A stretch of DNA of 64,000 nucleotides from positions 681,501-745,500 of the forward strand of contig NC_090953.1 in NCBI RefSeq assembly GCF_040807025.1, in the 5' to 3' direction. Origin of the DNA: Struthio camelus. Taxonomy: Eukaryota > Chordata > Aves > Struthioniformes > Struthionidae. This document shows positions 1 to 64,000 of the stretch, piece by piece (the first letter of the stretch is position 1; every line of letters begins with the position of its first letter). Below the pieces are notes generated by a model. The model did no database searches and was not told the origin of the DNA. It saw nothing but the letters and a program-made list of their open reading frames with translations. A program made the position numbers and the translations under genes.

Positions 1-2093
1 ACGCTTGCTCTGCCAGCAGCAGGACAGTGTAGGTTGTGAGTCCCTCCTGCATATCCTGTTACAGACCCTCCCTTCCAGGCTGGTTGAAATGAGTGTGAAA
101 GGGGCTAGACATCATGTTTCAAGAGCGTGTCCCTTGCCAGGGCCCTTGCTGAGCCCCTGCTGGGTGCAGTTGTGGACAGTGCAGGAGACATCCCTGAATC
201 CAGGAGTCTGGAGGGGATGTCAATGTTAAAAGGGAAGGTATTAGAAGCGAGAGCCCCTGGAGAGCCTTGCATCAGCAGTATGCCACTGATGTGAGGTATC
301 CTGTGCCCTCTGCGTGCTCCACCTTAGTAGTACCAGGAGCTCTGACAAAGTGCTTAGCCATGAGAGGCTGTTGGGTGCTTTCCTCTACTGCCAGAAGGTC
401 CAGCCTTCTAAACCTTCCAGATGCATTTACATGTCTATAACAGCTTCCTGGGAGTGATTGAGAAACTGTTCTCTTGTGAGCTCAGACAGGGGAGGGTGTT
501 GCTTGACATGTGTTAGCTGATACATAACTCAAAACTTGTCTGCAGGGAAACGCTGGGGAAAGTCTGAATAAACTTATTAAAAAGTGAATTTTTAAAAATT
601 TTATTCAATCACTATGTGGGCTTCTAAAGGGACCTCTGCTAAATCCAATTAAAGGCACATGTGAGAGTGTCTGCATAGCAGTTTAATGCAGTTTAGTTAA
701 TGTTAGAATTATGCCTTTGGTTACTTTTGATGAGTTTTGAGAGTATTCCTCTGCAGATCAGTCTCTGATTTTTTTTTTTTTTTTTTTTTTACAAGTTCCT
801 CTTTCTTCCCTTTTAAGTTTGAAGCCACACCAGCACGTGACAGAGTTAATATTTTGTCCCATTGGAGCAGGCTTTTCCTTTTGGAGTCATCTTCCACACT
901 CTTATCAAACTCTGGAAAGTAGCTCCATGGCAGTTACCATTTAAATCACCTTTTCTAGCTTTTTTTTTTTTTTCAAAGATCCTAAGCTAGAAATGAAGTT
1001 TTCCCAGCTGGGAATTGTCTGTGGAGAAGAGTTCCCAACTGTAGAGCGTTTCACGCTTGTCCTGTTCATGTGTCCTACTGTAACATATCCAACATCTCTC
1101 AGTTGTCCTTCCTGATTCCAAGAGGGCTCATGCCCTGCTCGGATCACCTGCTGTGATCATGTAGTTCCCATATTTCAACCCTTTCAAGCTGTTCTAGATG
1201 ACTGCAAGCCTGGCCCTTGTGGAAGAACACAATGACTAGCCATTGTCCCAGTCAGGGCCCTGTGACTGCAGTTTATCAGAACGTTGGCACCTGTTTTTTT
1301 CCCCCAGAACGGCCAAGTTCCGTGTTTCAGTGTGCTTTACCCTGTGCCAGGCTCTTTGGACTTGGGTTCAAACCACATCCTTGAAATTGGAGGTTCCGGT
1401 TGCCCTGGGTAGTACCAGGAACAACTGAAGACAATAGCAACTGGGTAGAAGTAACAGTTCAGAGGAAGCGTGACCCACTGCTGGAGGAGGAGCCCTCCGA
1501 GTTTGCTGGTATTACACCAGCTGTGCAGTCCGTTCACAGCAGGCTCAGCCAGGGCCAGGCTTATGTTCCAGCCACATGCCTCTTGCCAAGACAAACTTTC
1601 TCCTAGGGTCTGGAGCTGATGTGGGCTTTTTGATTTGGTTTCTGTGGTTTAGTGCGGGCTGGCACTAAGAGCGTGTCTGGTCGTCCCAGCACTATTGGGC
1701 AGTGCCTGTGCGGAAAGAGGCCTCCTTGTTTGGCTGCTCGCTGCGCGTATCCTGCTCGCAGCTCTGCCTAACCCCCTCAGCCTGCTCTGTGCACACCCCC
1801 AATCCTCCACACCACCCCTGGATGCTGCTCCTTTCCTGGAGCCAGGGTCCTGACCAGCTTCCTGGGGCTGAGCCTATGTGTGGTTGCCCTGGGAATAGGC
1901 ACTTCACTAGCACTGAAAGTAGGTGGGGTTTTGAAGAGGAATTTGTTCCTGTTCAGGGTAAAAGCCTGGGATGCAGTGAGCGATCTGACAGTTTTTGGCC
2001 AGGGCTGTAGCCTTTTGCATGTGCAAGCACTGGTGCTGTGTGCGGGAAATGTCTTGCTTGTTCTGTCCTGACCTTCCTTTCCTCCTGTCTCAG
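1..2093 (+). other. AP3S2 intron (partial)
   Basis: No coding sequence was found here. The segment lies upstream of the exon at 2094 and ends in a pyrimidine-rich acceptor (cag at 2091-2093). It contains a T run of about 22 nt at 769-790 and a shorter one at 961-973. The ORFs here show no resemblance to AP3S2. Confidence 0.7.
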
Positions 2094-5000
2094 GTGTTTG
2101 TGGAGACACTGGACAAGTGCTTTGAGAATGTCTGTGAGTTGGACCTCATCTTTCACATGGACAAGGTGGGTTCTAGGCTTCTGCGCGCTCCTCTAGGCCA
2201 CCACCTTTTGTTTCATCCCGGCATCTTGCTGCTTTTGAGCTCTGCCTTCTCTAGCACGTACATTCCTGAGCCCAGAAGCAGGCTTCGCTCCAAGCTCTTG
2301 AGCGTTTCAGGAGAGCCTATAGCTAGGTTCTTCCCTGAGGGAGATCAAAATTCTGACTGGGAAGATTATCAGTATGTGTTCTTTATAAGCTGCTCGTGCC
2401 ATGTCCTCCTGGTAAACGATCCGAGTTGCTTGGCTGCGTTCTGAGTCCTCCGTGTGTAAGCTGGCTTTAGGTTCAAAGCACTTGCCCCAGTTCCCTGCTG
2501 CGTTGCTGTTGTGGTGCTGTGATCTCTGCTACAACAAAGCAATCGGTTTGTGGATATGGGTTGGTTCTGATAACTGCCCTAGACGTGCTGGGTGTTCACG
2601 TGTTCATGTGACAGGGATCCATGCTGAGGCTTCACTCTCCACCTCTTGCACAGTGGTCAGCACTGATGGAATTAAACAGGATCTGATTTTGTATATAGGC
2701 ATTTTACCTCTTCTTACTGCGCTGTAGGACACTATTTGGAGTCTTGTTAACATTTCATTAGAGCTGGAGAAAACAAGGGAAAAAACAATGGGAGTATTTG
2801 GAATACAAAGTGTTTGGTAAACTTTCATTTGAGCCACAACCTTTAATGCTTCCTCTTTAGCTGGTCAGAGTTTCTGGGTGGGAACCTATTCTCTTTGATC
2901 ATCTTCTAGATGCAACTGAAGATAGCAGGGATTATCCTTAGGGATAGGAGAGAGTTAGCTGATGTGTCCTGGGCTTGTGTTACTGCTGATAAAAGTTGTT
3001 CCTGCTTTGCTGAAGACAAAACATAACAACAAAGAGGAGGAGTGAAAAGATCAGTAAAGCTGTAAAACGTTCCCTTTCTGTTGGTGGTTCTTATTTATAA
3101 ATTCTCTGGCAGAGAAATAGAGTTAGCAGATATTCTTAGAAGATGCTCTGGAGCAGCTGAATGTGCTAACAACTGGTTAAGATTTTGACTTTATAGTTTG
3201 CTTGGTTGTAAACTTGCAGAAGGTTTACAAGGTTGATTGTGTTGTCAGCAAAAAACACTCTTTATCAAAGCAAACAAAAGGAGAGGGAGACGAGAGAGGA
3301 AATCGGTGAGGAGTACCTGAGGGAGAAGTGATGCAGCAACCCAAATCTTCTGTGGCAGTGTCTGGAGGAGGATACACTCTCATTTACTCAATTTGCGGAG
3401 TGACCCAGACCTGGCAGCTTTACAGTGATTCCGCAGTCCACAGGCAGAAGAGGTTGTTCCTATTGCTTGTGCATTTTGCTAGCATTAGCATGAACTGTCC
3501 TTCCTCTAAACTTTCTTGACAAGCTAAGGATTCAAAGGAGACAGAAATCAGGAAGAATTTCTTACAGGGGAAATACTAGGCTCAGTCAGCCCCAAGGCTC
3601 TCATACTAGTTAGGTTTGTTTATTTCCGGTTCTGTGTTCCTTTTGTTTCCCAGCCTTGACTTCAGTCCTTGGCCGCTATCAGTTGGTCCTCCTGTTTGGA
3701 CTTAATCTATCTTTCTATATTTAGCATTTGCTTGATTCCCGGATGTGTTTCTGCTGACTGCCAGTGGTTCCAGCTGCTAGGTTACAGGCTTGCACTGTTG
3801 GGAGCGCTGAGAATATGCAGGTACATTGTGCTGGTTTCCATGTCTTGCCCCTCTGATGTCCGGACAGAACGCCTCTCACAGGCCCCCTGCCTCCAGACTT
3901 CAGTTTGTCAAAGGCTGTGCAGGAAAGGTTGGGCATGGCGCTACCTTCCGCTCTGACTGATTGATTACAAAGTTTGTGAGTTCCTGACTAGAACAGGGGA
4001 GAAAGTAAACCAACGTCCACTGGAAAATGCTCACTGGTTGAGCTGAGCCTTTGGCTGTTAATATCTCAAGCCCAGCAGGTTCCGGCTAGGATTTGGGTGC
4101 AGCCTTGCCTGGACCCTGTGAGGCGGCAGCATGAAATCCATGAAATGAGAGCTTCTGCAGGTTTCTGGTCCCTGGTCTTGCAGCAGGCAGCTGAATGGGG
4201 CTGTCGAGTTTGTGGTTCACAGGCAGCCAGTGGCACAGGTACTCTTATGCTGTCAGCTTTGGAAGCAGGAACCATGAAGCTGCAGGGATCCTTCTTTCAC
4301 AAGGAGAGGCTGGAGCTGTGGAAGTCGTGGAGAGACTCAGAACAGGCTGCATGATGGCATGGTCCTGTTGTACAGACCCTAGTTGTGCTTCATGCCTTGG
4401 ATGAGAACGTGAGTTTTGCTAAGCAGCTGCAAGGTCCCAGAAAGGACACGTTTTGTTCAGGAAGCGCTGTGTTTCGTTTCTGAAAACAAAGCTTTCTTGG
4501 AATTTCTGCCCTGTTGGTTTTGGTCCAATTTGGACTGAAGCCAGATCTTGAAGGAACAACATTTCCTGCAGCCCAGATGCTCTCCTGTTGCGGAGAGCTG
4601 CTAGTATCGTCTTGTGGCGTGTTTGCAGGGCTGGACGTTGGTGGACACTGGTGCTGTGGGAGAGCAATTACTGTGCTGTGGTGCTTGGAGGCAATCGGGT
4701 TATTATGGCTGACCCAGAAAGGGAATGTATGGCAACTGGCTTTCCCTGTGCAGCACTGTTGAAAGACTGATCACAGCACACCTTGATGCTCCTGGCACTG
4801 TCAGGGCAGGGCAAGACCCGTGGAGAAGCATTACCGGGGCATCGGGCTTATAGCTGGGCAAAGCTGGATTTTCTCCTTCTGGTAGGTTCTCTAGCGTGGT
4901 TTATTTTTCACAGCGTTGCCCTGCAAGTATTTGCCTCACCATGTTTGCAAGTGCAATCAACCCTCATGAAACCATAAAACAAGATAATAACTTAACCATC

Positions 5001-7302
5001 TTTCAGTAATAGCCTATTTCACGGAAGTAAGCAGAGACCCATAAATTCATTATCTGTGCTGGGTTGCTGTTGGAGACTGCTGACTTAGCAAGGAAGTCTG
5101 TACTGTGCTGGATGGTGTAACTGAAGGTGTGTCACAGCAGCACAGCATGGCCCAGCCCACCTGTGATCCTGTATTCTTTTTTCTGGGGTTGCCAGCCAAG
5201 ACAGGCCTTGTCTAATGCTGTGGTTGCAGTGTATTGCTGGTTCCCTTTCTGGCTGGGGCTGGCAGGAGGTAGCAGCTCTCTCCTTTGGGACAACTCTGTT
5301 TCATCCTTGGCCCCTGGAGCAGGAAGGAGACTCTCTTAACAGTTGTGTCCTTTCCCTGTGTGTGTGTGTGTGTGTGTGTGTGCACGCGCGTATCACAGTC
5401 CTAGCTATTCTAAGCGAAAGTAACAAAATCAGGCACTTTGTCTCTGGCCTGGCTTTGGAGATAGAAGAAGGAGAGGGAAAGGAGGATAGGTAGAAGGTGT
5501 GAGAAAAAGTATGCTGACTGGTGGCACCAGGGAGGCTCTCAGATCACTGCTGCTCTGTGAAGTGTCCAGATCCCAGTGCCTTGAGGCCACTGTTCTCATG
5601 TGCGCTTTCTAGTTGTTCCCTGGGATGAACTGTGCCCTTGTCCTAGAGAGGTCTTCTGCTGCAGAGAGGGATCAAACTTCAGTGCCGCCATCAGGGATAT
5701 TGCAACCAGGGTGTGTCAGTGGGACAGGGCCAGACCTGGCCTCCCTTGGGGCTGTTTTGCATAATGGTCTGATGGGCAACATTTACTCCAGTCTCTTTGG
5801 TCATTCTTCTCTAAAGCAGAAGTACAAGCAGTATATCTGGCTTCCTGGACTGTCACTGAGGGTCCAGGGCAAGGGTCAGATAGGCAGCCAGCTGCCAGAG
5901 CTGTGTTTGCTGCGCTTTCTGGCTGAGATGAGTAAGGGGCTGGATATGCATGTCTCCGGGAAACATCAGCCCCCAGCACTGCTTCCACACTTGAGTAAGT
6001 GGGCTAATTCACCTTGCAGTGGGTGCCGAAACCCAAGATGTCTGGTCTTCCTGGCCAGCAAGTCATTCAGTCTGGCCAAGGCGCAGTGCCTCGGCAGAGA
6101 TGGGGTCTCTGGCCAGCGCTCCACACTGCAGTGCCCGCTGCTTTGTCCTGAATCTGGTTGTCCCAAAGGTTTTCATCCCTGCCAGCCTGCAGGGGCTGCG
6201 GCCCCTGCAATTTCCAGCATGCCCATGAACCTGGACTGGGTTCACGGTCTTCCCTTGCCTCGTAGGTTCACTACATCCTGCAGGAGGTGGTGATAGGTGG
6301 CATGGTGCTGGAGACCAACATGAATGAGATCGTGGCACAGGCAGAGGCCCAGAGCAAGCTGGAGAAGGCAGAGGTGAGTGGTAATGCCGTGGCTCTCCCT
6401 GGTGTGACCTGCAGGGGAGGACAGCATGGGGGTTTGGGAGGATTTGGTGCGATGTGCTGGGGTATGCAGTGCCGGTTGACCGGAGGGGCAAAATGTTCCC
6501 TGGGACGTCCGTGGTGCATAGGTCTGATGTGCTCCAGACTGACGAGGAGGGGCAGGGTGTGTGGTCTGGAGTGTGTGGGGGAGAGGAGCTTGTGTATATG
6601 GGTTGTTCCCAGCATGCCTGGGTTCTGCCCTTGCGAGCCCTGAAGAGAGCGTTCAGGGCATCCCTCATTCGGCTGCACACCTTGCTTCAGGTGTATAGGG
6701 AGCAGTCAGAGTGTGGAAATCACTGTTTCCATCAAGATTAGTGAAGTGAGGTAGTGAAAAGTGTTTATTGCCCCTGTTTGCAGGGCATTGTGAGGAGGCA
6801 GTTGTGCGCTGATAGCAGGAGAGGGAAGTGCTTGGATGTCCTTGCCTCTCCCAGTAGTATGCTATTAACACAGTTGGGACTATTGATCAGGCAGGCGGTG
6901 GAAATGCAGGCTCCTCTGCTGAAGTAGGGGTGCCTGGCTGGCTGCTGGGGTTGAGCTGGGCCTGGCTGCATGCTGGGGATGTGGCCAGGCCCTGGGCGCT
7001 TGCGAGCGGCAGCGCAGTGCTGGGAGAGCTGGAGACTCGGACTGGGAATGCTCCCTTGGCAAAGCACAAGGCTGAGCCGGAGGATCAGCCTGGAGCCTTC
7101 TAAGCCCTGGGAGTCTTTGGAGCTTACAAAGGGCTGGCAATCACGGTGTTCCCCTCTCTGCTCTCCTCACCAGGGAGGCCTCTCGGCAGCTCCTTCCCGC
7201 GCTGTCTCAGCTGTGAAGAACATCAACCTGCCAGAGATCCCTCGCAACATTAACATCGGAGACATCAACATCAAAGTGCCCAACCTGTCACAGTTTGTGT
7301 GA
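2094..7302 (+). CDS. AP3S2: AP3S2, adaptor complex AP-3 sigma-2 subunit (3' part)
   Basis: This is the C-terminal 102 residues of the small sigma subunit of AP-3, which sorts cargo into vesicles bound for lysosomes and related organelles. Coding exons are 2094-2165 (24 codons, VFVETLDK...FHMDK), 6266-6373 (36 codons, VHYILQEVV...LEKAE) and 7174-7302 (42 codons plus stop, ending NLSQFV). All are flanked by AG and GT and all are in phase 0. The protein matches human AP3S2 rather than its paralogue AP3S1: it has FHMDK, VHYILQEVV, GGLSAAP and the NLSQFV end, where AP3S1 has FHVDK, VHNILAEMV and NLPSFK. The exons encoding the N-terminal half (including the usual YFVFCVDSSESELG segment) are not in 1-2093, so they lie upstream of the window. 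The reading frames are intact. Confidence 0.95.
2166..6265 (+). other. AP3S2 intron
   Basis: This 4.1-kb intron starts with gtgggt and ends at cgtag. It holds a (TG)13 microsatellite at 5357-5382 followed by a CG-alternating stretch. I see no exon, RNA gene or recognisable transposon. Confidence 0.75.
6374..7173 (+). other. AP3S2 last intron
   Basis: An 800-bp intron between the last two AP3S2 coding exons, starting gtgagt and ending ccag. Nothing else was recognised in it. Confidence 0.8.
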
Positions 7303-8012
7303 GCATCCCTAGGCAGGCCAGGCGAGGAGGACTGTCCATGAACACGGGCTGTAGCCTGGCTGGCTCTCCAGCTGAGAGGACCTGATCTCAGCTGGACTCT
7401 CTTTGCCTGTTCTGGATGTGCCCCCCTCCCTGTCTCAGGCCCTGGCCTTGGCCGTGCAGCACGTGGAGGGCCAGGTATGCTGCCAGGGTGCGTGAACTGC
7501 CTGGCAGAACAGAGAGCTCTGGTGGGGTGTGGGGCCCAATAAGTGTGGGGTAGTGTTGCTTGCTGTCTGTCTGTCACCTTGGGCCCTGAGCTGAGCTGTG
7601 CTCCCTGGTGTCCCTAGCAATAAGGGTGGCCTTTCTTCCCCTCCCTCCCTCCCTCCCTCCCTCCCGGGTGGATGTGCAGCCTCTCCTCTAGCTGGGGCGG
7701 GAAAAGCCAGGACCTGGAATTTCTAGTTTTAAAAATGGATCTATCCCTGGTGGCTTCTGGAGGAGCCCTGGGTTGTCCCTCTCCTCCGTCCCCCCGGGCT
7801 GTGTTGTTCTGACTGCTCTGGCATCCCTGTGCCCCCGCTACTCCTACTTACTGGGTATGGACCCTCTGTCATGAGATGAGTAGGGGTTTGGTCACCTGTG
7901 CTCCTGCTGGGCTGCTTGGTCTGGGCGAAGGGATAGCATCTGCGGTATAGGCAGACATTGGCGGTGAGGGGGGAAGACGGAGTCCTAATAAACCACTATG
8001 AAAATCTGCATC
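7303..8012 (+). other. AP3S2: AP3S2 3' UTR with poly(A) signal
   Basis: Untranslated sequence follows the TGA at 7300-7302. A canonical AATAAA lies at 7987-7992 and cleavage is expected 10-25 nt later. A (CCCT)n tract lies at about 7636-7665 within the UTR. The end point is inferred from the signal only. Confidence 0.6.
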
Positions 8013-11000
8013 TGCGTGGGTGCTGCTGGCCCGGGGGCTGTGGAGGAGCGGTGCTGTGGGGCGGCCTGGCAGGGGGAGCGTGGGCAGAGGGCCTCCGTGC
8101 AGCTCCTGCTGGGGCTGCCGCTGCCCAGGGCGGCTTCTCGGCAGGGGGAGCTGGTGCCCAGGCTGCCGTGCTGCAGGGCTGCCAGGCTCTGGGTGCCAAG
8201 TGCACGCAGTGTAGCCTGCAGATGGGCTGGGCTTTCCTGCTCTGTGGCCTCCTGGTGCGGGCTTCGAGGGCAGGCTTGCCCGGCACCCCGGAGGCTGCGG
8301 TGCTGCCACGGGGGGAGAGCAGGAGCACCAGGAGGGCGCTCCCGGAGCCCCCACCAGCGGGACGGCCGCTGCGACGCGTGTGATGGCGCTGCTTTCTCCC
8401 CTCGCTGTCAGGGCGTTGCTGGGACTGGGGCAGTTCACTGCTCCTGTGCTAAGGGCGAGCTGGGTGGTGAGGCCACTGGCCCCTTTGTCCTCCTGGGAGG
8501 TTGTGGGCGATGGGGTCAGCTCCGCCTGCCCCTGCCTGGCACCCCGAGCGTGTGGCACCCGCAGGTCGCCTTGCTGAGATCCTGCCCTGCTCTCTGGAGC
8601 AGGCAGGGGGAGCAGGACAGCCCTGCTCGGAGGCTGCGCCGCAGCAGTGGCCATCTGCCTTTAGAGGTGGCCTGGCAGGGCTCTGGCCACCTATCTGTGA
8701 CCTGATGCCCGCTGCCCTCCCCGCCAGCTCTCCGGCCTTGCTGTGCCGCAGAGCCTCCCCAGTCGGCTGTGAGGCCACGTAGCTGTGGAGCCTGCTTTGG
8801 CTGTTGCAGAAACGGCGGTGCTCGTCTCCATCCAGCCCCTTCTCTTGCCCAACGCCAGCCGCTGGGAAGCTCTGGGAAGCTCTGCCTGGTAGGAAGCGCT
8901 GCTCGCAGGGAGCAGGACGTCGCCGGGCACGCGGGAGGCTGCGGCACCCGGCTCGGCCGGGGCCAGGGCTGGCGCGCGGCCCTGCGGCCCGCTGGGAGCT
9001 CTCCCTGCGGTCTGCGTCCGGGCTGGCTTCGGGGAGGTGGCCCCAGTCCGGGGGACGGGTGCGAGGGCTCGGCCGGAAGGAGGTGGCCGGCCGAGCGTGG
9101 CGTGGAGGCGTGGGCCGGACAGCGACGTCTGCCGAGCAGAGGTGCTGCTCTGCCCTGCCCCGAGCCCCCGGCTCTGGCGGGTTTGTGTCCTGTCGCGGCT
9201 CCATCTGGCCACCAACGTCCAGGGACTGGCTGCGGGAGCCTGTTCCTGTTCTCATTTCCCCTCCCCACCCCCGGCCAGCCCAGCTGCGCTCCCGTGGGCT
9301 CTGCCTCCACTTCCCTCTGGCAGGGAAACGGTGACTGTGCTTGGAAGGAATTTTCCTGTGGTCTCCTTGCCCCCCTCCGCTCCCCTCCCTGCCAGCTTAA
9401 CCCTTCCCCAGCTGGCCACCAGCCACCGCGAGCTGTTCCTGGAGGTCAAGGAGCTGGGCACGCAGTTTCTTCCTCTTCCCCGGCGGCCCTCCTCCAGCTC
9501 CCAGCGGAGGTCCGTGCGAGAGCCGGCGAGCGCCCGGCCAGGCAGGGGACGTGGGGTCTGGCTGACCCCGGGGCTTGGAGAGGAAAACTCGGGATTGCCG
9601 CAGAGCGCAGGTTGGACGTGGCGGCAGCCAAGCGGTGCCCGGTTCTCCCTCTGCTCCAGGCCACGTGGGGGTTCCCGGGGGCACCCGCTGCGCCAGGGAG
9701 GGCCGGGTCCTGTCCAGCCCCAGCGCGGCACCGTGGCGCGGCGGTCGCTGGTGCGGGACATGCCTGGCAGTGCTTGCTCTGCGGCAAGGAGGTGTTCAGG
9801 CGCTGCTGCCTCCGGTAGCCGCGTTGTCCTCGCCGTCCCTTCCCGCGTCCTGCCGGGGGCCCGGCCCAGCGGGGCCGCGGAGGCCGAGGACCGCGGGCTG
9901 CGCAGGAGCCGGTGAGTCCGTGCCTGCTGCTTCAGGCTTTTCCCTTTCCCCTCCTGCTCCCTCCTCGCTCGTGCAGAGGGGGACGCAGAAGATGGGGTCG
10001 TTCGCCCTGGGATGAGTGGGGCCAAACCTCCGGCCGCGCGGTTCCTCCCTGGGGAGGGTTGCAGCCCTGGCTGCGCTGCCCCGGGGGCGCACGAGGCAGT
10101 GCAGCCCCGTCCCTCCCGCATGAGGCCCCCGTGCCCCAGGGCGGCCGGCTCCCGCCCTGAAACGGGAGGCCCTTGTGTGCCCCGGCGGGGCGGAGGGAGG
10201 GAGGAGGCCTGGCTCCCGCGACGTGGCTGTGCGGCACGCGGCGGCCCGGTGCCAACCCTGGCACCGGTGCTGGCAGCGCTCGCGGGGCTCAGCGCCGTGC
10301 GCAGGCGCGGGAAGGGCCGGGGCTGGCCGGGTCCTGGGGCTGCCGGCCCCGTGGGGCGCCTGCGGGTGATGGGGGTGGCCGGGAGGCGCTGCGAGCAGCG
10401 GGGAAGGAGGGCTGGCTCCTCCAGGGACGTGTCTCTGCTGCATGGTCGGGGAAACGGCGGATGCAGCGCTGCGTTGGGGCTGGCTCCATCCCTGGCAGCT
10501 GGAGCTGGGGTGCCCAGCCCAGCCTGTCCCCTTCCCCGGCCGGGCTGGGTCTTGGCGCCGAGCAGGTGCTGGATTTCGTTGAGATCAGCCAGGGTTTGCT
10601 CATGGGAGTGCGTTCCCACAGCTCCAAGCCCTCACCTCCTTGGCAGCGAGGTCGAGGGACGCAGATGGATGGAGCAAAGCGTATGCCCAGCCCCACTTCA
10701 GGTACCTGCATACCGCAGACAAGAGTGTTTACCCTCTTCTCTGCCAAGCACAGGGCGAAACCAGTTCCCTATCCCTCCAACTGGGCTCTGCTGGGTAGCT
10801 TGGGCCACTTCCAGGGCGAGGAAAACCGCAGGCGCTGCTGCCTCTCATCCAGCTGCAGGGCGCCGCACCAGGCTGCGGCGAGCGGGGCGGCCACCGGCCC
10901 GTGGCGAAACCCAGCTGCACCCCGGCTGCAGCCCCGCGCCAGTGCGGGTCCCCTGAGCGGGCACGTGAGCCCGTCCCTGCCGGCACCAGGTAGGGCAGGG

Positions 11001-13880
11001 CACGGGGCTGGGGTGATGAGCGGCAGGGACACCGCCCCTGGGTGCACCGAGCCAGCTGTGCTCAGCTGGCTGGGTGCCACTGGGTGATGGCGTGACCGGT
11101 CCCCGCATCCCCTGCCCCTCCAGCGGGCTGTGTCCCCTGCTCCCCCAGGGGTGAGCAGGCTGGTGAGGGAGCAGGAACCTCGGCAGGACCCTGGGGAGGG
11201 GGCCTGAGGCCGGCTGGGCGGCTGCGGGCTGTCCCCGGCAGCAGGGCGCCGCGCTCCCCGAGGCTGCGTGCGCCTGGCGTGGCCCGCTTCCCCCAGCAAA
11301 TGCCTTCCAGATGCGGTGGCCGCGGTGGGTCCCGCCGCTCCGGGGGCCCCGGCCTTGCTGGAGGCGCTGGCCCCGTGCAGAGGGGTGCCTGCCCCGTCCC
11401 CGCTCTGGGCGCACGGGAGCCCGGCTGCAGCCGGGGGCACCTCGCGCCCTGCGCCCTGCGCTGCACGGGGGGACGGGACGTGCCCGGCCAGCCCCTCCGG
11501 GCAGGGCAGGCCAGCAGCCCAGGGGTTAAGGTGGCGAGGAGCGGTTCAGGTTACTTCCCTTGGAGCCTTAGGAGGAAACTTTCCTCCCGCTGGCTGGCCG
11601 AGCTTGCAGAGGGGAGCCAGAGAGAGCCGTGGGCAGGCAGGGCGCAGGCAGGCTGCCCCGGCGGGGATGGGGCAGGCAGGGAGCCTGGGGCCTGTCGCGC
11701 CCCGGGGCTGAGCGCACTGAGGTGAGTGGGGCTGCCGCAGCCCGGACCCACGGCGGTGTCGGGGCAGAGCCTGGGGCCAGCAGCCTGCAGGCATCGCTGG
11801 GCTGGGCTGGGGAAAGGAGGGTCTGCGTGCCTGTGCCCGGGCTGAGTGCTGCAGGGGCTGCGGGGTGCACGGGGCCACGGCGCTGGGCAGCGTGATTTAC
11901 GTGCATGAGGAGCATGGGGTGCATGCGTGCTGCAGGGGCTGCGGGGCGTGCACGGGGCCACGGCGCTGGGCAGCGTGATTTACGTGCATGAGGTGTATGG
12001 GGTGCATGCGTGCTGCAGGGGCTGCGGGGCGTGCACAGGGGCCGCGGTGCTGGGCAGCGTGATTTACGTGCATGAGGAGCATGGGGTGCATGCGTGCTGC
12101 AGGGGCTGCGGGGTGTGCATTACAGTATGGAGCATATGTGTACTTTAGGAGGGCTACAGCGTGTGTGTGAGAGAGGTTATGGGGTGTGCAGGGCTGGGGC
12201 CTCAAGGAACCTCTGTGTGCGCGTGACCCAGTCTCTTCTGAGCGCCAGGTATTTGCACGTGGCCATGGAAATGGGACACGAGGTGCAGTGAGTGCCTGCT
12301 ATCTGCAAGGAATTGCATTGGGCAGAGGTTTTGGGGATGTGCCCTCACCCGAGCCGGGGTGAGCACTGGCGCACCGTGCCGCAGGGTGCCTCTGCGAGGA
12401 GCTGGGGTGCGGCATGCCCATCGGTGCAAGCTGGAGGGTGTTTGGGGGTCCCCGGGCACCGTCCCCGCTGGCTGTGGCCCCCGTCTCCTGGGGGGCTGCA
12501 CTAGAAGCAGACCCTGGCCAGAGCGTGTCCTGCAGCCCCAGGGCCTGCGCAGAGCCGCGGCTGGGCCGGGCGGTGGAAAGGTCTGACTCCGCAGGGCCGG
12601 GGATGCTGCACGGCACGGGGGTCGGGACGGCTCCCCATGCCCTCTGCAGCCACCAGCGACACCGGCAGCTGTGTCTGGGCGCTCTTGGGACGCTCGGGGA
12701 CGGGGCTGAGTTCCCTGAGGATGTTTCTTATCCATTTCCTATGTTCTTCCCAAGCCCAAGCGCTCCTGCTCCCGGCAGGGCAAGTCCTGCTGATGTCACA
12801 GCGCTGGAGAGATCAGATCTTGGGAAAAGGCACTTTCTGTTCCCGGGGCAGGATGGATCGCGCTTCCTCTCCCCGGGCCCTGCACGGGACTTTGTGCCTT
12901 CGCGCCTCTCTCCCTGGCGGAGCTCCCGGGCAGACCCGCGTGGCAGGCCAGCTCCCGCGCCCGGCGGGAGGGCGGCTCCGGCTGCTTTCCCTGGCAAAGG
13001 CACAGCTCTCCCTGCCCTCGCACGTGGCGCACCAGGCGCCCCTGCCCTGCGCACCAGTGCATCGGGCCCCGGGAGGTTTGCTCAGCTCCCAGCCGGAGCC
13101 TGGGGTCCCGGTGCTGTGGGGTGCAGGCGAGGCTGTGCCGGCCCGCGGGACGCCCGCTGGCTCCCGGCTGTGAGCCGGCCGCCGGGAGCCCGGAGCTCGC
13201 CCTGGCCTGCCGTGGCCACGGCTCTCGCACGGGCTGAGCGCTGCCCACGGTGCCCGAGGCTGCTCGGGACCCTGCGGTGGGAGCACCAGGCACCGGGCAC
13301 ACACTATCTTGAGATGAGTTCATGGGACCTGGAGTTTGGACTCCTCTGGTACAACATAAATCTGGTAATACGATCTTGGACTTTGTGAGCACAGTGGGCA
13401 GGGCAGTTTCGCCCCAGCGCGGCCCCAGGCTTCCACCCTCCTGCCTCGGCGGGACCCCCGGGCGCGGGCTGCGCTGCGCCCTCCTGCTCGCCCCCAGCCC
13501 CGCGAGACCCGGCGAGCTCTGCCGAGCCGTGGGCAAGCAGGGAGCGCCGAGTCCAGCCTTAAGGAAACCCCGGTCTGGGCTGGGGTACCGGGGCCGTCCT
13601 CCTCGCCCTGCAGAGAGCCGGGGTCGTGGCCACCAGCTGTGACACCGCTCTGCTCTTCCCTTCGCAGGGCCAGGCAGGCGCCCAGGAGGGAGCCCAGGCG
13701 TCCTGGCCTGCAGCCCGCGCCCGTTCCCACACTGCCTGTCCCTGTTGGTGCGGTCCCGAGCTGCTGGCTTCGCCCCAGCTGCAGCAACACTGCACTTCAC
13801 ATTACCACTGCGGCACAGCAGGGAGGCAGGTGCACAGAGAGCGTGTCCCCGGGGGCTGTCACCCCCCTGGGCCTCATGGC
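8013..13880. other. AP3S2-ANPEP intergenic region
   Basis: GC- and CpG-rich DNA in which every frame stays open for long stretches because stop codons are scarce. None of the long frames (for example 9252-10619 minus or 8769-9818 plus) resembles a known protein, and they overlap on both strands. A minisatellite lies at 11846-12125. Alternative upstream promoters or non-coding first exons of ANPEP could lie here, as in mammals, but I cannot point to one. Confidence 0.5.
11846..12125. repeat. Minisatellite, about 83-bp unit, 3.4 copies
   Basis: Units begin with gtgctgcagg at 11846, 11927, 12010 and 12094, giving periods of 81, 83 and 84 bp. Each carries the phrase gcagcgtgatttacgtgcat. The last copy is partial. 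It lies about 1.9 kb upstream of the ANPEP start codon. Confidence 0.9.
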
Positions 13881-13881
13881 C

Positions 13882-13895
13882 GTTTAATAATTCAC
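13882..13895 (+). promoter_or_regulatory. HNF1-like element upstream of ANPEP
   Basis: GTTTAATAATTCAC differs from the HNF1 consensus GGTTAATNATTAAC at two positions. A TATA-like ctaaaa lies at 13935-13940 and the ANPEP start codon at 13995. HNF1 driving the epithelial ANPEP promoter is known in mammals, where the site lies just upstream of the TATA box. The same arrangement here supports an intestinal and renal promoter. The function is inferred from sequence match and position. Confidence 0.55.
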
Positions 13896-13994
13896 CCATT
13901 AACCTGGACTAATAAACCTCGTGGGAGCGAGAGGCTAAAAGCCGTGCCAGGTGGGCAGAGCCTCCTTCCCCGGTGCTGCTCCTGCAGTCCCACC

Positions 13995-16018
13995 ATGGCG
14001 GCAGGGTTCTTCATCAGCAAGAGCGTCGGCATCGTGGCCATCGTGCTGGCCCTGGGGGCCGTGGCCACCATCATTGCGCTCTCGGTGGTGTATGCGCAGG
14101 AGAAGAACAAGCCTGCCGCCCCCTCCGCCTCCACCGCCACCACTACCACCACCACCACCACCACTGCCCCCATCACCACGGCCGCCCCCAGTAACCTCTG
14201 GAACCAGTGGAGGCTGCCCACAGCGCTGAAGCCGGAGAGCTACGAGGTGACTCTGAGGCCCTTCCTGAAGCCCAACGAGAACCAGATGTACATCTTCACG
14301 GGCAACAGCACTGTGGTCTTCATCTGCGAGGAGCCCACCGACATCATCCTCATCCACAGCAACAAGCTGAACTACACCATGCAGGGGGGCTTCCACATCT
14401 CGCTGCAGGTGGTGGACGGCTCCAGCCCACCTGCCATCAACAAGACCTGGCTGGAGACCACCACCCAGTACCTGGTGGTGCAGCTGGCAGCGCCGCTGCA
14501 GAAGGGCCAGTACTACAGGCTCTTCAGCATCTTCACCGGGGAACTGGCCGATGACCTGGCTGGCTTCTACCGCAGTGAATACATGGATGGGACGGAGACC
14601 AAGTAGGTGGAGGGCGGAGAGGGACGGTGGGAGACAGGGAAGAGGGAAGGGAGCTCAGGGAGAGCGGGTCTGTGAGATGGGCTGTGGCAAAGCATGGGGC
14701 TGGCCCAGAGACAGCAGAGGGCACGGGCCAGGTCTGGGGCATCTTGTCTCCAGCTGGGACTGCGGAGACACAAGGCTGTGGGTGCTGGGGTGCTCCATCC
14801 CCTGTGCCCCTGGGGCACAAGCCACCCTGGGTCTTGCCCTGAGCGTGTCCCCGTGCTCCTGCCTGCAGGCTGGGCTGGGGAGCAGGTGAGGAGCAGGGTG
14901 AGTGCTGCTCCCTTTGCTCTGCTGAGGGATCCTGACCCTCCCATGGGGCCATGGGGGCTGCGTGAGCTACGGGTGCCAATGGGGGATTCGTTTGCAGGGT
15001 CGTGGCCACGACGCAGATGCAGGCGACCGATGCGCGGAAAGCCTTCCCCTGCTTTGATGAGCCTGCCATGAAAGCCAACTTCACAGTCACCATCATCCAC
15101 CCGACCGACCACAAGGCGATTTCCAACATGCCTGCCAAGAGTGAGTGGGGCAGAGGGAGCCCCAGGGCTGGGACGGGGGGCCCGGGGCAGGCTGGCGATA
15201 TCCCATCCTTCTCCTCCTCCTTCAGGCACCTGGCAGCAGCAGATTGATGGAGAGAGCTGGAACGTCACCGAGTTCTTGACCACCCCCAAGATGTCCACCT
15301 ATCTGCTGGCCTTCATCGTCAGCCAGTTCGAGAGTGTGGAGAACACCTCGGGGAGGGTGTTGGTAGGGCTGGGAGCTTGGGGGACAGGGCAGAGCCTGGC
15401 GGGGGACGGGGGCTCGGGGTGTCGGCACGCATGGGACGGGGCAGAGCCGAGTGGGGGCTGAGCCCAGCGTCTCTCCCCTCCAGATCCGCATCTGGGGCCG
15501 TCCCCAGGCCATCGCTGAGGGCCAGGGCAGCTACGCGCTCCAGGTGACTGGGCCCATCCTCAGTTTCTTTGAGCAACACTACAACACGTCGTACCCGCTG
15601 CCTAAGTCTGGTGGGTGCTGGGGGGCAGTGGGGCTGATGGGGCAGCGCTCCCCAGCTGGCGTGCACGGGAAGGGGGTCGTGCTGCCGGCCGTGGGAGCAG
15701 CGGCCGGTCCGACCCCTGGGAAGCACCGCGCCAACGGGGCTTCTCCCTCCCCCAGACCAGGTCGGCCTCCCCGACTTCAACGCGGGCGCGATGGAGAACT
15801 GGGGGCTGGTGACCTACCGGGAGAACTCACTGCTCTACGACAACGCCTACTCCTCCATCGGCAACAAGGAGCGGGTGGTGACCGTCATCGCCCACGAGCT
15901 GGCCCACCAGGTGCCCGGCGGCCCCCTCCTGGCCCGTGCCCCACGGCCGCGATGGGCTGGCTGACCGCGTGCTCTGCTCCGTCCGCAGTGGTTCGGGAAC
16001 CTGGTGACGCTGCGCTGG

Positions 16019-16051
<33 letters not shown>

Positions 16052-19000
16052 TCCTACGTGGAGTACCTGGGCGCCGACTCGGCGGAGTCCTCCTGGGGCA
16101 TCGTGAGTGCGGGGTGCAGGGCACGGGGCGGGCTGGGGCTGCCAGGCACGGCCCCGCCGCCGGGAGGGTGCCGCGGGCGCTGACGCCGGCCCCCCGCAGA
16201 AAGACCTGATGGTGCTCAACGAGGTGTACACGGTGATGGCGACCGATGCCCTGGCCAGCTCCCACCCGCTGTCCTTCAGAGAGGAGGAGATCAACACCCC
16301 GGCCCAGATCAGCGAGGTCTTCGACTCCATCGCCTACAGCAAGGTGGGTGCTGGGGGGACCGAGGGGGTCCCGGGCCGCGGGTGGGCGGCAGGGGCGGCC
16401 GGGGGCTGCCCCGCGCCCGCCCCTCACCCCCTCTCCGCAGGGAGCGTCGGTGCTGCGGATGCTCTCCGATTTCCTCACCGAGGACGTGTTCAAGGAGGGG
16501 CTGCAGGTGAGGCTCCGCCGGCGCCCCGAGCCCCGTGCGGGAGGGCAGCCCGCGGCGGGGGGCTGCGCGGGGGCTGGCGCCTCCCCGGGCGCCGCTCGCC
16601 TGGGCCCTGCCCTCCACCGCTCTCTCCTCCTGCTCTTCCAGTCCTACCTCCACACCTTCGCCTACGGAAACACCATCTACACCGACCTCTGGGCTCATCT
16701 GCAGACGGTAGGAGCGGGGCTGGATGGTCTCCCCTGCCCTGCCGAGCCCCCTCAGCCCCGGCGTGGGAGGGGGGCAGCCCCCCGGCCCCCCGTGTGGGGA
16801 CCGACCCAGTGACCTGCCGCGGTCCCTTCTCCCGCAGGCTGTTGATAGGAACAACGTCTCCTTGCCCGGCTCTATCGGCCACATCATGGACCGCTGGACG
16901 CTGCAGATGGGCTTCCCCGTGGTCACCGTGAACACGCTCACCGGCACCATCAGCCAGAAGCACTTCCTCCTGGACCCCACCTCCAAGGTGGACCGACCCT
17001 CTGCCTTCAAGTGAGTGGCCCCATGGGTGGGTGGGCAGCAGGGGCCAGTGGCAGTTTGTCGAGCGGTCTGTTCTCTGCTGCTGCTGGGGGTTCCCGGACA
17101 TGCCGGTGGGGGCAGCGTGGTGGGCGAGCGACGGTGCCATGGTCTGCCCGTCTCCCCGGCACAGCTACACCTGGATCATCCCCATCACCTGGCAGACGTC
17201 CAACAGCACCGAGAAGAAGTACTGGCTGGAAGACGTCTCAGGTCTGTGGGTGCCTGCGTGGTGCCAGGCTCGGGGGGGCCTGGGGCAGGGGCTGAGCTGG
17301 GGGCTCGCTGCCACCCCCGGTGCAGGTGGAGGGGGCCGGGCTGGGCCGCAGCCGGGGTTCCCCTCGCGGCGTGCAGCTCCTGCAGATGCTCCTCTCCCCC
17401 GACCCAGCCACCTACAACGAGTTCAAGGTGAGCGGCCCCAACTGGCTCCTGCTGAACCTCAGGGTGAGCGGGTACTTCCGCGTCAACTACAACCAGGAGA
17501 ACTGGGACCAGCTCCTCCACCAGCTCTCCAGCAACCACCAGGTACGTGGGCCGGGGGCCGGTGGGGCCGGGGGCACGGCGGGGCCGGGCTGCGCCCCACG
17601 CCCGGGCTGCCCTGATGCACCTTTCTCCCAGGTCATCCCTGTCATCAACCGGGCCCAAATCATCGACGACGCCTTCAACCTGGCCAGGTGAGGGGTGCCG
17701 TCCGCGCGGGGGGACCACGGCCCTGCAGGGCCGAGGGGGGCCGGGGAGCCTGACCCATCCCTCGCCCCTCCGCAGGGCCAAATACATTGGGGTGACGGTG
17801 GCCTTGAACACCACGCGGTTCCTGAGCAAGGAGACGGCGTACATGCCCTGGCAGGCGGCACTCAACAACCTGAACTACTTCGAGCTGATGTTCGACCGCA
17901 GCGAGGTGTTCGGGGTGATGACGGTGAGCCGCGCGGCGCGGGGGCTGGCTCTGGGCCGGGAGCCGGGCTGGGGGTCGCTGCCCGCCTGCGCAGCGCTGAC
18001 CACCCTCCCTGCCTGCAGAAATACATCCGGAAACAGGTGTTGCCCCTCTTTGAGCACTACAAGTTTGTCACCAACAACTGGACCACCATCCCCAGCGGCC
18101 TGACGGACCAGTGAGTGCTGCGCGGCGCCGGGGCCGGGCTGGGACCTCCTTGCTCTGCATGGTCCTCCTGGCTCCCTGCAGGTCACGGAGGCTGGCCATC
18201 CACGATGGGACGGTGGCCCTGGGGCCCCAGCGTGCCCTGGGGAGGGGCTACCTGACCCTGCCTGTGGCCCAGCACAGGCTGATTGGTCCCGGGCCCCTGC
18301 GCTCATCCCCAGCCCCTCTTTGCTCCCCTCTCCCCAGGTACAACGAGATCAATGCCATCAGCACCGCCTGCTCCTATGGCATCTCCGAGTGCCAGCAGCT
18401 GGCCACCACCTTCCTCAGCGAATGGCAGAAGAACATCAGCAACAACCCGTGAGTCCCTCTGCACGGGGACGGGCCCGGGGCCGTGCCACACCGCCAGGCT
18501 GGGCACGGCGAGGTCTTCCCCATCCTGACCAACACGTCCTTTCCCCCCTGCAGGATCCCCCCGAACCTGCGCTCCTCCATCTACTGCAGTGCGGTGGCCA
18601 CTGGTGGCGAGGAGACCTGGGACTTCATCTGGCAGAGGTTCCTCGCGGCCACCGTGGTGGCCGAGGCGGACAAGCTCCGCTCGGCCCTGGCCTGCAGCAC
18701 CGAGCCCTGGATCCTCAACAGGTAGGAGGGGGGTCCCCGGCGCGGGCCGGCGGCGCTGCCACCAACACCGGCCCTCACCCCGGCGCCTCTCCCCAGGTAC
18801 CTGCAGTACACCATCAGCCCCGACAAGATCCGGAAGCAGGATGCCACCTCCACCATCAACAGCATCGCCAGGAACGTGGTGGGGCAGTCCCTGGCCTGGG
18901 ACTTCATCCGCAGCAACTGGAAGATCCTTTTCGGCCAGTGAGTGCCGCGCGAGCGGGGGCCGTGGGGCTGGGGCAGGAGGGCATCGTCGGCGCCCCGTGA

Positions 19001-19658
19001 GGGTGGCAGCGGTCCCGGTCCCCCCCCTTGTCGGCACGGGGCCACCTGGGGACCTCGGGCAGCCTCGGCGCCGCTCTGCGCCCGAGCAGGGCGATGCCCC
19101 GCGGAGGCCCCAGCTCAGCCGTCCCTCTCCGCTCCCCCAGGTACGGCGGTGGCTCTTTCTCCTTCTCCCGGCTGATTTCTTCAGTGACCCAGAGGTTTTC
19201 GACGGAGTTTGAGCTGCAGCAGGTGAGGCCTGGGCCGGGCAGGGTCTGGGGGACGGGGGCTCCGGGGCCGCGCTCCCCCAGCCCGGCACGACGAGGGGGC
19301 ACGTCTCTGCCCGCGGTGCCCGGCCCTTCGCCCGCAGCCCCGGGGACAGGGCGTCCTGCCCCGGCCCTGGCGGGCCCAGGAGTCCGGCAGCTCTCCGTGC
19401 CCACCCCGCGCTGGAGGTGACCAGGTCCCTGCCCAGCGATGCCCTCGCCGTGGGGCCCCCCACGCCCGCTCCAGCCCCTCTTCCCCCCCCCCCCCGCAGC
19501 TGCAGCAGTTCAAGGCGGACAACCAGGACACCGGCTTCGGGACGGGGACTCGCGCGCTGGAGCAGGCGCTGGAGAGGACAAGAGCCAACATCAACTGGGT
19601 GAACGAGAACAAGCAGGCGGTGCTAGCCTGGTTCCAGGGCGAAACTGGCTCCAGCTAA
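13995..19658 (+). CDS. ANPEP: ANPEP, aminopeptidase N (CD13), complete
   Basis: M1-family zinc ectopeptidase of the plasma membrane that removes N-terminal neutral residues from peptides. Coding exons: 13995-14602, 14998-15140, 15226-15362, 15484-15610, 15756-15910, 15989-16102, 16200-16343, 16441-16506, 16642-16707, 16838-17010, 17165-17241, 17408-17541, 17632-17687, 17776-17923, 18019-18110, 18338-18448, 18554-18721, 18797-18937, 19141-19222, 19500-19658. All introns are GT-AG and the joined frame is open: 2901 nt, 966 residues (human 967). Type II anchor at residues 9-33, then a Thr-rich stalk at 47-57. The exopeptidase motif GAMEN is at 349-353. The zinc site is HELAH at 385-389 with the third ligand E408 in WLNEG. 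The start ATG has a strong context (caccATGg) and the N-terminus matches human ([13 protein letters not shown]). The gene is compact: 20 exons in 5.7 kb. Confidence 0.97.
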
Positions 19659-20075
19659 CCGCGCGCCGCAGCGCCGCGCACCTTCCTTCGGGACTGGCCG
19701 GGGTGGGGTGGGCTCTGCGGGGGACCGACCCGACGCTCCCGGACCCCGCCGCCCTCCAGGCCAGGCTGGACTCTCACCCGCTCCCCAGACGCCCCCTCGC
19801 TCCGTCCTCCTCCTGCCCCCATCTCCGAATGCTCCAGCCTGGCTGCCCCCCGCCCCACTCCTTTGCTGCTCCTGATGGGAACGCGCCGCTGCCCCGTTCG
19901 GCGGCCGTTGCCGCCCGGCAATGCCCAGCGCCTGCGTGATGGGCAGAGGACGGGCTGGCCGGCGAGGGGTTTGGGGCTGCTGCCCCACGGCTGCCGGAGG
20001 ACGAGCGTTGCTGGGCTGCGTGAAGGCCCGTGCCAGCTCTCCGATGCTGTAAATAAAGGGCTGCACGCGAGGTAT
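19659..20075 (+). other. ANPEP: ANPEP 3' UTR with poly(A) signal
   Basis: Untranslated sequence after the TAA at 19656-19658. AATAAA at 20052-20057 is the first good signal, so the UTR is about 400 nt. The end is inferred from the signal. Confidence 0.75.
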
Positions 20076-21014
20076 CGCCGGCGGCTGTGCCAGGCGGGGT
20101 GGGGGCGCACGTGCTGGCACCGCGCCGGGGCGTTGGAGGGGGCCGGGGTCCGGGCGGGAAACGCCTGAGACCCCGCGGCGGGCACCGTGCAGGGGTCCTG
20201 GCAAGCGGAGCCCCCCCCACCCCCAGGCCATTAGGAGCCTGGTGCTAAGTGGCTCCGGGGGCTGCGCAGACGCCAGGCTGGCCGGCCCCTCCGTCTGACG
20301 GCTGCGTGCGAGCTCTCCTGCTGGGCCGGGGCCAGCCCCGCGCTGCACCGCCGGCGCGTCGGCTGCTGGCGCCCTGCTTTGGGGCGCTGTCGCTCCGAGT
20401 CCCGGGCTGGGGTGCGCCCACAGAGCCCCCCGGGGCTCCGGCTCTGCAGGAGGCAGCGCTGGCTTCCCGCTGCCGCACCGGGCCAGGACTCGGCCGCGGG
20501 CACGGGGGTGTCCCCTGCCCCGACGGGCTGCGGTGGCCGGCACGGGGCCGCCTGGCCCCTGGGCTCCCCGGGGACGGGAGCTGGGAGCCGCTGGGGCCCT
20601 GCGGAGCCGGGGAGCTGGCTGGTGCCAGGGGAGCGAGGGCGCTCCTCGGGACCCCAGCCCGGCAGCCCCGCGGCGGCGGGGACGGGGACGCCGCTCGGCT
20701 CCGCGGGGCTTTGCCCGAGCAGAGCGCCGGGGCTTGAAGGGCAGCTCCGTGGCTGCGGTTCACGGCGGGCTGGGGAGGCCCCCGGGGGTCCCCTCCGGCG
20801 CCCCGGCTCCGGGGACGCCTCGGAGCGCTGGGGCCGCGGGGTGGGTGGCTGAGCCGCAGCCCGGCGGCAGCGAGGGCCGCGCGGGGTGGGCTGGAGCTGG
20901 GCTTTGCCCCGCCGTGGCCATGCGTGGCCACCGGCTGGGTGCTCCGGGCAACCTGCCCTTCCCTGGCCGGGGCGAACGAGCGGGAGCGCGGGCCGCCGCA
21001 GCAAGGAGACAGAG
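20076..21014. other. ANPEP-MESP intergenic region
   Basis: GC-rich DNA between two convergent transcription units. The open frames overlap on both strands and match nothing I recognise. No RNA gene or transposon was seen. Confidence 0.5.
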
Positions 21015-21037
21015 AGCCAGCAGCGGTGCACGGCAGC

Positions 21038-21043
21038 TTTATT
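21038..21043 (-). terminator. Poly(A) signal, minus MESP gene
   Basis: The plus strand reads TTTATT, which is AATAAA on the minus strand, about 90 nt past the tentative stop at 21133-21135. It is the first canonical signal downstream of the minus MESP exon 1 and fixes the probable 3' end of that gene. Confidence 0.6.
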
Positions 21044-21132
21044 GAGGATCCCTTCGGCGGCGCCCAGCGCGGCTCGGCGGCGCTGCCAGGCTGCCGACCT
21101 CTCTGCGCTGCGGGGCAGCGCCGGGCGCGGGC

Positions 21133-23288
21133 TCAGCTCCACCACCCCCCGCAGCGGGCCGGGGCGCCGCCGGGCAGCCCGGGGGCTGGCTGGGTGCCCG
21201 GCGAGATGAGGCAGGCCAGGGCCGGCGGGCTGCCGAGCTGTGCCGAAAGAGAGCTCTGTCGGCAGATCTGGCGCGGGACGGGACCGTGCCCTGCCCCCTG
21301 AGCACTGCATCCCGCACCCTGCGCCTCCACCCTGCACCCCACACCTGCACCGTGCACCCCACACCCCACACCGTGCACCCTGCAACCCACACCCCACACC
21401 TGCACCATGCACCGTGCACCCCGCACCCCACACCGTGCACCCTGCATCCTGCACCCCGCACCTGCACCCTGCACCCCGCAACCCACACCCCGCACCTGCA
21501 CCATGCACCATGCACACCGCACCCCACACCCTGTGCCCTGCACCCCGCACCCTGCACCCCGCAACCCACACCCCGCACCCTGTACCCCACACCCTGCACC
21601 TGCACCCCATGCCCCACACCCTACACCCCAAACCCCACACTCCGAACCCTGCACCCTGCAGCCACACCCCACACCTGCACCCCACACCTCGTGCCCCGCA
21701 CCCTGTGCCCTGCACCCCGCATGCTGCGCCCTGCACCCCGTGCCTTGCACCCTGAACCCCACACCCTGAACCCCACACTCCGAACCCCGAACCCTGCACC
21801 CCACGCCAGCGGCCTGGCTCTCCCGCGCAGCCGGCTCTGCAATGCCCCCTCCGCCAGCCCTGGCATGGCTTTGCCAGCACAGGACTTTGCTGGGGCATCC
21901 GCCTGGCAGCCCATCTCTGCCTGCACCCCGCGGGCAGCATCCCCCCAACCCACGCCATTCCCACGACGGCCCCCGGCCGCCTGCCTCCAGCCCGGCTGCC
22001 CCCCGAGCGGGTGGCAGGGGCCAGAGCCCGGCGCGGCAGGGCCAGGGGCTGTGCGTACCTGGGAGCGAGCATCAAGCTGAGCGCCGTGCACAGGGCATCT
22101 GTGGGGCTCCGTGTCCGTCACCACCGCCCCGGGGGCTGCCGGCTCCGTGCAGGAGGAGGAAGCGGTCCCAGTGCCGGCCACCATGTCGCGTCTTTGGGGG
22201 GGATGCAGCACAGTCGCTGCTCCGAGGCCACAGAGTGACGATGACCAGGACCCCGAGCCTGAGCCAGGGGCCCCAGGAAGCGCCTGGGTGACCATCCCTG
22301 TGTCCACAAACTCCGGCAACGTCAGCCCTGCCTCCAGGAGAGGGTCGCGGGGGGGCTCCGGGGGGCTCCCTGCCCCTGCGCAGTGAGGAGGGGACAGCCA
22401 GGAGGACACGTCGACGACGAGAGCCCCGTCCAGTCCCGGAGGGGTCCCAGCCATGGGGCCGCAGGGCAGCGATGCCCAAGCGCCCGTCCCCACGCCGGGC
22501 GCCCCGTCCAGCCCCACGGGGGTCTCGGCCACAGGGCTGCAAGGTGGCGATGCCCAGGCGCCCGTCCCCACGCCGGGCGCCCCGTCCAGCCCCACGGGGG
22601 TCCCGGCCGCCGGGCCGCAGGGCGGCGATGCCCAGGCGCCTGTCCCCATGCTGGGGGCCCCGTCCAGCCCCACGGGGGTCCCGGCTGCTCGACCGCAGGG
22701 CGGCGATGCCCAGGCGCCCGTCCCCACGCCGGGCGCCCTGTCCAGCCCCACGGGGGTCCCGGCCGCCGGGCCGCAGGGCGGCGATGCCCAGGCGCCTGTC
22801 CCCATGCTGGGGGCCCCGTCCAGCCCCACGGGGGTCCCGGCTGCTCGACCGCAGGGCGGCGATGCCCAGGCGCCCGTCCCCACGCCGGTGACCCCGTCCA
22901 GCCCCGCGGGGGTCCCGGCCGCCGGGCCGCAGGGCGGCGGGGGCCGGCAGCAGCCCAGCCCCGGCGGGCAGAGCGGGCAGCGGCGGGCGGCCGCCCCCCG
23001 GCGCCGCGCCGGCCCCTCCTCGCCCAGCCCCAGCAGCGCCGAGAGGTGCCCGATGTAGCGGGCGGCGAGGCGCAGCGTCTCCACCTTGGTGAGGCTCTGG
23101 CCCGCCGGCGCCAGCGCGGGCGGCAGGTAGCGCCGCAGCGTGTGCAGCGCCCGCGCCAGCTGCCTCATGCGCAGCTTCTCCCGCTCGCTGGCGCTCTGCC
23201 GCTGGCCCCCGACGGGCCCCCCGCACCGCCCCGGCAGCCCCCCGGCCCGGCGCTCGCGGGCCAGCAGCGGCGTGGGGCAGCCGGCCAT
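21133..23288 (-). CDS. MESP2: MESP-family bHLH factor, minus copy (MESP2 position)
   Basis: Mesoderm posterior bHLH transcription factor, a family that acts in cardiac and presomitic mesoderm. The start at 23288-23286 follows a TATA-like box by about 44 nt. The N-terminus is short (about 28 residues). The bHLH spans about residues 29-85 (QRQSASEREKLRMRQ, then QSLTKVETLRLAARYIGHLS). The family's CPXCP motif follows as RRCPLCP, then seven 26-residue repeats. Homology to the plus copy stops at 22284, where the expected donor is gcgctt instead of GT. The frame stays open to a good donor (CAG, gtacgc) at 22059, giving exon 1 = 22059-23288 (410 codons). A tentative exon 2 at 21133-21267 adds 44 residues but lacks the LLSLLE-type end of the plus copy. 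AATAAA on this strand at 21038-21043 supports a terminal exon there. Identity is certain, and the symbol follows from position beside ANPEP. The 3' structure is uncertain. Confidence 0.8.
21300..21830. repeat. Degenerate CACCCTGCACC-type minisatellite
   Basis: About 530 bp of irregular repeats built from caccctgcacc, cacaccccacacc and cacctgcacc. It lies inside the proposed intron of the minus MESP gene. One strand is almost free of G. All frames stay open through it, which explains the long ORFs seen here. Confidence 0.9.
22380..22930 (-). repeat. Coding minisatellite in minus MESP, 78-bp unit, 7 copies
   Basis: In-frame tandem repeat encoding 26-residue units of the type CGPAAGTPVGLDGAPGVG followed by TGAWASPP. 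Seven units can be counted; the last, nearest the end of exon 1, is divergent (CGPMAGTPPGLDGALVVD...). Units alternate between CGP and CGR starts, as if pairs had duplicated together. Confidence 0.93.
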
Positions 23289-23331
23289 GGTGGGGCGGCA
23301 GCGTGTCTGCGGGAGCCCGGGGCGGCCCCGG

Positions 23332-23356
23332 CTTTATGCGGGGCCCGAGGTGTGAA
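23332..23356 (-). promoter_or_regulatory. T-box site and TATA box of the minus MESP gene
   Basis: On the minus strand TTCACACCT (23356-23348) is followed after 9 nt by CATAAAG (23338-23332), about 44 nt before the ATG. The plus MESP promoter has the same two elements with the same 9-nt spacing. AGGTGTGAA is the T-box half site used by TBX6, a known activator of Mesp2 in mouse. Confidence 0.65.
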
Positions 23357-23357
23357 G

Positions 23358-23726
23358 CGACACCTTCGCGGGCCGCCCGGAGGTGTCAAAGCCCAGGGAG
23401 CGCGGGCAGGGGCCGGGGCCGGGAGCCTGGGAAAGCCGGACCCATTTGCGGAGGTGTCAGTTCTGACTCCTCCGGCCCTTAATTGGCGCTGCCCGGCGCT
23501 GGGAAGTGTGCAAGGGCCAATTCACACGGTCGTGAGAGATGCTAACGTGCCTACCAGCCCTGCCAGAGCTCGCCCGCGCCCCCGGCTCTCCTGGCGACTT
23601 TGCATGGTGCTGAGCTGCAGCGGCGACTTGACCTTGCAGCACTGGGAGCGCCACGGGAGAGCCGCCGAGCACCCTGAGCCACCGCCCGGGGGCTGTCAAG
23701 CCAGCTCCGTGTCCTCGGAGGTGTCA
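23358..23726. promoter_or_regulatory. Cluster of further T-box half sites upstream of minus MESP
   Basis: Matches to the TBX6 consensus AGGTGTBR lie at 23358-23365 (reverse), 23381-23388, 23452-23459 and 23719-23726. A related CGTGTGAA (reverse) lies at 23521-23528, and a TGGGAA core at about 23500. Binding is inferred from sequence only. Confidence 0.4.
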
Positions 23727-26539
23727 CCCTGTCCTGCACCTCAGCACGGGCGATGCCCACACCGCTTCTGCCCCTCTGCACAGCTCCCAGCCGTGGTCCC
23801 TGAGGGCTGGGGCTCCTGGCGTGCTCCCACCGCCACGTTACCGGCTCAGGGATGCTTGGCCAGGCCAGCGCATTTGGGGCAGACCGATGTGCGCCCTCGC
23901 TGGGATGTCCTGTGGCAGTCCCTGCAGCCCGGCTGTGCTGCCTTAGCCTCCCTGCACCCTGTGAGATGCAGCCCTGCTTCCCTGAGCACCTTGCAAGCTC
24001 TGGAGAAGCTGCAGGAACAGCCTGTGCTGTCTGAGGGCGCCCAGCCCTACGCCCCACCACGCTGCTCGGCTGCATGGAGCAGGGCTGGTCCAGCCGGCAC
24101 AAACCCCAGACCCTGGGCTGGAAACCCCAAGCTTGCAGCTTCAGCCCTCCCCACGCATCACTCCAGAAGGCTTGGTCTGGTCATTCTCCTGCCAAGCCCC
24201 TGTGTATCCCGCTCGGCTCTGCCCTGTGTGGGGCAGCAGGTTCCCATCGCCCCTGATGCCCTGTGGCATCACGCGCCTCGCGGCGGCTGGGCGGGCGATG
24301 GGGCAGGCTGGCCGCTGCTGGGCCGGGTTTCGGTGTGGCTCTATGGGCAAGAAGGGCCCTTGGCAGTGCCAGGCTCACGCTGGTCCCATGTGTGCACGTC
24401 CTGGGGGCTCTCAGCCGTGGGAGATCTGCTGCCTCCTGCAAGCTGTGCGCGGCTGCAGGAAGCACCAGACCACGGTGCTCAGCTCTTTGGGATGCTCCAG
24501 GGCCGGGAAGCCTGGCTGCACTTTGCAGGCTGGGGGAGCCTAGTGAGGGTATCAGGGAGGCAGCTGCTAGTCCAGGTTTCTCTCCTCCTGCTGCATCGAG
24601 GGCTGCTTTCTGGTGTGTTTTCTGCTGTGCTCTCCCCACCAGCCCTCCTCTGCCCCAGGGGATGTAGAGGAGTGCACAGCAAGGGGCCAGGGCCTTGCAG
24701 GTGTGTGACCCCAGCCACTCTCTGTCCCTGCCCTGAAAGGGCTGAGTCCTTCTTGCCAACGGAGTGAAGCCGTGGTGCTGGGAGAGGTGTGGGCAGCGGG
24801 CACAGGGGTCCTGGGTGAGGATGTGCTGCTGTGTGCGGAGCAGAGGAGGATGGAGCAGACACCCTCCCAGGACGCTGGAGCTTGCAGGAGGAGCATGCAG
24901 GAGAAGGGACAGCTTGCTGTACCTGTCCAGCAGCTCTGCTGGGTGCCCCAGATGTGTCCCCAGAGGTGCTGGAGGCACATAGCCCATGAACTCCTCCGGG
25001 CTCAGGCACGGTGCTTGTTCAGGGTCTGCTCCAGGAGATAAGCGGCCTGGGTGGAAGGCTGCCCATGTCAGGGGCTGGAGGGACCCCCGGGTCCCCTGTG
25101 GGGCTGGGGCCTGTGACCTCTCCCTGCAGCGAGGGGCCAGCTCTGACCCCACGTCCCAGCGCTGTCACGGCCCTGCCGCGCTCCAGCACTTGTCTAAACA
25201 CAGAGGGAGGTGGGAACCGGCTGCCCAGCGGGGCCGCAGAACTCATTACCCAGGAGCTCGTCAGCTAATGAGACCCAGGAGGGGGCCTGGGAAAGGGGCA
25301 AGGCAGGGCTGAGGGGCGAGCGCTCCAGGAGGCGGCCGGGCAGGGAAGGGGCGCCCGCGCGTGGGGCCGCCGGGCCGCGTGCCCCGGGCCGTGCCGATGG
25401 CCGTGGTGCGGAGCGCCCTGCCGCGCTCCCGGCTGCAGGCAGCCCGGCTCAGGGGGTGGTGTGCCGGCCGGCTGCTGTCCCTGCAAAGATGAGTCGGGTT
25501 TCTGAGCGTGGAAACGCTTTGCAGGGTCTGAGTTAGAGTCAGACACCAGCACGCTTGGACCTTGGACGGGAGAAGTGATGCAGCACTTCCTCTAGTGTAA
25601 GGGAGGGCAGGAGCGGGCAGTGAGAGCTGTTAACTCTGCAGTCCTTTATCCACTACGTTTGAAACGTTTGTAATGAGATAACTGCTGATTTAGCTGCCAG
25701 TGTCCTTATGATACCTAATAGAGGCTGCCTGGGCTGTCGCAAAGGTCCGTGGTGGTAGCCTTTAACAGGGCTCGGCTGGGCGGCGGGTGCAGGCAGCGGG
25801 TGACCCCTGCAGCGAGGTGCGCGGCGCACGTTTGCCCAGGCCCTGGCAGCGGCCCGGTTTGCAGCAGGGGGGTCAGGGACGCGCTTGGGGCTGCGCACGG
25901 GTCGGAGAGGAGAGCCGTGCCTCGCGGCCGTGGCTGGGTGCAGTGGTGGTGTGGCGGCAGGAAGGGCGAGAGGCAGGGGAGTCCCCAGCTGCCCGCGGCG
26001 TCCACGCCAGTGACCGGCTAGGGCTCAGATCGGCCCCAAGATGACCTGCAAAGGATGGTTTTGAAAGCCAACTGCCCTGTGCAGGCTGCCCGCCGGGCCC
26101 AACAGCACCCGGCGGGAGCGGGCTGCAGCCTGTGGCGGGGCGGCTGGCACGGGGCCGAGCCACGTTGTCCAGCCCCTGCCTCATCCTCCACCTCCTCCTG
26201 CCGAGGAGGGCGCGAGCACAGAAACTGCAGAGGTTCGGCTGGCTGGAGCGCACGGCCCAGGGCTGGCGATAAGCGCAGCCAGGCTTACCTCACAGCCGCC
26301 GTGCCATCGCCCCATGTTTCCGAGGATAACTTAATAACCGTCATGTGAGCGTTGGGAATCGTGAGCCCCATCAGTGACAAAGCCTTGGCTCATCCAGCGT
26401 TATCCCCAGCTCGGGGAGGAAAGTCCCTCCAACATGTCCCTGGGAGGAGCTGGCAGAGCCCGTGTGCCCCATGGCCAGCCCCACGCCCCACACAGCCTGG
26501 TTGCCTGTGCCCAGCCCCGTGCCCCCTGCCCACCTCAGT

Positions 26540-26690
26540 TCCCCTGCCCAGCTCCATGCCCCACACCCAGCCCTGCGCCCACTCCATGCCCCACACCCAG
26601 CCCTGCGCCCACTCCATGCCCCATGCCCAGCTCCATGCCCCACACCCAGCCCTGCGCCCACTCCATGCCCCATGCCCAGCAGCTCTGTGC
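26540..26690. repeat. Minisatellite, 30-bp unit, about 5 copies
   Basis: Tandem copies of a C-rich unit of about 30 bp, of the type ccatgccccacacccagccc then tgcgcccact. Some copies have ccatgcccagct in the middle. It lies between the MESP genes. Confidence 0.85.
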
Positions 26691-26867
26691 TCTGCACGCA
26701 GCCCCGTGCCCAGCTTCGTGCCCCACGCTCAGCTCAGTTCCCTATGCCCTGCTCGCTGCCCCACGGCTGGCTCCCTGCCCCTCCAGGGTCCCTGTCTGCG
26801 GGTTTCCATGTGGACCTGCTAGGGGAAATCGTGGGCTGAGCGTGCCCCCTCATGGGGGGGAGTCAGG

Positions 26868-27165
26868 CACACTGCTGTGTCCCCAGGGGCTGTGCACACC
26901 TGGTGACATGGGGGGCTGTGCACACTGCTGTGTCCCCAGGGGCTGTGCACACCCGGTGACAGGGGGGGCTGTGCACACTGCTGTATCCCCAGGGGCTGTG
27001 CACACCTGGTGACACAGGGGGCTGTGCACACTGCTGTGTCCCAGGGGACTGTGCACACCCGGTGACAGAGGGGGCTGTGCACACTGCTGTGTCCCAGGGG
27101 ACTGTGCACACCCGGTGACATGGGGGGCTGTGCACACTGCTGTGCTACAAGGGGACTGCCTACAC
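26868..27165. repeat. Minisatellite, 53-bp unit, 5.6 copies
   Basis: The phrase cacactgctg recurs at 26868, 26921, 26974, 27027, 27080 and 27133, an exact 53-bp period. Each unit contains two gctgtgcacac blocks and a ggtgaca. Some units carry CACACCT, the core of a T-box site. It lies about 0.8-1.1 kb upstream of the plus MESP start. Confidence 0.95.
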
Positions 27166-27591
27166 CTGCACGTTGGGGGCTGTGCGGGCTGCCCCCCGGG
27201 CGGCGGCTGCCTGCGGCACGGGCCCTGCGCAGCGTGCCGGGCCCGCAGCCTGCGTTTGGGGAGCGGGTCCCCCCCGCCCCTTCCCGCGCACCCCGCTCCC
27301 TGCTCTGTTTTCCTTGCGCGCCGCAGCGCTGCGTTTCCCTGGAAACCTTCACAGCAGCGGCGGGGAGCGACACCTGCGGGGGCCTGGGAACGCGGCGGGG
27401 GGCCCCCTCCCAGCCCCGGCGCCCCGGTGAGGGGCGTGCTTGGCCGGGGGCCGTGCCCCCCGGGCTGCTCCGTCCCGTGCGGGCTGCTGCGGGCTGCGCC
27501 GGGGCCGGGGCGCCCCTCGCCGGGGCTGCGGGGCTGCGCGGGCTGTGCCGGCGGGGGCTCCGGCGGGGCCGCTCGGCCCAGCAGGCGTCAG

Positions 27592-27624
27592 GGCTCATTA
27601 GTGGGAGCGTGTGAAACGCTATTA
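27592..27624 (+). promoter_or_regulatory. Candidate upstream element of plus MESP
   Basis: A short AT-richer patch in very GC-rich DNA, about 380 nt before the ATG. It contains CTCATTA, GTGGGAG (one base from the RBPJ core) and CGTGTGAA at 27608-27615. CGTGTGAA sits inside an inverted AGCGT...ACGCT repeat. The minus gene also has a CGTGTGAA upstream. Function is inferred. Confidence 0.3.
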
Positions 27625-27930
27625 GCGGGGGCTGCGGGGGGGCCGGGGCGCTTCACCCTCCGCCGTGGCCCGCGGCGGCGGGGGAGCGCGGCCCCACTCG
27701 CGGGTCGGTCCCGCGCGGCCCCGCCGGACCAGGGTGCGTGTCCGGGCCGGGGGGTCGGGGGGCCGGGGGGCGGGAAGGGGGGGTCGCCGTCGGGGAGTGG
27801 GGGGGGGCGACAGCCTCGCAGCGCCGGGGTAAAAATTCGTCACCAGCGTGTTCAAAGGCTGGCGACCCCCCCCCGCCCGCCCGCCCCCGGCCTTTGAAGT
27901 GCTGCCGACGCCGGCCGGCCGAGGTGCCAC

Positions 27931-27955
27931 TTCACACCTCCGGGCCGGCATAAAG
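27931..27955 (+). promoter_or_regulatory. T-box site and TATA box of the plus MESP gene
   Basis: TTCACACCT at 27931-27939 is followed after 9 nt by CATAAAG at 27949-27955. The start ATG at 27992 is 37 nt further on. The core promoter from TTCACACCT to the ATG is clearly homologous to that of the minus gene. Confidence 0.65.
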
Positions 27956-27991
27956 CCGGGGCCGCCGGGGCTGCCGGCACACGGCCCCGCC

Positions 27992-29510
27992 ATGGCAGCG
28001 CCGGCCCTGCCGCTGCTCGGCGCCTGGGGCCGCCCCGGCGACGCCGACGGCTACAGCAGCAGCAGCAGCAGCAGCAGCAGCTCGTCCGCCGCCTCGCCGG
28101 ACTCCTGCGGCCGCTCGCCGCCCTACGCGGCCCGCGGGCCCCGCCACGGCCCCGGCTCCGGCTCCAGCTCCGGCCCCGGCCCCGGCAGGAAGGGCGCCCG
28201 GGGGCCCGTCGGGGGCCAGCGGCAGAGCGCCAGCGAGCGGGAGAAGCTGCGCATGAGGCAGCTGGCGCGGGCGCTGCACACGCTGCGGCGCTACCTGCCG
28301 CCCGCGCTGGCGCCGGCGGGCCAGAGCCTCACCAAGGTGGAGACGCTGCGCCTCGCCGCCCGCTACATCGGGCACCTCTCGGCGCTGCTGGGGCTGGGCG
28401 AGGAGGGGCCGGCGCGGCGCCGGGGGGCGGCCGCCCGCCGCTGCCCGCTCTGCCCGCCGGGGCTGGGCTGCTGCCGGCCCCCGCCGCCCTGCGGCCCGGC
28501 GGCCGGGACCCCCGCGGGGCTGGACGGGGCGCCTGGCGTGGGGACGGGCGCCTGGGCATCGCCGCCCTGCGGTCGAGCAGCCGGGACCCCCGCGGGGCTG
28601 GACGGGGCGCCCGGCGTGGGGACGGGCCCCTGGGCATCGCCGCCCTGTGGCCCGGCAGCCGGGACCCCCGTGGGGCTGGATGGGGCGCCCGGCGTGGGGA
28701 CGGGCGCCTGGGCATCGCCACCTTGCAGCCCTGTGGCCGAGACCCCCGTGGGGCTGGACGGGGCGCCCGGCGTGGGGACGGGCGCTTGGGCATCGCTGCC
28801 CTGCGGCCCCATGGCTGGGACCCCTCCGGGACTGGACGGGGCTCTCGTCGTCGACGTGTCCTCCTGGCTGTCCCCTCCTCACTGCGCAGGGGCAGGGAGC
28901 CCCCCGGAGCCCCCCCGCGACCCTCTCCTGGAGGCAGGGCTGACGTTGCCGGAGTTTGCGGATGCAGGGATGGTCACCCAGGTATGTGCACTCTGTCACG
29001 TGGTGGGACAAGCCCTGATGTCCTTCCCTGTGTGGGGCTGACGAGGGGCTGGGCTCAGTCTTGGAGTGCCTGTGGCCTCCCCTTGGGGCTGTGCGGGAGG
29101 CTGGTGCTGGGGCGATGGCAATGTCACCTGGGGATGGGCACCGAAAAGCATTCCCCTCCTCGATGAGACGGGTGCTGAGCCTGCAGCGGGCACCTGCTGG
29201 GTGCTCGCTCCTGCAGCCTGCTCCGATCCTCCCTGGCGGCTCCCCCGTGTGTTTGCTGGGGTCTCCGCTGGCAGGATGGACTTGAGGCCACAGAGTGGCT
29301 TGGTCCTGACCAGGTGCCGTCCTGGTGGGTGGCTCTGGGCTTTGCTGGTCTGTCCTCCTGCTGCCCTCAGGAGACCCCTGGGACCCTGCCCCGAACCCCC
29401 TGCACTGGCCAGGCCCCCATCTCACCTATCCCTCTGCTTCCCTGCAGGACCTCTCTGCGGATCTGCTCTCACTCTTGGAGGCTCTGCTCCCGTTGCAGCC
29501 CCAGGACTGA
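27992..29510 (+). CDS. MESP1: MESP-family bHLH factor, plus copy (MESP1 position)
   Basis: Mesoderm posterior bHLH transcription factor of 350 residues. Exon 1 is 27992-28981 (330 codons) and ends CAG before gtatgt. Exon 2 is 29448-29510 (20 codons plus stop) after ctgcag and encodes DLSADLLSLLEALLPLQPQD, comparable to the DVLALLE...PL end of human MESP1. The N-terminus holds 11 consecutive Ser (residues 22-32, nine AGC codons then TCG TCC). The bHLH spans about 76-131 and the family CPXCP motif follows as RRCPLCP. Five 26-residue repeats then run to an acidic and hydrophobic tail. The start was chosen for its good context (cgccATGg) and its position 37 nt after the TATA-like box. The symbol follows the position farther from ANPEP; gene conversion makes sequence-based naming unsafe. 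Confidence 0.9.
28490..28880 (+). repeat. Coding minisatellite in plus MESP, 78-bp unit, 5 copies
   Basis: The same 26-residue in-frame repeat as in the minus MESP gene, here with five units. The last is the divergent CGPMAGTPPGLDGALVVD type. All non-repeat flanks align with the minus copy without gaps, so the length difference of the two genes (156 bp) equals exactly two units. Confidence 0.93.
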
Positions 29511-29755
29511 CCCGTTCTTGCCCGGGACTCTGGGGCGAACTCCTGGCTCCCCGGGGCTGGAGCCCCGGACGCCGCGTGGCTTCGTGGTGCACCAAGCAGC
29601 TGCGTGCAGCTCTGCGGTTTCGGGGGATGCGTGTCCCCTCTTGGACATTTTGGGGGGTGGTGGGGACAAGGAGCCTCTTGCGCAAGCCCTGATCTATGCT
29701 GGATGTGCTGGGGATGGCGGCGGTTGTACATAAATAAACCCTTGTGCCTATGCTG
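29511..29755 (+). other. Plus MESP 3' UTR with poly(A) signal
   Basis: Short untranslated region after the TGA at 29508-29510, with AATAAA at 29733-29738. A minisatellite begins about 38 nt after the signal. Confidence 0.75.
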
Positions 29756-29775
29756 TGTGTTACCTCCGTCCCCGC

Positions 29776-30135
29776 AGCGGGGGCCGGGCGCAGGGCATGG
29801 CCGGGGTGCAGCGTGCCTGCAGCGGGGGCCGGGCGCAGGGCACGGCCGGGGTGCAGCGTCCCCGCAGCGGGGGCCGGGCGCAGGGCACGGCCGGGGTGCA
29901 GCGTGCCCGCAGTGGGGGCCGGGCGCAGGGCACGGCCGGGGTGCAGCGTGCCCGCAGCGGGGGCCGGGCGCAGGGCACAGCCGGGGTGCAGCGTGCCCGC
30001 AGCGGGGGCCGGGCGCAGGGCACGGCTGGGGTGCAGCATGCCCGCAGCGGGGGCCGGGCGCAGGGCACGGCCGGGGTGCAGCGTCCCCGCAGTGGGAGCC
30101 AGGCGCAGGGCACGGCCGGGGTGCAGCGTGCCCGA
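29776..30135. repeat. Minisatellite, 45-bp unit, 8 copies
   Basis: The phrase agcgggggcc recurs every 45 bp from 29776 to 30091 (the last copy reads agtgggagcc). Copies differ by a few bases. The unit is a multiple of 3 and lacks stops in several frames, which produces long spurious ORFs on both strands. Confidence 0.95.
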
Positions 30136-31915
30136 GTCCCCGTGGCAGCCCCGGCGAGCAGCTTGGGGCAGGGAGGGGGCCGGAGAGGCCGGAGGAGGCA
30201 GCGCTCTGCAGCAGGGCACAGGAGGGGGCAGGGGCGCTGGGCACTGTCGCGGAGTCGCCGGGGGGCCGTGCAGCTGCGGCCAGGCGGGAGGCTGCAGCGC
30301 GGCAGGACCGCATCTGGGAAAGCAATCGCTGGGAGGTATCAGGAGAGACACCTCCTTCCCCGGGCCATCTTCCGGCCCCGGGGGGGGTTAGGGCCTCCCC
30401 AGACCCCCAGCTGGTGGGGCAGGGGCTGTGTCCCACCCCCCCAGCTGCCCGGAGGGAGAGCGCGTGCGCGGGGGGCTGCAGGGGGTCCGCCCCCTCCCGC
30501 GCTGCCCGCAGTGATGGGCTGCCCATGGGGTGCAGGGCCTGCACCGGGGCCGGGGCGGCTGCGGGGTCCCTTGCGGGGACCCGTCAAAGGGCCTGACAGC
30601 CAGGCGCTAATGTGCCGGGGGGGCCCTTCTCCTCCCCTCCAGGGCCTCTGGGGCAGGGGGTCTGCAGGGCTAATGAGCCCCATTTATCTGTGAAATGACT
30701 TGCTAATAACGTTAATTCCTTCTGCGGGAGGGGGGACAGAGTCTTTGAGATGCAAAAGAGGCATGTCCCCCTCCCCCAGGCTACAGCTGGGGGGGGGGGG
30801 AACACGCTCTGGCCATGGGGACGGCCACGGGCTGCGGGGCAGGGTCCCGTGGGTCGCAGCAAACGATGCGTGCAGAGCGATGCCCACCGCGCGCCCTGCG
30901 AACCGGGGCTCCCGAGGCTCCTGCTCTGCAGCCGGACCCCCCGCCCGAGCCCCGGCCGGGCCTGGGCAGCCGGACCGCCGAGCTGACCGGCGCGGATTCC
31001 ACCGTGGGGGCGAGGGGCCGCGCAGGCTGGCTCCGGGCCGCAGAGGGGTGGCGTGCGGGGCAGGGAGCCGCGCTGCCCACCAGGCTTGGGGGCCTGGCAG
31101 CAGCGATCGCAGCCCTCCGCCGGCAGTGCGTGCCGCAGCGCCTAGCCCAGGGCTGCCGTGCTGGGGCCGGTCCTTCCCCCGGGCTGCGGGCCTGGCCCAG
31201 GCTGGGGGGCTCCTTCACAGGGCTGCAGGGCATTTCCCTGGCTTCCTGGCCCCCCGCGCCTTGGACGTGCATCACCCTGCCCGGGGAAGGGGCTTTCCTG
31301 GGGGGCAGCAGCACAAGGTGCCACCCCAGCCCCACCTTGCAGAAGGCTTCAGGCTTGAGGGGGACTTGTCTTCCCATTCAGCTTCCCAGAGGGATTTGGG
31401 ATGACCCTGTGCAGTGGGGGTGGTGGATGGAGCAGGACAGAGCTGTGTGCTGTGGGATGGGGGCACTCGGAGAGACCGTGTGGCAGAGGGGTGGGTGTGG
31501 ATGTGGGTGTGGATGCATGTGTGCACACACGCGTGCCCTGGCGTGTGTGTGCATGAACGTGCACTCGAGCCTCTGCACGCATGTGTGTGTGTGTTTGTGC
31601 TGGTGGGTGGCGCAGGGGTAAAGGAGCAAGACGTTCCAGGCGGGCTGGTTACGTCAAGGAGCAACCTGAGCTACCAAGGGCATCCCATCGATCGCCTGCT
31701 GTGCCTGGCCAGGGACAGGAGCGGAGGTGGCTGCAGGCGGCAGAGCGACGGCAGCTCCTGCCCCGCTCCCCGCTCTCCCAGCGGCGGGTGCGGTGCTCTT
31801 CCTCCGCGCTCGGCAAGCTGGGCCGCCGGCCGGCCGGCTCGCTGCGGCTGGGCACGGCGCTGATGCGGGAGCCCTCGGAGCGGAGAGGCGGGAGAGCGTG
31901 AGCAGCAGCTGGGAC
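30136..31915. other. MESP-GNRHR intergenic region
   Basis: GC-rich DNA with a TG-rich alternating stretch at about 31495-31605. A CRE-like TTACGTCA lies at 31649-31656, about 260 nt before the proposed receptor start; GnRH receptor promoters in mammals use AP-1 and CRE-type sites, so it is a candidate only. No gene was recognised. Confidence 0.4.
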
Positions 31916-33825
31916 ATGGCCCACTTCAGCGGAGGAGCTGGGCTGCAGGCTGCGGCCGGAGGTGAGGTGGGTGCGGGGAAGGGGGCGCCCGGTCCCACGG
32001 AGCCGCTTGCATCGGGCTCTCCGTCCCTGGTGCAGGACCAGGAGGGGTGCTCCGGGGTGGGCAATGGGCCGGGCAGCGGGAATGGGGTCAGCTGAGGCCA
32101 TCTCCCTCGGACCCCCAGCTCTGCGGGGCCGGGGGAGCAGGGGCGCGAGGCGGAGCTGCAGACGGGAAAGCGGTGAGCTGGGGCGAGGGTCCCCGGGGCA
32201 GCCGGGAGCAGGGGGACGGGGGCTGCCTCTCCTCCCGTGCTGAGGGTCACCGTGCTGCCCTGGAGCCCCAGACCCGCCGGACAGGCCCGGGTCGGGGCTG
32301 GCCCGGCGCTGACGCTGCCTGTCGCGGCAGGAGGGAGCCGGCAGGACCCCGAGCCCGCGCTGGGGAACGGCAGCGGGGCGGCCGGCGCGGCGCCCTGCGG
32401 CAGCCTGTCCCCTCCGGAGAGGGGCTGCGCCTGGAGCCCCTGGCCCAACAGCAGCGAGGAGGCCCTGCGCCTGCCCACCTTCTCCCCCGCCGCCCAGGCC
32501 CGCGTGGCCATCACCTTCGCCCTCTTCGCCCTGGCCGCCGGCTGCAACCTGGCGGTGCTGCGGGCGGCCGGGGGCCGGCGGCGCGGCCGGCGCTCCCACA
32601 TCCGGGTGCTGCTGCTGCACCTGGCGGCGGCCGACCTGCTGGTGACGGTGGTGGTGATGCCGCTGGACGCCGTCTGGAACATCACCGTGCAGTGGCGGGC
32701 GGGCGACCTGGCCTGCCGCCTCCTCATGTACCTCAAGCTGCTGGCCATGTACGCCTCCGCCTTCGTCACCGTGGTCATCAGCCTGGACCGGCAGGCCGCC
32801 ATCCTGCGCCCGCTGGCCATCGCCCGCGCCCGGAGGAGGAACCAGCTCATGCTCTACGCCGCCTGGCTGCTCAGCGCCGGCCTCTCTGTGCCGCAGGTAC
32901 CCCCCTCGCGCCCCGCTCCTGCCCGCGCCCCGGACTCCTCGTGCCGTGCCCGGGCATTGCAGTATCGAGGCAGGGTCCCCGCGGCCCTGCGGAGAGGCCG
33001 CCGGCCCATCCGTGCTCTGCTTCCAGCTGTTCCTCTTCCACACGGTGACCGTCCGCGCCCCGCGCAACTTCACGCAGTGCACCACGCGGGGCAGCTTCGC
33101 CCGGCCCTGGCACGAGACCCTCTACAACATGCTCAGCTTCGCCTGCCTCTTCCTGCTGCCGCTGCTGGTCATGGTGTGCTGCTACGCCCGCATCCTCCTG
33201 GAGATCTCCCGGCGCATGGGCTCCAGCCTCTGTGAGCGTCGGGGGCTTTGCAGGCTCCTGGGACGGGGGGAGCCGGGGAGGCAAAGCCATGGCAAAGGCT
33301 AAGCGGGGACCCCCGGCCCTTCCTCGTGGGCGTGCGGTCCCCGGCCCGGCCCGCTGGCTAAGCCGGCGGTGCTGCTGCGTTTCAGTCTCCTCCAGGGACA
33401 CGTCCCTGCGGTGCTCCAGGAACAACATCCCGCGGGCACGGCTGCGCACGCTGAAGATGAGCCTGGTCATCGTCTCGTCCTTCATCCTCTGCTGGACCCC
33501 CTACTACCTGCTGGGGCTGTGGTACTGGTTCTGCCCGCGGGCCATGGAGAAGAGGGTCTCGCAGTCCCTCAGCCACATCCTCTTCATCTTCGGCCTCTTC
33601 AACGCCTGCCTGGACCCCATCACCTACGGGCTCTTCACCATCCCCTTCCAGAGGGGCGCGGGCTGCGGCTGCCCCTGCGGGCAGGGCCCCGCGCCAGAGC
33701 CGCCCTCCCCGGCCACGGGCTCCTTCCGCTGCTCTGCCTCCTCCCTGCGGGCCAAGCGGCGGCAGGAGGTGCCGGGGCCGGTGGCCGGGGCCGGGGCCGG
33801 CGCCTGCGAGAGCGGCTCTCTGTGA
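31916..33825 (+). CDS. GNRHR: GnRH receptor, non-mammalian type with C-terminal tail
   Basis: Class A G-protein-coupled receptor for gonadotropin-releasing hormone, 418 residues. Exons: 31916-31961, 32331-32896, 33027-33231, 33386-33825, all GT-AG with matching phases. The last two junctions fall as in other GnRH receptors (after TM4 at SVPQ, then after the third loop). TM1 is about 74-97. D117 in TM2 and DPITY (349-353) in TM7 give the Asp/Asp pair of non-mammalian receptors, where mammalian type I has Asn/Asp. DRQ (168-170) replaces DRY. CWTPYY (308-313) marks TM6. N-glycosylation sites include N28, N55, N132 and N218. C144 and C222 can form the extracellular disulfide. A cytoplasmic tail of about 60 residues (359-418) is present, which mammalian type I lacks. 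The first coding exon (15 codons) is inferred from phase and the ATG; a start inside exon 2's upstream frame (32237) is the alternative. Confidence 0.88.
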
Positions 33826-34170
33826 GGCTGGGGCTGCCCCGGAGCATCCTGCGCCGCTGCCTCGGCCCCGCTCTGCCAAGGCTCCGGCTGACGCGGGCCG
33901 GGACCGGGACCGGGACCGGGACCCGGGGGGCAGCTGGGGGGCAGCGGGCAGGATGGGTGCAGCACCGGCGCGGCGGAGGACGGGGTCATCGCGGCTCTGC
34001 TGCCGCAGCCCCCTGCGGCTCTGCTGTGCACGTGGCGGGGGCGAGCAGGTCGGGCTGCCGGGCAGGTGCGCGAGCGCCCCTCGTCCCCTCGTCCCCCTCT
34101 GTGACTGCCAGGCTTAGCGGAAAGCTCCTGGCACAGAGCTCGGCAGAGCAATAAAGCGTCCTGCGGCTGC
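33826..34170 (+). other. GNRHR: GNRHR 3' UTR with poly(A) signal
   Basis: Untranslated sequence after the TGA at 33823-33825, with AATAAA at 34150-34155. It contains a short (GGGACC)n tract at about 33895-33925. Confidence 0.7.
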
Positions 34171-36020
34171 TTCTCGTGGCGGGGTGCCTGCGGCGGGGGC
34201 GGGCTGGCGGGAGGCGGCAGCTCCGGCAGGCTCCGCTCGCTGCAGCGGCGCGGTGCAGGACCCTGACCCCCCCCCCAGGAGGAGGGAAGGGGACAGTGCT
34301 GGGGAGCGCAGCAAGTTTAGCCAGGGCTCGGCGCTGTCCTCTCTGCAGAGGGAGCTGGGGGCCGCGGCCAGCCCCCGCCGGTCTGCTGGGCCGGCAGAGC
34401 CAGGGCCTCGGCAGGCGCGGGGCTGCTGCCCGCTCTCGAGCTGCTGCCGGCGCTGTTCCCAGGACGCCAGGCTCGGCGAGCCCGCTCGGCTCCCGCCTGC
34501 AGCGGCTCCCCTCCGGAAACGGGAGCCGGCTGCTCCTGCGAAGGTCGTTGCGAGGCACGGGGGCTCGGCCCGCTCCCGGCTGCGTAGCAACTGCTCCAAG
34601 GCCGGGGCTGCCGCCGGGCGCGGGAGCCGGCAGGCGCCTGGCCGTGCCGGCGCTGGGAGAGGCCGGGGCCGCGGCGGGAGCTGGGGCGCAGCCGGGCAGC
34701 CTGGGCTCCTCGCGCCCCGCAGCAGCCGGTCCGAGCCCGCGGGCGGGCAGGCGGAAGGTGCCGGCGGCGCGGGATGGCCGACGGGGACCGGGGGTCGGGA
34801 ACGGCCCGTGCTGGGTGCTGCTGCGCCCGTCCCAAGGGCTGTCCGGGCTGCGCCCCGCCGGGGGCTCCGGCCGCCTCGCTCCGCGGCGCTCGCGCTCCCT
34901 TGGCCCCTGCTGCCCCCCCGCCAGAGAAAGCTCAGCCTGTGGATTTGCCCGAGACCTGGCCGTGCTGACGGAGGGGCGGCGGGGGAAGGTGCTCCCCGCC
35001 ACGGCTCTCCCGGCGAGCGGCTGCTGCTCCAGGGCCGGGCGCCCGTTCGGCCGCTGCCGGCGACGCTGGCCGAGCTCGTGCGTGGCCCCGGCTGCCAGCG
35101 GGCAGGGCGGCAGCGGGCGAGCGACTTGGCCGCGTTCAGACGCTTCCTCTTGGACGGAGCTCTGCCCAGGGCCAGCGGGCAGACTGGCGCTGCTCCGGCT
35201 GGTGCTGGTCCCGTATCCGGCTGACGCACGGGCTGCGCTGCCCCGCCGCGGGGCTGGATGAGGCCGCTGGGGCCGCGCCAGGCCAGCGGTTCTGGGCACG
35301 GCTTCAAACAGGTCTCGGCTTTGGGAGGTGCCGTGTAAGCCCTGCGCTTGCCGCAGGGGCTCTGGGAGCCACGGCGGGGGGGCAAAAGGCAGGGCCAGCA
35401 GCTCCGAGCGCCCTTGCAACCTGGTGCTGGGCAGCGCACAAGAGCTGCGAGGGACAGCCCCGACGCCAGCTGCACTCCGCCGAGGCAGCTACTATGGATG
35501 TGGCCATCCTCGGGGTCTCAGGTGGGGGCTGCGGGAGCAGCCAGCCTCTCGGAGCAGCCCGGTGAGACGGCAGCAGCACGGGCTGGGCCGGCAGGCTGGG
35601 ACTGCTCGGTCGGCGTTCGCGGAGCTCCCTCTGCTGCGCAGCGCGGCGCAGACGTGGCAGCTCCGCGGCGCGGCGGCCGGCTGAGCCCCGGCCGGGCTCC
35701 CCCGGCCCTGCGGGGCCCGCGCGAGGCTGCGGCCAGCCGGCAGAGCCCTGGTCTGCAGAGCGGTGCAGCCGTGTAGGGGAGCGCAGCCAGGCGCCGGGCA
35801 GGCGTGGAGGGGCAGGAGCGCGCTGGGCGCCGCGGACCGCGCTGGGCACCGCTGGCGACTGCAGTCCACGAGCTCTGGGAGGGGACTGGCGGCCTGACAA
35901 GGCAGGAACTGGCAGGACCTGCTGCGGGCGGGGAAGGAAATCTCCACGCTGGCTGTTAGTGTACCTTGCTGTCCGTGCCTGGCAGCAGGGTCCAATAACG
36001 GGAGCAGGGACCATGAGCTC
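34171..36020. other. GNRHR-TMED3 convergent intergenic region
   Basis: About 1.8 kb of CpG-rich DNA between two convergent genes. Long open frames exist on both strands (for example 34114-35475 minus and 34176-35261 plus) but overlap each other and resemble no protein. Nothing else was recognised. Confidence 0.45.
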
Positions 36021-36025
36021 ATGGG

Positions 36026-37385
36026 TTTATTACGAAGTGGCAAAGTAGCGTTACAGTGGTGCTGCTCTGGCTCGGGGGAGCGTGGTTCCTGTGCTCGCCT
36101 GCTTGAGGGCTGATGGCAGCGTCCGATGCTCTGGTCCCCAAAAGGTCACGCACAAGTTGCTGCTGGGTCATTTGGGAACAGCAGTTCACCCGTGCGCTGC
36201 GTCTCGCCAGCCTCCCTGCTGCGGCCGGGGGAAGCAGGAGGGTCTGCGTTTCCGGGGAGGCAGGGAAGGGGTGCTGCTTCCGTTGGGCTGCAGTCTCAGC
36301 GGAGCAGGGCACTCTCCCTGCAGCGTGGGGAAGGGGCCGGGGGCTTCCTGCTGGCTGTGGTCTCTCCCTTGGCATGGACGGAGCAGAGCTGTGCCTGCTC
36401 CTGCCTGTTTGCTGGGCAAGGCGTCGTTTGTGGTGCCCAAGTCCCAGGTGTAGACTTATGTAATTAGGAAAATTTAATCTTCTACCAAGTATATTGCTAG
36501 CTCACCCTGCAGAGAAGAGCCTGGCAAGTGCTTCGTTGTGAGGACAGGGGCTTGGAAAGCAAATGAAATAACCAAGCAAAAAGCCCCTGCTGAAACCTCA
36601 CCTCTGCTTTTAGAGCCCACGAGGGTTTCCTGGAGCTCCCGGCCTTGGGTGGTCAATGCTAAGCGTGCATCTGTGAGCGATGGTGAGAGCGACCTGTCTG
36701 CTCCAGACACGCGGAGGAGCTGCGCTCACGCATGCCAGCAGCCCTGTGGGCCCATCCTGCGTCTAGCTCTTCCACGGCCTCTGGAAGCACAAATCCTGCA
36801 GGTCTCCTTCTGTAGGCTAATGGCACATCCTACGGTGCTGGGAAGGTCAGTAGGGGGGGAGCCTGCTCTGCCCCATCCCCTCGTCGCGCTCCTGCCAGCG
36901 GGGCCTGGGCACAGCTCCCTGCCCAGCTGGCCTGGGGCTTTGCTGGGTGCGTGCGGGCAGTGTGTGGCCTTGCTGGACGCAGGGCTGCATCTTGCAATTG
37001 CATCTGGCTCTGGAGGGGCAAGGGGCATCAGGTAAGAGGACAGGCTGTTGATGCAAAACCTCGGCAAGTCCTCCCTCTTCCCCAGAGGAGTCGGAGAGCA
37101 GGGGCAGACAGGCTGGGCGAGGGGCAGGGAGCGGCAGGCACCGCGGAGCCAGCAGGGCGATGGCAGAGAGAGAAGTGTCGCTAGCAGGGACTGCTCAGGG
37201 AGGCCGGTGCCTGTGACCGTTTGCTGTGTTGCATCATCCCCTGCTCCTTCCCCAGCCCCCTCCCCGTGGCAGCACCTTGCAAAGGACAGAGGTGTAAACC
37301 TGTGACTCAGGGGAACGCTGTCTGTCTGTCCCCTTCTGCCTCCCACCCTCTCCTGCAGGTCTGGGCACAGGAAGAGCTTCGGCTC
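36026..37385 (-). other. TMED3: Probable TMED3 3' UTR with poly(A) signal
   Basis: The plus-strand TTTATT at 36026-36031 is AATAAA on the minus strand and is the first good signal after the TMED3 stop, implying a UTR of about 1.36 kb. A shorter form cannot be excluded. Confidence 0.5.
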
Positions 37386-39778
37386 CTAGGTGCTGGCTCC
37401 ACCACTGCCTGGTCTCTTTTCAGTGAAGAAGCTTTTGAGCAGCATCACTTGGCCAATGCTGACCACAAAGAGAATGACGGTTTCCCCAACCGACCAGTAC
37501 AAGACCCGGTCGTTGAGGTCTTCTGCTCTGTTCCGGTCCTGCGCTTCCCGCAGGCGATAGTGAGTCTGGGAGTCTATCACTGTGTTCAGAGCTTCATGGA
37601 TCGTGACGCAGGCAGACTCCATCTGGGGAGACAAACAAGCTCCATTGCTCCCCAATCCTGACACAGCATAGCTTGGACCCGGCCCTTGTGGCGAAAGGTG
37701 CTGAGGATCATCCTCGGGCGTCAGGGCTGGGCAGATGCACCCTGTGCTGCTGGTGTCTGCCAGCAGCAGAGGGGGAGGCCCCTGTGCCAGTTCTGCTTGA
37801 AGGGCAAACGTTCGAGACCAGGCCCTGACGGAGGTGCCTGCTGGGACTATCTGGGGCCCAACTGCCCGCGGCATCGAACGTCTCGTGCTCTGGAGGAAAA
37901 GGGGTGCCGGGGCGGTCTGACTGCAGGGCAGGGATACCCCGCTGCCCTGAGGCTACAGAGCGCGGTGCCTGGGAAGGGTGGGCCAGAGCCCACCGAGCCC
38001 GCATACAGATCCCCTCTGCGTTTGGGGCTGGGACTCAGGGAGGGGGTCTGGGTCCCAGCCCCAGGCACGGCCACCCCTCCTGGCTCATACAAGGGATGGA
38101 AAAGCCTTGCTGTGCTCTCTCCTGAATGGGGTGAGCCCTGGTGAAAACCACGGGGCTGCAGGACTTGAGGAGGTTCAGACCCAGCTCTGCCTTGGCTCAG
38201 AGCACCCTTGACATCTGTCTTTGTGCCTCTGCTCTGCCTGCGCTAGCAGCTCTGCTCCCCCTCTGGGAGGACAACCGTGCCTGCATCCTGCCAGAGCAGT
38301 TAGCTGGCAGTTGGGCACTTCTGCTTTTGGCAGAGGGGAAGGGGGATGAGTCCTGACCAGCCATCCCATGCGTTTGTGCTGTTTAGCCACAAGCAGGAGT
38401 TGCGGCAGGACCTTCTTCCTGATGTGAGAAGGGAGTTGCGGCGCGCAACAAACCTGTGTCAAGGCAGTGACTCGGTTGCTCATGTCGGGCAGGATCGGCG
38501 GCTCGTCGCCGACCTGGAAGTCGAAGTAGACTGTTTTGTGCGAGAAGGTGGAGAACTCGTTGCTGAAGCAGAAAGTGTAGACACCCTTGACTTCGGCTCG
38601 ATGTGGGAAGCTATCGTACTGCTTCTTGGTCTCCTTATAGATAGTCCTGCCGTTGGGGTCCTCCACATAGCAGTCCACATCATAGTGTCCCCCTGTGATC
38701 ACCTGCGGAATGAGACACACGGGTGGCACCTGCAGAACTGCCCTGCGAGTGCCTCTGCTCCGTCCTGGGGCCGTGACCTCGGCAGCGGCAGCGCAGGGCA
38801 CGGTGCTCGCAGCTGCTGGGGGCCCGCGACAGGCTGGGGGTGCAGGCTGCTAGAGCACCCAGGGAACTCTGTGCTCCGAGGTGCCTGGAGCTCATGCATG
38901 ATACCTGGGCAAGGCGGACGGCCCGAGCCGGCCCTAACGGCCAAGCCGGGGGCTCCTGCACCTGCCGCTGCTGCAGGCACATCCCGGCACTGCTGAGCGC
39001 CTCCGAGACAAGCACTGCTGGGCGCGTGGCCAGAGCTGGGAACGGCTCCCGGAGTGGCGCGGGGGGAGCTGGGACGGGTGTCTGGCTGGGGCGTGTAGGG
39101 CAGGTGCAAGTGGAGCCCTGCCAGGGCTGTGGGGTGCACGGTGGTGGTACAGGGCAGGGGCACGGGTGGGAGCAGGGGCAGGGCAGAGATGCAGGGGCGT
39201 ATGGGCAGGAGCAGGGGCAGGTGGCAGGAGCAGGGGCAGGTTGCATGGGCAGGGATGCAGGGGCATATGGGCAGGGGTAGGTTGCACGGGCAGGGGCAGG
39301 GCAGAGATGCAGGGGCAGGGCAGGTTGCACAGGCAGGGGAAGGGGTGCAGGGGCAGGGATGCAGGGGCGTATGGGCAGGAGCAGGGGCAGGTTGCACAGG
39401 CAGGGGCAGGGCAGAGATGCACGGGCAGGGGCAGAGATGCACGGGCAGGGGCAGGTTGCACGGGCAGGGGAAGGGGTGCAGGAGCAGGGGTGCAGGGGCG
39501 TATGGGCAGGAGCAAGGGCAGGTTGCACGGGCAGGGGCAGGAGCAGGGCAGGGGCGCAGGGGCAGAAGCAGGCTCAGGGCCAGGTTCGGGGTGCGCGGGC
39601 CGGGCAGGGGCGCCCAGCGGGGCCGTACCTGGTAGTCCAGCGTGAACTTGAGGCCCTGCTCCAGCTCCTCGTGGAAGCACTGCTTGTCGCTGTCGGGCAG
39701 CTCGAAGGTGAGCTCGGTGCCGGCGGCGCGGCCCGCCTGCAGCGCGCAGAGCAGCACCGCCAGCGCCCAGCCGCCCAT
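37386..39778 (-). CDS. TMED3: TMED3, p24-family cargo receptor, complete
   Basis: A p24 (emp24/GOLD) membrane protein that cycles between ER and Golgi in COPII and COPI vesicles. Exons on the minus strand: 39778-39629 (50 codons), 38702-38454 (83 codons), 37622-37386 (78 codons plus stop), all phase 0 and GT-AG. The protein has 211 residues (human 217). Signal peptide about 1-20, then the mature start TELTFELPD. The GOLD domain spans about 30-115 with C34, C61 and C95. A coiled coil (about 134-172) is followed by a TM segment at 178-196. The cytosolic tail is [16 protein letters not shown]; the FF sorting motif is at 198-199. The stretch [20 protein letters not shown] and the segment [10 protein letters not shown] match human TMED3. 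After EKRP the tail differs from the human ISRAVHS. Confidence 0.97.
37623..38453 (-). other. TMED3 intron 2
   Basis: An 831-bp intron between TMED3 exons 2 and 3, with donor gtttgt and acceptor ccccag. Nothing else was recognised in it. Confidence 0.85.
39137..39600. repeat. GCAGGGGCAG-type minisatellite in TMED3 intron 1
   Basis: About 460 bp of imperfect tandem repeats in the second half of TMED3 intron 1 (38703-39628). The building blocks are gggcaggagcaggggcagg, ttgcacgggcagg, agatgcaggggc and gtatgggcagg. On the TMED3 strand it is C-rich (ctgcccctgc), and it ends about 30 bp from exon 1. Confidence 0.9.
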
Positions 39779-39850
39779 CCTCGCCCCGCGCCGCGCCGCG
39801 CCGCGCCGGCCCCGCTCCGCACCGCTCCGCCCGCCGGGGCCGCCCAGGCC

Positions 39851-39860
39851 TGACGTGGCA
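39851..39860 (-). promoter_or_regulatory. XBP1/ATF6-type unfolded-protein-response element in TMED3 promoter
   Basis: The plus strand reads TGACGTGGCA, so the TMED3 strand reads TGCCACGTCA, a full match to the core recognised by XBP1 and ATF6. It lies about 73-82 nt upstream of the TMED3 start codon, in a CpG-rich promoter. TMED proteins act in ER export, so stress control would be sensible. Function is inferred. Confidence 0.5.
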
Positions 39861-40059
39861 GCGGCGCCGGCCCCGGTCCCGGCCCCGGTCCCGGCCCCGG
39901 CGGCTCTTCCGGCGGGGGCGGCCCGGGGCCGCGCGGGCTGCGGCCGGGGAGCGGGCGGAGCCGGGAGCGGGGCCGGGAGCTGCCGCCGCCGCCCCGCCCG
40001 TGCCACGCGTGCCGCGGGGGCGGGCAGCTCCGCGGGGACCGGCCGCGGCAGGGGCCCGC

Positions 40060-40530
40060 CCGGACCGGGACGATGCTCGGGGCCGCCGGGACGGGGACGG
40101 TGCTCGGGGCCCTGGGGACCGGGATGCTGCTCGGGGCTGCGGGGATTGGGACAGTGCTTGGGGCCCCCGGGACTGACCCCAGTACTGTGGGTATCAGGGA
40201 CTGGGACAGTGCTCAGGGCAAGGGGGTCCAGGACGGTGCTCAGGACACTGCGGACTGGGACGGTGCTTGGGGCAATGGGGACCGGGATGGTGCTCGGGGT
40301 GCAGGGACCAGGACGGTGCTTGGCACACTGGGGACCAGCCCCGGTACTGTGGGTATCGGGGACTGGGATGGTGCTCAGGGCCCTGGGGACCAGCCCCGGT
40401 ACTGCGGGGCGCTGAGGCCTGGGATGGTGCTTGGGGCGACAGGGACTGACCCCGGTGCTGCGGGCACTGGGGAACCGGACAGCGCTCCGGGCGCTGGGAC
40501 CAGGATGGCGCTCAGGGCCAGGGGGCCGGG
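40060..40530. repeat. Imperfect minisatellite upstream of TMED3
   Basis: Repeats of the type ggggaccgggatggtgctcg, with a period of about 27-28 bp at the TMED3-proximal end and longer, irregular units further out. It begins about 280 bp upstream of the TMED3 ATG. Confidence 0.8.
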
Positions 40531-40730
40531 GCAAAGCTCCCTGGGGCCGTTGCTGTGGCCCCCCTGGGGCAGAAGCTCCTGCCCGGGCCAGGCCGGCGGG
40601 GCTGGCACGGAGCTGCCCCAGGCGCTGCTGCGGTGCCGCGGCCCGGCAAGCCGCGGGGCAGGAAGGGCTGTCCGGGCACCCCACTCCACGTACCCGATTG
40701 CTAACCGCCCCGAGCACGGGGGAGTTTTAA

Positions 40731-43492
40731 AGGAAAATAATTCATAACTCAGGGAATCGCAGTGATGGATTTAGGGACAATACTAAACTTTTTATTAATA
40801 TAATAATAATATAAAAATTCTATGCTATTACATGACACTATCTTCAAACATCTTTCTGCATATTTATGTCTATATGCGCGCGCACACACACACACACACA
40901 CTCTCATTTAAGTAAGTGAATTAAAACATTCCTGTATATTCCAATACAGGAGCACTTGTCACATTCCCAGGTCCAGCGCACAGAGTGCAGGAAGCTCATA
41001 ACATGTAGCCTGCGTTTTGCAGGCACCGTTGTCTTAGATCACTAACAGAAGACATCAAATGTTACTTTAAAACCCACAAAATATTGGAATATTTAGAAAT
41101 GAACAGAAAAAGTGAACTACAGGATTCAAATCTACAATCTAAAATATAAGACAAACTTCATTGTTATAGGTAAAATATGCCTGAAATTCATTATATAAGA
41201 CCTATTTGACTTCCAGAAAGTATAAACTTTAAGGCTGTAAAAATATAAGCCCGCCTTTGATCTAAATAGCGTATTTAAATCTAAAATGTACTTTCAGAGG
41301 GTATTCTTGTGCAGTTAAAAACAACGTACAATGCTGCTTTATGCAGGAACTGTGCAAAGTTTTGCAACAGTCTGGAGGACAGCTAATGCACTGGGTAAGG
41401 TACTAGCTCATCATGAGTGGTTTCAGAAGGACTAACGGAAGCATGTATTTGGCTGATCTAGGCAATGAGAGAATAACACATCAGCCCAAGTGGAGTGAGA
41501 CTGCTGTCACTTGCTTGTCAAAGCGATGCTGTGCTGCCTTTACAGTGGGCGTCGGGATATGTAAGATTTCATTGAATAAACCCTCAGGAGTTATTCTCAC
41601 TTGGGTTTAGACTAGTGGTACAACATTTAAGGTAGGCTACAGATCCGAACCATTCACTGAGTTAATAGCACAAGACCGTGGGTTGATTTTCCTCTTCGAG
41701 CTGGTTCTGTGCAGCGGGGTTTAGCTGAGATTGACAGCAGCTGCAGCACAGGAAGGCCAAAACCAGCCTAGAGTCCAAAATAAATGTGTGGTGGGGAGTG
41801 TTCCCCACAGCCAGTGCTTTGGGGAGGTCAAAGCAGTGAGGGTTGTGGGTGGGAGGGGGTTGAAGGTGCAAGGTCTTGCTGCCCTGATGCTGCAAAGCTG
41901 CCGTGTGCTACTTGTGTAGGCCCGGTCCTACAGCTGGGTGCTGCGCGGCTCCATTGGTAGGACTGGGGTCCGGGTCCCCATGCACAAAGAAGGATACACA
42001 GATTCCCACTGCCGGCTACGCAGACACATTTCCTGGCTGCATCAGGACCAGGCTGTGCAAAAAACTGCAGACGCCAGCACGGGGCGGGCTTGTCGCTTGG
42101 CTGCCGCTTCTTCCTGCCTGGGTCCGGGCTCCTGGGGAGTCCTTCCCTCCTCCCTTGCTCGGGTCTGCTTCTGCCACCCTCCAGCGTGACTTCCGTAGTC
42201 CGGTGGGGGCTCTGTCCCTTCAGAAATGCTCGTCTTGTGCGGGCATTGGGGGCCGCGCAGCAGTCTGCTTTGAACGGGGGCGAGCCCTGGCCACACACCC
42301 GAAGGCTGAGGGGGGCTGCCTGCATGGACGGTGCCCTTCCCCTGCACCGACCCAGCCTGGGCTTGCTCAGGGCCAGCCCTGCAGGGTGAACAAGGGCGGT
42401 CCAAAGCAGCCTCAGCTGTCGTTGCCGTCGGCCCCAAAGGACTGTTATTGCAGTGGGGCGGCGGAGCAGAGAGGCATGCTGGCTGTGCTGCTGTGCCCAC
42501 AGGTTCCCCCTCCGCCCCGACGAGCCCCCTCAAGAGCACTGCGTGCCGGCAATGCAGCTCTGAGGCAGCCAGGGATCAGGGCCTTGCTTGAGGACGGATG
42601 CTGCAGTGCCTCAAGCACAGCCCCGCTGGGAGCCCACCTTGTGACGGCAGCCAGGGCCGGGTGCACAGCTGACGCCTCCATCCCTGGCAAAAGCTTCCCA
42701 TACAGACAGAGCTGGGAGTGCTCCTTGGCCAGGGATTCAGTGCTCGCAATTGCTCAGTGTGATGGGAAATGCCACTGAATCTGAGTTGCTTTAGAGAAAC
42801 TGAGGCAAATCCATTCCAGATGCGGGCCCACTGAAGACACTGGGTTGCACCAGTAACAGATTTGACTCAGCCTCTGGGGTTTCAAAGTGCTTGGATATCT
42901 CTGAGGCAGAGAGAATTGTCTCCCTTCTCCAGCACAGTGAAGGTATAAATACATTCAATTGCTAAGGAGGGTTATTTCTGTTCTTCCAGCCTCTCACAGC
43001 ATTAAGCTCCTTTCCTTCCTGATAGGCACTTCACAAATACATCATCCCTGTGGCACCCTGACATGGGGCTCCCAGACTGGTTTCTGTGTTAGAACGAGTG
43101 GGATGGAACAGACATGGATCATAAATAATCGGGAATAAATGAACTGCAGCCAGGAGCCTTTGTGTGAAGCTTGACTATATCTCAGATGTTCTGAGAACAG
43201 CTCTCTCAGGTAGTTGCTCTTGGGGGATGTCCAGAAATGAATTAAGATCAGAAGATACTTTAAATGTTTGGGCTTGCTTCCATGTTGCCTGTGATTCCCT
43301 AGTTCTCTTTACAGGTCTGGAAACTGGGCGCAAGCATCTCCTCATTCAACCCCGTATGCAGGTCTAGATACCCCCTCAGCTGCCAGTGCTCCCCCCAGAG
43401 CCAGTGACTGCTGTGTTCAGGAGCCGTCATTTGCATTTCTACAGAGAGAACGTTGATTTAGTAGACTTTGGGGAATATAAGCTGTCATGTAG
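40731..43492 (-). other. Possible long ANKRD34C 3' UTR
   Basis: The composition changes sharply to AT-rich at about 40730, unlike the GC-rich DNA on the TMED3 side. TTTATT at 40791-40796 is AATAAA on the minus strand and would end a 3' UTR of about 2.7 kb. A (CA)9 tract lies at about 40883-40900. No coding sequence was found. Assignment to ANKRD34C is inferred from orientation and the signal. Confidence 0.4.
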
Positions 43493-45112
<1,620 letters not shown>

Positions 45113-45115
45113 TCA

Positions 45116-47440
45116 CTGGCAGGGAAAGGTGGTGTCAGCCTGCAACTGGGAAAGTAAGAGAAGGACTGGTGAGTGCCTGCTCCCCGGCCCTGGCTCTCGC
45201 TCTCTCCCTGGCTTCCCAGGAGACACCATGCTCAGCATTGCTCTGCAATCTGCTGGCTCTCTGATCCCAGCCACCCCACACCTTGGCAGGGCAGGCGGTA
45301 AGAGCTACCTTGAGCCTTCCCCGCTTCTACACGTTTATAGCACCTTGTGCACAGGGTTTCATGCTGCCTGCAGGGCTTCTTGGGATGCAAGCCAAATGAA
45401 CTGGACCAGGAAGAAAGGGTGGGTTGTGCCCACGCTTGAACTTTAGGGTCTCTTGGACTAAATGTGCTGATCTTTGTCAGCTGGGAGGTGCCCCTGCCCT
45501 GCTTTCTCTCTGCTCTGCCATGCATTTACTTTATGATATTGGTCCCTATAATTTTTCTCGATGATGTCATCTCAGGATGTACCCTATTCTTCCAGGAAGC
45601 ACCACCAGCAATGAGGGAGTTTCTGGCCTGCTCTGTTTTAGGCATACCAGAAGACATGGCTGCCAGAGCCCGGAGTGCAACAGCTGGCCTTAATTGCCCT
45701 GACCAACCTCACCTGGGACTTTTGCCCACACACCCTCTGCCCGTGGGCTGGGAGCTCCATTTAAATTTGGGCCCAGTAGGCCTAGGCCTGCCTTGGACTG
45801 TTTTACAGGTAAGTGTGTGTCCAGCCCTGACAGACCAGGCTTGTTGACTGGACTTCCCTGGTTGACCTTGGACCTGGCTTGTGCCCTTGCCTTTGCCCGG
45901 TGATCACTGCTGGTGTGAGCTGTTGCTGTCACCAACCTTGTCCTGCACAGGTGCTGTGGGACTGTGCCCTGCTGATGCACCCTCAGCTTCTGGCTTGTCT
46001 CCTCTCGTGGAGCAGCCCCGCTCTTGTTGTTCCTTGACAATGCTGTATCTTAACTCGTCTTGCCTTGCTCTTTTCCAGCTCTGCTTTGCTATGAATATGC
46101 TAACATTTGCCTGAATGTAGCTGACTTCCCCAAGTGCCAGGTAAATCGGAACGGCCTGGATGCTGACATGGTTCCTGCTCTGTCTTCTAGCTCCCTCAGG
46201 CTGTAGCAGAGCCCACTGGAGATGATGTGAGCACCTCTCATGGCTTCTTGGGCCAGGGCCATGATCTTTGCTGCCTCACCATGGAATGAAATTCTAACCA
46301 CCTGTGGTCAAGCTGTGTGTGACTCCATGCTGCTTAATGGCAATGTGAGCCACTTGTGTGGGAGAATAAGATAAGAGAGAAAGTTTCACTGGCAGCTATC
46401 TCTGTACCAGGACCAGCTCAGGAAAATCACCAGGCATGGTCTCTCCTGACGAGTGCTTCCCTGCTGCTGCCTGGCATGGGCTGGCTACAGGAAATGTAGT
46501 CGGGTAAGGCTCCTGTGCATTGCTCTACAGCTGTGACATGCAAACTGAGTGCCTTGTGACCCTACTGCCTGTGCCCTTGAGGAATGACACCAGTCTCCTG
46601 CAGCCCTCAGATGTAGTGGGCTTTATGCACATGGCAGGGGCAGCAGCTCAGAGCTCTTCTGGAGGGACTAGAAAATGGCCAGTACCATGGAAACGTCATG
46701 GAGGCACAGAAACGGACCTTCAGCCAGTGAGTGTCCAAGAGCACTGCTACCTGCTTGCTCCATGCTTTCGTTTCCCCCTTCCTAACCGTCCAGCTGCGAG
46801 CAGCAGTTCCCACTCGAGCCATGCCGAGCCCTTCCCTGGAGTATCTGCATCTGTGGAGGGACCAGTCCGAGCCTGCCTGATTCGCTCTGGAGCGCTTGGC
46901 AGCATGTGTTCATCAGATCTCTCTGAAAATCTTCCCCCATGGTAAGCACAAGCTGGTCTGTCCTTTGCCACAAGCCTATGTCCTTGGTGCCCCAGGATCC
47001 TGCAGCTCTAGGACCTTCTTAAGCGCTTAGCTCCAGGACATCATACAGCTCTCCTTCCTCAAAGGCTTGTGAGCAGTGTCACTTCCCCTTCTCACAGACA
47101 TATGACTGAGATGCCCACAGCCCCTTCTGCTTGGGGAGCCCCCAGACTTATTTTAAGTTGGTCTCCTGGTGGCTCTCACCTCCATTTCCCCTTGTTCCTG
47201 TCCCTCTGTCGCCCATCCACGGTGCTGTGGGAGGGTCCCAGCCCAGGTGCAGATGTCTCCCATTTCTGTGGTGCCTTGCCCCTTCCTGCTGTCCCTTGGG
47301 GGGGGTCGGCAAGGCTGTCTGGCTCCCCGGCTCACTCAGCCCTGGGGCTGCAGAGATAGCAGGGCAGAGAACGGATGCACTCGAGACAGGTGGCCACCCT
47401 TCCCTCGGAGCAGGTTATCCCCTCACCCCGCTAGTGCCAT
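45116..47440. other. Upstream flank of ANKRD34C
   Basis: No gene was recognised in this moderate-GC stretch. If the ANKRD34C 5' non-coding exon lies in the CpG island beyond 47.4 kb, this would be its 5' intron. Confidence 0.35.
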
Positions 47441-47449
47441 CCTGCTGGG

Positions 47450-48180
47450 GGCCCGACTCTGCTGCGGGCCCTGGGCCGTGCCGGGGGTGTCCAGCCCCTC
47501 GGGCCCCACTGCCGCGGCTCGGGGAGCCCCGGGACCCGCTCCGTGGGCACTGGGAGAGGCGGCGGGGACAGCGCCGAGGGTCCCGCTCCCGGGGGCTCCG
47601 CGGCGGCGCGGGGCCGCCCCGTCCCTGTCCGAGGTCCTGATGCCGGGGACCCGGCTCTCGCCCGTCCCGCTGCCCGGTACCAGTGCGCGGTGCCCCTGCT
47701 CAGCTCCCGGTGCCGGTACCAGTGCGCGGTGCCCCTGCTCAGCTCCCGGTGCCGGTACCAGTGCGCGGTCCGCGGCGCCCAGCTCCCCGCGCCCCTGCCC
47801 AGTTGCCGGTGCTGATACCCGGTGCGGTGCGCGGCGCCCAGTTCCCGGTACCGGTGAGCGGTGCCCAGCTCCCCGTGCCCCTGCCCAGTTTCCGGTGCCG
47901 GTACCTGGTGCGGTGCGCGGCGCTGAGCTCCCGGTGCCGGTACGCGGGGCCGTGCACGGTGCCCAGCTCCCCGCGCCTCTGCCGAGTTCCCGGTGCCGGT
48001 GCGCGGAGCCGGGCGGCCCCGCGCCGTCCCTCTGCGCGCTCCGGGCGGCTGCGTCACCCGCCGCCGCCGCTGCCCGGTTCTGCCGGTGCTCCCGGCGCTG
48101 CCCGGCCCGCGGCCGTGGCTGCGCGGGGGGCGGCGCGTCCGCCCCCGAGTGGGTGCGGGGTGCGCCGGGGCGGGGGTGTC
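47450..48180. promoter_or_regulatory. CpG island, candidate ANKRD34C promoter
   Basis: Dense CpG over about 700 bp, 2.4-3.1 kb upstream of the ANKRD34C coding exon. This is the nearest CpG island, so it may hold the non-coding first exon. Part of it is tandemly repeated. Confidence 0.35.
47676..47960. repeat. Minisatellite, 39-bp unit, within CpG island
   Basis: ggtaccagtgcgcgg starts units at 47676, 47715 and 47754 (39 bp each). Longer and more diverged units carrying gcccagctccc and ggtaccggt follow. The copies are CpG-rich. Confidence 0.9.
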
Positions 48181-48181
48181 C

Positions 48182-48838
48182 GGGGCCGGGGAGGCGCGTG
48201 TGCACGCGGGGGTGCGTCTGTGTCCGTGCCCGTGAGTGTGCGGGGATGCGCGAGCGTGGGAGTGTGTGCAAGGGTGTGTGTGCGTGTGTCCCTGTCCATG
48301 TGTGCGGGGGCTGCGTGTGCCGGGTGTGTGTCTGCATCGGTGTCCGTCTGTGTGCGGAGCTGTGTGAGTACGGGGGTGTTTGTGTGCAGGTGCCAGGTGC
48401 AGTGGCGTGTGTCTGTGTGTGCATGTGGGGTGTGTGTGTCTGCGCTCACGTGCAGGGTTTGGCCTTGTGGTGGTATCTGTGTCTGTGGGTGTGCAGGAGC
48501 TGCGTGTCTCTGTCCATGTGCATCAATGTGTGCGTGTCTGTCACTCTGTGGAGCTGCATTTCTGTGCTTGAGTGTGGGTCTGTCTGCTCGTGTGTCGTCT
48601 GTGTGGCTATGTGCAGGGATGTGTAACCGAGCATCTGTGCACGGGGGGCGGGGGGAGGGTTCACGTGTCCACATGTGGATGTGTCAGTATGCCCATGTGC
48701 ACGGAGCAGTGTGTGCACACATGTACCCTGGTGGCTGTGAGTGCCCATGTGCTCGTGGATGTGTGTTGGTACGAGTGTGTTGCGTGTGCACACTCGTGCA
48801 TGCCAAGGTGGTCCTGTGCTGAGCATGTGTTACTGTGC
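48182..48838. repeat. TG-rich low-complexity tract
   Basis: About 650 bp of imperfect (TG)n, tgtgcatg and gtgtctgtg DNA on the plus strand. Alternating purine-pyrimidine DNA of this kind can adopt Z-form. It continues on the far side of the CR1 fragment. Confidence 0.85.
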
Positions 48839-48842
48839 CCAT

Positions 48843-49036
48843 GTACCACCATGAAGACAGTCCAGCATGGAACAGGCTGCCCAGAGAGGCTGTGCCATCT
48901 CCCTCCTTGGAGGGTTTCAAGACCCCACTGGAGGCAGCCCGGAGCAACCTGGTGTTGACCCCCCCCCCCCCGCCCCCAGCTGGACTGGAGACCTCCCAAG
49001 GTCCCTTCCAGCATTAATTGTCCTGTGATCCCATGG
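48843..49036 (+). mobile_element. CR1 LINE, 3'-end fragment
   Basis: The segment carries the CR1 3'-tail features: gaacaggctgcccagagagg, then ccttggagggtttcaagacc, then ggtcccttccagcatt, ending in a degenerate copy of the ATTCTATGATTCT-type terminal repeat (attgtcctgtgatccc). It is 5'-truncated to about 190 bp, as most CR1 copies are, and contains a C run at 48960-48972. Divergence from the typical tail suggests an old insertion. Confidence 0.85.
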
Positions 49037-49650
49037 CCCAAGTGTATGTGCATGGGGGATACCCATACGCTCTGTGTGTGGGGTCAGAGGACCTGTGTGG
49101 CAGACATGTGAGGTCATCGTGGAAGCAGCCAGCACTGAGGGTGCGATGTGTGTAATGTGGGTCCTCATGTGCTGTGTGCGAGGGTGTCAGTGGGGGTGTG
49201 CGAGGTGCGTGAGTGGGGGCACCTGTGTGCCAGGCAGGTGTGGAGGTGCCAGGTGTGTGTGCACGAGGCTCCCCAGGCAGGTGGGGAGCCACGCCAGTGT
49301 GCTCTGTGTGCGCGAGCGATGTGCGTGCATGGCGTAGCTGTGCGTGAGGGTGTGCGAGTACCTGTGCACACGTGTATGTGTTGGTGCCCACTTGTGCCAA
49401 GTGCAACCCTACGTGGCGAGGCCAGTTTGGCTGAGGGCTGTTGCACTTGTGGGGTGGGAGGGTGTGGGGCTATGGCACTGGGGGGTGCATGCTGTGAGCG
49501 GGTGTTTCTGGCTGAGAGGGAGGCCACGAGGAGTGTGCGGGTGTGCGTGCTGCCTGCAAGCACAGGTCTGTGTGTACCTGAGCATGTCCATGTAGCCGTG
49601 AGTGGGTGTCCACGTCAGAGGTGGCTGGAGGTATGGGAAGCCATGAGGAG
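49037..49650. repeat. TG-rich low-complexity tract (second part)
   Basis: Continuation of the TG-rich tract after the CR1 fragment, with gtgtgcgag, gtgcgtg and similar phrases. It contains a 31-bp exact copy of ANKRD34C coding sequence at 49118-49148, listed separately. Confidence 0.8.
49113..49148. other. Short duplicated patch of ANKRD34C coding sequence
   Basis: Positions 49118-49148 are identical over 31 nt to 44300-44330 inside the ANKRD34C coding exon (the [10 protein letters not shown] region), in the same strand orientation. The five bases before it (gtcat) also match if seven bases are skipped. The flanks do not match. Confidence 0.85.
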
Positions 49651-50640
49651 GTGTGCAAGGAGGTGGTGATTTTGTGAGGGAGAGTGGCAGTAAAGGAGTG
49701 TGTGCGTGCAATTGTAGAAATGCCTCTCCTGCCTCCAGAAAGGAGGTTCTGGCCAGTGCACAGGCACCTCCACAGCTGTGCACCAGCGTGGATGCTTCCC
49801 CCACACCAGCAAGATGGTGCCAACCCCACAGAGGCCATGCACGTGGGAGAGGGAGCCCAGGCTGCCCTGGCAGCTCCCCACCACCAGCACGGGCAGGTGA
49901 GGCTGAGGAGGGGTGAAAGGGGTCTGGAGACCTCCAGACAGCTAGATGGGTGCTTGGAGCAGTGTGGGTGCTGCACGTAGGGTCTCTTTGTGAAGCCGTT
50001 TGCCACTTCTGTGGGTACCTGCAAGTCTTTCTGCTTCCTCTGTAGAAAACATGTGGGTGAGTTTAAAGCTACTCTTGGATTTCTTCCTGAGCGGGTCACA
50101 GATCTCTGCAGGGTTAAAAGGCAAACCAATGACTCGGGAGTCTGTCCTGGAGGCTGGGGCTGCTGGAGAGGTGGGCAGGAGAAGGGCTCTATGCTACAGC
50201 CATGAAATCCTACATTCATGGCACCAGACAGTCCTGCACCCAGGAGCAGCGGTCCACAAACAGGGTCCATGAAACCCTTCCTGGCCTCTGCTCTGATGCC
50301 GCTGCCTGGGAAGAGGGAACCTCTGCTGCCTGGGCACAGGCGCTTGGGTGAGCCTTCTCCAGGAGGAGCTGGGTCAGGTCTCTGACCAGGATCATCTGGG
50401 GCTGCTGTGTATCTGTTGGGAATTGCTGCTTTCTATGGCAGAAAGCTCCCCTTAATGTCTCCTGAGAAGATATTGAGAATATGGACCTTCTGCTGTCACT
50501 GGAGGGGACCTCTGGTCCCCGAATCTCTCATCCAGGCAGAGAACTGCTTTCCTGCAGACCCCAGACCATTTAGTCCATGGCTGCTGAGAAGACTGGCTCT
50601 CTAGGAGTAGTCCCAGCACAAACAGGTAATTGGCTAGAGG
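49651..50640. other. Unassigned non-coding stretch
   Basis: Mixed-composition DNA with no recognisable gene, RNA or repeat. Confidence 0.4.
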
Positions 50641-51060
50641 ATGGGGAAATGTTTGTAAACGCACAATAAACAAAGTAATGCATGGCTTTGAAATTTAGCA
50701 CGTGACTACTGCTGCCTGTAACGGTATTCATCATAGCGCTCTGCCTTAGATTAGATTAATATTAGGGGAAATTTCTCCTATGATTACTAAAGTATAATCT
50801 CAGATTGCAACTTTCTTTGGTAAAAGATGATAGTAGCAATACTAATCAGAGCTGGCAGAAAGATGAAGTAGGTCTTATCTCAGCAAGCATCTAGGAAAAC
50901 CTTATGGCAGTTTCCATGTTAACTCAAGTAAAGCAAAGATGCATCAGTAACATGCTAAATTGGCCATACCAGCTCTGCGAATGTGTGCGTTTGTCTGTTT
51001 GTTTTCTCGGAGGCATGCACACACACCAGTGTGTTTGTGGAAGAGCTCCACACTTGAAAC
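50640..51060. other. AT-rich island, candidate non-coding regulatory element
   Basis: An AT-rich stretch in otherwise GC-rich DNA, with many homeodomain- and POU-type cores (agattagattaatatt, catgctaaatt). No ORF of note. Conservation cannot be judged here. Confidence 0.25.
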
Positions 51061-54000
51061 AAATCTAAAATCGCAGAAGCTGCCTTGGCAGGATAAGAGC
51101 AGACTCCCCACCAAGCGTGTGGGTTTGTGCTCCCCTCTGCTCACAATGTCGGCGTCAGAAAGCCGTTGCGCATCCCAGCATGAAGCAGGTATTCTTGTAC
51201 CGGCCCAAGAAAAGAAATTCACACGTTACCAAATTCCAAAAAGGGAGCAAGCAGTGGAGAAGAGAATAAAGGTCGTCTGACAGCAGAGGCGGCAGCGTGG
51301 ACGGCTGCGCGAGGGCTGGGTGACGGGCCGGCCCGCGCTCGGACGGCCACGCACCTGGGGAGACTTGTTCCTGTTCGTAGTTACATTGGGGCAAGGAGTT
51401 GGTGCTCCTGCCTCGCAGCATTATTTCTGGTTTCTTACTAAACGTACTTTGGCAATGTGCAATTATGTAAGTGCTTGACACTTTGCAATTTAAGAAGTAT
51501 CAAGAAAGTCTCTCTGCTCTCTCTTGCCTTTGACCTAACTGCAAGTCTAAAGGCATCGAGGAACAAAAACTACAACTTCGCCAGAGCTTGGAAATAACCC
51601 AGCGCAGATGAAAACCAGCCCCAGAGTACGTGGCCGCGCGCGGGGGCCTGGGCTGGGGACGGTGCGTGGGCGCGGGGTGGGAGCGCCCTGGAGGCGGGCG
51701 GTGGGGAGCATCACCCGCCGTTGCATCGAGAGGGTCGGCAGAGCCCTCTCCGAGCGAGGCGGCTGCCACCTTTCCAGCACGTAGCGCGAGCGGCTGCAGG
51801 GGCAGAGACGGCCGCGGCTGTAATCGCCTCCCCTCGGCGGAGGGCTGCCGAGACGCCGTTGAGTCACACGCAGGCGCTCGCCAGGCTCTAATTATTCCTC
51901 CTAGTAGCCGTTCTCTCAATTAGGAGACGGTGGAAGCAGCAAGTGATGAGTAACGAGCAAACCCCCACGCTGCGAAGGACCTTTTCTGTTTTGCGCTTTG
52001 CAACTCTCAAGCTAACCAGCCGCTCGTCGGTGAGAAACCCGCCTTGGCCGGCCGCGGCTCTGGGTGCTCTTGGCTGGGGCGCGTGGCCAGGCTGCAATCC
52101 CTGTGCCGAGAAGCGCCTGAGTTACCGGTGCTGCTGGGGTGGCCGCGGCCCGGCTGGAGAGCAGCAGCTGCTTTTCATCGCAGGGCTTCAGACCCCCGAG
52201 TTTGCTTTCCATCTCCACCGGTCCAAACTCGTGAGCTTTCAGACGTCCGCAGCGAGAGATGCGGCAGCTCTACTCCCAGCAGGGAGGGACCGTCGGGGCC
52301 GGGCAGGACGTGGCTCTCGCCGGTGGCCCTCGCGCTGCCTCGGGACGGCTCTGCCGGGGCTGCTCGTCCAGGCCGCGCTGCTGGGATCACAGCCCGGACG
52401 CTGCGGAAGGGACCGACTGCTCGTGTGGCCCCCTCTGCTCCTACACAAAGCCTTTCTGTATTTGCCTCCTGCTTCCTGTTTTGTTGAATAATTCATAATG
52501 AGTGATTAACTGGAGATGTGTCCTGCCCCCCCCTTCCCTATTCACACGTTATCTAGTCACAGGTTTCTTTTTTTTTTTTTTTTTTGGAGCTATTAGTTAT
52601 TCATAACGATTTGCTGAGTAATGTCTGCACTGCTCCTTGGGCTGCAGTTTACTCATTAATGAACAACCGTGGGATTTGGGAGAAAGGAGGCACAGCGAGC
52701 TCTCGGGAGCCCCGGCAGCCTCGGGCCCAGTTTCTTCTCCTTGGCTGGACAAACCTGACTCTTGGCATTGCACATCCAGTGCCTGTTCTCCAGGCTCTGA
52801 ACTGGGATGAGAATATGGGATGAGATGCACCTAAAATGGGAGGTTTTAGTTAAATGGGGGATTTTGGTTGCATGTTCCTGTTCCTGCCTCAGTTTGTTAG
52901 GGGCAGTGATCAGGATGGGGGCTTGGATGAGCTGAAGTGGCATGCAGAGATGGCTGGGACGCGCTCTCTGCGCTGTCTCGGCTCCCTTTTCACCCTCTGT
53001 CCTTCTGGACTGCCTATTTCTAAGTGACCTTTGCGGTGGGGTCAGCAGCAGTGTAGCTCATTCTTCCTTCTCTGTTAGCGCGCACCCAAGCAGCGCTGTC
53101 TGACATCTCCAGAAATGATTCGAGGGGCGGATGCAGGAGGCCGAGAGGCTGGGGCTGACCTGGAGGGCAGCAGCCTTCGGGAGTGCGTTTATCGCTCCTA
53201 TAACCCAGGGCAAAGGGGCTGCAGGTGGTGCGTTTCTCGGCAGGACCGCGTAAGGGAGAGCTGCGGGCGCAGGAGAAGCCCGTTTTGAACTTTAGAGCCC
53301 TTCGTTAGAACTCAGAAACACCGTTACAGCAGGGAAACGCCAGCGGGCTGGTGGCGTCCCGGGCGCGCCCCGGCTCCGTGGGGTGGGATGACCTCCTGGA
53401 CGCGGCTGCTGCTCGGCACGAGGGGCTTGAGCCACGGCGTGCGCGTGTCTCGCTGCCCCGGGAGGGACGTGCATCCTGGGGCAGGCGTAGCCGTGGAGGA
53501 CGCTGCCTTGGGCACGCGAAGCGTCGGGGGATGCCCCTGGGCAGGGAATTGCCCATCCGCTGCAGGCTGGGCCTGGGGATTTGCCCCGGCTCCATCCTGG
53601 CTCGCACGGGGCCAACGCGTCCGCTGCCTCCCAGGCCCGGGCTGGCGGTGCTGGGAGCTTCATCCTCCTGAGCATCCGCGCGGTCCCCCGGGGACGCCAT
53701 GGCAATGGCGCCGGCAAAGACGGCGGCTCCGGGGGCTGCGTGGAGCAGGGAGCTGAGCGGGGAAGCGCTGGGGTGGGATGTGGGGCCGCCCCAGGCCGGC
53801 TCGGGGTGGGAGGGAGCGTGCTACCGGGCTGCTGCTGGGGCAGGGTGCCTCGGGCCTCCTGAGCCGGCGGCTGCTGCCCGCCTCGGCCGAGGAACCGAGG
53901 GTGCTTGTGCCCCGCTGCGATGTCCTCGCCTCGCAGGACGTTCAGCAGAATTCCGGGCTGGGATGGTGGAGGAGAAGCAAAAACATCAGGGAAAGAGGAG

Positions 54001-55600
54001 ATCAACGGAAAGGGAGGAGTGTGATGTTGTAGCTGGCAGCCTTGGGGCCCTCTCGGACGCAGGAGGCTGAGCAGGACTTGCACGGCACGGACTTGCTCTG
54101 TGAGGCGTGTGCTGGCCCCTTTCCCCCGGGCAAATTAAATAAACGTAGGGCTTTCCATCACAGTCATTTTCACCTGCTCCTTCAGCTCCAGGCTGCAGCT
54201 CTGCTGCAAACTGGCCAGTGGGGAGGGAAAGTGATGGTGAGACAAAGGCAACCGGCAGCTTTCTAGTGAAGGCAGATGAAAAGGCAAAGCCCAGCAGGGT
54301 CCTCACCCCAGAGCTCTCCTGCTGCTTTGGCTGCGCATGGTAAAGCTCAGCAATCACAGACAACTGCTGCCGGGCTGTCGCGAACAGCGGCTGAAACTCC
54401 ACTTTGGTGAGCGGCTGCGTTGATTCCTGCCGGTCACCCCGAGCGAGGAGAGCCAGGCTGGGCCGTCTGTGCTTCTCGCTCGCTGGCGCCTCTGGATCAT
54501 GTCGGCACAGGGCTCCGCAGCCCTTTTCGGCACCGCTCCCTCGAGCGCCTGAGCCTCGTGACGCTGCGGGAGCCCTGGCTCCGTGTCCCTGGCACCGAGA
54601 TGCTCGGGGCACGCAAGCGTTTGAAGGATCACAGGAGCTCCCTGTTTTCCTCCTAAGCTTGGCAGACCTGCTGCATCCGCTTTGGCCACGGAGCACTGGC
54701 CCGCTTTCGGAGGTCAGGGCCGGGCGGCATCCCCGCTCCCTGAGCGGGCCGGGCTGCCTCCCGGGCTGCCCCGTCTCCGCGTCGCCTCCCCCGCGGGACC
54801 TCACGCTCGGGGCTGAGAACCGCAGGCGGGAGGTGCCTGCGAAGCCCTGGCCCCGTGGGCCACCCCACGCGGTGCTCCCGGCGGAGCGGCCCTTTGCTGC
54901 AGTCCCGTGGGGAGAGGGTGCCCTTGGGGCAGGTGCTGAGTGCGGGGCGCCCGCCCGGCGCTGCTGCTGCGGTGAATAAAGCAGCAGGACTTGCGCTCTC
55001 TGCCTGAAACCAGGCTGCTGGCAGAGGGCTCCGTGCCCGGCCGCGCAGCGGGGCAGAGCAGGGGTGGCGAGCGCGCCGTCAGGCCGCCCAGCGCCCTCAC
55101 CGCCAGCAAGCAGGGGGCCCGCGCTCGTGGGTTTGTTGCAACTTTTGGAAGTTATAATTAGGAGCTGGCCCAGCCCAGAGGAGGAGGGAGCTGCTTCCAG
55201 CAGCGTTTTGGGATCATAATGGGACTTCCTGGTTTGTGTGCGACGGGCCTGTGGTCTCCAGCGGTATGCAAGCAGGGGCTGTGACGGTGCTTCAGGAGGC
55301 TGCGAACGCAGGAGCGGGGACAGCCTGCCTTGGGTAGTCTCAGCCCCACGCACCTCTACAGCTCCAGGAGGAGCTGCAGAAACGCAGCCCATGGCTTGGG
55401 GGAGCCCGGTCGGGCTCCTGGGCACGAGATTTCTCCCGAGGTGGCGGCTTCCCAGCCCTGGGAGGCAGAGGCAGCTCCTGCAGCCGGGGGCAGACGCAGG
55501 TACGGCGCAAGCACAGCCTTGCCTCCCCTAGCCGGGCGAGCTAAATAAGGGCCGTCTCCCTGGGGACCGCATCCCGCCGTCGCTGGTGCTATTTTGGGTG
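51061..55600. other. Unassigned non-coding region
   Basis: Alternating CpG-rich and AT-rich segments. AT-rich patches with TAAT cores lie at about 51885-51930 and 52480-52660, the latter beside a T run at 52568-52585. No exon was recognised. The long minus-strand frame at 53986-55425 matches nothing and looks like a shadow. Confidence 0.35.
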
Positions 55601-58600
55601 CTCTCGCAGAACAGCTGGTGATCATCTCTTACATTGCACTGCTCTGCTCCGTGCAGCTATTTCTGCCAGCTCATCCACGCACAGCATCTTTTTATAAACA
55701 CAATTATCCTGCAGGAATAAATACCGGTGACGGAGGGAGCGTTCGAGGCTGGCGTTTCGGGGGAGCCCACCAGCTCCGCCGCCGCCCCTGCTCTCCGCCT
55801 GCGCGGCCCACGGCGCTGCGGCTGCTCTCGGTCCTTCCCGCTCAGCAGCCTGGGCAGGCCTGGCCCGTCGGCCCGGACCCCTAGGGCCCCCCCGGGCGCA
55901 CGGCCGTGGGCCCAGGTGCCCTGCGAGGGCTGCGTGCTCGCGTTCGGCCCCGGCTGTGCTCCTCGCCGAGGTTTTCACCAGTGAGGGGACCAGCAGGTCT
56001 CCCAGCATCCCAACCTTTCCCTCTCAGACTTGAGCAGGGCCAAAACAGGGGGCAGATTTGCATCTGCTCTGACTCTGACCCTAATTTCTCCTGCCGGAAA
56101 AATTAAGGAAGCAAAGTACCAGCTTCCCGTGGTGCAATGGAGATTAATTAACTAATATGCATGAAGGCCTTTGCAAGTGACAGCCCTGCCACTGACATCC
56201 TGTGTGGCCATGAAGCGCTGCATGCGCGCCGCGTGCAGCCGGCTCCGCTTGCCCTCCCGTGTGCCAGCTCGGGCTGGAGAGCGGCTGGCCGCAGGGCAGG
56301 GCGAGCGAGGCTCTGCCTATGCAGCATGGTTTCAGCCAGTGTTTCAAGATGCGCTTCTCAGCGCTGCTGCGTCTGCGGCGCCCGCTCTCGCCCCATCTGT
56401 AACGGCGCGCTCGGTGCAGGCTGCTCTCCGGAGAGACCCGGCCCGGGGGTGGCTGCGTCTCCCTGCACCGGGGACCAGCCGCGCGCGGAGGAGCTGCAGG
56501 TCGTGGCGGTGTCCGCAATGGGGCGCGGGGATGCAGACCCCCCGGCGAGGGGACCTTGCGCGGGAGCTGCTCCGTGCTGCCCAGCCTTGGCGCGGCCATA
56601 ACTGAGCCCTTCTCGCGCCTTTACCGAGACACTGCCCGCTTATTTCCGAGGCTGAACGTTGCAGGCCTTGCACAGCTAGACACAGCTTGGCAGGAGGACG
56701 TATGCGGCTCTGTGAGATGCAGCCTGTGGCAGACAACTGCCACGTTTCCTTTGCAGGCTTTAGGAACAGCCCAGAGCACAGCCGGGTGGAAAGGGGCCAA
56801 GCGCCTGCACGCTCCCCGGCGCGCTCGCTCCCCGCGCAGAGCGGCCGCACTGCTGCTCTTGCAGGTCTGCACCCCGCGGCCTCTCCTGCCCAGGGAAGGG
56901 TAAAGCCGCCAGCGGCTGCTTCGGGGCATCTCGGCCCCAACTACAAGCCGAGAGATCCTGCTGTGGCTGGGAGGTGCGGGGAGAGCCTGAGCCCCGCAGC
57001 TCCTCCCAGGAAGGGGGAAAGAGCAGCAGGGCCGGGGCGACAGGCTCCGGCTCTGCCGAGGCTGCTCTGGATGCTGCTGGCCTCCTCGGTCCACGTGCAT
57101 CCCTCACTGTCCCCCCTGGGTCTCTCTGGGCCAGGCTGGCCCACAGGGCGCTGCAGCGGGCTCTGCCGAAGCTCAGGGCTCCCAAAATGCCCCCCCCAGC
57201 ACCCCGCGAGCTCTCCGAGGCGGGAGGCAGCCGGTGATACAGCACTTCCGAAAGCGGCTGCATCACCGCCAGTGGGTCTGACGTTTCTATAGCAACCGCT
57301 GGGTAAAAATAGTTTAGGAGCGCGTGGGGAGCTGCCGGGCCTTGGCAGGGAGCGCTCGCTGGGCGCCGGGGTCCGCGGGGCAGGAGGATGTGCCCCCTAC
57401 CCAGGCTGCCGGTGCCCCCGGCAGCCCGGAGCCCCGGCTGCCCCGTGCACTGTCCTCGCGCACGTCCCCGCCGGCGCGGGGCTCCCGGTCCCGGCTCGGG
57501 GCAGGGGCAGCAGCCCCCGGGCAGAGGCGTCCCCGCGAGCAGGAGGTGCCCAGCGACGCTGGTGCTCCCCCGCGCGCGCTGAACCAGCCGCTGCCGCGCG
57601 GCTCCGGGTCGGGGTGAGACCGGGCGCTGCTGGGCATCCTCCCCACCCACACTGCGAAATGCCTGCAGGGCTGCTGGAGGGATATCCCATACCCTGGCCT
57701 GTCCCCATGTCGCTCCAGGTGTGCCTAACTACCTGCTGAGTACTCACAATGCATCCCATCTGCTTCAGCTTAGGTTAAATGTCCTCTCCTCCCTCTCCTT
57801 TTCTTCCATGGCTGGTGCTGCTGCCCAGGCTGGAGCCTTTGCCTGCAGTGTGGGCTGGGTGGCCTCTGTCCTCTCTGCGGCTTTCTCCTGTCCTTGTGCT
57901 GCTCAAGCAGTTTTGCATCTGGCTCCAAGACAGCTCTGCTGGCTGCAGCCTCTGCAGGTACGGTGGTGGATGTTTCTGTGTTACAGGGCCTCGTGGGTGA
58001 CTGGACTTACGGGATTTATCGTGTCTGGCTGGCTCTTCCCAGACTATGTGTGCACGTGCAGTCACTCTTGCTCTGTCCAACCTGAACTAAAAAGCACTGT
58101 CCTGGCCCCCATCCCCTGTTAGACTGGCAGGTCTGCTGCCACAGTCGCTTTCTGCCTGCGTTGCTCTTTCAGGTGGCTTTATCTTGCTTTCCTTTTCCCC
58201 GTGTTTGGGGCTGCTCTTGCTCTGCAGGCAGAGGTGCAGCAGCTCTCAGAGCAGCGCGCCCCGGGCCGGGGCCGTCAAACACGTCTCGGGTCGGCGCAAA
58301 GGAGCATTGTCTGTCCAGCCGTGTAGAGCTTAGAGGGTTTCAGAGCTCCAGTGTTGACTGAACACAAAGTCAGCCTAAATCCCACCTCGTGTGTTTTGTT
58401 GACATGCATCTGAAAGAGTCTTGCTGAAGCTGGGGAAAGCTGGCGCAAGGGGTGCGGGGTGCTCTTGGGGCCGGGCTGTGGGGCCTGGGGCAGGCTTTAG
58501 GCTGGAGCTTCACTGAGCGTGAGACGGGACCGCAGGCATCGCTCAGGACATCAACGCCGCCCGGGCTCGCCCCGGGTTTCTGGGGAGGCTGGGATGCTGT

Positions 58601-60000
58601 CCTGAACCGCCAGGGAGTGGTGTAGGGAGGGTGTAACCCTTGGCAGAAATGCCCCAAGCAGCTCCGAGCTTCTTGTGGCAGGCAGGGCCCTCGGAGACGT
58701 TTGCAAACCCCCAAAGCGCGACTGCGACGCGGGGCCTCTCCTCCGCCCCTCGTGCCTGCAGCGGTCCGAGAAAGGCCCACGCGCCCCCGGGACCCCCTGG
58801 CACCAGCTCTCGCCTTTCTGAAAGCTCTTCTCTGCCCTTGAAAAAACACTAGGTGTCCGCAATTTGAGAAAGCTTGAAAATGGGGGGGATCCAGTTTTGA
58901 TCTCATACTTGCCTAAAATTATCCCCGATCTTTGGTTTAAACGAATCAACATTCGGTGCATTTAACGTCGGGGGAAACCTCTGAGGAAAGCTCCCCGGTG
59001 AAGGCGTTCACGCGGCGCAGCAGGCGAAAGAGGACTCGCGTCAGGGAGCGAGAGCCCGCTCCGCTCCCCGGCCGCGGCAGCTCGCGTGCGCTTGCGAGAT
59101 CCCGGCGCTGCCGCGCCAGCCGCGGGCGCTGCCGGGGCCCTCGGGTGCTGCCCGGGCGCTGACGTCCCCGCGGGGGCTCGGCAGCTCACTGAGCCCCCTT
59201 TGCAGCCGGGGTGGGAGCCGACCCGGCCGGCCTGCGGGGAGACGTCGCCGCTCCTCATCGCCCAGCGGCCTCGCAAAGCAGAGGGCCTGTCGTGCTGTGA
59301 TGCTGTTATCTGTGCAAGGAAGCTAATTTTAGGAGGAGCAGTGCTTTACTGACATCCCAGCGGTGTTGCTATGGTAACTCGAGGAAGGGCGGCCGGAGCA
59401 GGAGCGGGGGCCGCGCTGCTTGCCGGGGCTCCCGGCGCTCCCTGGGCCGCTCCCGCGGGAGGACGTGGGTGGCGGGGCGCAGACGTCCCATCGGCTTCCC
59501 AGCTCTTCAGCCACCGTGGGAGCACAGCTTTGCACGGTGGGATTAGCACTTGGCAGACGAATGCAGTGGCCTTCTCTAAGGGATCGCCCAGATTTGCGGG
59601 GTCCTCTGGGGCATCGGTGGCATCCTCCCACAGCGTGTCACGGGGCGGACGTGGCTACTGTGCCCTGACCCCAGCCCGGCTGGGGGTTAACATCTCCTTC
59701 TGCATCACTTTGCTGCAGAGACCTGGACCCTGCGCGGAAATGCAGCTGCAAACCCTTTGCGAATGCTCCTCCGGGGCCCCGGTTGTCTGCCAGCTCCGCC
59801 GAGACAGGGTGATTCTGTTACCGCTTCATTTCCCACCTTGAGAATTGAAGCACAAAGGGTGCCCCGTACCGAGGAGCAGAGAGCCGGCGAGCGTCTCTGC
59901 AGAGCGCCATCGCTTTGCTCTGCTCTGGGGAGCTCAGTGGCCATCTCCTCCTTATCTATATCCAAAGCATGAACAGTGTTCAAAGCCTTCCTGCAAGCAA
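55601..60000. other. Unassigned non-coding region
   Basis: Nothing recognisable as a gene. A notable AT patch at about 56095-56175 includes attaattaactaatatgcat. CpG-rich DNA surrounds it. Confidence 0.35.
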
Positions 60001-63000
60001 GTAGCATCTAGAGATGGGTGAAATCTGGGTCACCCTCCATTGTCTGCTCAAGTGTTGTGCGTTAATTAGGCTTCGACTCTGATAAGTTGTCTCAAGGTCT
60101 GAAAATAGAAATGCCACTGTTATGTGTCACTGAACAGTGTGTGCTTCTCAATTTCTAATTACCGTTTGACATTTTGCACAACTAACTGAAACATTCTGGT
60201 CCCGAGTAAGATAACTGCAGTTTTCTGCCCTTTGGGTTTTGACCACTCAGCTTCAGGGAGCCCGGGCTCGCTAAGGGGCCCCGGCCGTGCCGGGGGGACG
60301 TGGCCGTGCCGGGAGCCTTCCCCCGGGACAGGGCAGGACGAGGAGCTGCCTGGGAGGCCCCAGCAGCTCCACCGCCGCGTCTGCAGTCCTCGTCCTCACC
60401 CTCCCTGGGGAAAGGCATCCGCTTTACACAGGCGTGACGGGTCGGCTGTGCCCAAAATCTCATTCCTGCGAGGATCCAGGGCCTCTGCTGGCAGGGAAGA
60501 GGGGCCCCTCTGCAAGGGGTGGGAGAGCAGGGTCCGGGAAGGGGTCCTGGCTGGATGGGGAGGCTGGGGCAGCCGGTGCTTTACGCCGGCCTCTTCCTGC
60601 CACGGGGCTTTCTGGCCCTGCTCGCTTCTGAGCCAAAGGTTTGCTTCAGGAAAACCTGCATCTTCTCTCCTCTGCTCTTCCACCTGCAGGTTGCAAGTGG
60701 GGTGGAAACGTGTTTTGAAAGCTAGTGCAAGGACACTTGCAAACCTGCTCCCGTCCTTACGGAGCAATGTACTGGGAGAGCTCTCCTCCTCCTCCTCTGA
60801 GCCTGGGTTAATAGCTCCGCGCGATGACTCTTCCAGGTTTTCTGGGCATGCTGATGTAAAAATACCACTGACCACGAGTGCACTCCTTTCTTTCTCCTTC
60901 CTTCTCATATCTTCTCTCTGGTCTCTCTCATCCCTACAGTTGGTGGTTGCCTTGACAACATATCTGTCTCCTTGCACTTTTCCATCCTTTTCCCCTTTGT
61001 AATCTATAAATTCTAGCATCTCTGCACTTTTTATCTCGGCTGTGCTCCAGAGAATCTGTAGAAAAGCCCTGTGCATTAAAAGGCATGGAAAGACATTCTG
61101 TTCTGGGCTGGAAAACCTTGGACACCAGGATGAGAGAGTGCTTATGGCTAGAAGAGGAAGAGGAGGGCGTTTGTGTTGCAGCGCTGTGATGCTGCGCTGG
61201 CTGAGCTCATCACCGCAAACAGCGTCTGCTCCCGGGACGGGCTTGCGTGTCCTCCGACAGTGACTGCTTTGCTTCATCGTTCAGTTGTGCGGTCAGGACA
61301 TTATCGTCTGGTTTCCAGCAGCAGAGCGGGATGTTTACTAGGCTGCAGGGGAACCTGCGCAAGGCTGATGTCAACTGCAAATCCCACTGGCATCGATGCA
61401 GCCAGGATTTACCTCTCGGCTGCGCTCGTCGCACAGATGATGCCGTGGACGGTAGAAGCAGCAAAGATGATGGGTGTTAGTCCAGTCTCGTAATCTCCCC
61501 TTTGCTTCCCCTTGGCGGTGCAGGACCTCCTGTTGGCCCTCGCCGAGGGGCTGGGGAGGCGAAATGACCGCAGAGAGCCTGGGGGCAGGCGGGACGGGCT
61601 GCGTGTCGGGGGCAACGCCAGCGCGCCCCTGACGGCGCCAGCACCCCGGCGTCCCCCTGGGGCCGGACATCCAGCAGCCCCGTGGGCAAGCCCGGGGCGA
61701 CGGGGTCGAGCTGAGCACCTCTAGCAGCGAACGGCTTTACGCAGGTGCTCTTGAATCTGTTAACTGCAGCAGTTAATAGGCAGGCGCGGGAGGAGCTGAA
61801 CAGCAATTCAATTTGTAGCGATTATTTGCCAATTAAGATTAGCACGGGTGAATGTCTGGAATGGGAGGAAAAAAGTCCCTTGGCCCGAGGAACGGGGTGG
61901 AAGAGGCAGAGGGGGAGCTGGAGGCACACGGGGCGCTGGGGCCGCGCCGTGTGTCTGAGCGTGATCCGGGAGCGGGCGCGCGACGGCCAGGACGCCGGGG
62001 CCCCTCCGGGAAGTGAGTTACCGCAGCGGGCAATAAAGTGCATGGGTTTTTGAGTCTTTCTGGGGATTTCACTTGTTTCTGAGCTCTGGGAGCAGATGTC
62101 GCCCCTCCAGTTCTTGTAGGGCATACGCAACTGTTGGAGCTCCGAAGTGGCTGTCTTTAGAGCGTTTTCCCATATATGCTTTGCAATTTGTTGGGAACAG
62201 ATAGGTGCAGACAGCAGTTTTGACCCAGCACTTTTTTTAACTTAATATTATTAAACTAATTTTTTATAAATATTCATGGAAATGAAATCAGTGCAAAAAT
62301 ATTCCATTCTCTCATTTTGCCAGTTTAATTTTAGAAACTCATTTTCTCTTGAGCTCTCTACTGAGAAGTCGTTACAATGCTTTTTGGATTGCGTCTCACT
62401 TCTAACCCTGTAAGGCTCTTCAAACGTAACAGCGCATTAAACAACAGAAGCGAAATGTCAGGGCCTTGTCCTCAGAGCTCGGTGGAGCGGCAGGGCTTCG
62501 CGCTGAAGGCCGCAACACCGCAGCAAGCGGGAAAACGCTCTCGAGCGGAAAACCGCGCGTGCCGGCGGCCACGCTGCCTCTCGACGCTGGCCCGGGGGCC
62601 TTGCAGCCGGCCCCGCGACGGAGGGAGCAAAGGGCACGCGTGGGTCCGGGGGCTTCGCACCCGCCGCGGCCCCCGCTTGTTTTTTTCACAGAAATCTTAA
62701 TGCACCTCAGCAAAGGGTTAGGAAGTCATCTCGGCTTCTTTTTGCTTGCTCTTATGGTAACAGGAAACCCCAGAATACAAGGATATCTTCCCCCTCTAGA
62801 GTCGTTTCCTATTTCTCGGTGTGGAAGCGGGCGGTCTCGGTCTGGGAAAGCCGGCGCCCCTGGGCCGCCCCGCAGAGACCAGGGAGCGGAGCACCCGCGT
62901 TTGATTCGTCTCTAACATCGCCCCGCTCTCGTCCGAGGGCGACCGAGGTCCTGAGCCGGCGTCGGCGTCCGAGCAGCCTGCGTCCGCCGTCACATCCCCG

Positions 63001-64000
63001 TTCCCAGCGTGTTTTGTGCTCCAGCTGGGTTAGGTAAATATCGGCCCCGCTTAAATGCAGGACCGAGAGCCAACACAGCAAAGAGATTTTCATCTGAAAA
63101 TCACTTTGATTTATGTGTGTTTATATAGAAAGTGATTTTTTTATTTTGACCTCACATAAATTCTGCCTGATGAAACATTCATTTTAGTTATTATTTGGGA
63201 GGGGGAAGCCGATCGCAGTCGAAGGAAGCAGATTAACGCGTTGTTTTGTTGGAAGCGTAGTGTCGCAGAAGGGCAAGAATCGAGCACTCGTTGCTCTTGT
63301 CTCGACTTTGAGCGCGACTTGTCAAACCGCTGCCTCTCCGTCTACCCAGCTGCCGAAGGGGGAGACCATCTGCGTCCGCCCCGGCGCTGCCGGGACCTCA
63401 TACACCAGTTCGTTGCTGCAGAGGCTTTTCAGATCCTTGGGCGCCTGGCACAACAGCAGTATTATTCGTGCGAATTTCTCCTTCGCGTTTCTCTTTCCTC
63501 GGTCTCGTGTTCTCGTCTCAAGCAGCTTACGCTCACCCTGCTGGCTCCTCTGCAGACCCGCGTGCCGAAGCCCCGAGCCGCCCTGGGCTGCTCTGAGCTT
63601 CGCGTGGCGCCGTAGAGCAACGGAGCGGGCAGGGAGGTGGCGCTCGGGAAAGCTCATGGAATAAACCTGGAAGCCGAGTTTTCTCCCTCCGTGTAAAACG
63701 AGCGACGCTATTCCAGAGCATTAACCTCTGAAGAGGCACGATTTGCCCCGGTTGCTGGCCGCCAGGCGGGAAGGGGCATCGGACAGGGCCGCAGGTCCGT
63801 CGATCCGCGCAGAAAAAGCGAAGTCGGTAGAAGAGCAGGGAAGTGGTTTCGTGCTCCTCCCGAGCGCAAGGACAGCAACCCCTCACCGGGGCCGCGGGGG
63901 CAAACACCTGGGGGGGGGTGCAGGCATGAAACCCCAGGAGACCTCCCCTGGGATGGAGGCTTCTGGCACAGAAAGACTGTGCCAAGGATGTTAATTGTGG
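60001..64000. other. Unassigned non-coding region with AT-rich islands
   Basis: AT-rich islands at about 60040-60200, 61780-61860, 62200-62460 and 63080-63230 stand in GC-rich surroundings. The island near 63.1 kb contains an 11-bp inverted repeat. No exon was recognised up to the window end. Confidence 0.35.
63097..63139. repeat. 11-bp inverted repeat with 21-nt loop
   Basis: AAAATCACTTT at 63097-63107 is the exact reverse complement of AAAGTGATTTT at 63129-63139. It lies in an AT-rich island. It could form a hairpin, but the AT-rich stem is weak; two facing transcription-factor sites are an equal possibility. Confidence 0.7.

Follow-up and report, generated by a model that had tools for sequence, protein, structure and literature searches.

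Two basic helix-loop-helix (bHLH) genes lie head to head in the 64-kb stretch of Struthio camelus DNA analysed here (the window), and their features are collected in Table 1. We scanned 25 distinct open reading frames, picked by length and composition, against Pfam, and 10 of them matched, the exons of this pair included. PF00010 (HLH) was found at residues 76-129 of the plus-strand product and residues 29-82 of the minus-strand product, with E values of 7.2e-13 and 9.3e-13, respectively. Among solved structures, seven bHLH sequences were matched, none of them named MESP, and NeuroD1 was the best (E 1.4e-5). The genes are probably MESP, as SASEREKLRMR, CPLCP and a C-terminal DLLSLLE-type motif are motifs of that family. 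Each promoter also contains what is presumably a T-box-type site, AGGTGTGA at 23348 in the minus promoter and TCACACCT at 27932 in the plus promoter.

Table 1 Features of the MESP pair (positions are those of the window).
Feature	Position	Strand	Basis or remark
Candidate exon 2 of minus gene, 34 codons and stop	21133..21237	-	acceptor-like site; AATAAA at 21043
Predicted coding exon 1 of minus gene, 410 codons, running 225 nt past the tract	22059..23288	-	open frame
Minus arm, putative converted tract, exon 1 of the gene at the MESP2 position	22283..23221	-	939 nt; blastn against plus arm
78-bp tandem array of minus gene, 6.6 copies, including a recent internal duplication of two units (156 bp)	22423..22939	-	Tandem Repeats Finder, unit table
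Minus promoter and start region	23263..23428	-	alignment, 74% to plus promoter
Plus promoter and start region, outside the putative converted tract	27856..28017	+	alignment to minus promoter
Coding exon 1 of plus gene, 330 codons	27992..28981	+	open frame
Plus arm, putative converted tract, exon 1 of the gene at the MESP1 position	28200..28982	+	783 nt; blastn
Uninterrupted identical stretch, 330 nt, bHLH and CPLCP region	28200..28529	+	starts the tract; blastn
78-bp (26-residue) in-frame tandem array of plus gene, 4.6 copies	28482..28842	+	Tandem Repeats Finder, unit table
Island with 10 of the 13 differences, inside the tandem array, beside the length difference	28534..28681	+	
Second difference-free block, 277 nt, 3' part of exon 1	28682..28958	+	
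Predicted exon 2 of plus gene (DLSADLLSLLEALLPLQPQD, stop)	29448..29510	+	prediction; AATAAA at 29733

The other neighbors are a clathrin adaptor small chain gene (Clat_adaptor_s, 1989-2441, plus strand) and M1 peptidase domains (13563-18938, plus strand), which gives the order Clat_adaptor_s, M1 peptidase, MESP (minus), MESP (plus); this order is incomplete since only the chosen open frames were scanned. From its domain and place, we infer that the M1 peptidase gene is ANPEP-like. The therian order is given as MESP1, MESP2, ANPEP (PMC10445033), and in mouse Anpep is described as adjoining Mesp2 (PMC8791502). By position beside the ANPEP-like gene, the minus copy is thus MESP2 and the plus copy MESP1. 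Since the ostrich order agrees with the therian and mouse orders, the pair appears to be old, as a preliminary description of this DNA had held; this age rests on synteny and on promoter homology (74%) in one genome.

Most of exon 1 of the two genes forms an inverted repeat whose arms are separated by a spacer of 4,978 bp. The preliminary description had pointed to such a near-identical inverted segment, and pairwise alignment (blastn) placed its ends within about 1 nt of those proposed, while the stretch free of differences, put there at about 290 nt, proved to be longer. Two pieces were aligned, 28200-28851 against 23221-22570 (612/652) and 28482-28982 against 22783-22283 (486/501). The minus arm exceeds the plus arm by 156 nt, which equals two 78-bp in-frame repeat units. 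All positions for a 156-nt cut in the minus arm were tried and the cut leaving the fewest differences was kept, after which the arms differed at 13 of 783 sites (98.3% identity) with no further gap. Removal of whole units in register instead gave 16 differences, made up of the unit distances and 3 near the 3' end. The two extra tandem units of the minus arm had been missed in the preliminary description. When differences were placed at random, two gaps as long as those observed occurred in 1 of 200,000 placements. The tract has a G+C content of about 80%, and nine of the 13 differences are CpG in one arm versus TpG or CpA in the other, with two more (28963-28964) explicable by one lost CpG. 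Since most differences are in CpG contexts, few ordinary mutations have accrued.

The units of the tandem arrays were labelled P1-P5 in the plus copy and M1-M7 in the minus copy and compared with one another. P4 equals M6 and P5 equals M7 with zero differences, and these are the last full unit and the tail of each array; within the plus array, by contrast, P4 and the other full units are 9-12 differences apart over 78 sites. A signature variant, GTCGAGCAGCC, is common to P2, M2 and M4 and thus occurs in the second unit of both arrays. For P1 and for P3, the nearest unit is M5, with 2 and 3 differences, respectively. P2 is equidistant, at 6 differences, from P1, M2, M4 and M5, and the imperfect correspondence of units speaks against conversion to some degree.

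Outside the tract, the two genes resemble each other far less. Their promoters and start codons align at 133 of 179 columns (74%). About 22 residues precede the tract in the minus product and 69 in the plus product; the N-termini are different there, as had been noted, but the start region itself aligns. On the other side, no homology was detected between the minus strand past the tract (22290-21000) and the plus intron, exon 2 and 3' end (28976-29760), where the best blastn pieces were 12 and 16 nt long and the best local alignment spanned about 25 columns. When the plus C-terminal motif was sought downstream in the minus gene, the scores in the three frames (20, 21 and 24) were below the best of 200 shuffles per frame (29, 28 and 29). 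Such sharp edges, with poor or no alignment just outside them, would also result if a recent partial duplication (exon shuffling) had inserted the segment into one gene, with no homologous exon replaced. We consider this unlikely: the homologous promoters and start codons indicate that a MESP start was already present in each gene, and a MESP gene without a bHLH beforehand would be implausible.

The 3' edge of the tract coincides with the splice donor of the plus gene (CAG/GTATGT, 28981/28982). At the corresponding edge of the minus copy (22283/22284) there is no GT and the frame stays open, and the sole match to the donor pattern is a donor-like CAG/GTACGC at 22058. Exon 1 of the minus gene probably continues past the shared tract. 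The proposal that the tract ends at the last base of exon 1 is consequently correct for the plus copy but not for the minus copy.

We explored whether purifying selection and extreme codon bias could have kept the exons alike since the old duplication, with no conversion at all. The third positions in the first difference-free block are 100% G or C, which leaves fewer silent changes possible, and the bHLH domains of mouse Mesp1 and Mesp2 are reported as 93% identical in protein (PMC4506290). In ostrich, unlike mouse, the identity is 100% at the DNA level over 330 nt and continues over the remainder of exon 1, including the last full unit of the array and the 3' part of the exon. With codon usage drawn from the two exons themselves, tract included, about 97 of the 201 codons in the two blocks would be expected to differ on codon usage alone (about 53 in 109 codons for 28200-28529 and about 45 in 92 codons for 28682-28958), whereas the observed number is 0. 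With the protein fixed, the chance that all synonymous choices agree is about 10^-34.7 for the 109 codons and 10^-29.3 for the 92 codons. Codon bias cannot produce the identity of the arms, and selection without conversion is extremely improbable as an explanation.

The absence of differences in 611 nt sets a 95% upper bound of 0.49% on divergence, or 1.5% when only the 201 third positions are used. Avian sequences change at about 2e-9 per site and year. At this rate, homogenization would be roughly under 1-4 million years old, a bound that is loosened by selection.

The likeness of the exons could instead have been made by the assembly or its polishing, if an inverted repeat had been collapsed, mis-joined or cross-polished. 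Near-identical inverted repeats are liable to cross-mapping, and a tract this rich in G+C is difficult to sequence. Regardless, the arms retain their 13 substitutions and two-unit length difference, the flanks differ between the copies, both reading frames are intact and the window contains no N. Among the matches listed for the 1.45-Gb assembly, the near-identical tract occupies two places only and a 1-kb piece of spacer a single place, which argues against such an artefact. No further near-identical copy, such as a haplotig, was present among the 15 matches, which comprised 3 pieces of the two arms and 12 weak, short matches (67-85%). The bHLH protein was likewise matched at 100% in two places only; the other 20 of the 22 protein matches were 38-59% identical, so that there was no further MESP gene at 100% and the nearest other match reached 59%. 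A scan of viral_contigs for relatives gave 75 pattern matches and 0 relatives. We regard an artefact, which the preliminary description had raised as the alternative, as quite unlikely.

The tract is thus 98.3-100% identical between flanks that reach 74% or do not align, silent sites agree in all 201 codons, the edges are sharp and the differences are clustered in the array. These observations favor recent, possibly repeated, interlocus gene conversion between the old head-to-head MESP1 and MESP2 within the homologous part of exon 1 (probability about 0.88, judged from sequence), and so uphold the earlier suggestion of recent conversion. We propose that one copy suffered a break or a stalled fork, for which the other copy served as repair template without crossing over, such that one exon-1 core was overwritten from its counterpart 5 kb away in the inverted pair. 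Conversion may have run to the limits of homology, set by the exon/intron junction at one end and by the divergent N-terminus at the opposite end. Since the differences are clustered, one simple event cannot account for the whole pattern; the array with its unequal copy number may have been passed over by the last event or may since have turned over by exchange among its own units. The outcome would be two factors with one DNA-binding domain, separate promoters and different N- and C-termini.

The ostrich genes resemble mammalian Mesp1 and Mesp2 in being head-to-head paralogues beside an ANPEP-like gene. The mammalian genes are described as head to head with almost identical bHLH domains and a unique Mesp2 C-terminus, at a distance of about 16 kb in mouse and 25 kb in human (PMC4506290), whereas the ostrich tracts are 5 kb apart. 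In chicken, four Mesp-like entries are placed on one contig (PMC2862960, Table 1), which may reflect an early assembly. According to the same source, chicken Mesp1 and Mesp2 do not group with just one human gene, which is compatible with conversion but no proof of it. A literature search joining MESP1, MESP2 and "gene conversion" listed a single paper with the term, which is used there for another matter.

Gene conversion between inverted paralogues is known from sex-chromosome palindromes. The MESP pair shares with them the opposite orientation, short spacer and near-identical arms, and conversion would here too proceed without loss of the spacer. Unlike those palindromes, the ostrich arms are under 1 kb, confined to part of a coding exon and located in a G+C-rich region. 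The pair is probably a clean new case of an already known process, interlocus gene conversion, and illustrates how a coding tandem repeat may come to be common to two genes through it.

A wider reading, which we offer tentatively and think rather doubtful, is that MESP1 and MESP2 undergo concerted evolution throughout the vertebrates: conversion between the inverted copies would re-homogenize the bHLH exon time and again, and promoters and C-termini would meanwhile diverge. Conversion, and not constraint alone, would then keep the pair interchangeable. In the ostrich lineage, conversion would stop precisely where the ancestral exon stopped; in the MESP2 copy, loss of the splice donor there would have made intron sequence coding and so created a new C-terminus.

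Mesp1 and Mesp2 function in the formation of heart progenitors and somites and are described as largely interchangeable in mouse (PMC4506290, PMC8791502), where the Mesp1 coding sequence substitutes almost completely for Mesp2 (PMC8791502). If conversion keeps the DNA-binding exons alike, gene trees of MESP1 and MESP2 based on the bHLH would mislead on orthology, and the known redundancy of the MESP genes would partly stem from DNA repair.

Pairwise alignment of the reverse complement of 24000–22000 with 27500–29500 confirmed the preliminary description's claim that the two head-to-head MESP genes, here the minus gene and the plus gene, share a near-identical inverted segment. The two copies of this tract, or arms, lie at 23221–22283 (minus) and 28200–28982 (plus) with a spacer of 4,978 bp between them, and their first 330 nt (28200–28529) are identical. 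The minus arm is 939 nt long and the plus arm 783 nt, the excess of 156 nt being equal to two units of a 78-bp array. Once 156 nt were removed from the minus arm by the most favourable cut, the arms formed a gap-free alignment with 770 of 783 sites matching; with whole units dropped in register, unit distances give 16 differences. In the 13-difference alignment, 10 differences fall in 28534–28681 and three in 28959–28964, leaving difference-free blocks of 334 and 277 nt. Two gaps jointly as long as these occurred in 1 of 200,000 random placements, by a measure picked post hoc. At the protein level, 6 of 260 residues differ between the arms. An HLH domain (Pfam) is present in both predicted genes.

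Predicted and annotated features around the two MESP genes
Feature	Position	Strand	Remarks
Clathrin adaptor small chain	1989–2441	+	Pfam; minus-gene side
M1 aminopeptidase domains	13563–18938	+	Pfam; minus-gene side
Minus gene AATAAA	21043	-	
Minus gene candidate acceptor-like site	before 21237	-	one such site; 34 more codons; predicted
Minus gene candidate donor CAG|GTACGC	22058	-	7/9; sole match to donor pattern used
Minus gene start	23288	-	open frame through tract and beyond; predicted
Plus gene coding exon 1	start 27992	+	330 codons; predicted
Plus gene donor	28982	+	8/9 consensus letters; predicted
Plus gene exon 2	acceptor before 29448	+	20 codons, then stop; predicted
Plus gene AATAAA	29733	+	
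p24/EMP24 protein	38178–38849	-	Pfam; plus-gene side
Ankyrin repeats	43496–45112	-	Pfam; plus-gene side

A collapsed, mis-joined or cross-polished inverted repeat in the assembly was considered as an alternative source of this identity. Against it, the window contains no N, and a search of the 262 contigs (1.45 Gb) with the plus tract gave 15 matches among the best candidates scored, near-identity being confined to the two arms. Likewise, among the best candidates scored genome-wide, the bHLH peptide was 100% identical at the two arms only and 1 kb of the spacer matched at one place. Elsewhere in the genome, three weak matches (67–71%) to the tandem-array portion, at G000:C74:97537–98070, may be due to chance in G+C-rich repeats.

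Recent gene conversion between the paralogues within exon 1 is the best explanation. The promoter and start regions of the two genes match at 133 of 179 columns (alignment score 109; best of 300 shuffles, 44), with a T-box-type TCACACCT at the matching place in both promoters (23348, reversed, and 27932), and downstream of the tract no alignment between the genes was found. The genes thus look like old paralogues outside the tract. Silent sites inside the tract agree too. Under a codon usage model built from the same two exons, roughly 53 differing codons would be expected among the 109 of the first block and 45 among the 92 of the second; neither block had any (probabilities of ~10^-34.7 and ~10^-29.3, respectively). 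The plus gene has a CAG run (28054–28081) encoding a serine stretch in its N-terminus, which is missing from the minus gene.

By-eye tallies gave CpG versus TpG or CpA at 9 of the 13 differences and transversions at two. At 28963–28964, where plus has TG and minus CA, a single ancestral CpG may have decayed separately, in opposite ways, in each copy. The two difference-free blocks contain 79 CpGs in the plus copy.

The 78-bp array is in frame, with 6.6 copies in the minus arm (units M1–M7) versus 4.6 in the plus arm (P1–P5). P4 and M6 are identical, as are P5 and M7, while P4 differs from the remaining full plus units at 9–12 of 78 sites; the variant GTCGAGCAGCC is common to P2, M2 and M4. This pattern speaks for block copying. 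The correspondence is not clean throughout: M5 is the nearest unit to both P1 and P3, and P2 is equally near P1, M5, M2 and M4. Since M2 equals M4 exactly and M3 differs from M5 at one site, the minus array recently gained two units. The cluster of differences within the array would be either an older layer or the product of faster unit turnover, flanked on each side by a freshly homogenised block; the data fit both alike. Other tandem arrays lie in the inter-gene spacer (26867–27185; 53 bp, ~6 copies) and shortly past the plus-gene 3′ end (29767–30134; 45 bp, 8.2 copies).

The tract begins 17 nt ahead of the codon opening the Pfam HLH match. Its described extension to the end of exon 1 held for the plus gene, where it ends at the last exon base plus one shared G, but not for the minus gene, which reads CAG|GCGCTT there, without GT. 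If the final conversion proceeded until homology ceased, the minus exon would formerly have ended at the tract end and its donor would have been lost since. Third-position G+C of the minus-gene extension (71%, versus 99–100% in the N-terminal parts) hints only weakly that it may be former intron, because the 3′ block of the tract is itself only 82%. A long CCCTGCA-type simple repeat occupies 21289–21801 within the predicted minus-gene intron.

A partial Pfam scan of 1–64000 gave the order clathrin adaptor small chain, M1 aminopeptidase, MESP, MESP, p24 protein and ankyrin protein; we take the flanking genes to be AP3S2, ANPEP, TMED3 and ANKRD34C-like, and plus exon 2 resembles the C-terminus of human MESP1. 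This arrangement, like the size of the genome, is consistent with a bird. MESP1, MESP2 and ANPEP lie on one flank of WDR93 in therian mammals and sauropsids have other genes there (PMC10445033, in a passage that gives no location for the bird MESP genes). Mouse Anpep adjoins Mesp2, away from Mesp1 (PMC8791502). Since the minus gene adjoins the aminopeptidase in the same way, by position it is therefore MESP2 and the plus gene MESP1.

In searches covering only a minority of subscription journals, MESP1/MESP2 with 'gene conversion' returned the term, in the text available, only for G+C-biased conversion in another gene, and 'Mesp' with 'concerted evolution' returned nothing on the gene, judging by titles and abstract openings. 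No earlier description of DNA-level identity across most of an exon together with a shared coding array was found, which is not proof of absence. Near-identity of the bHLH protein is already known, since these domains are 93% identical between mouse Mesp1 and Mesp2, the latter having a unique C-terminus (PMC4506290), and Mesp1 is described as substituting for Mesp2 almost completely (PMC8791502). In contrast to that protein-level likeness, the identity in the ostrich genes is at the DNA level and spans most of an exon.
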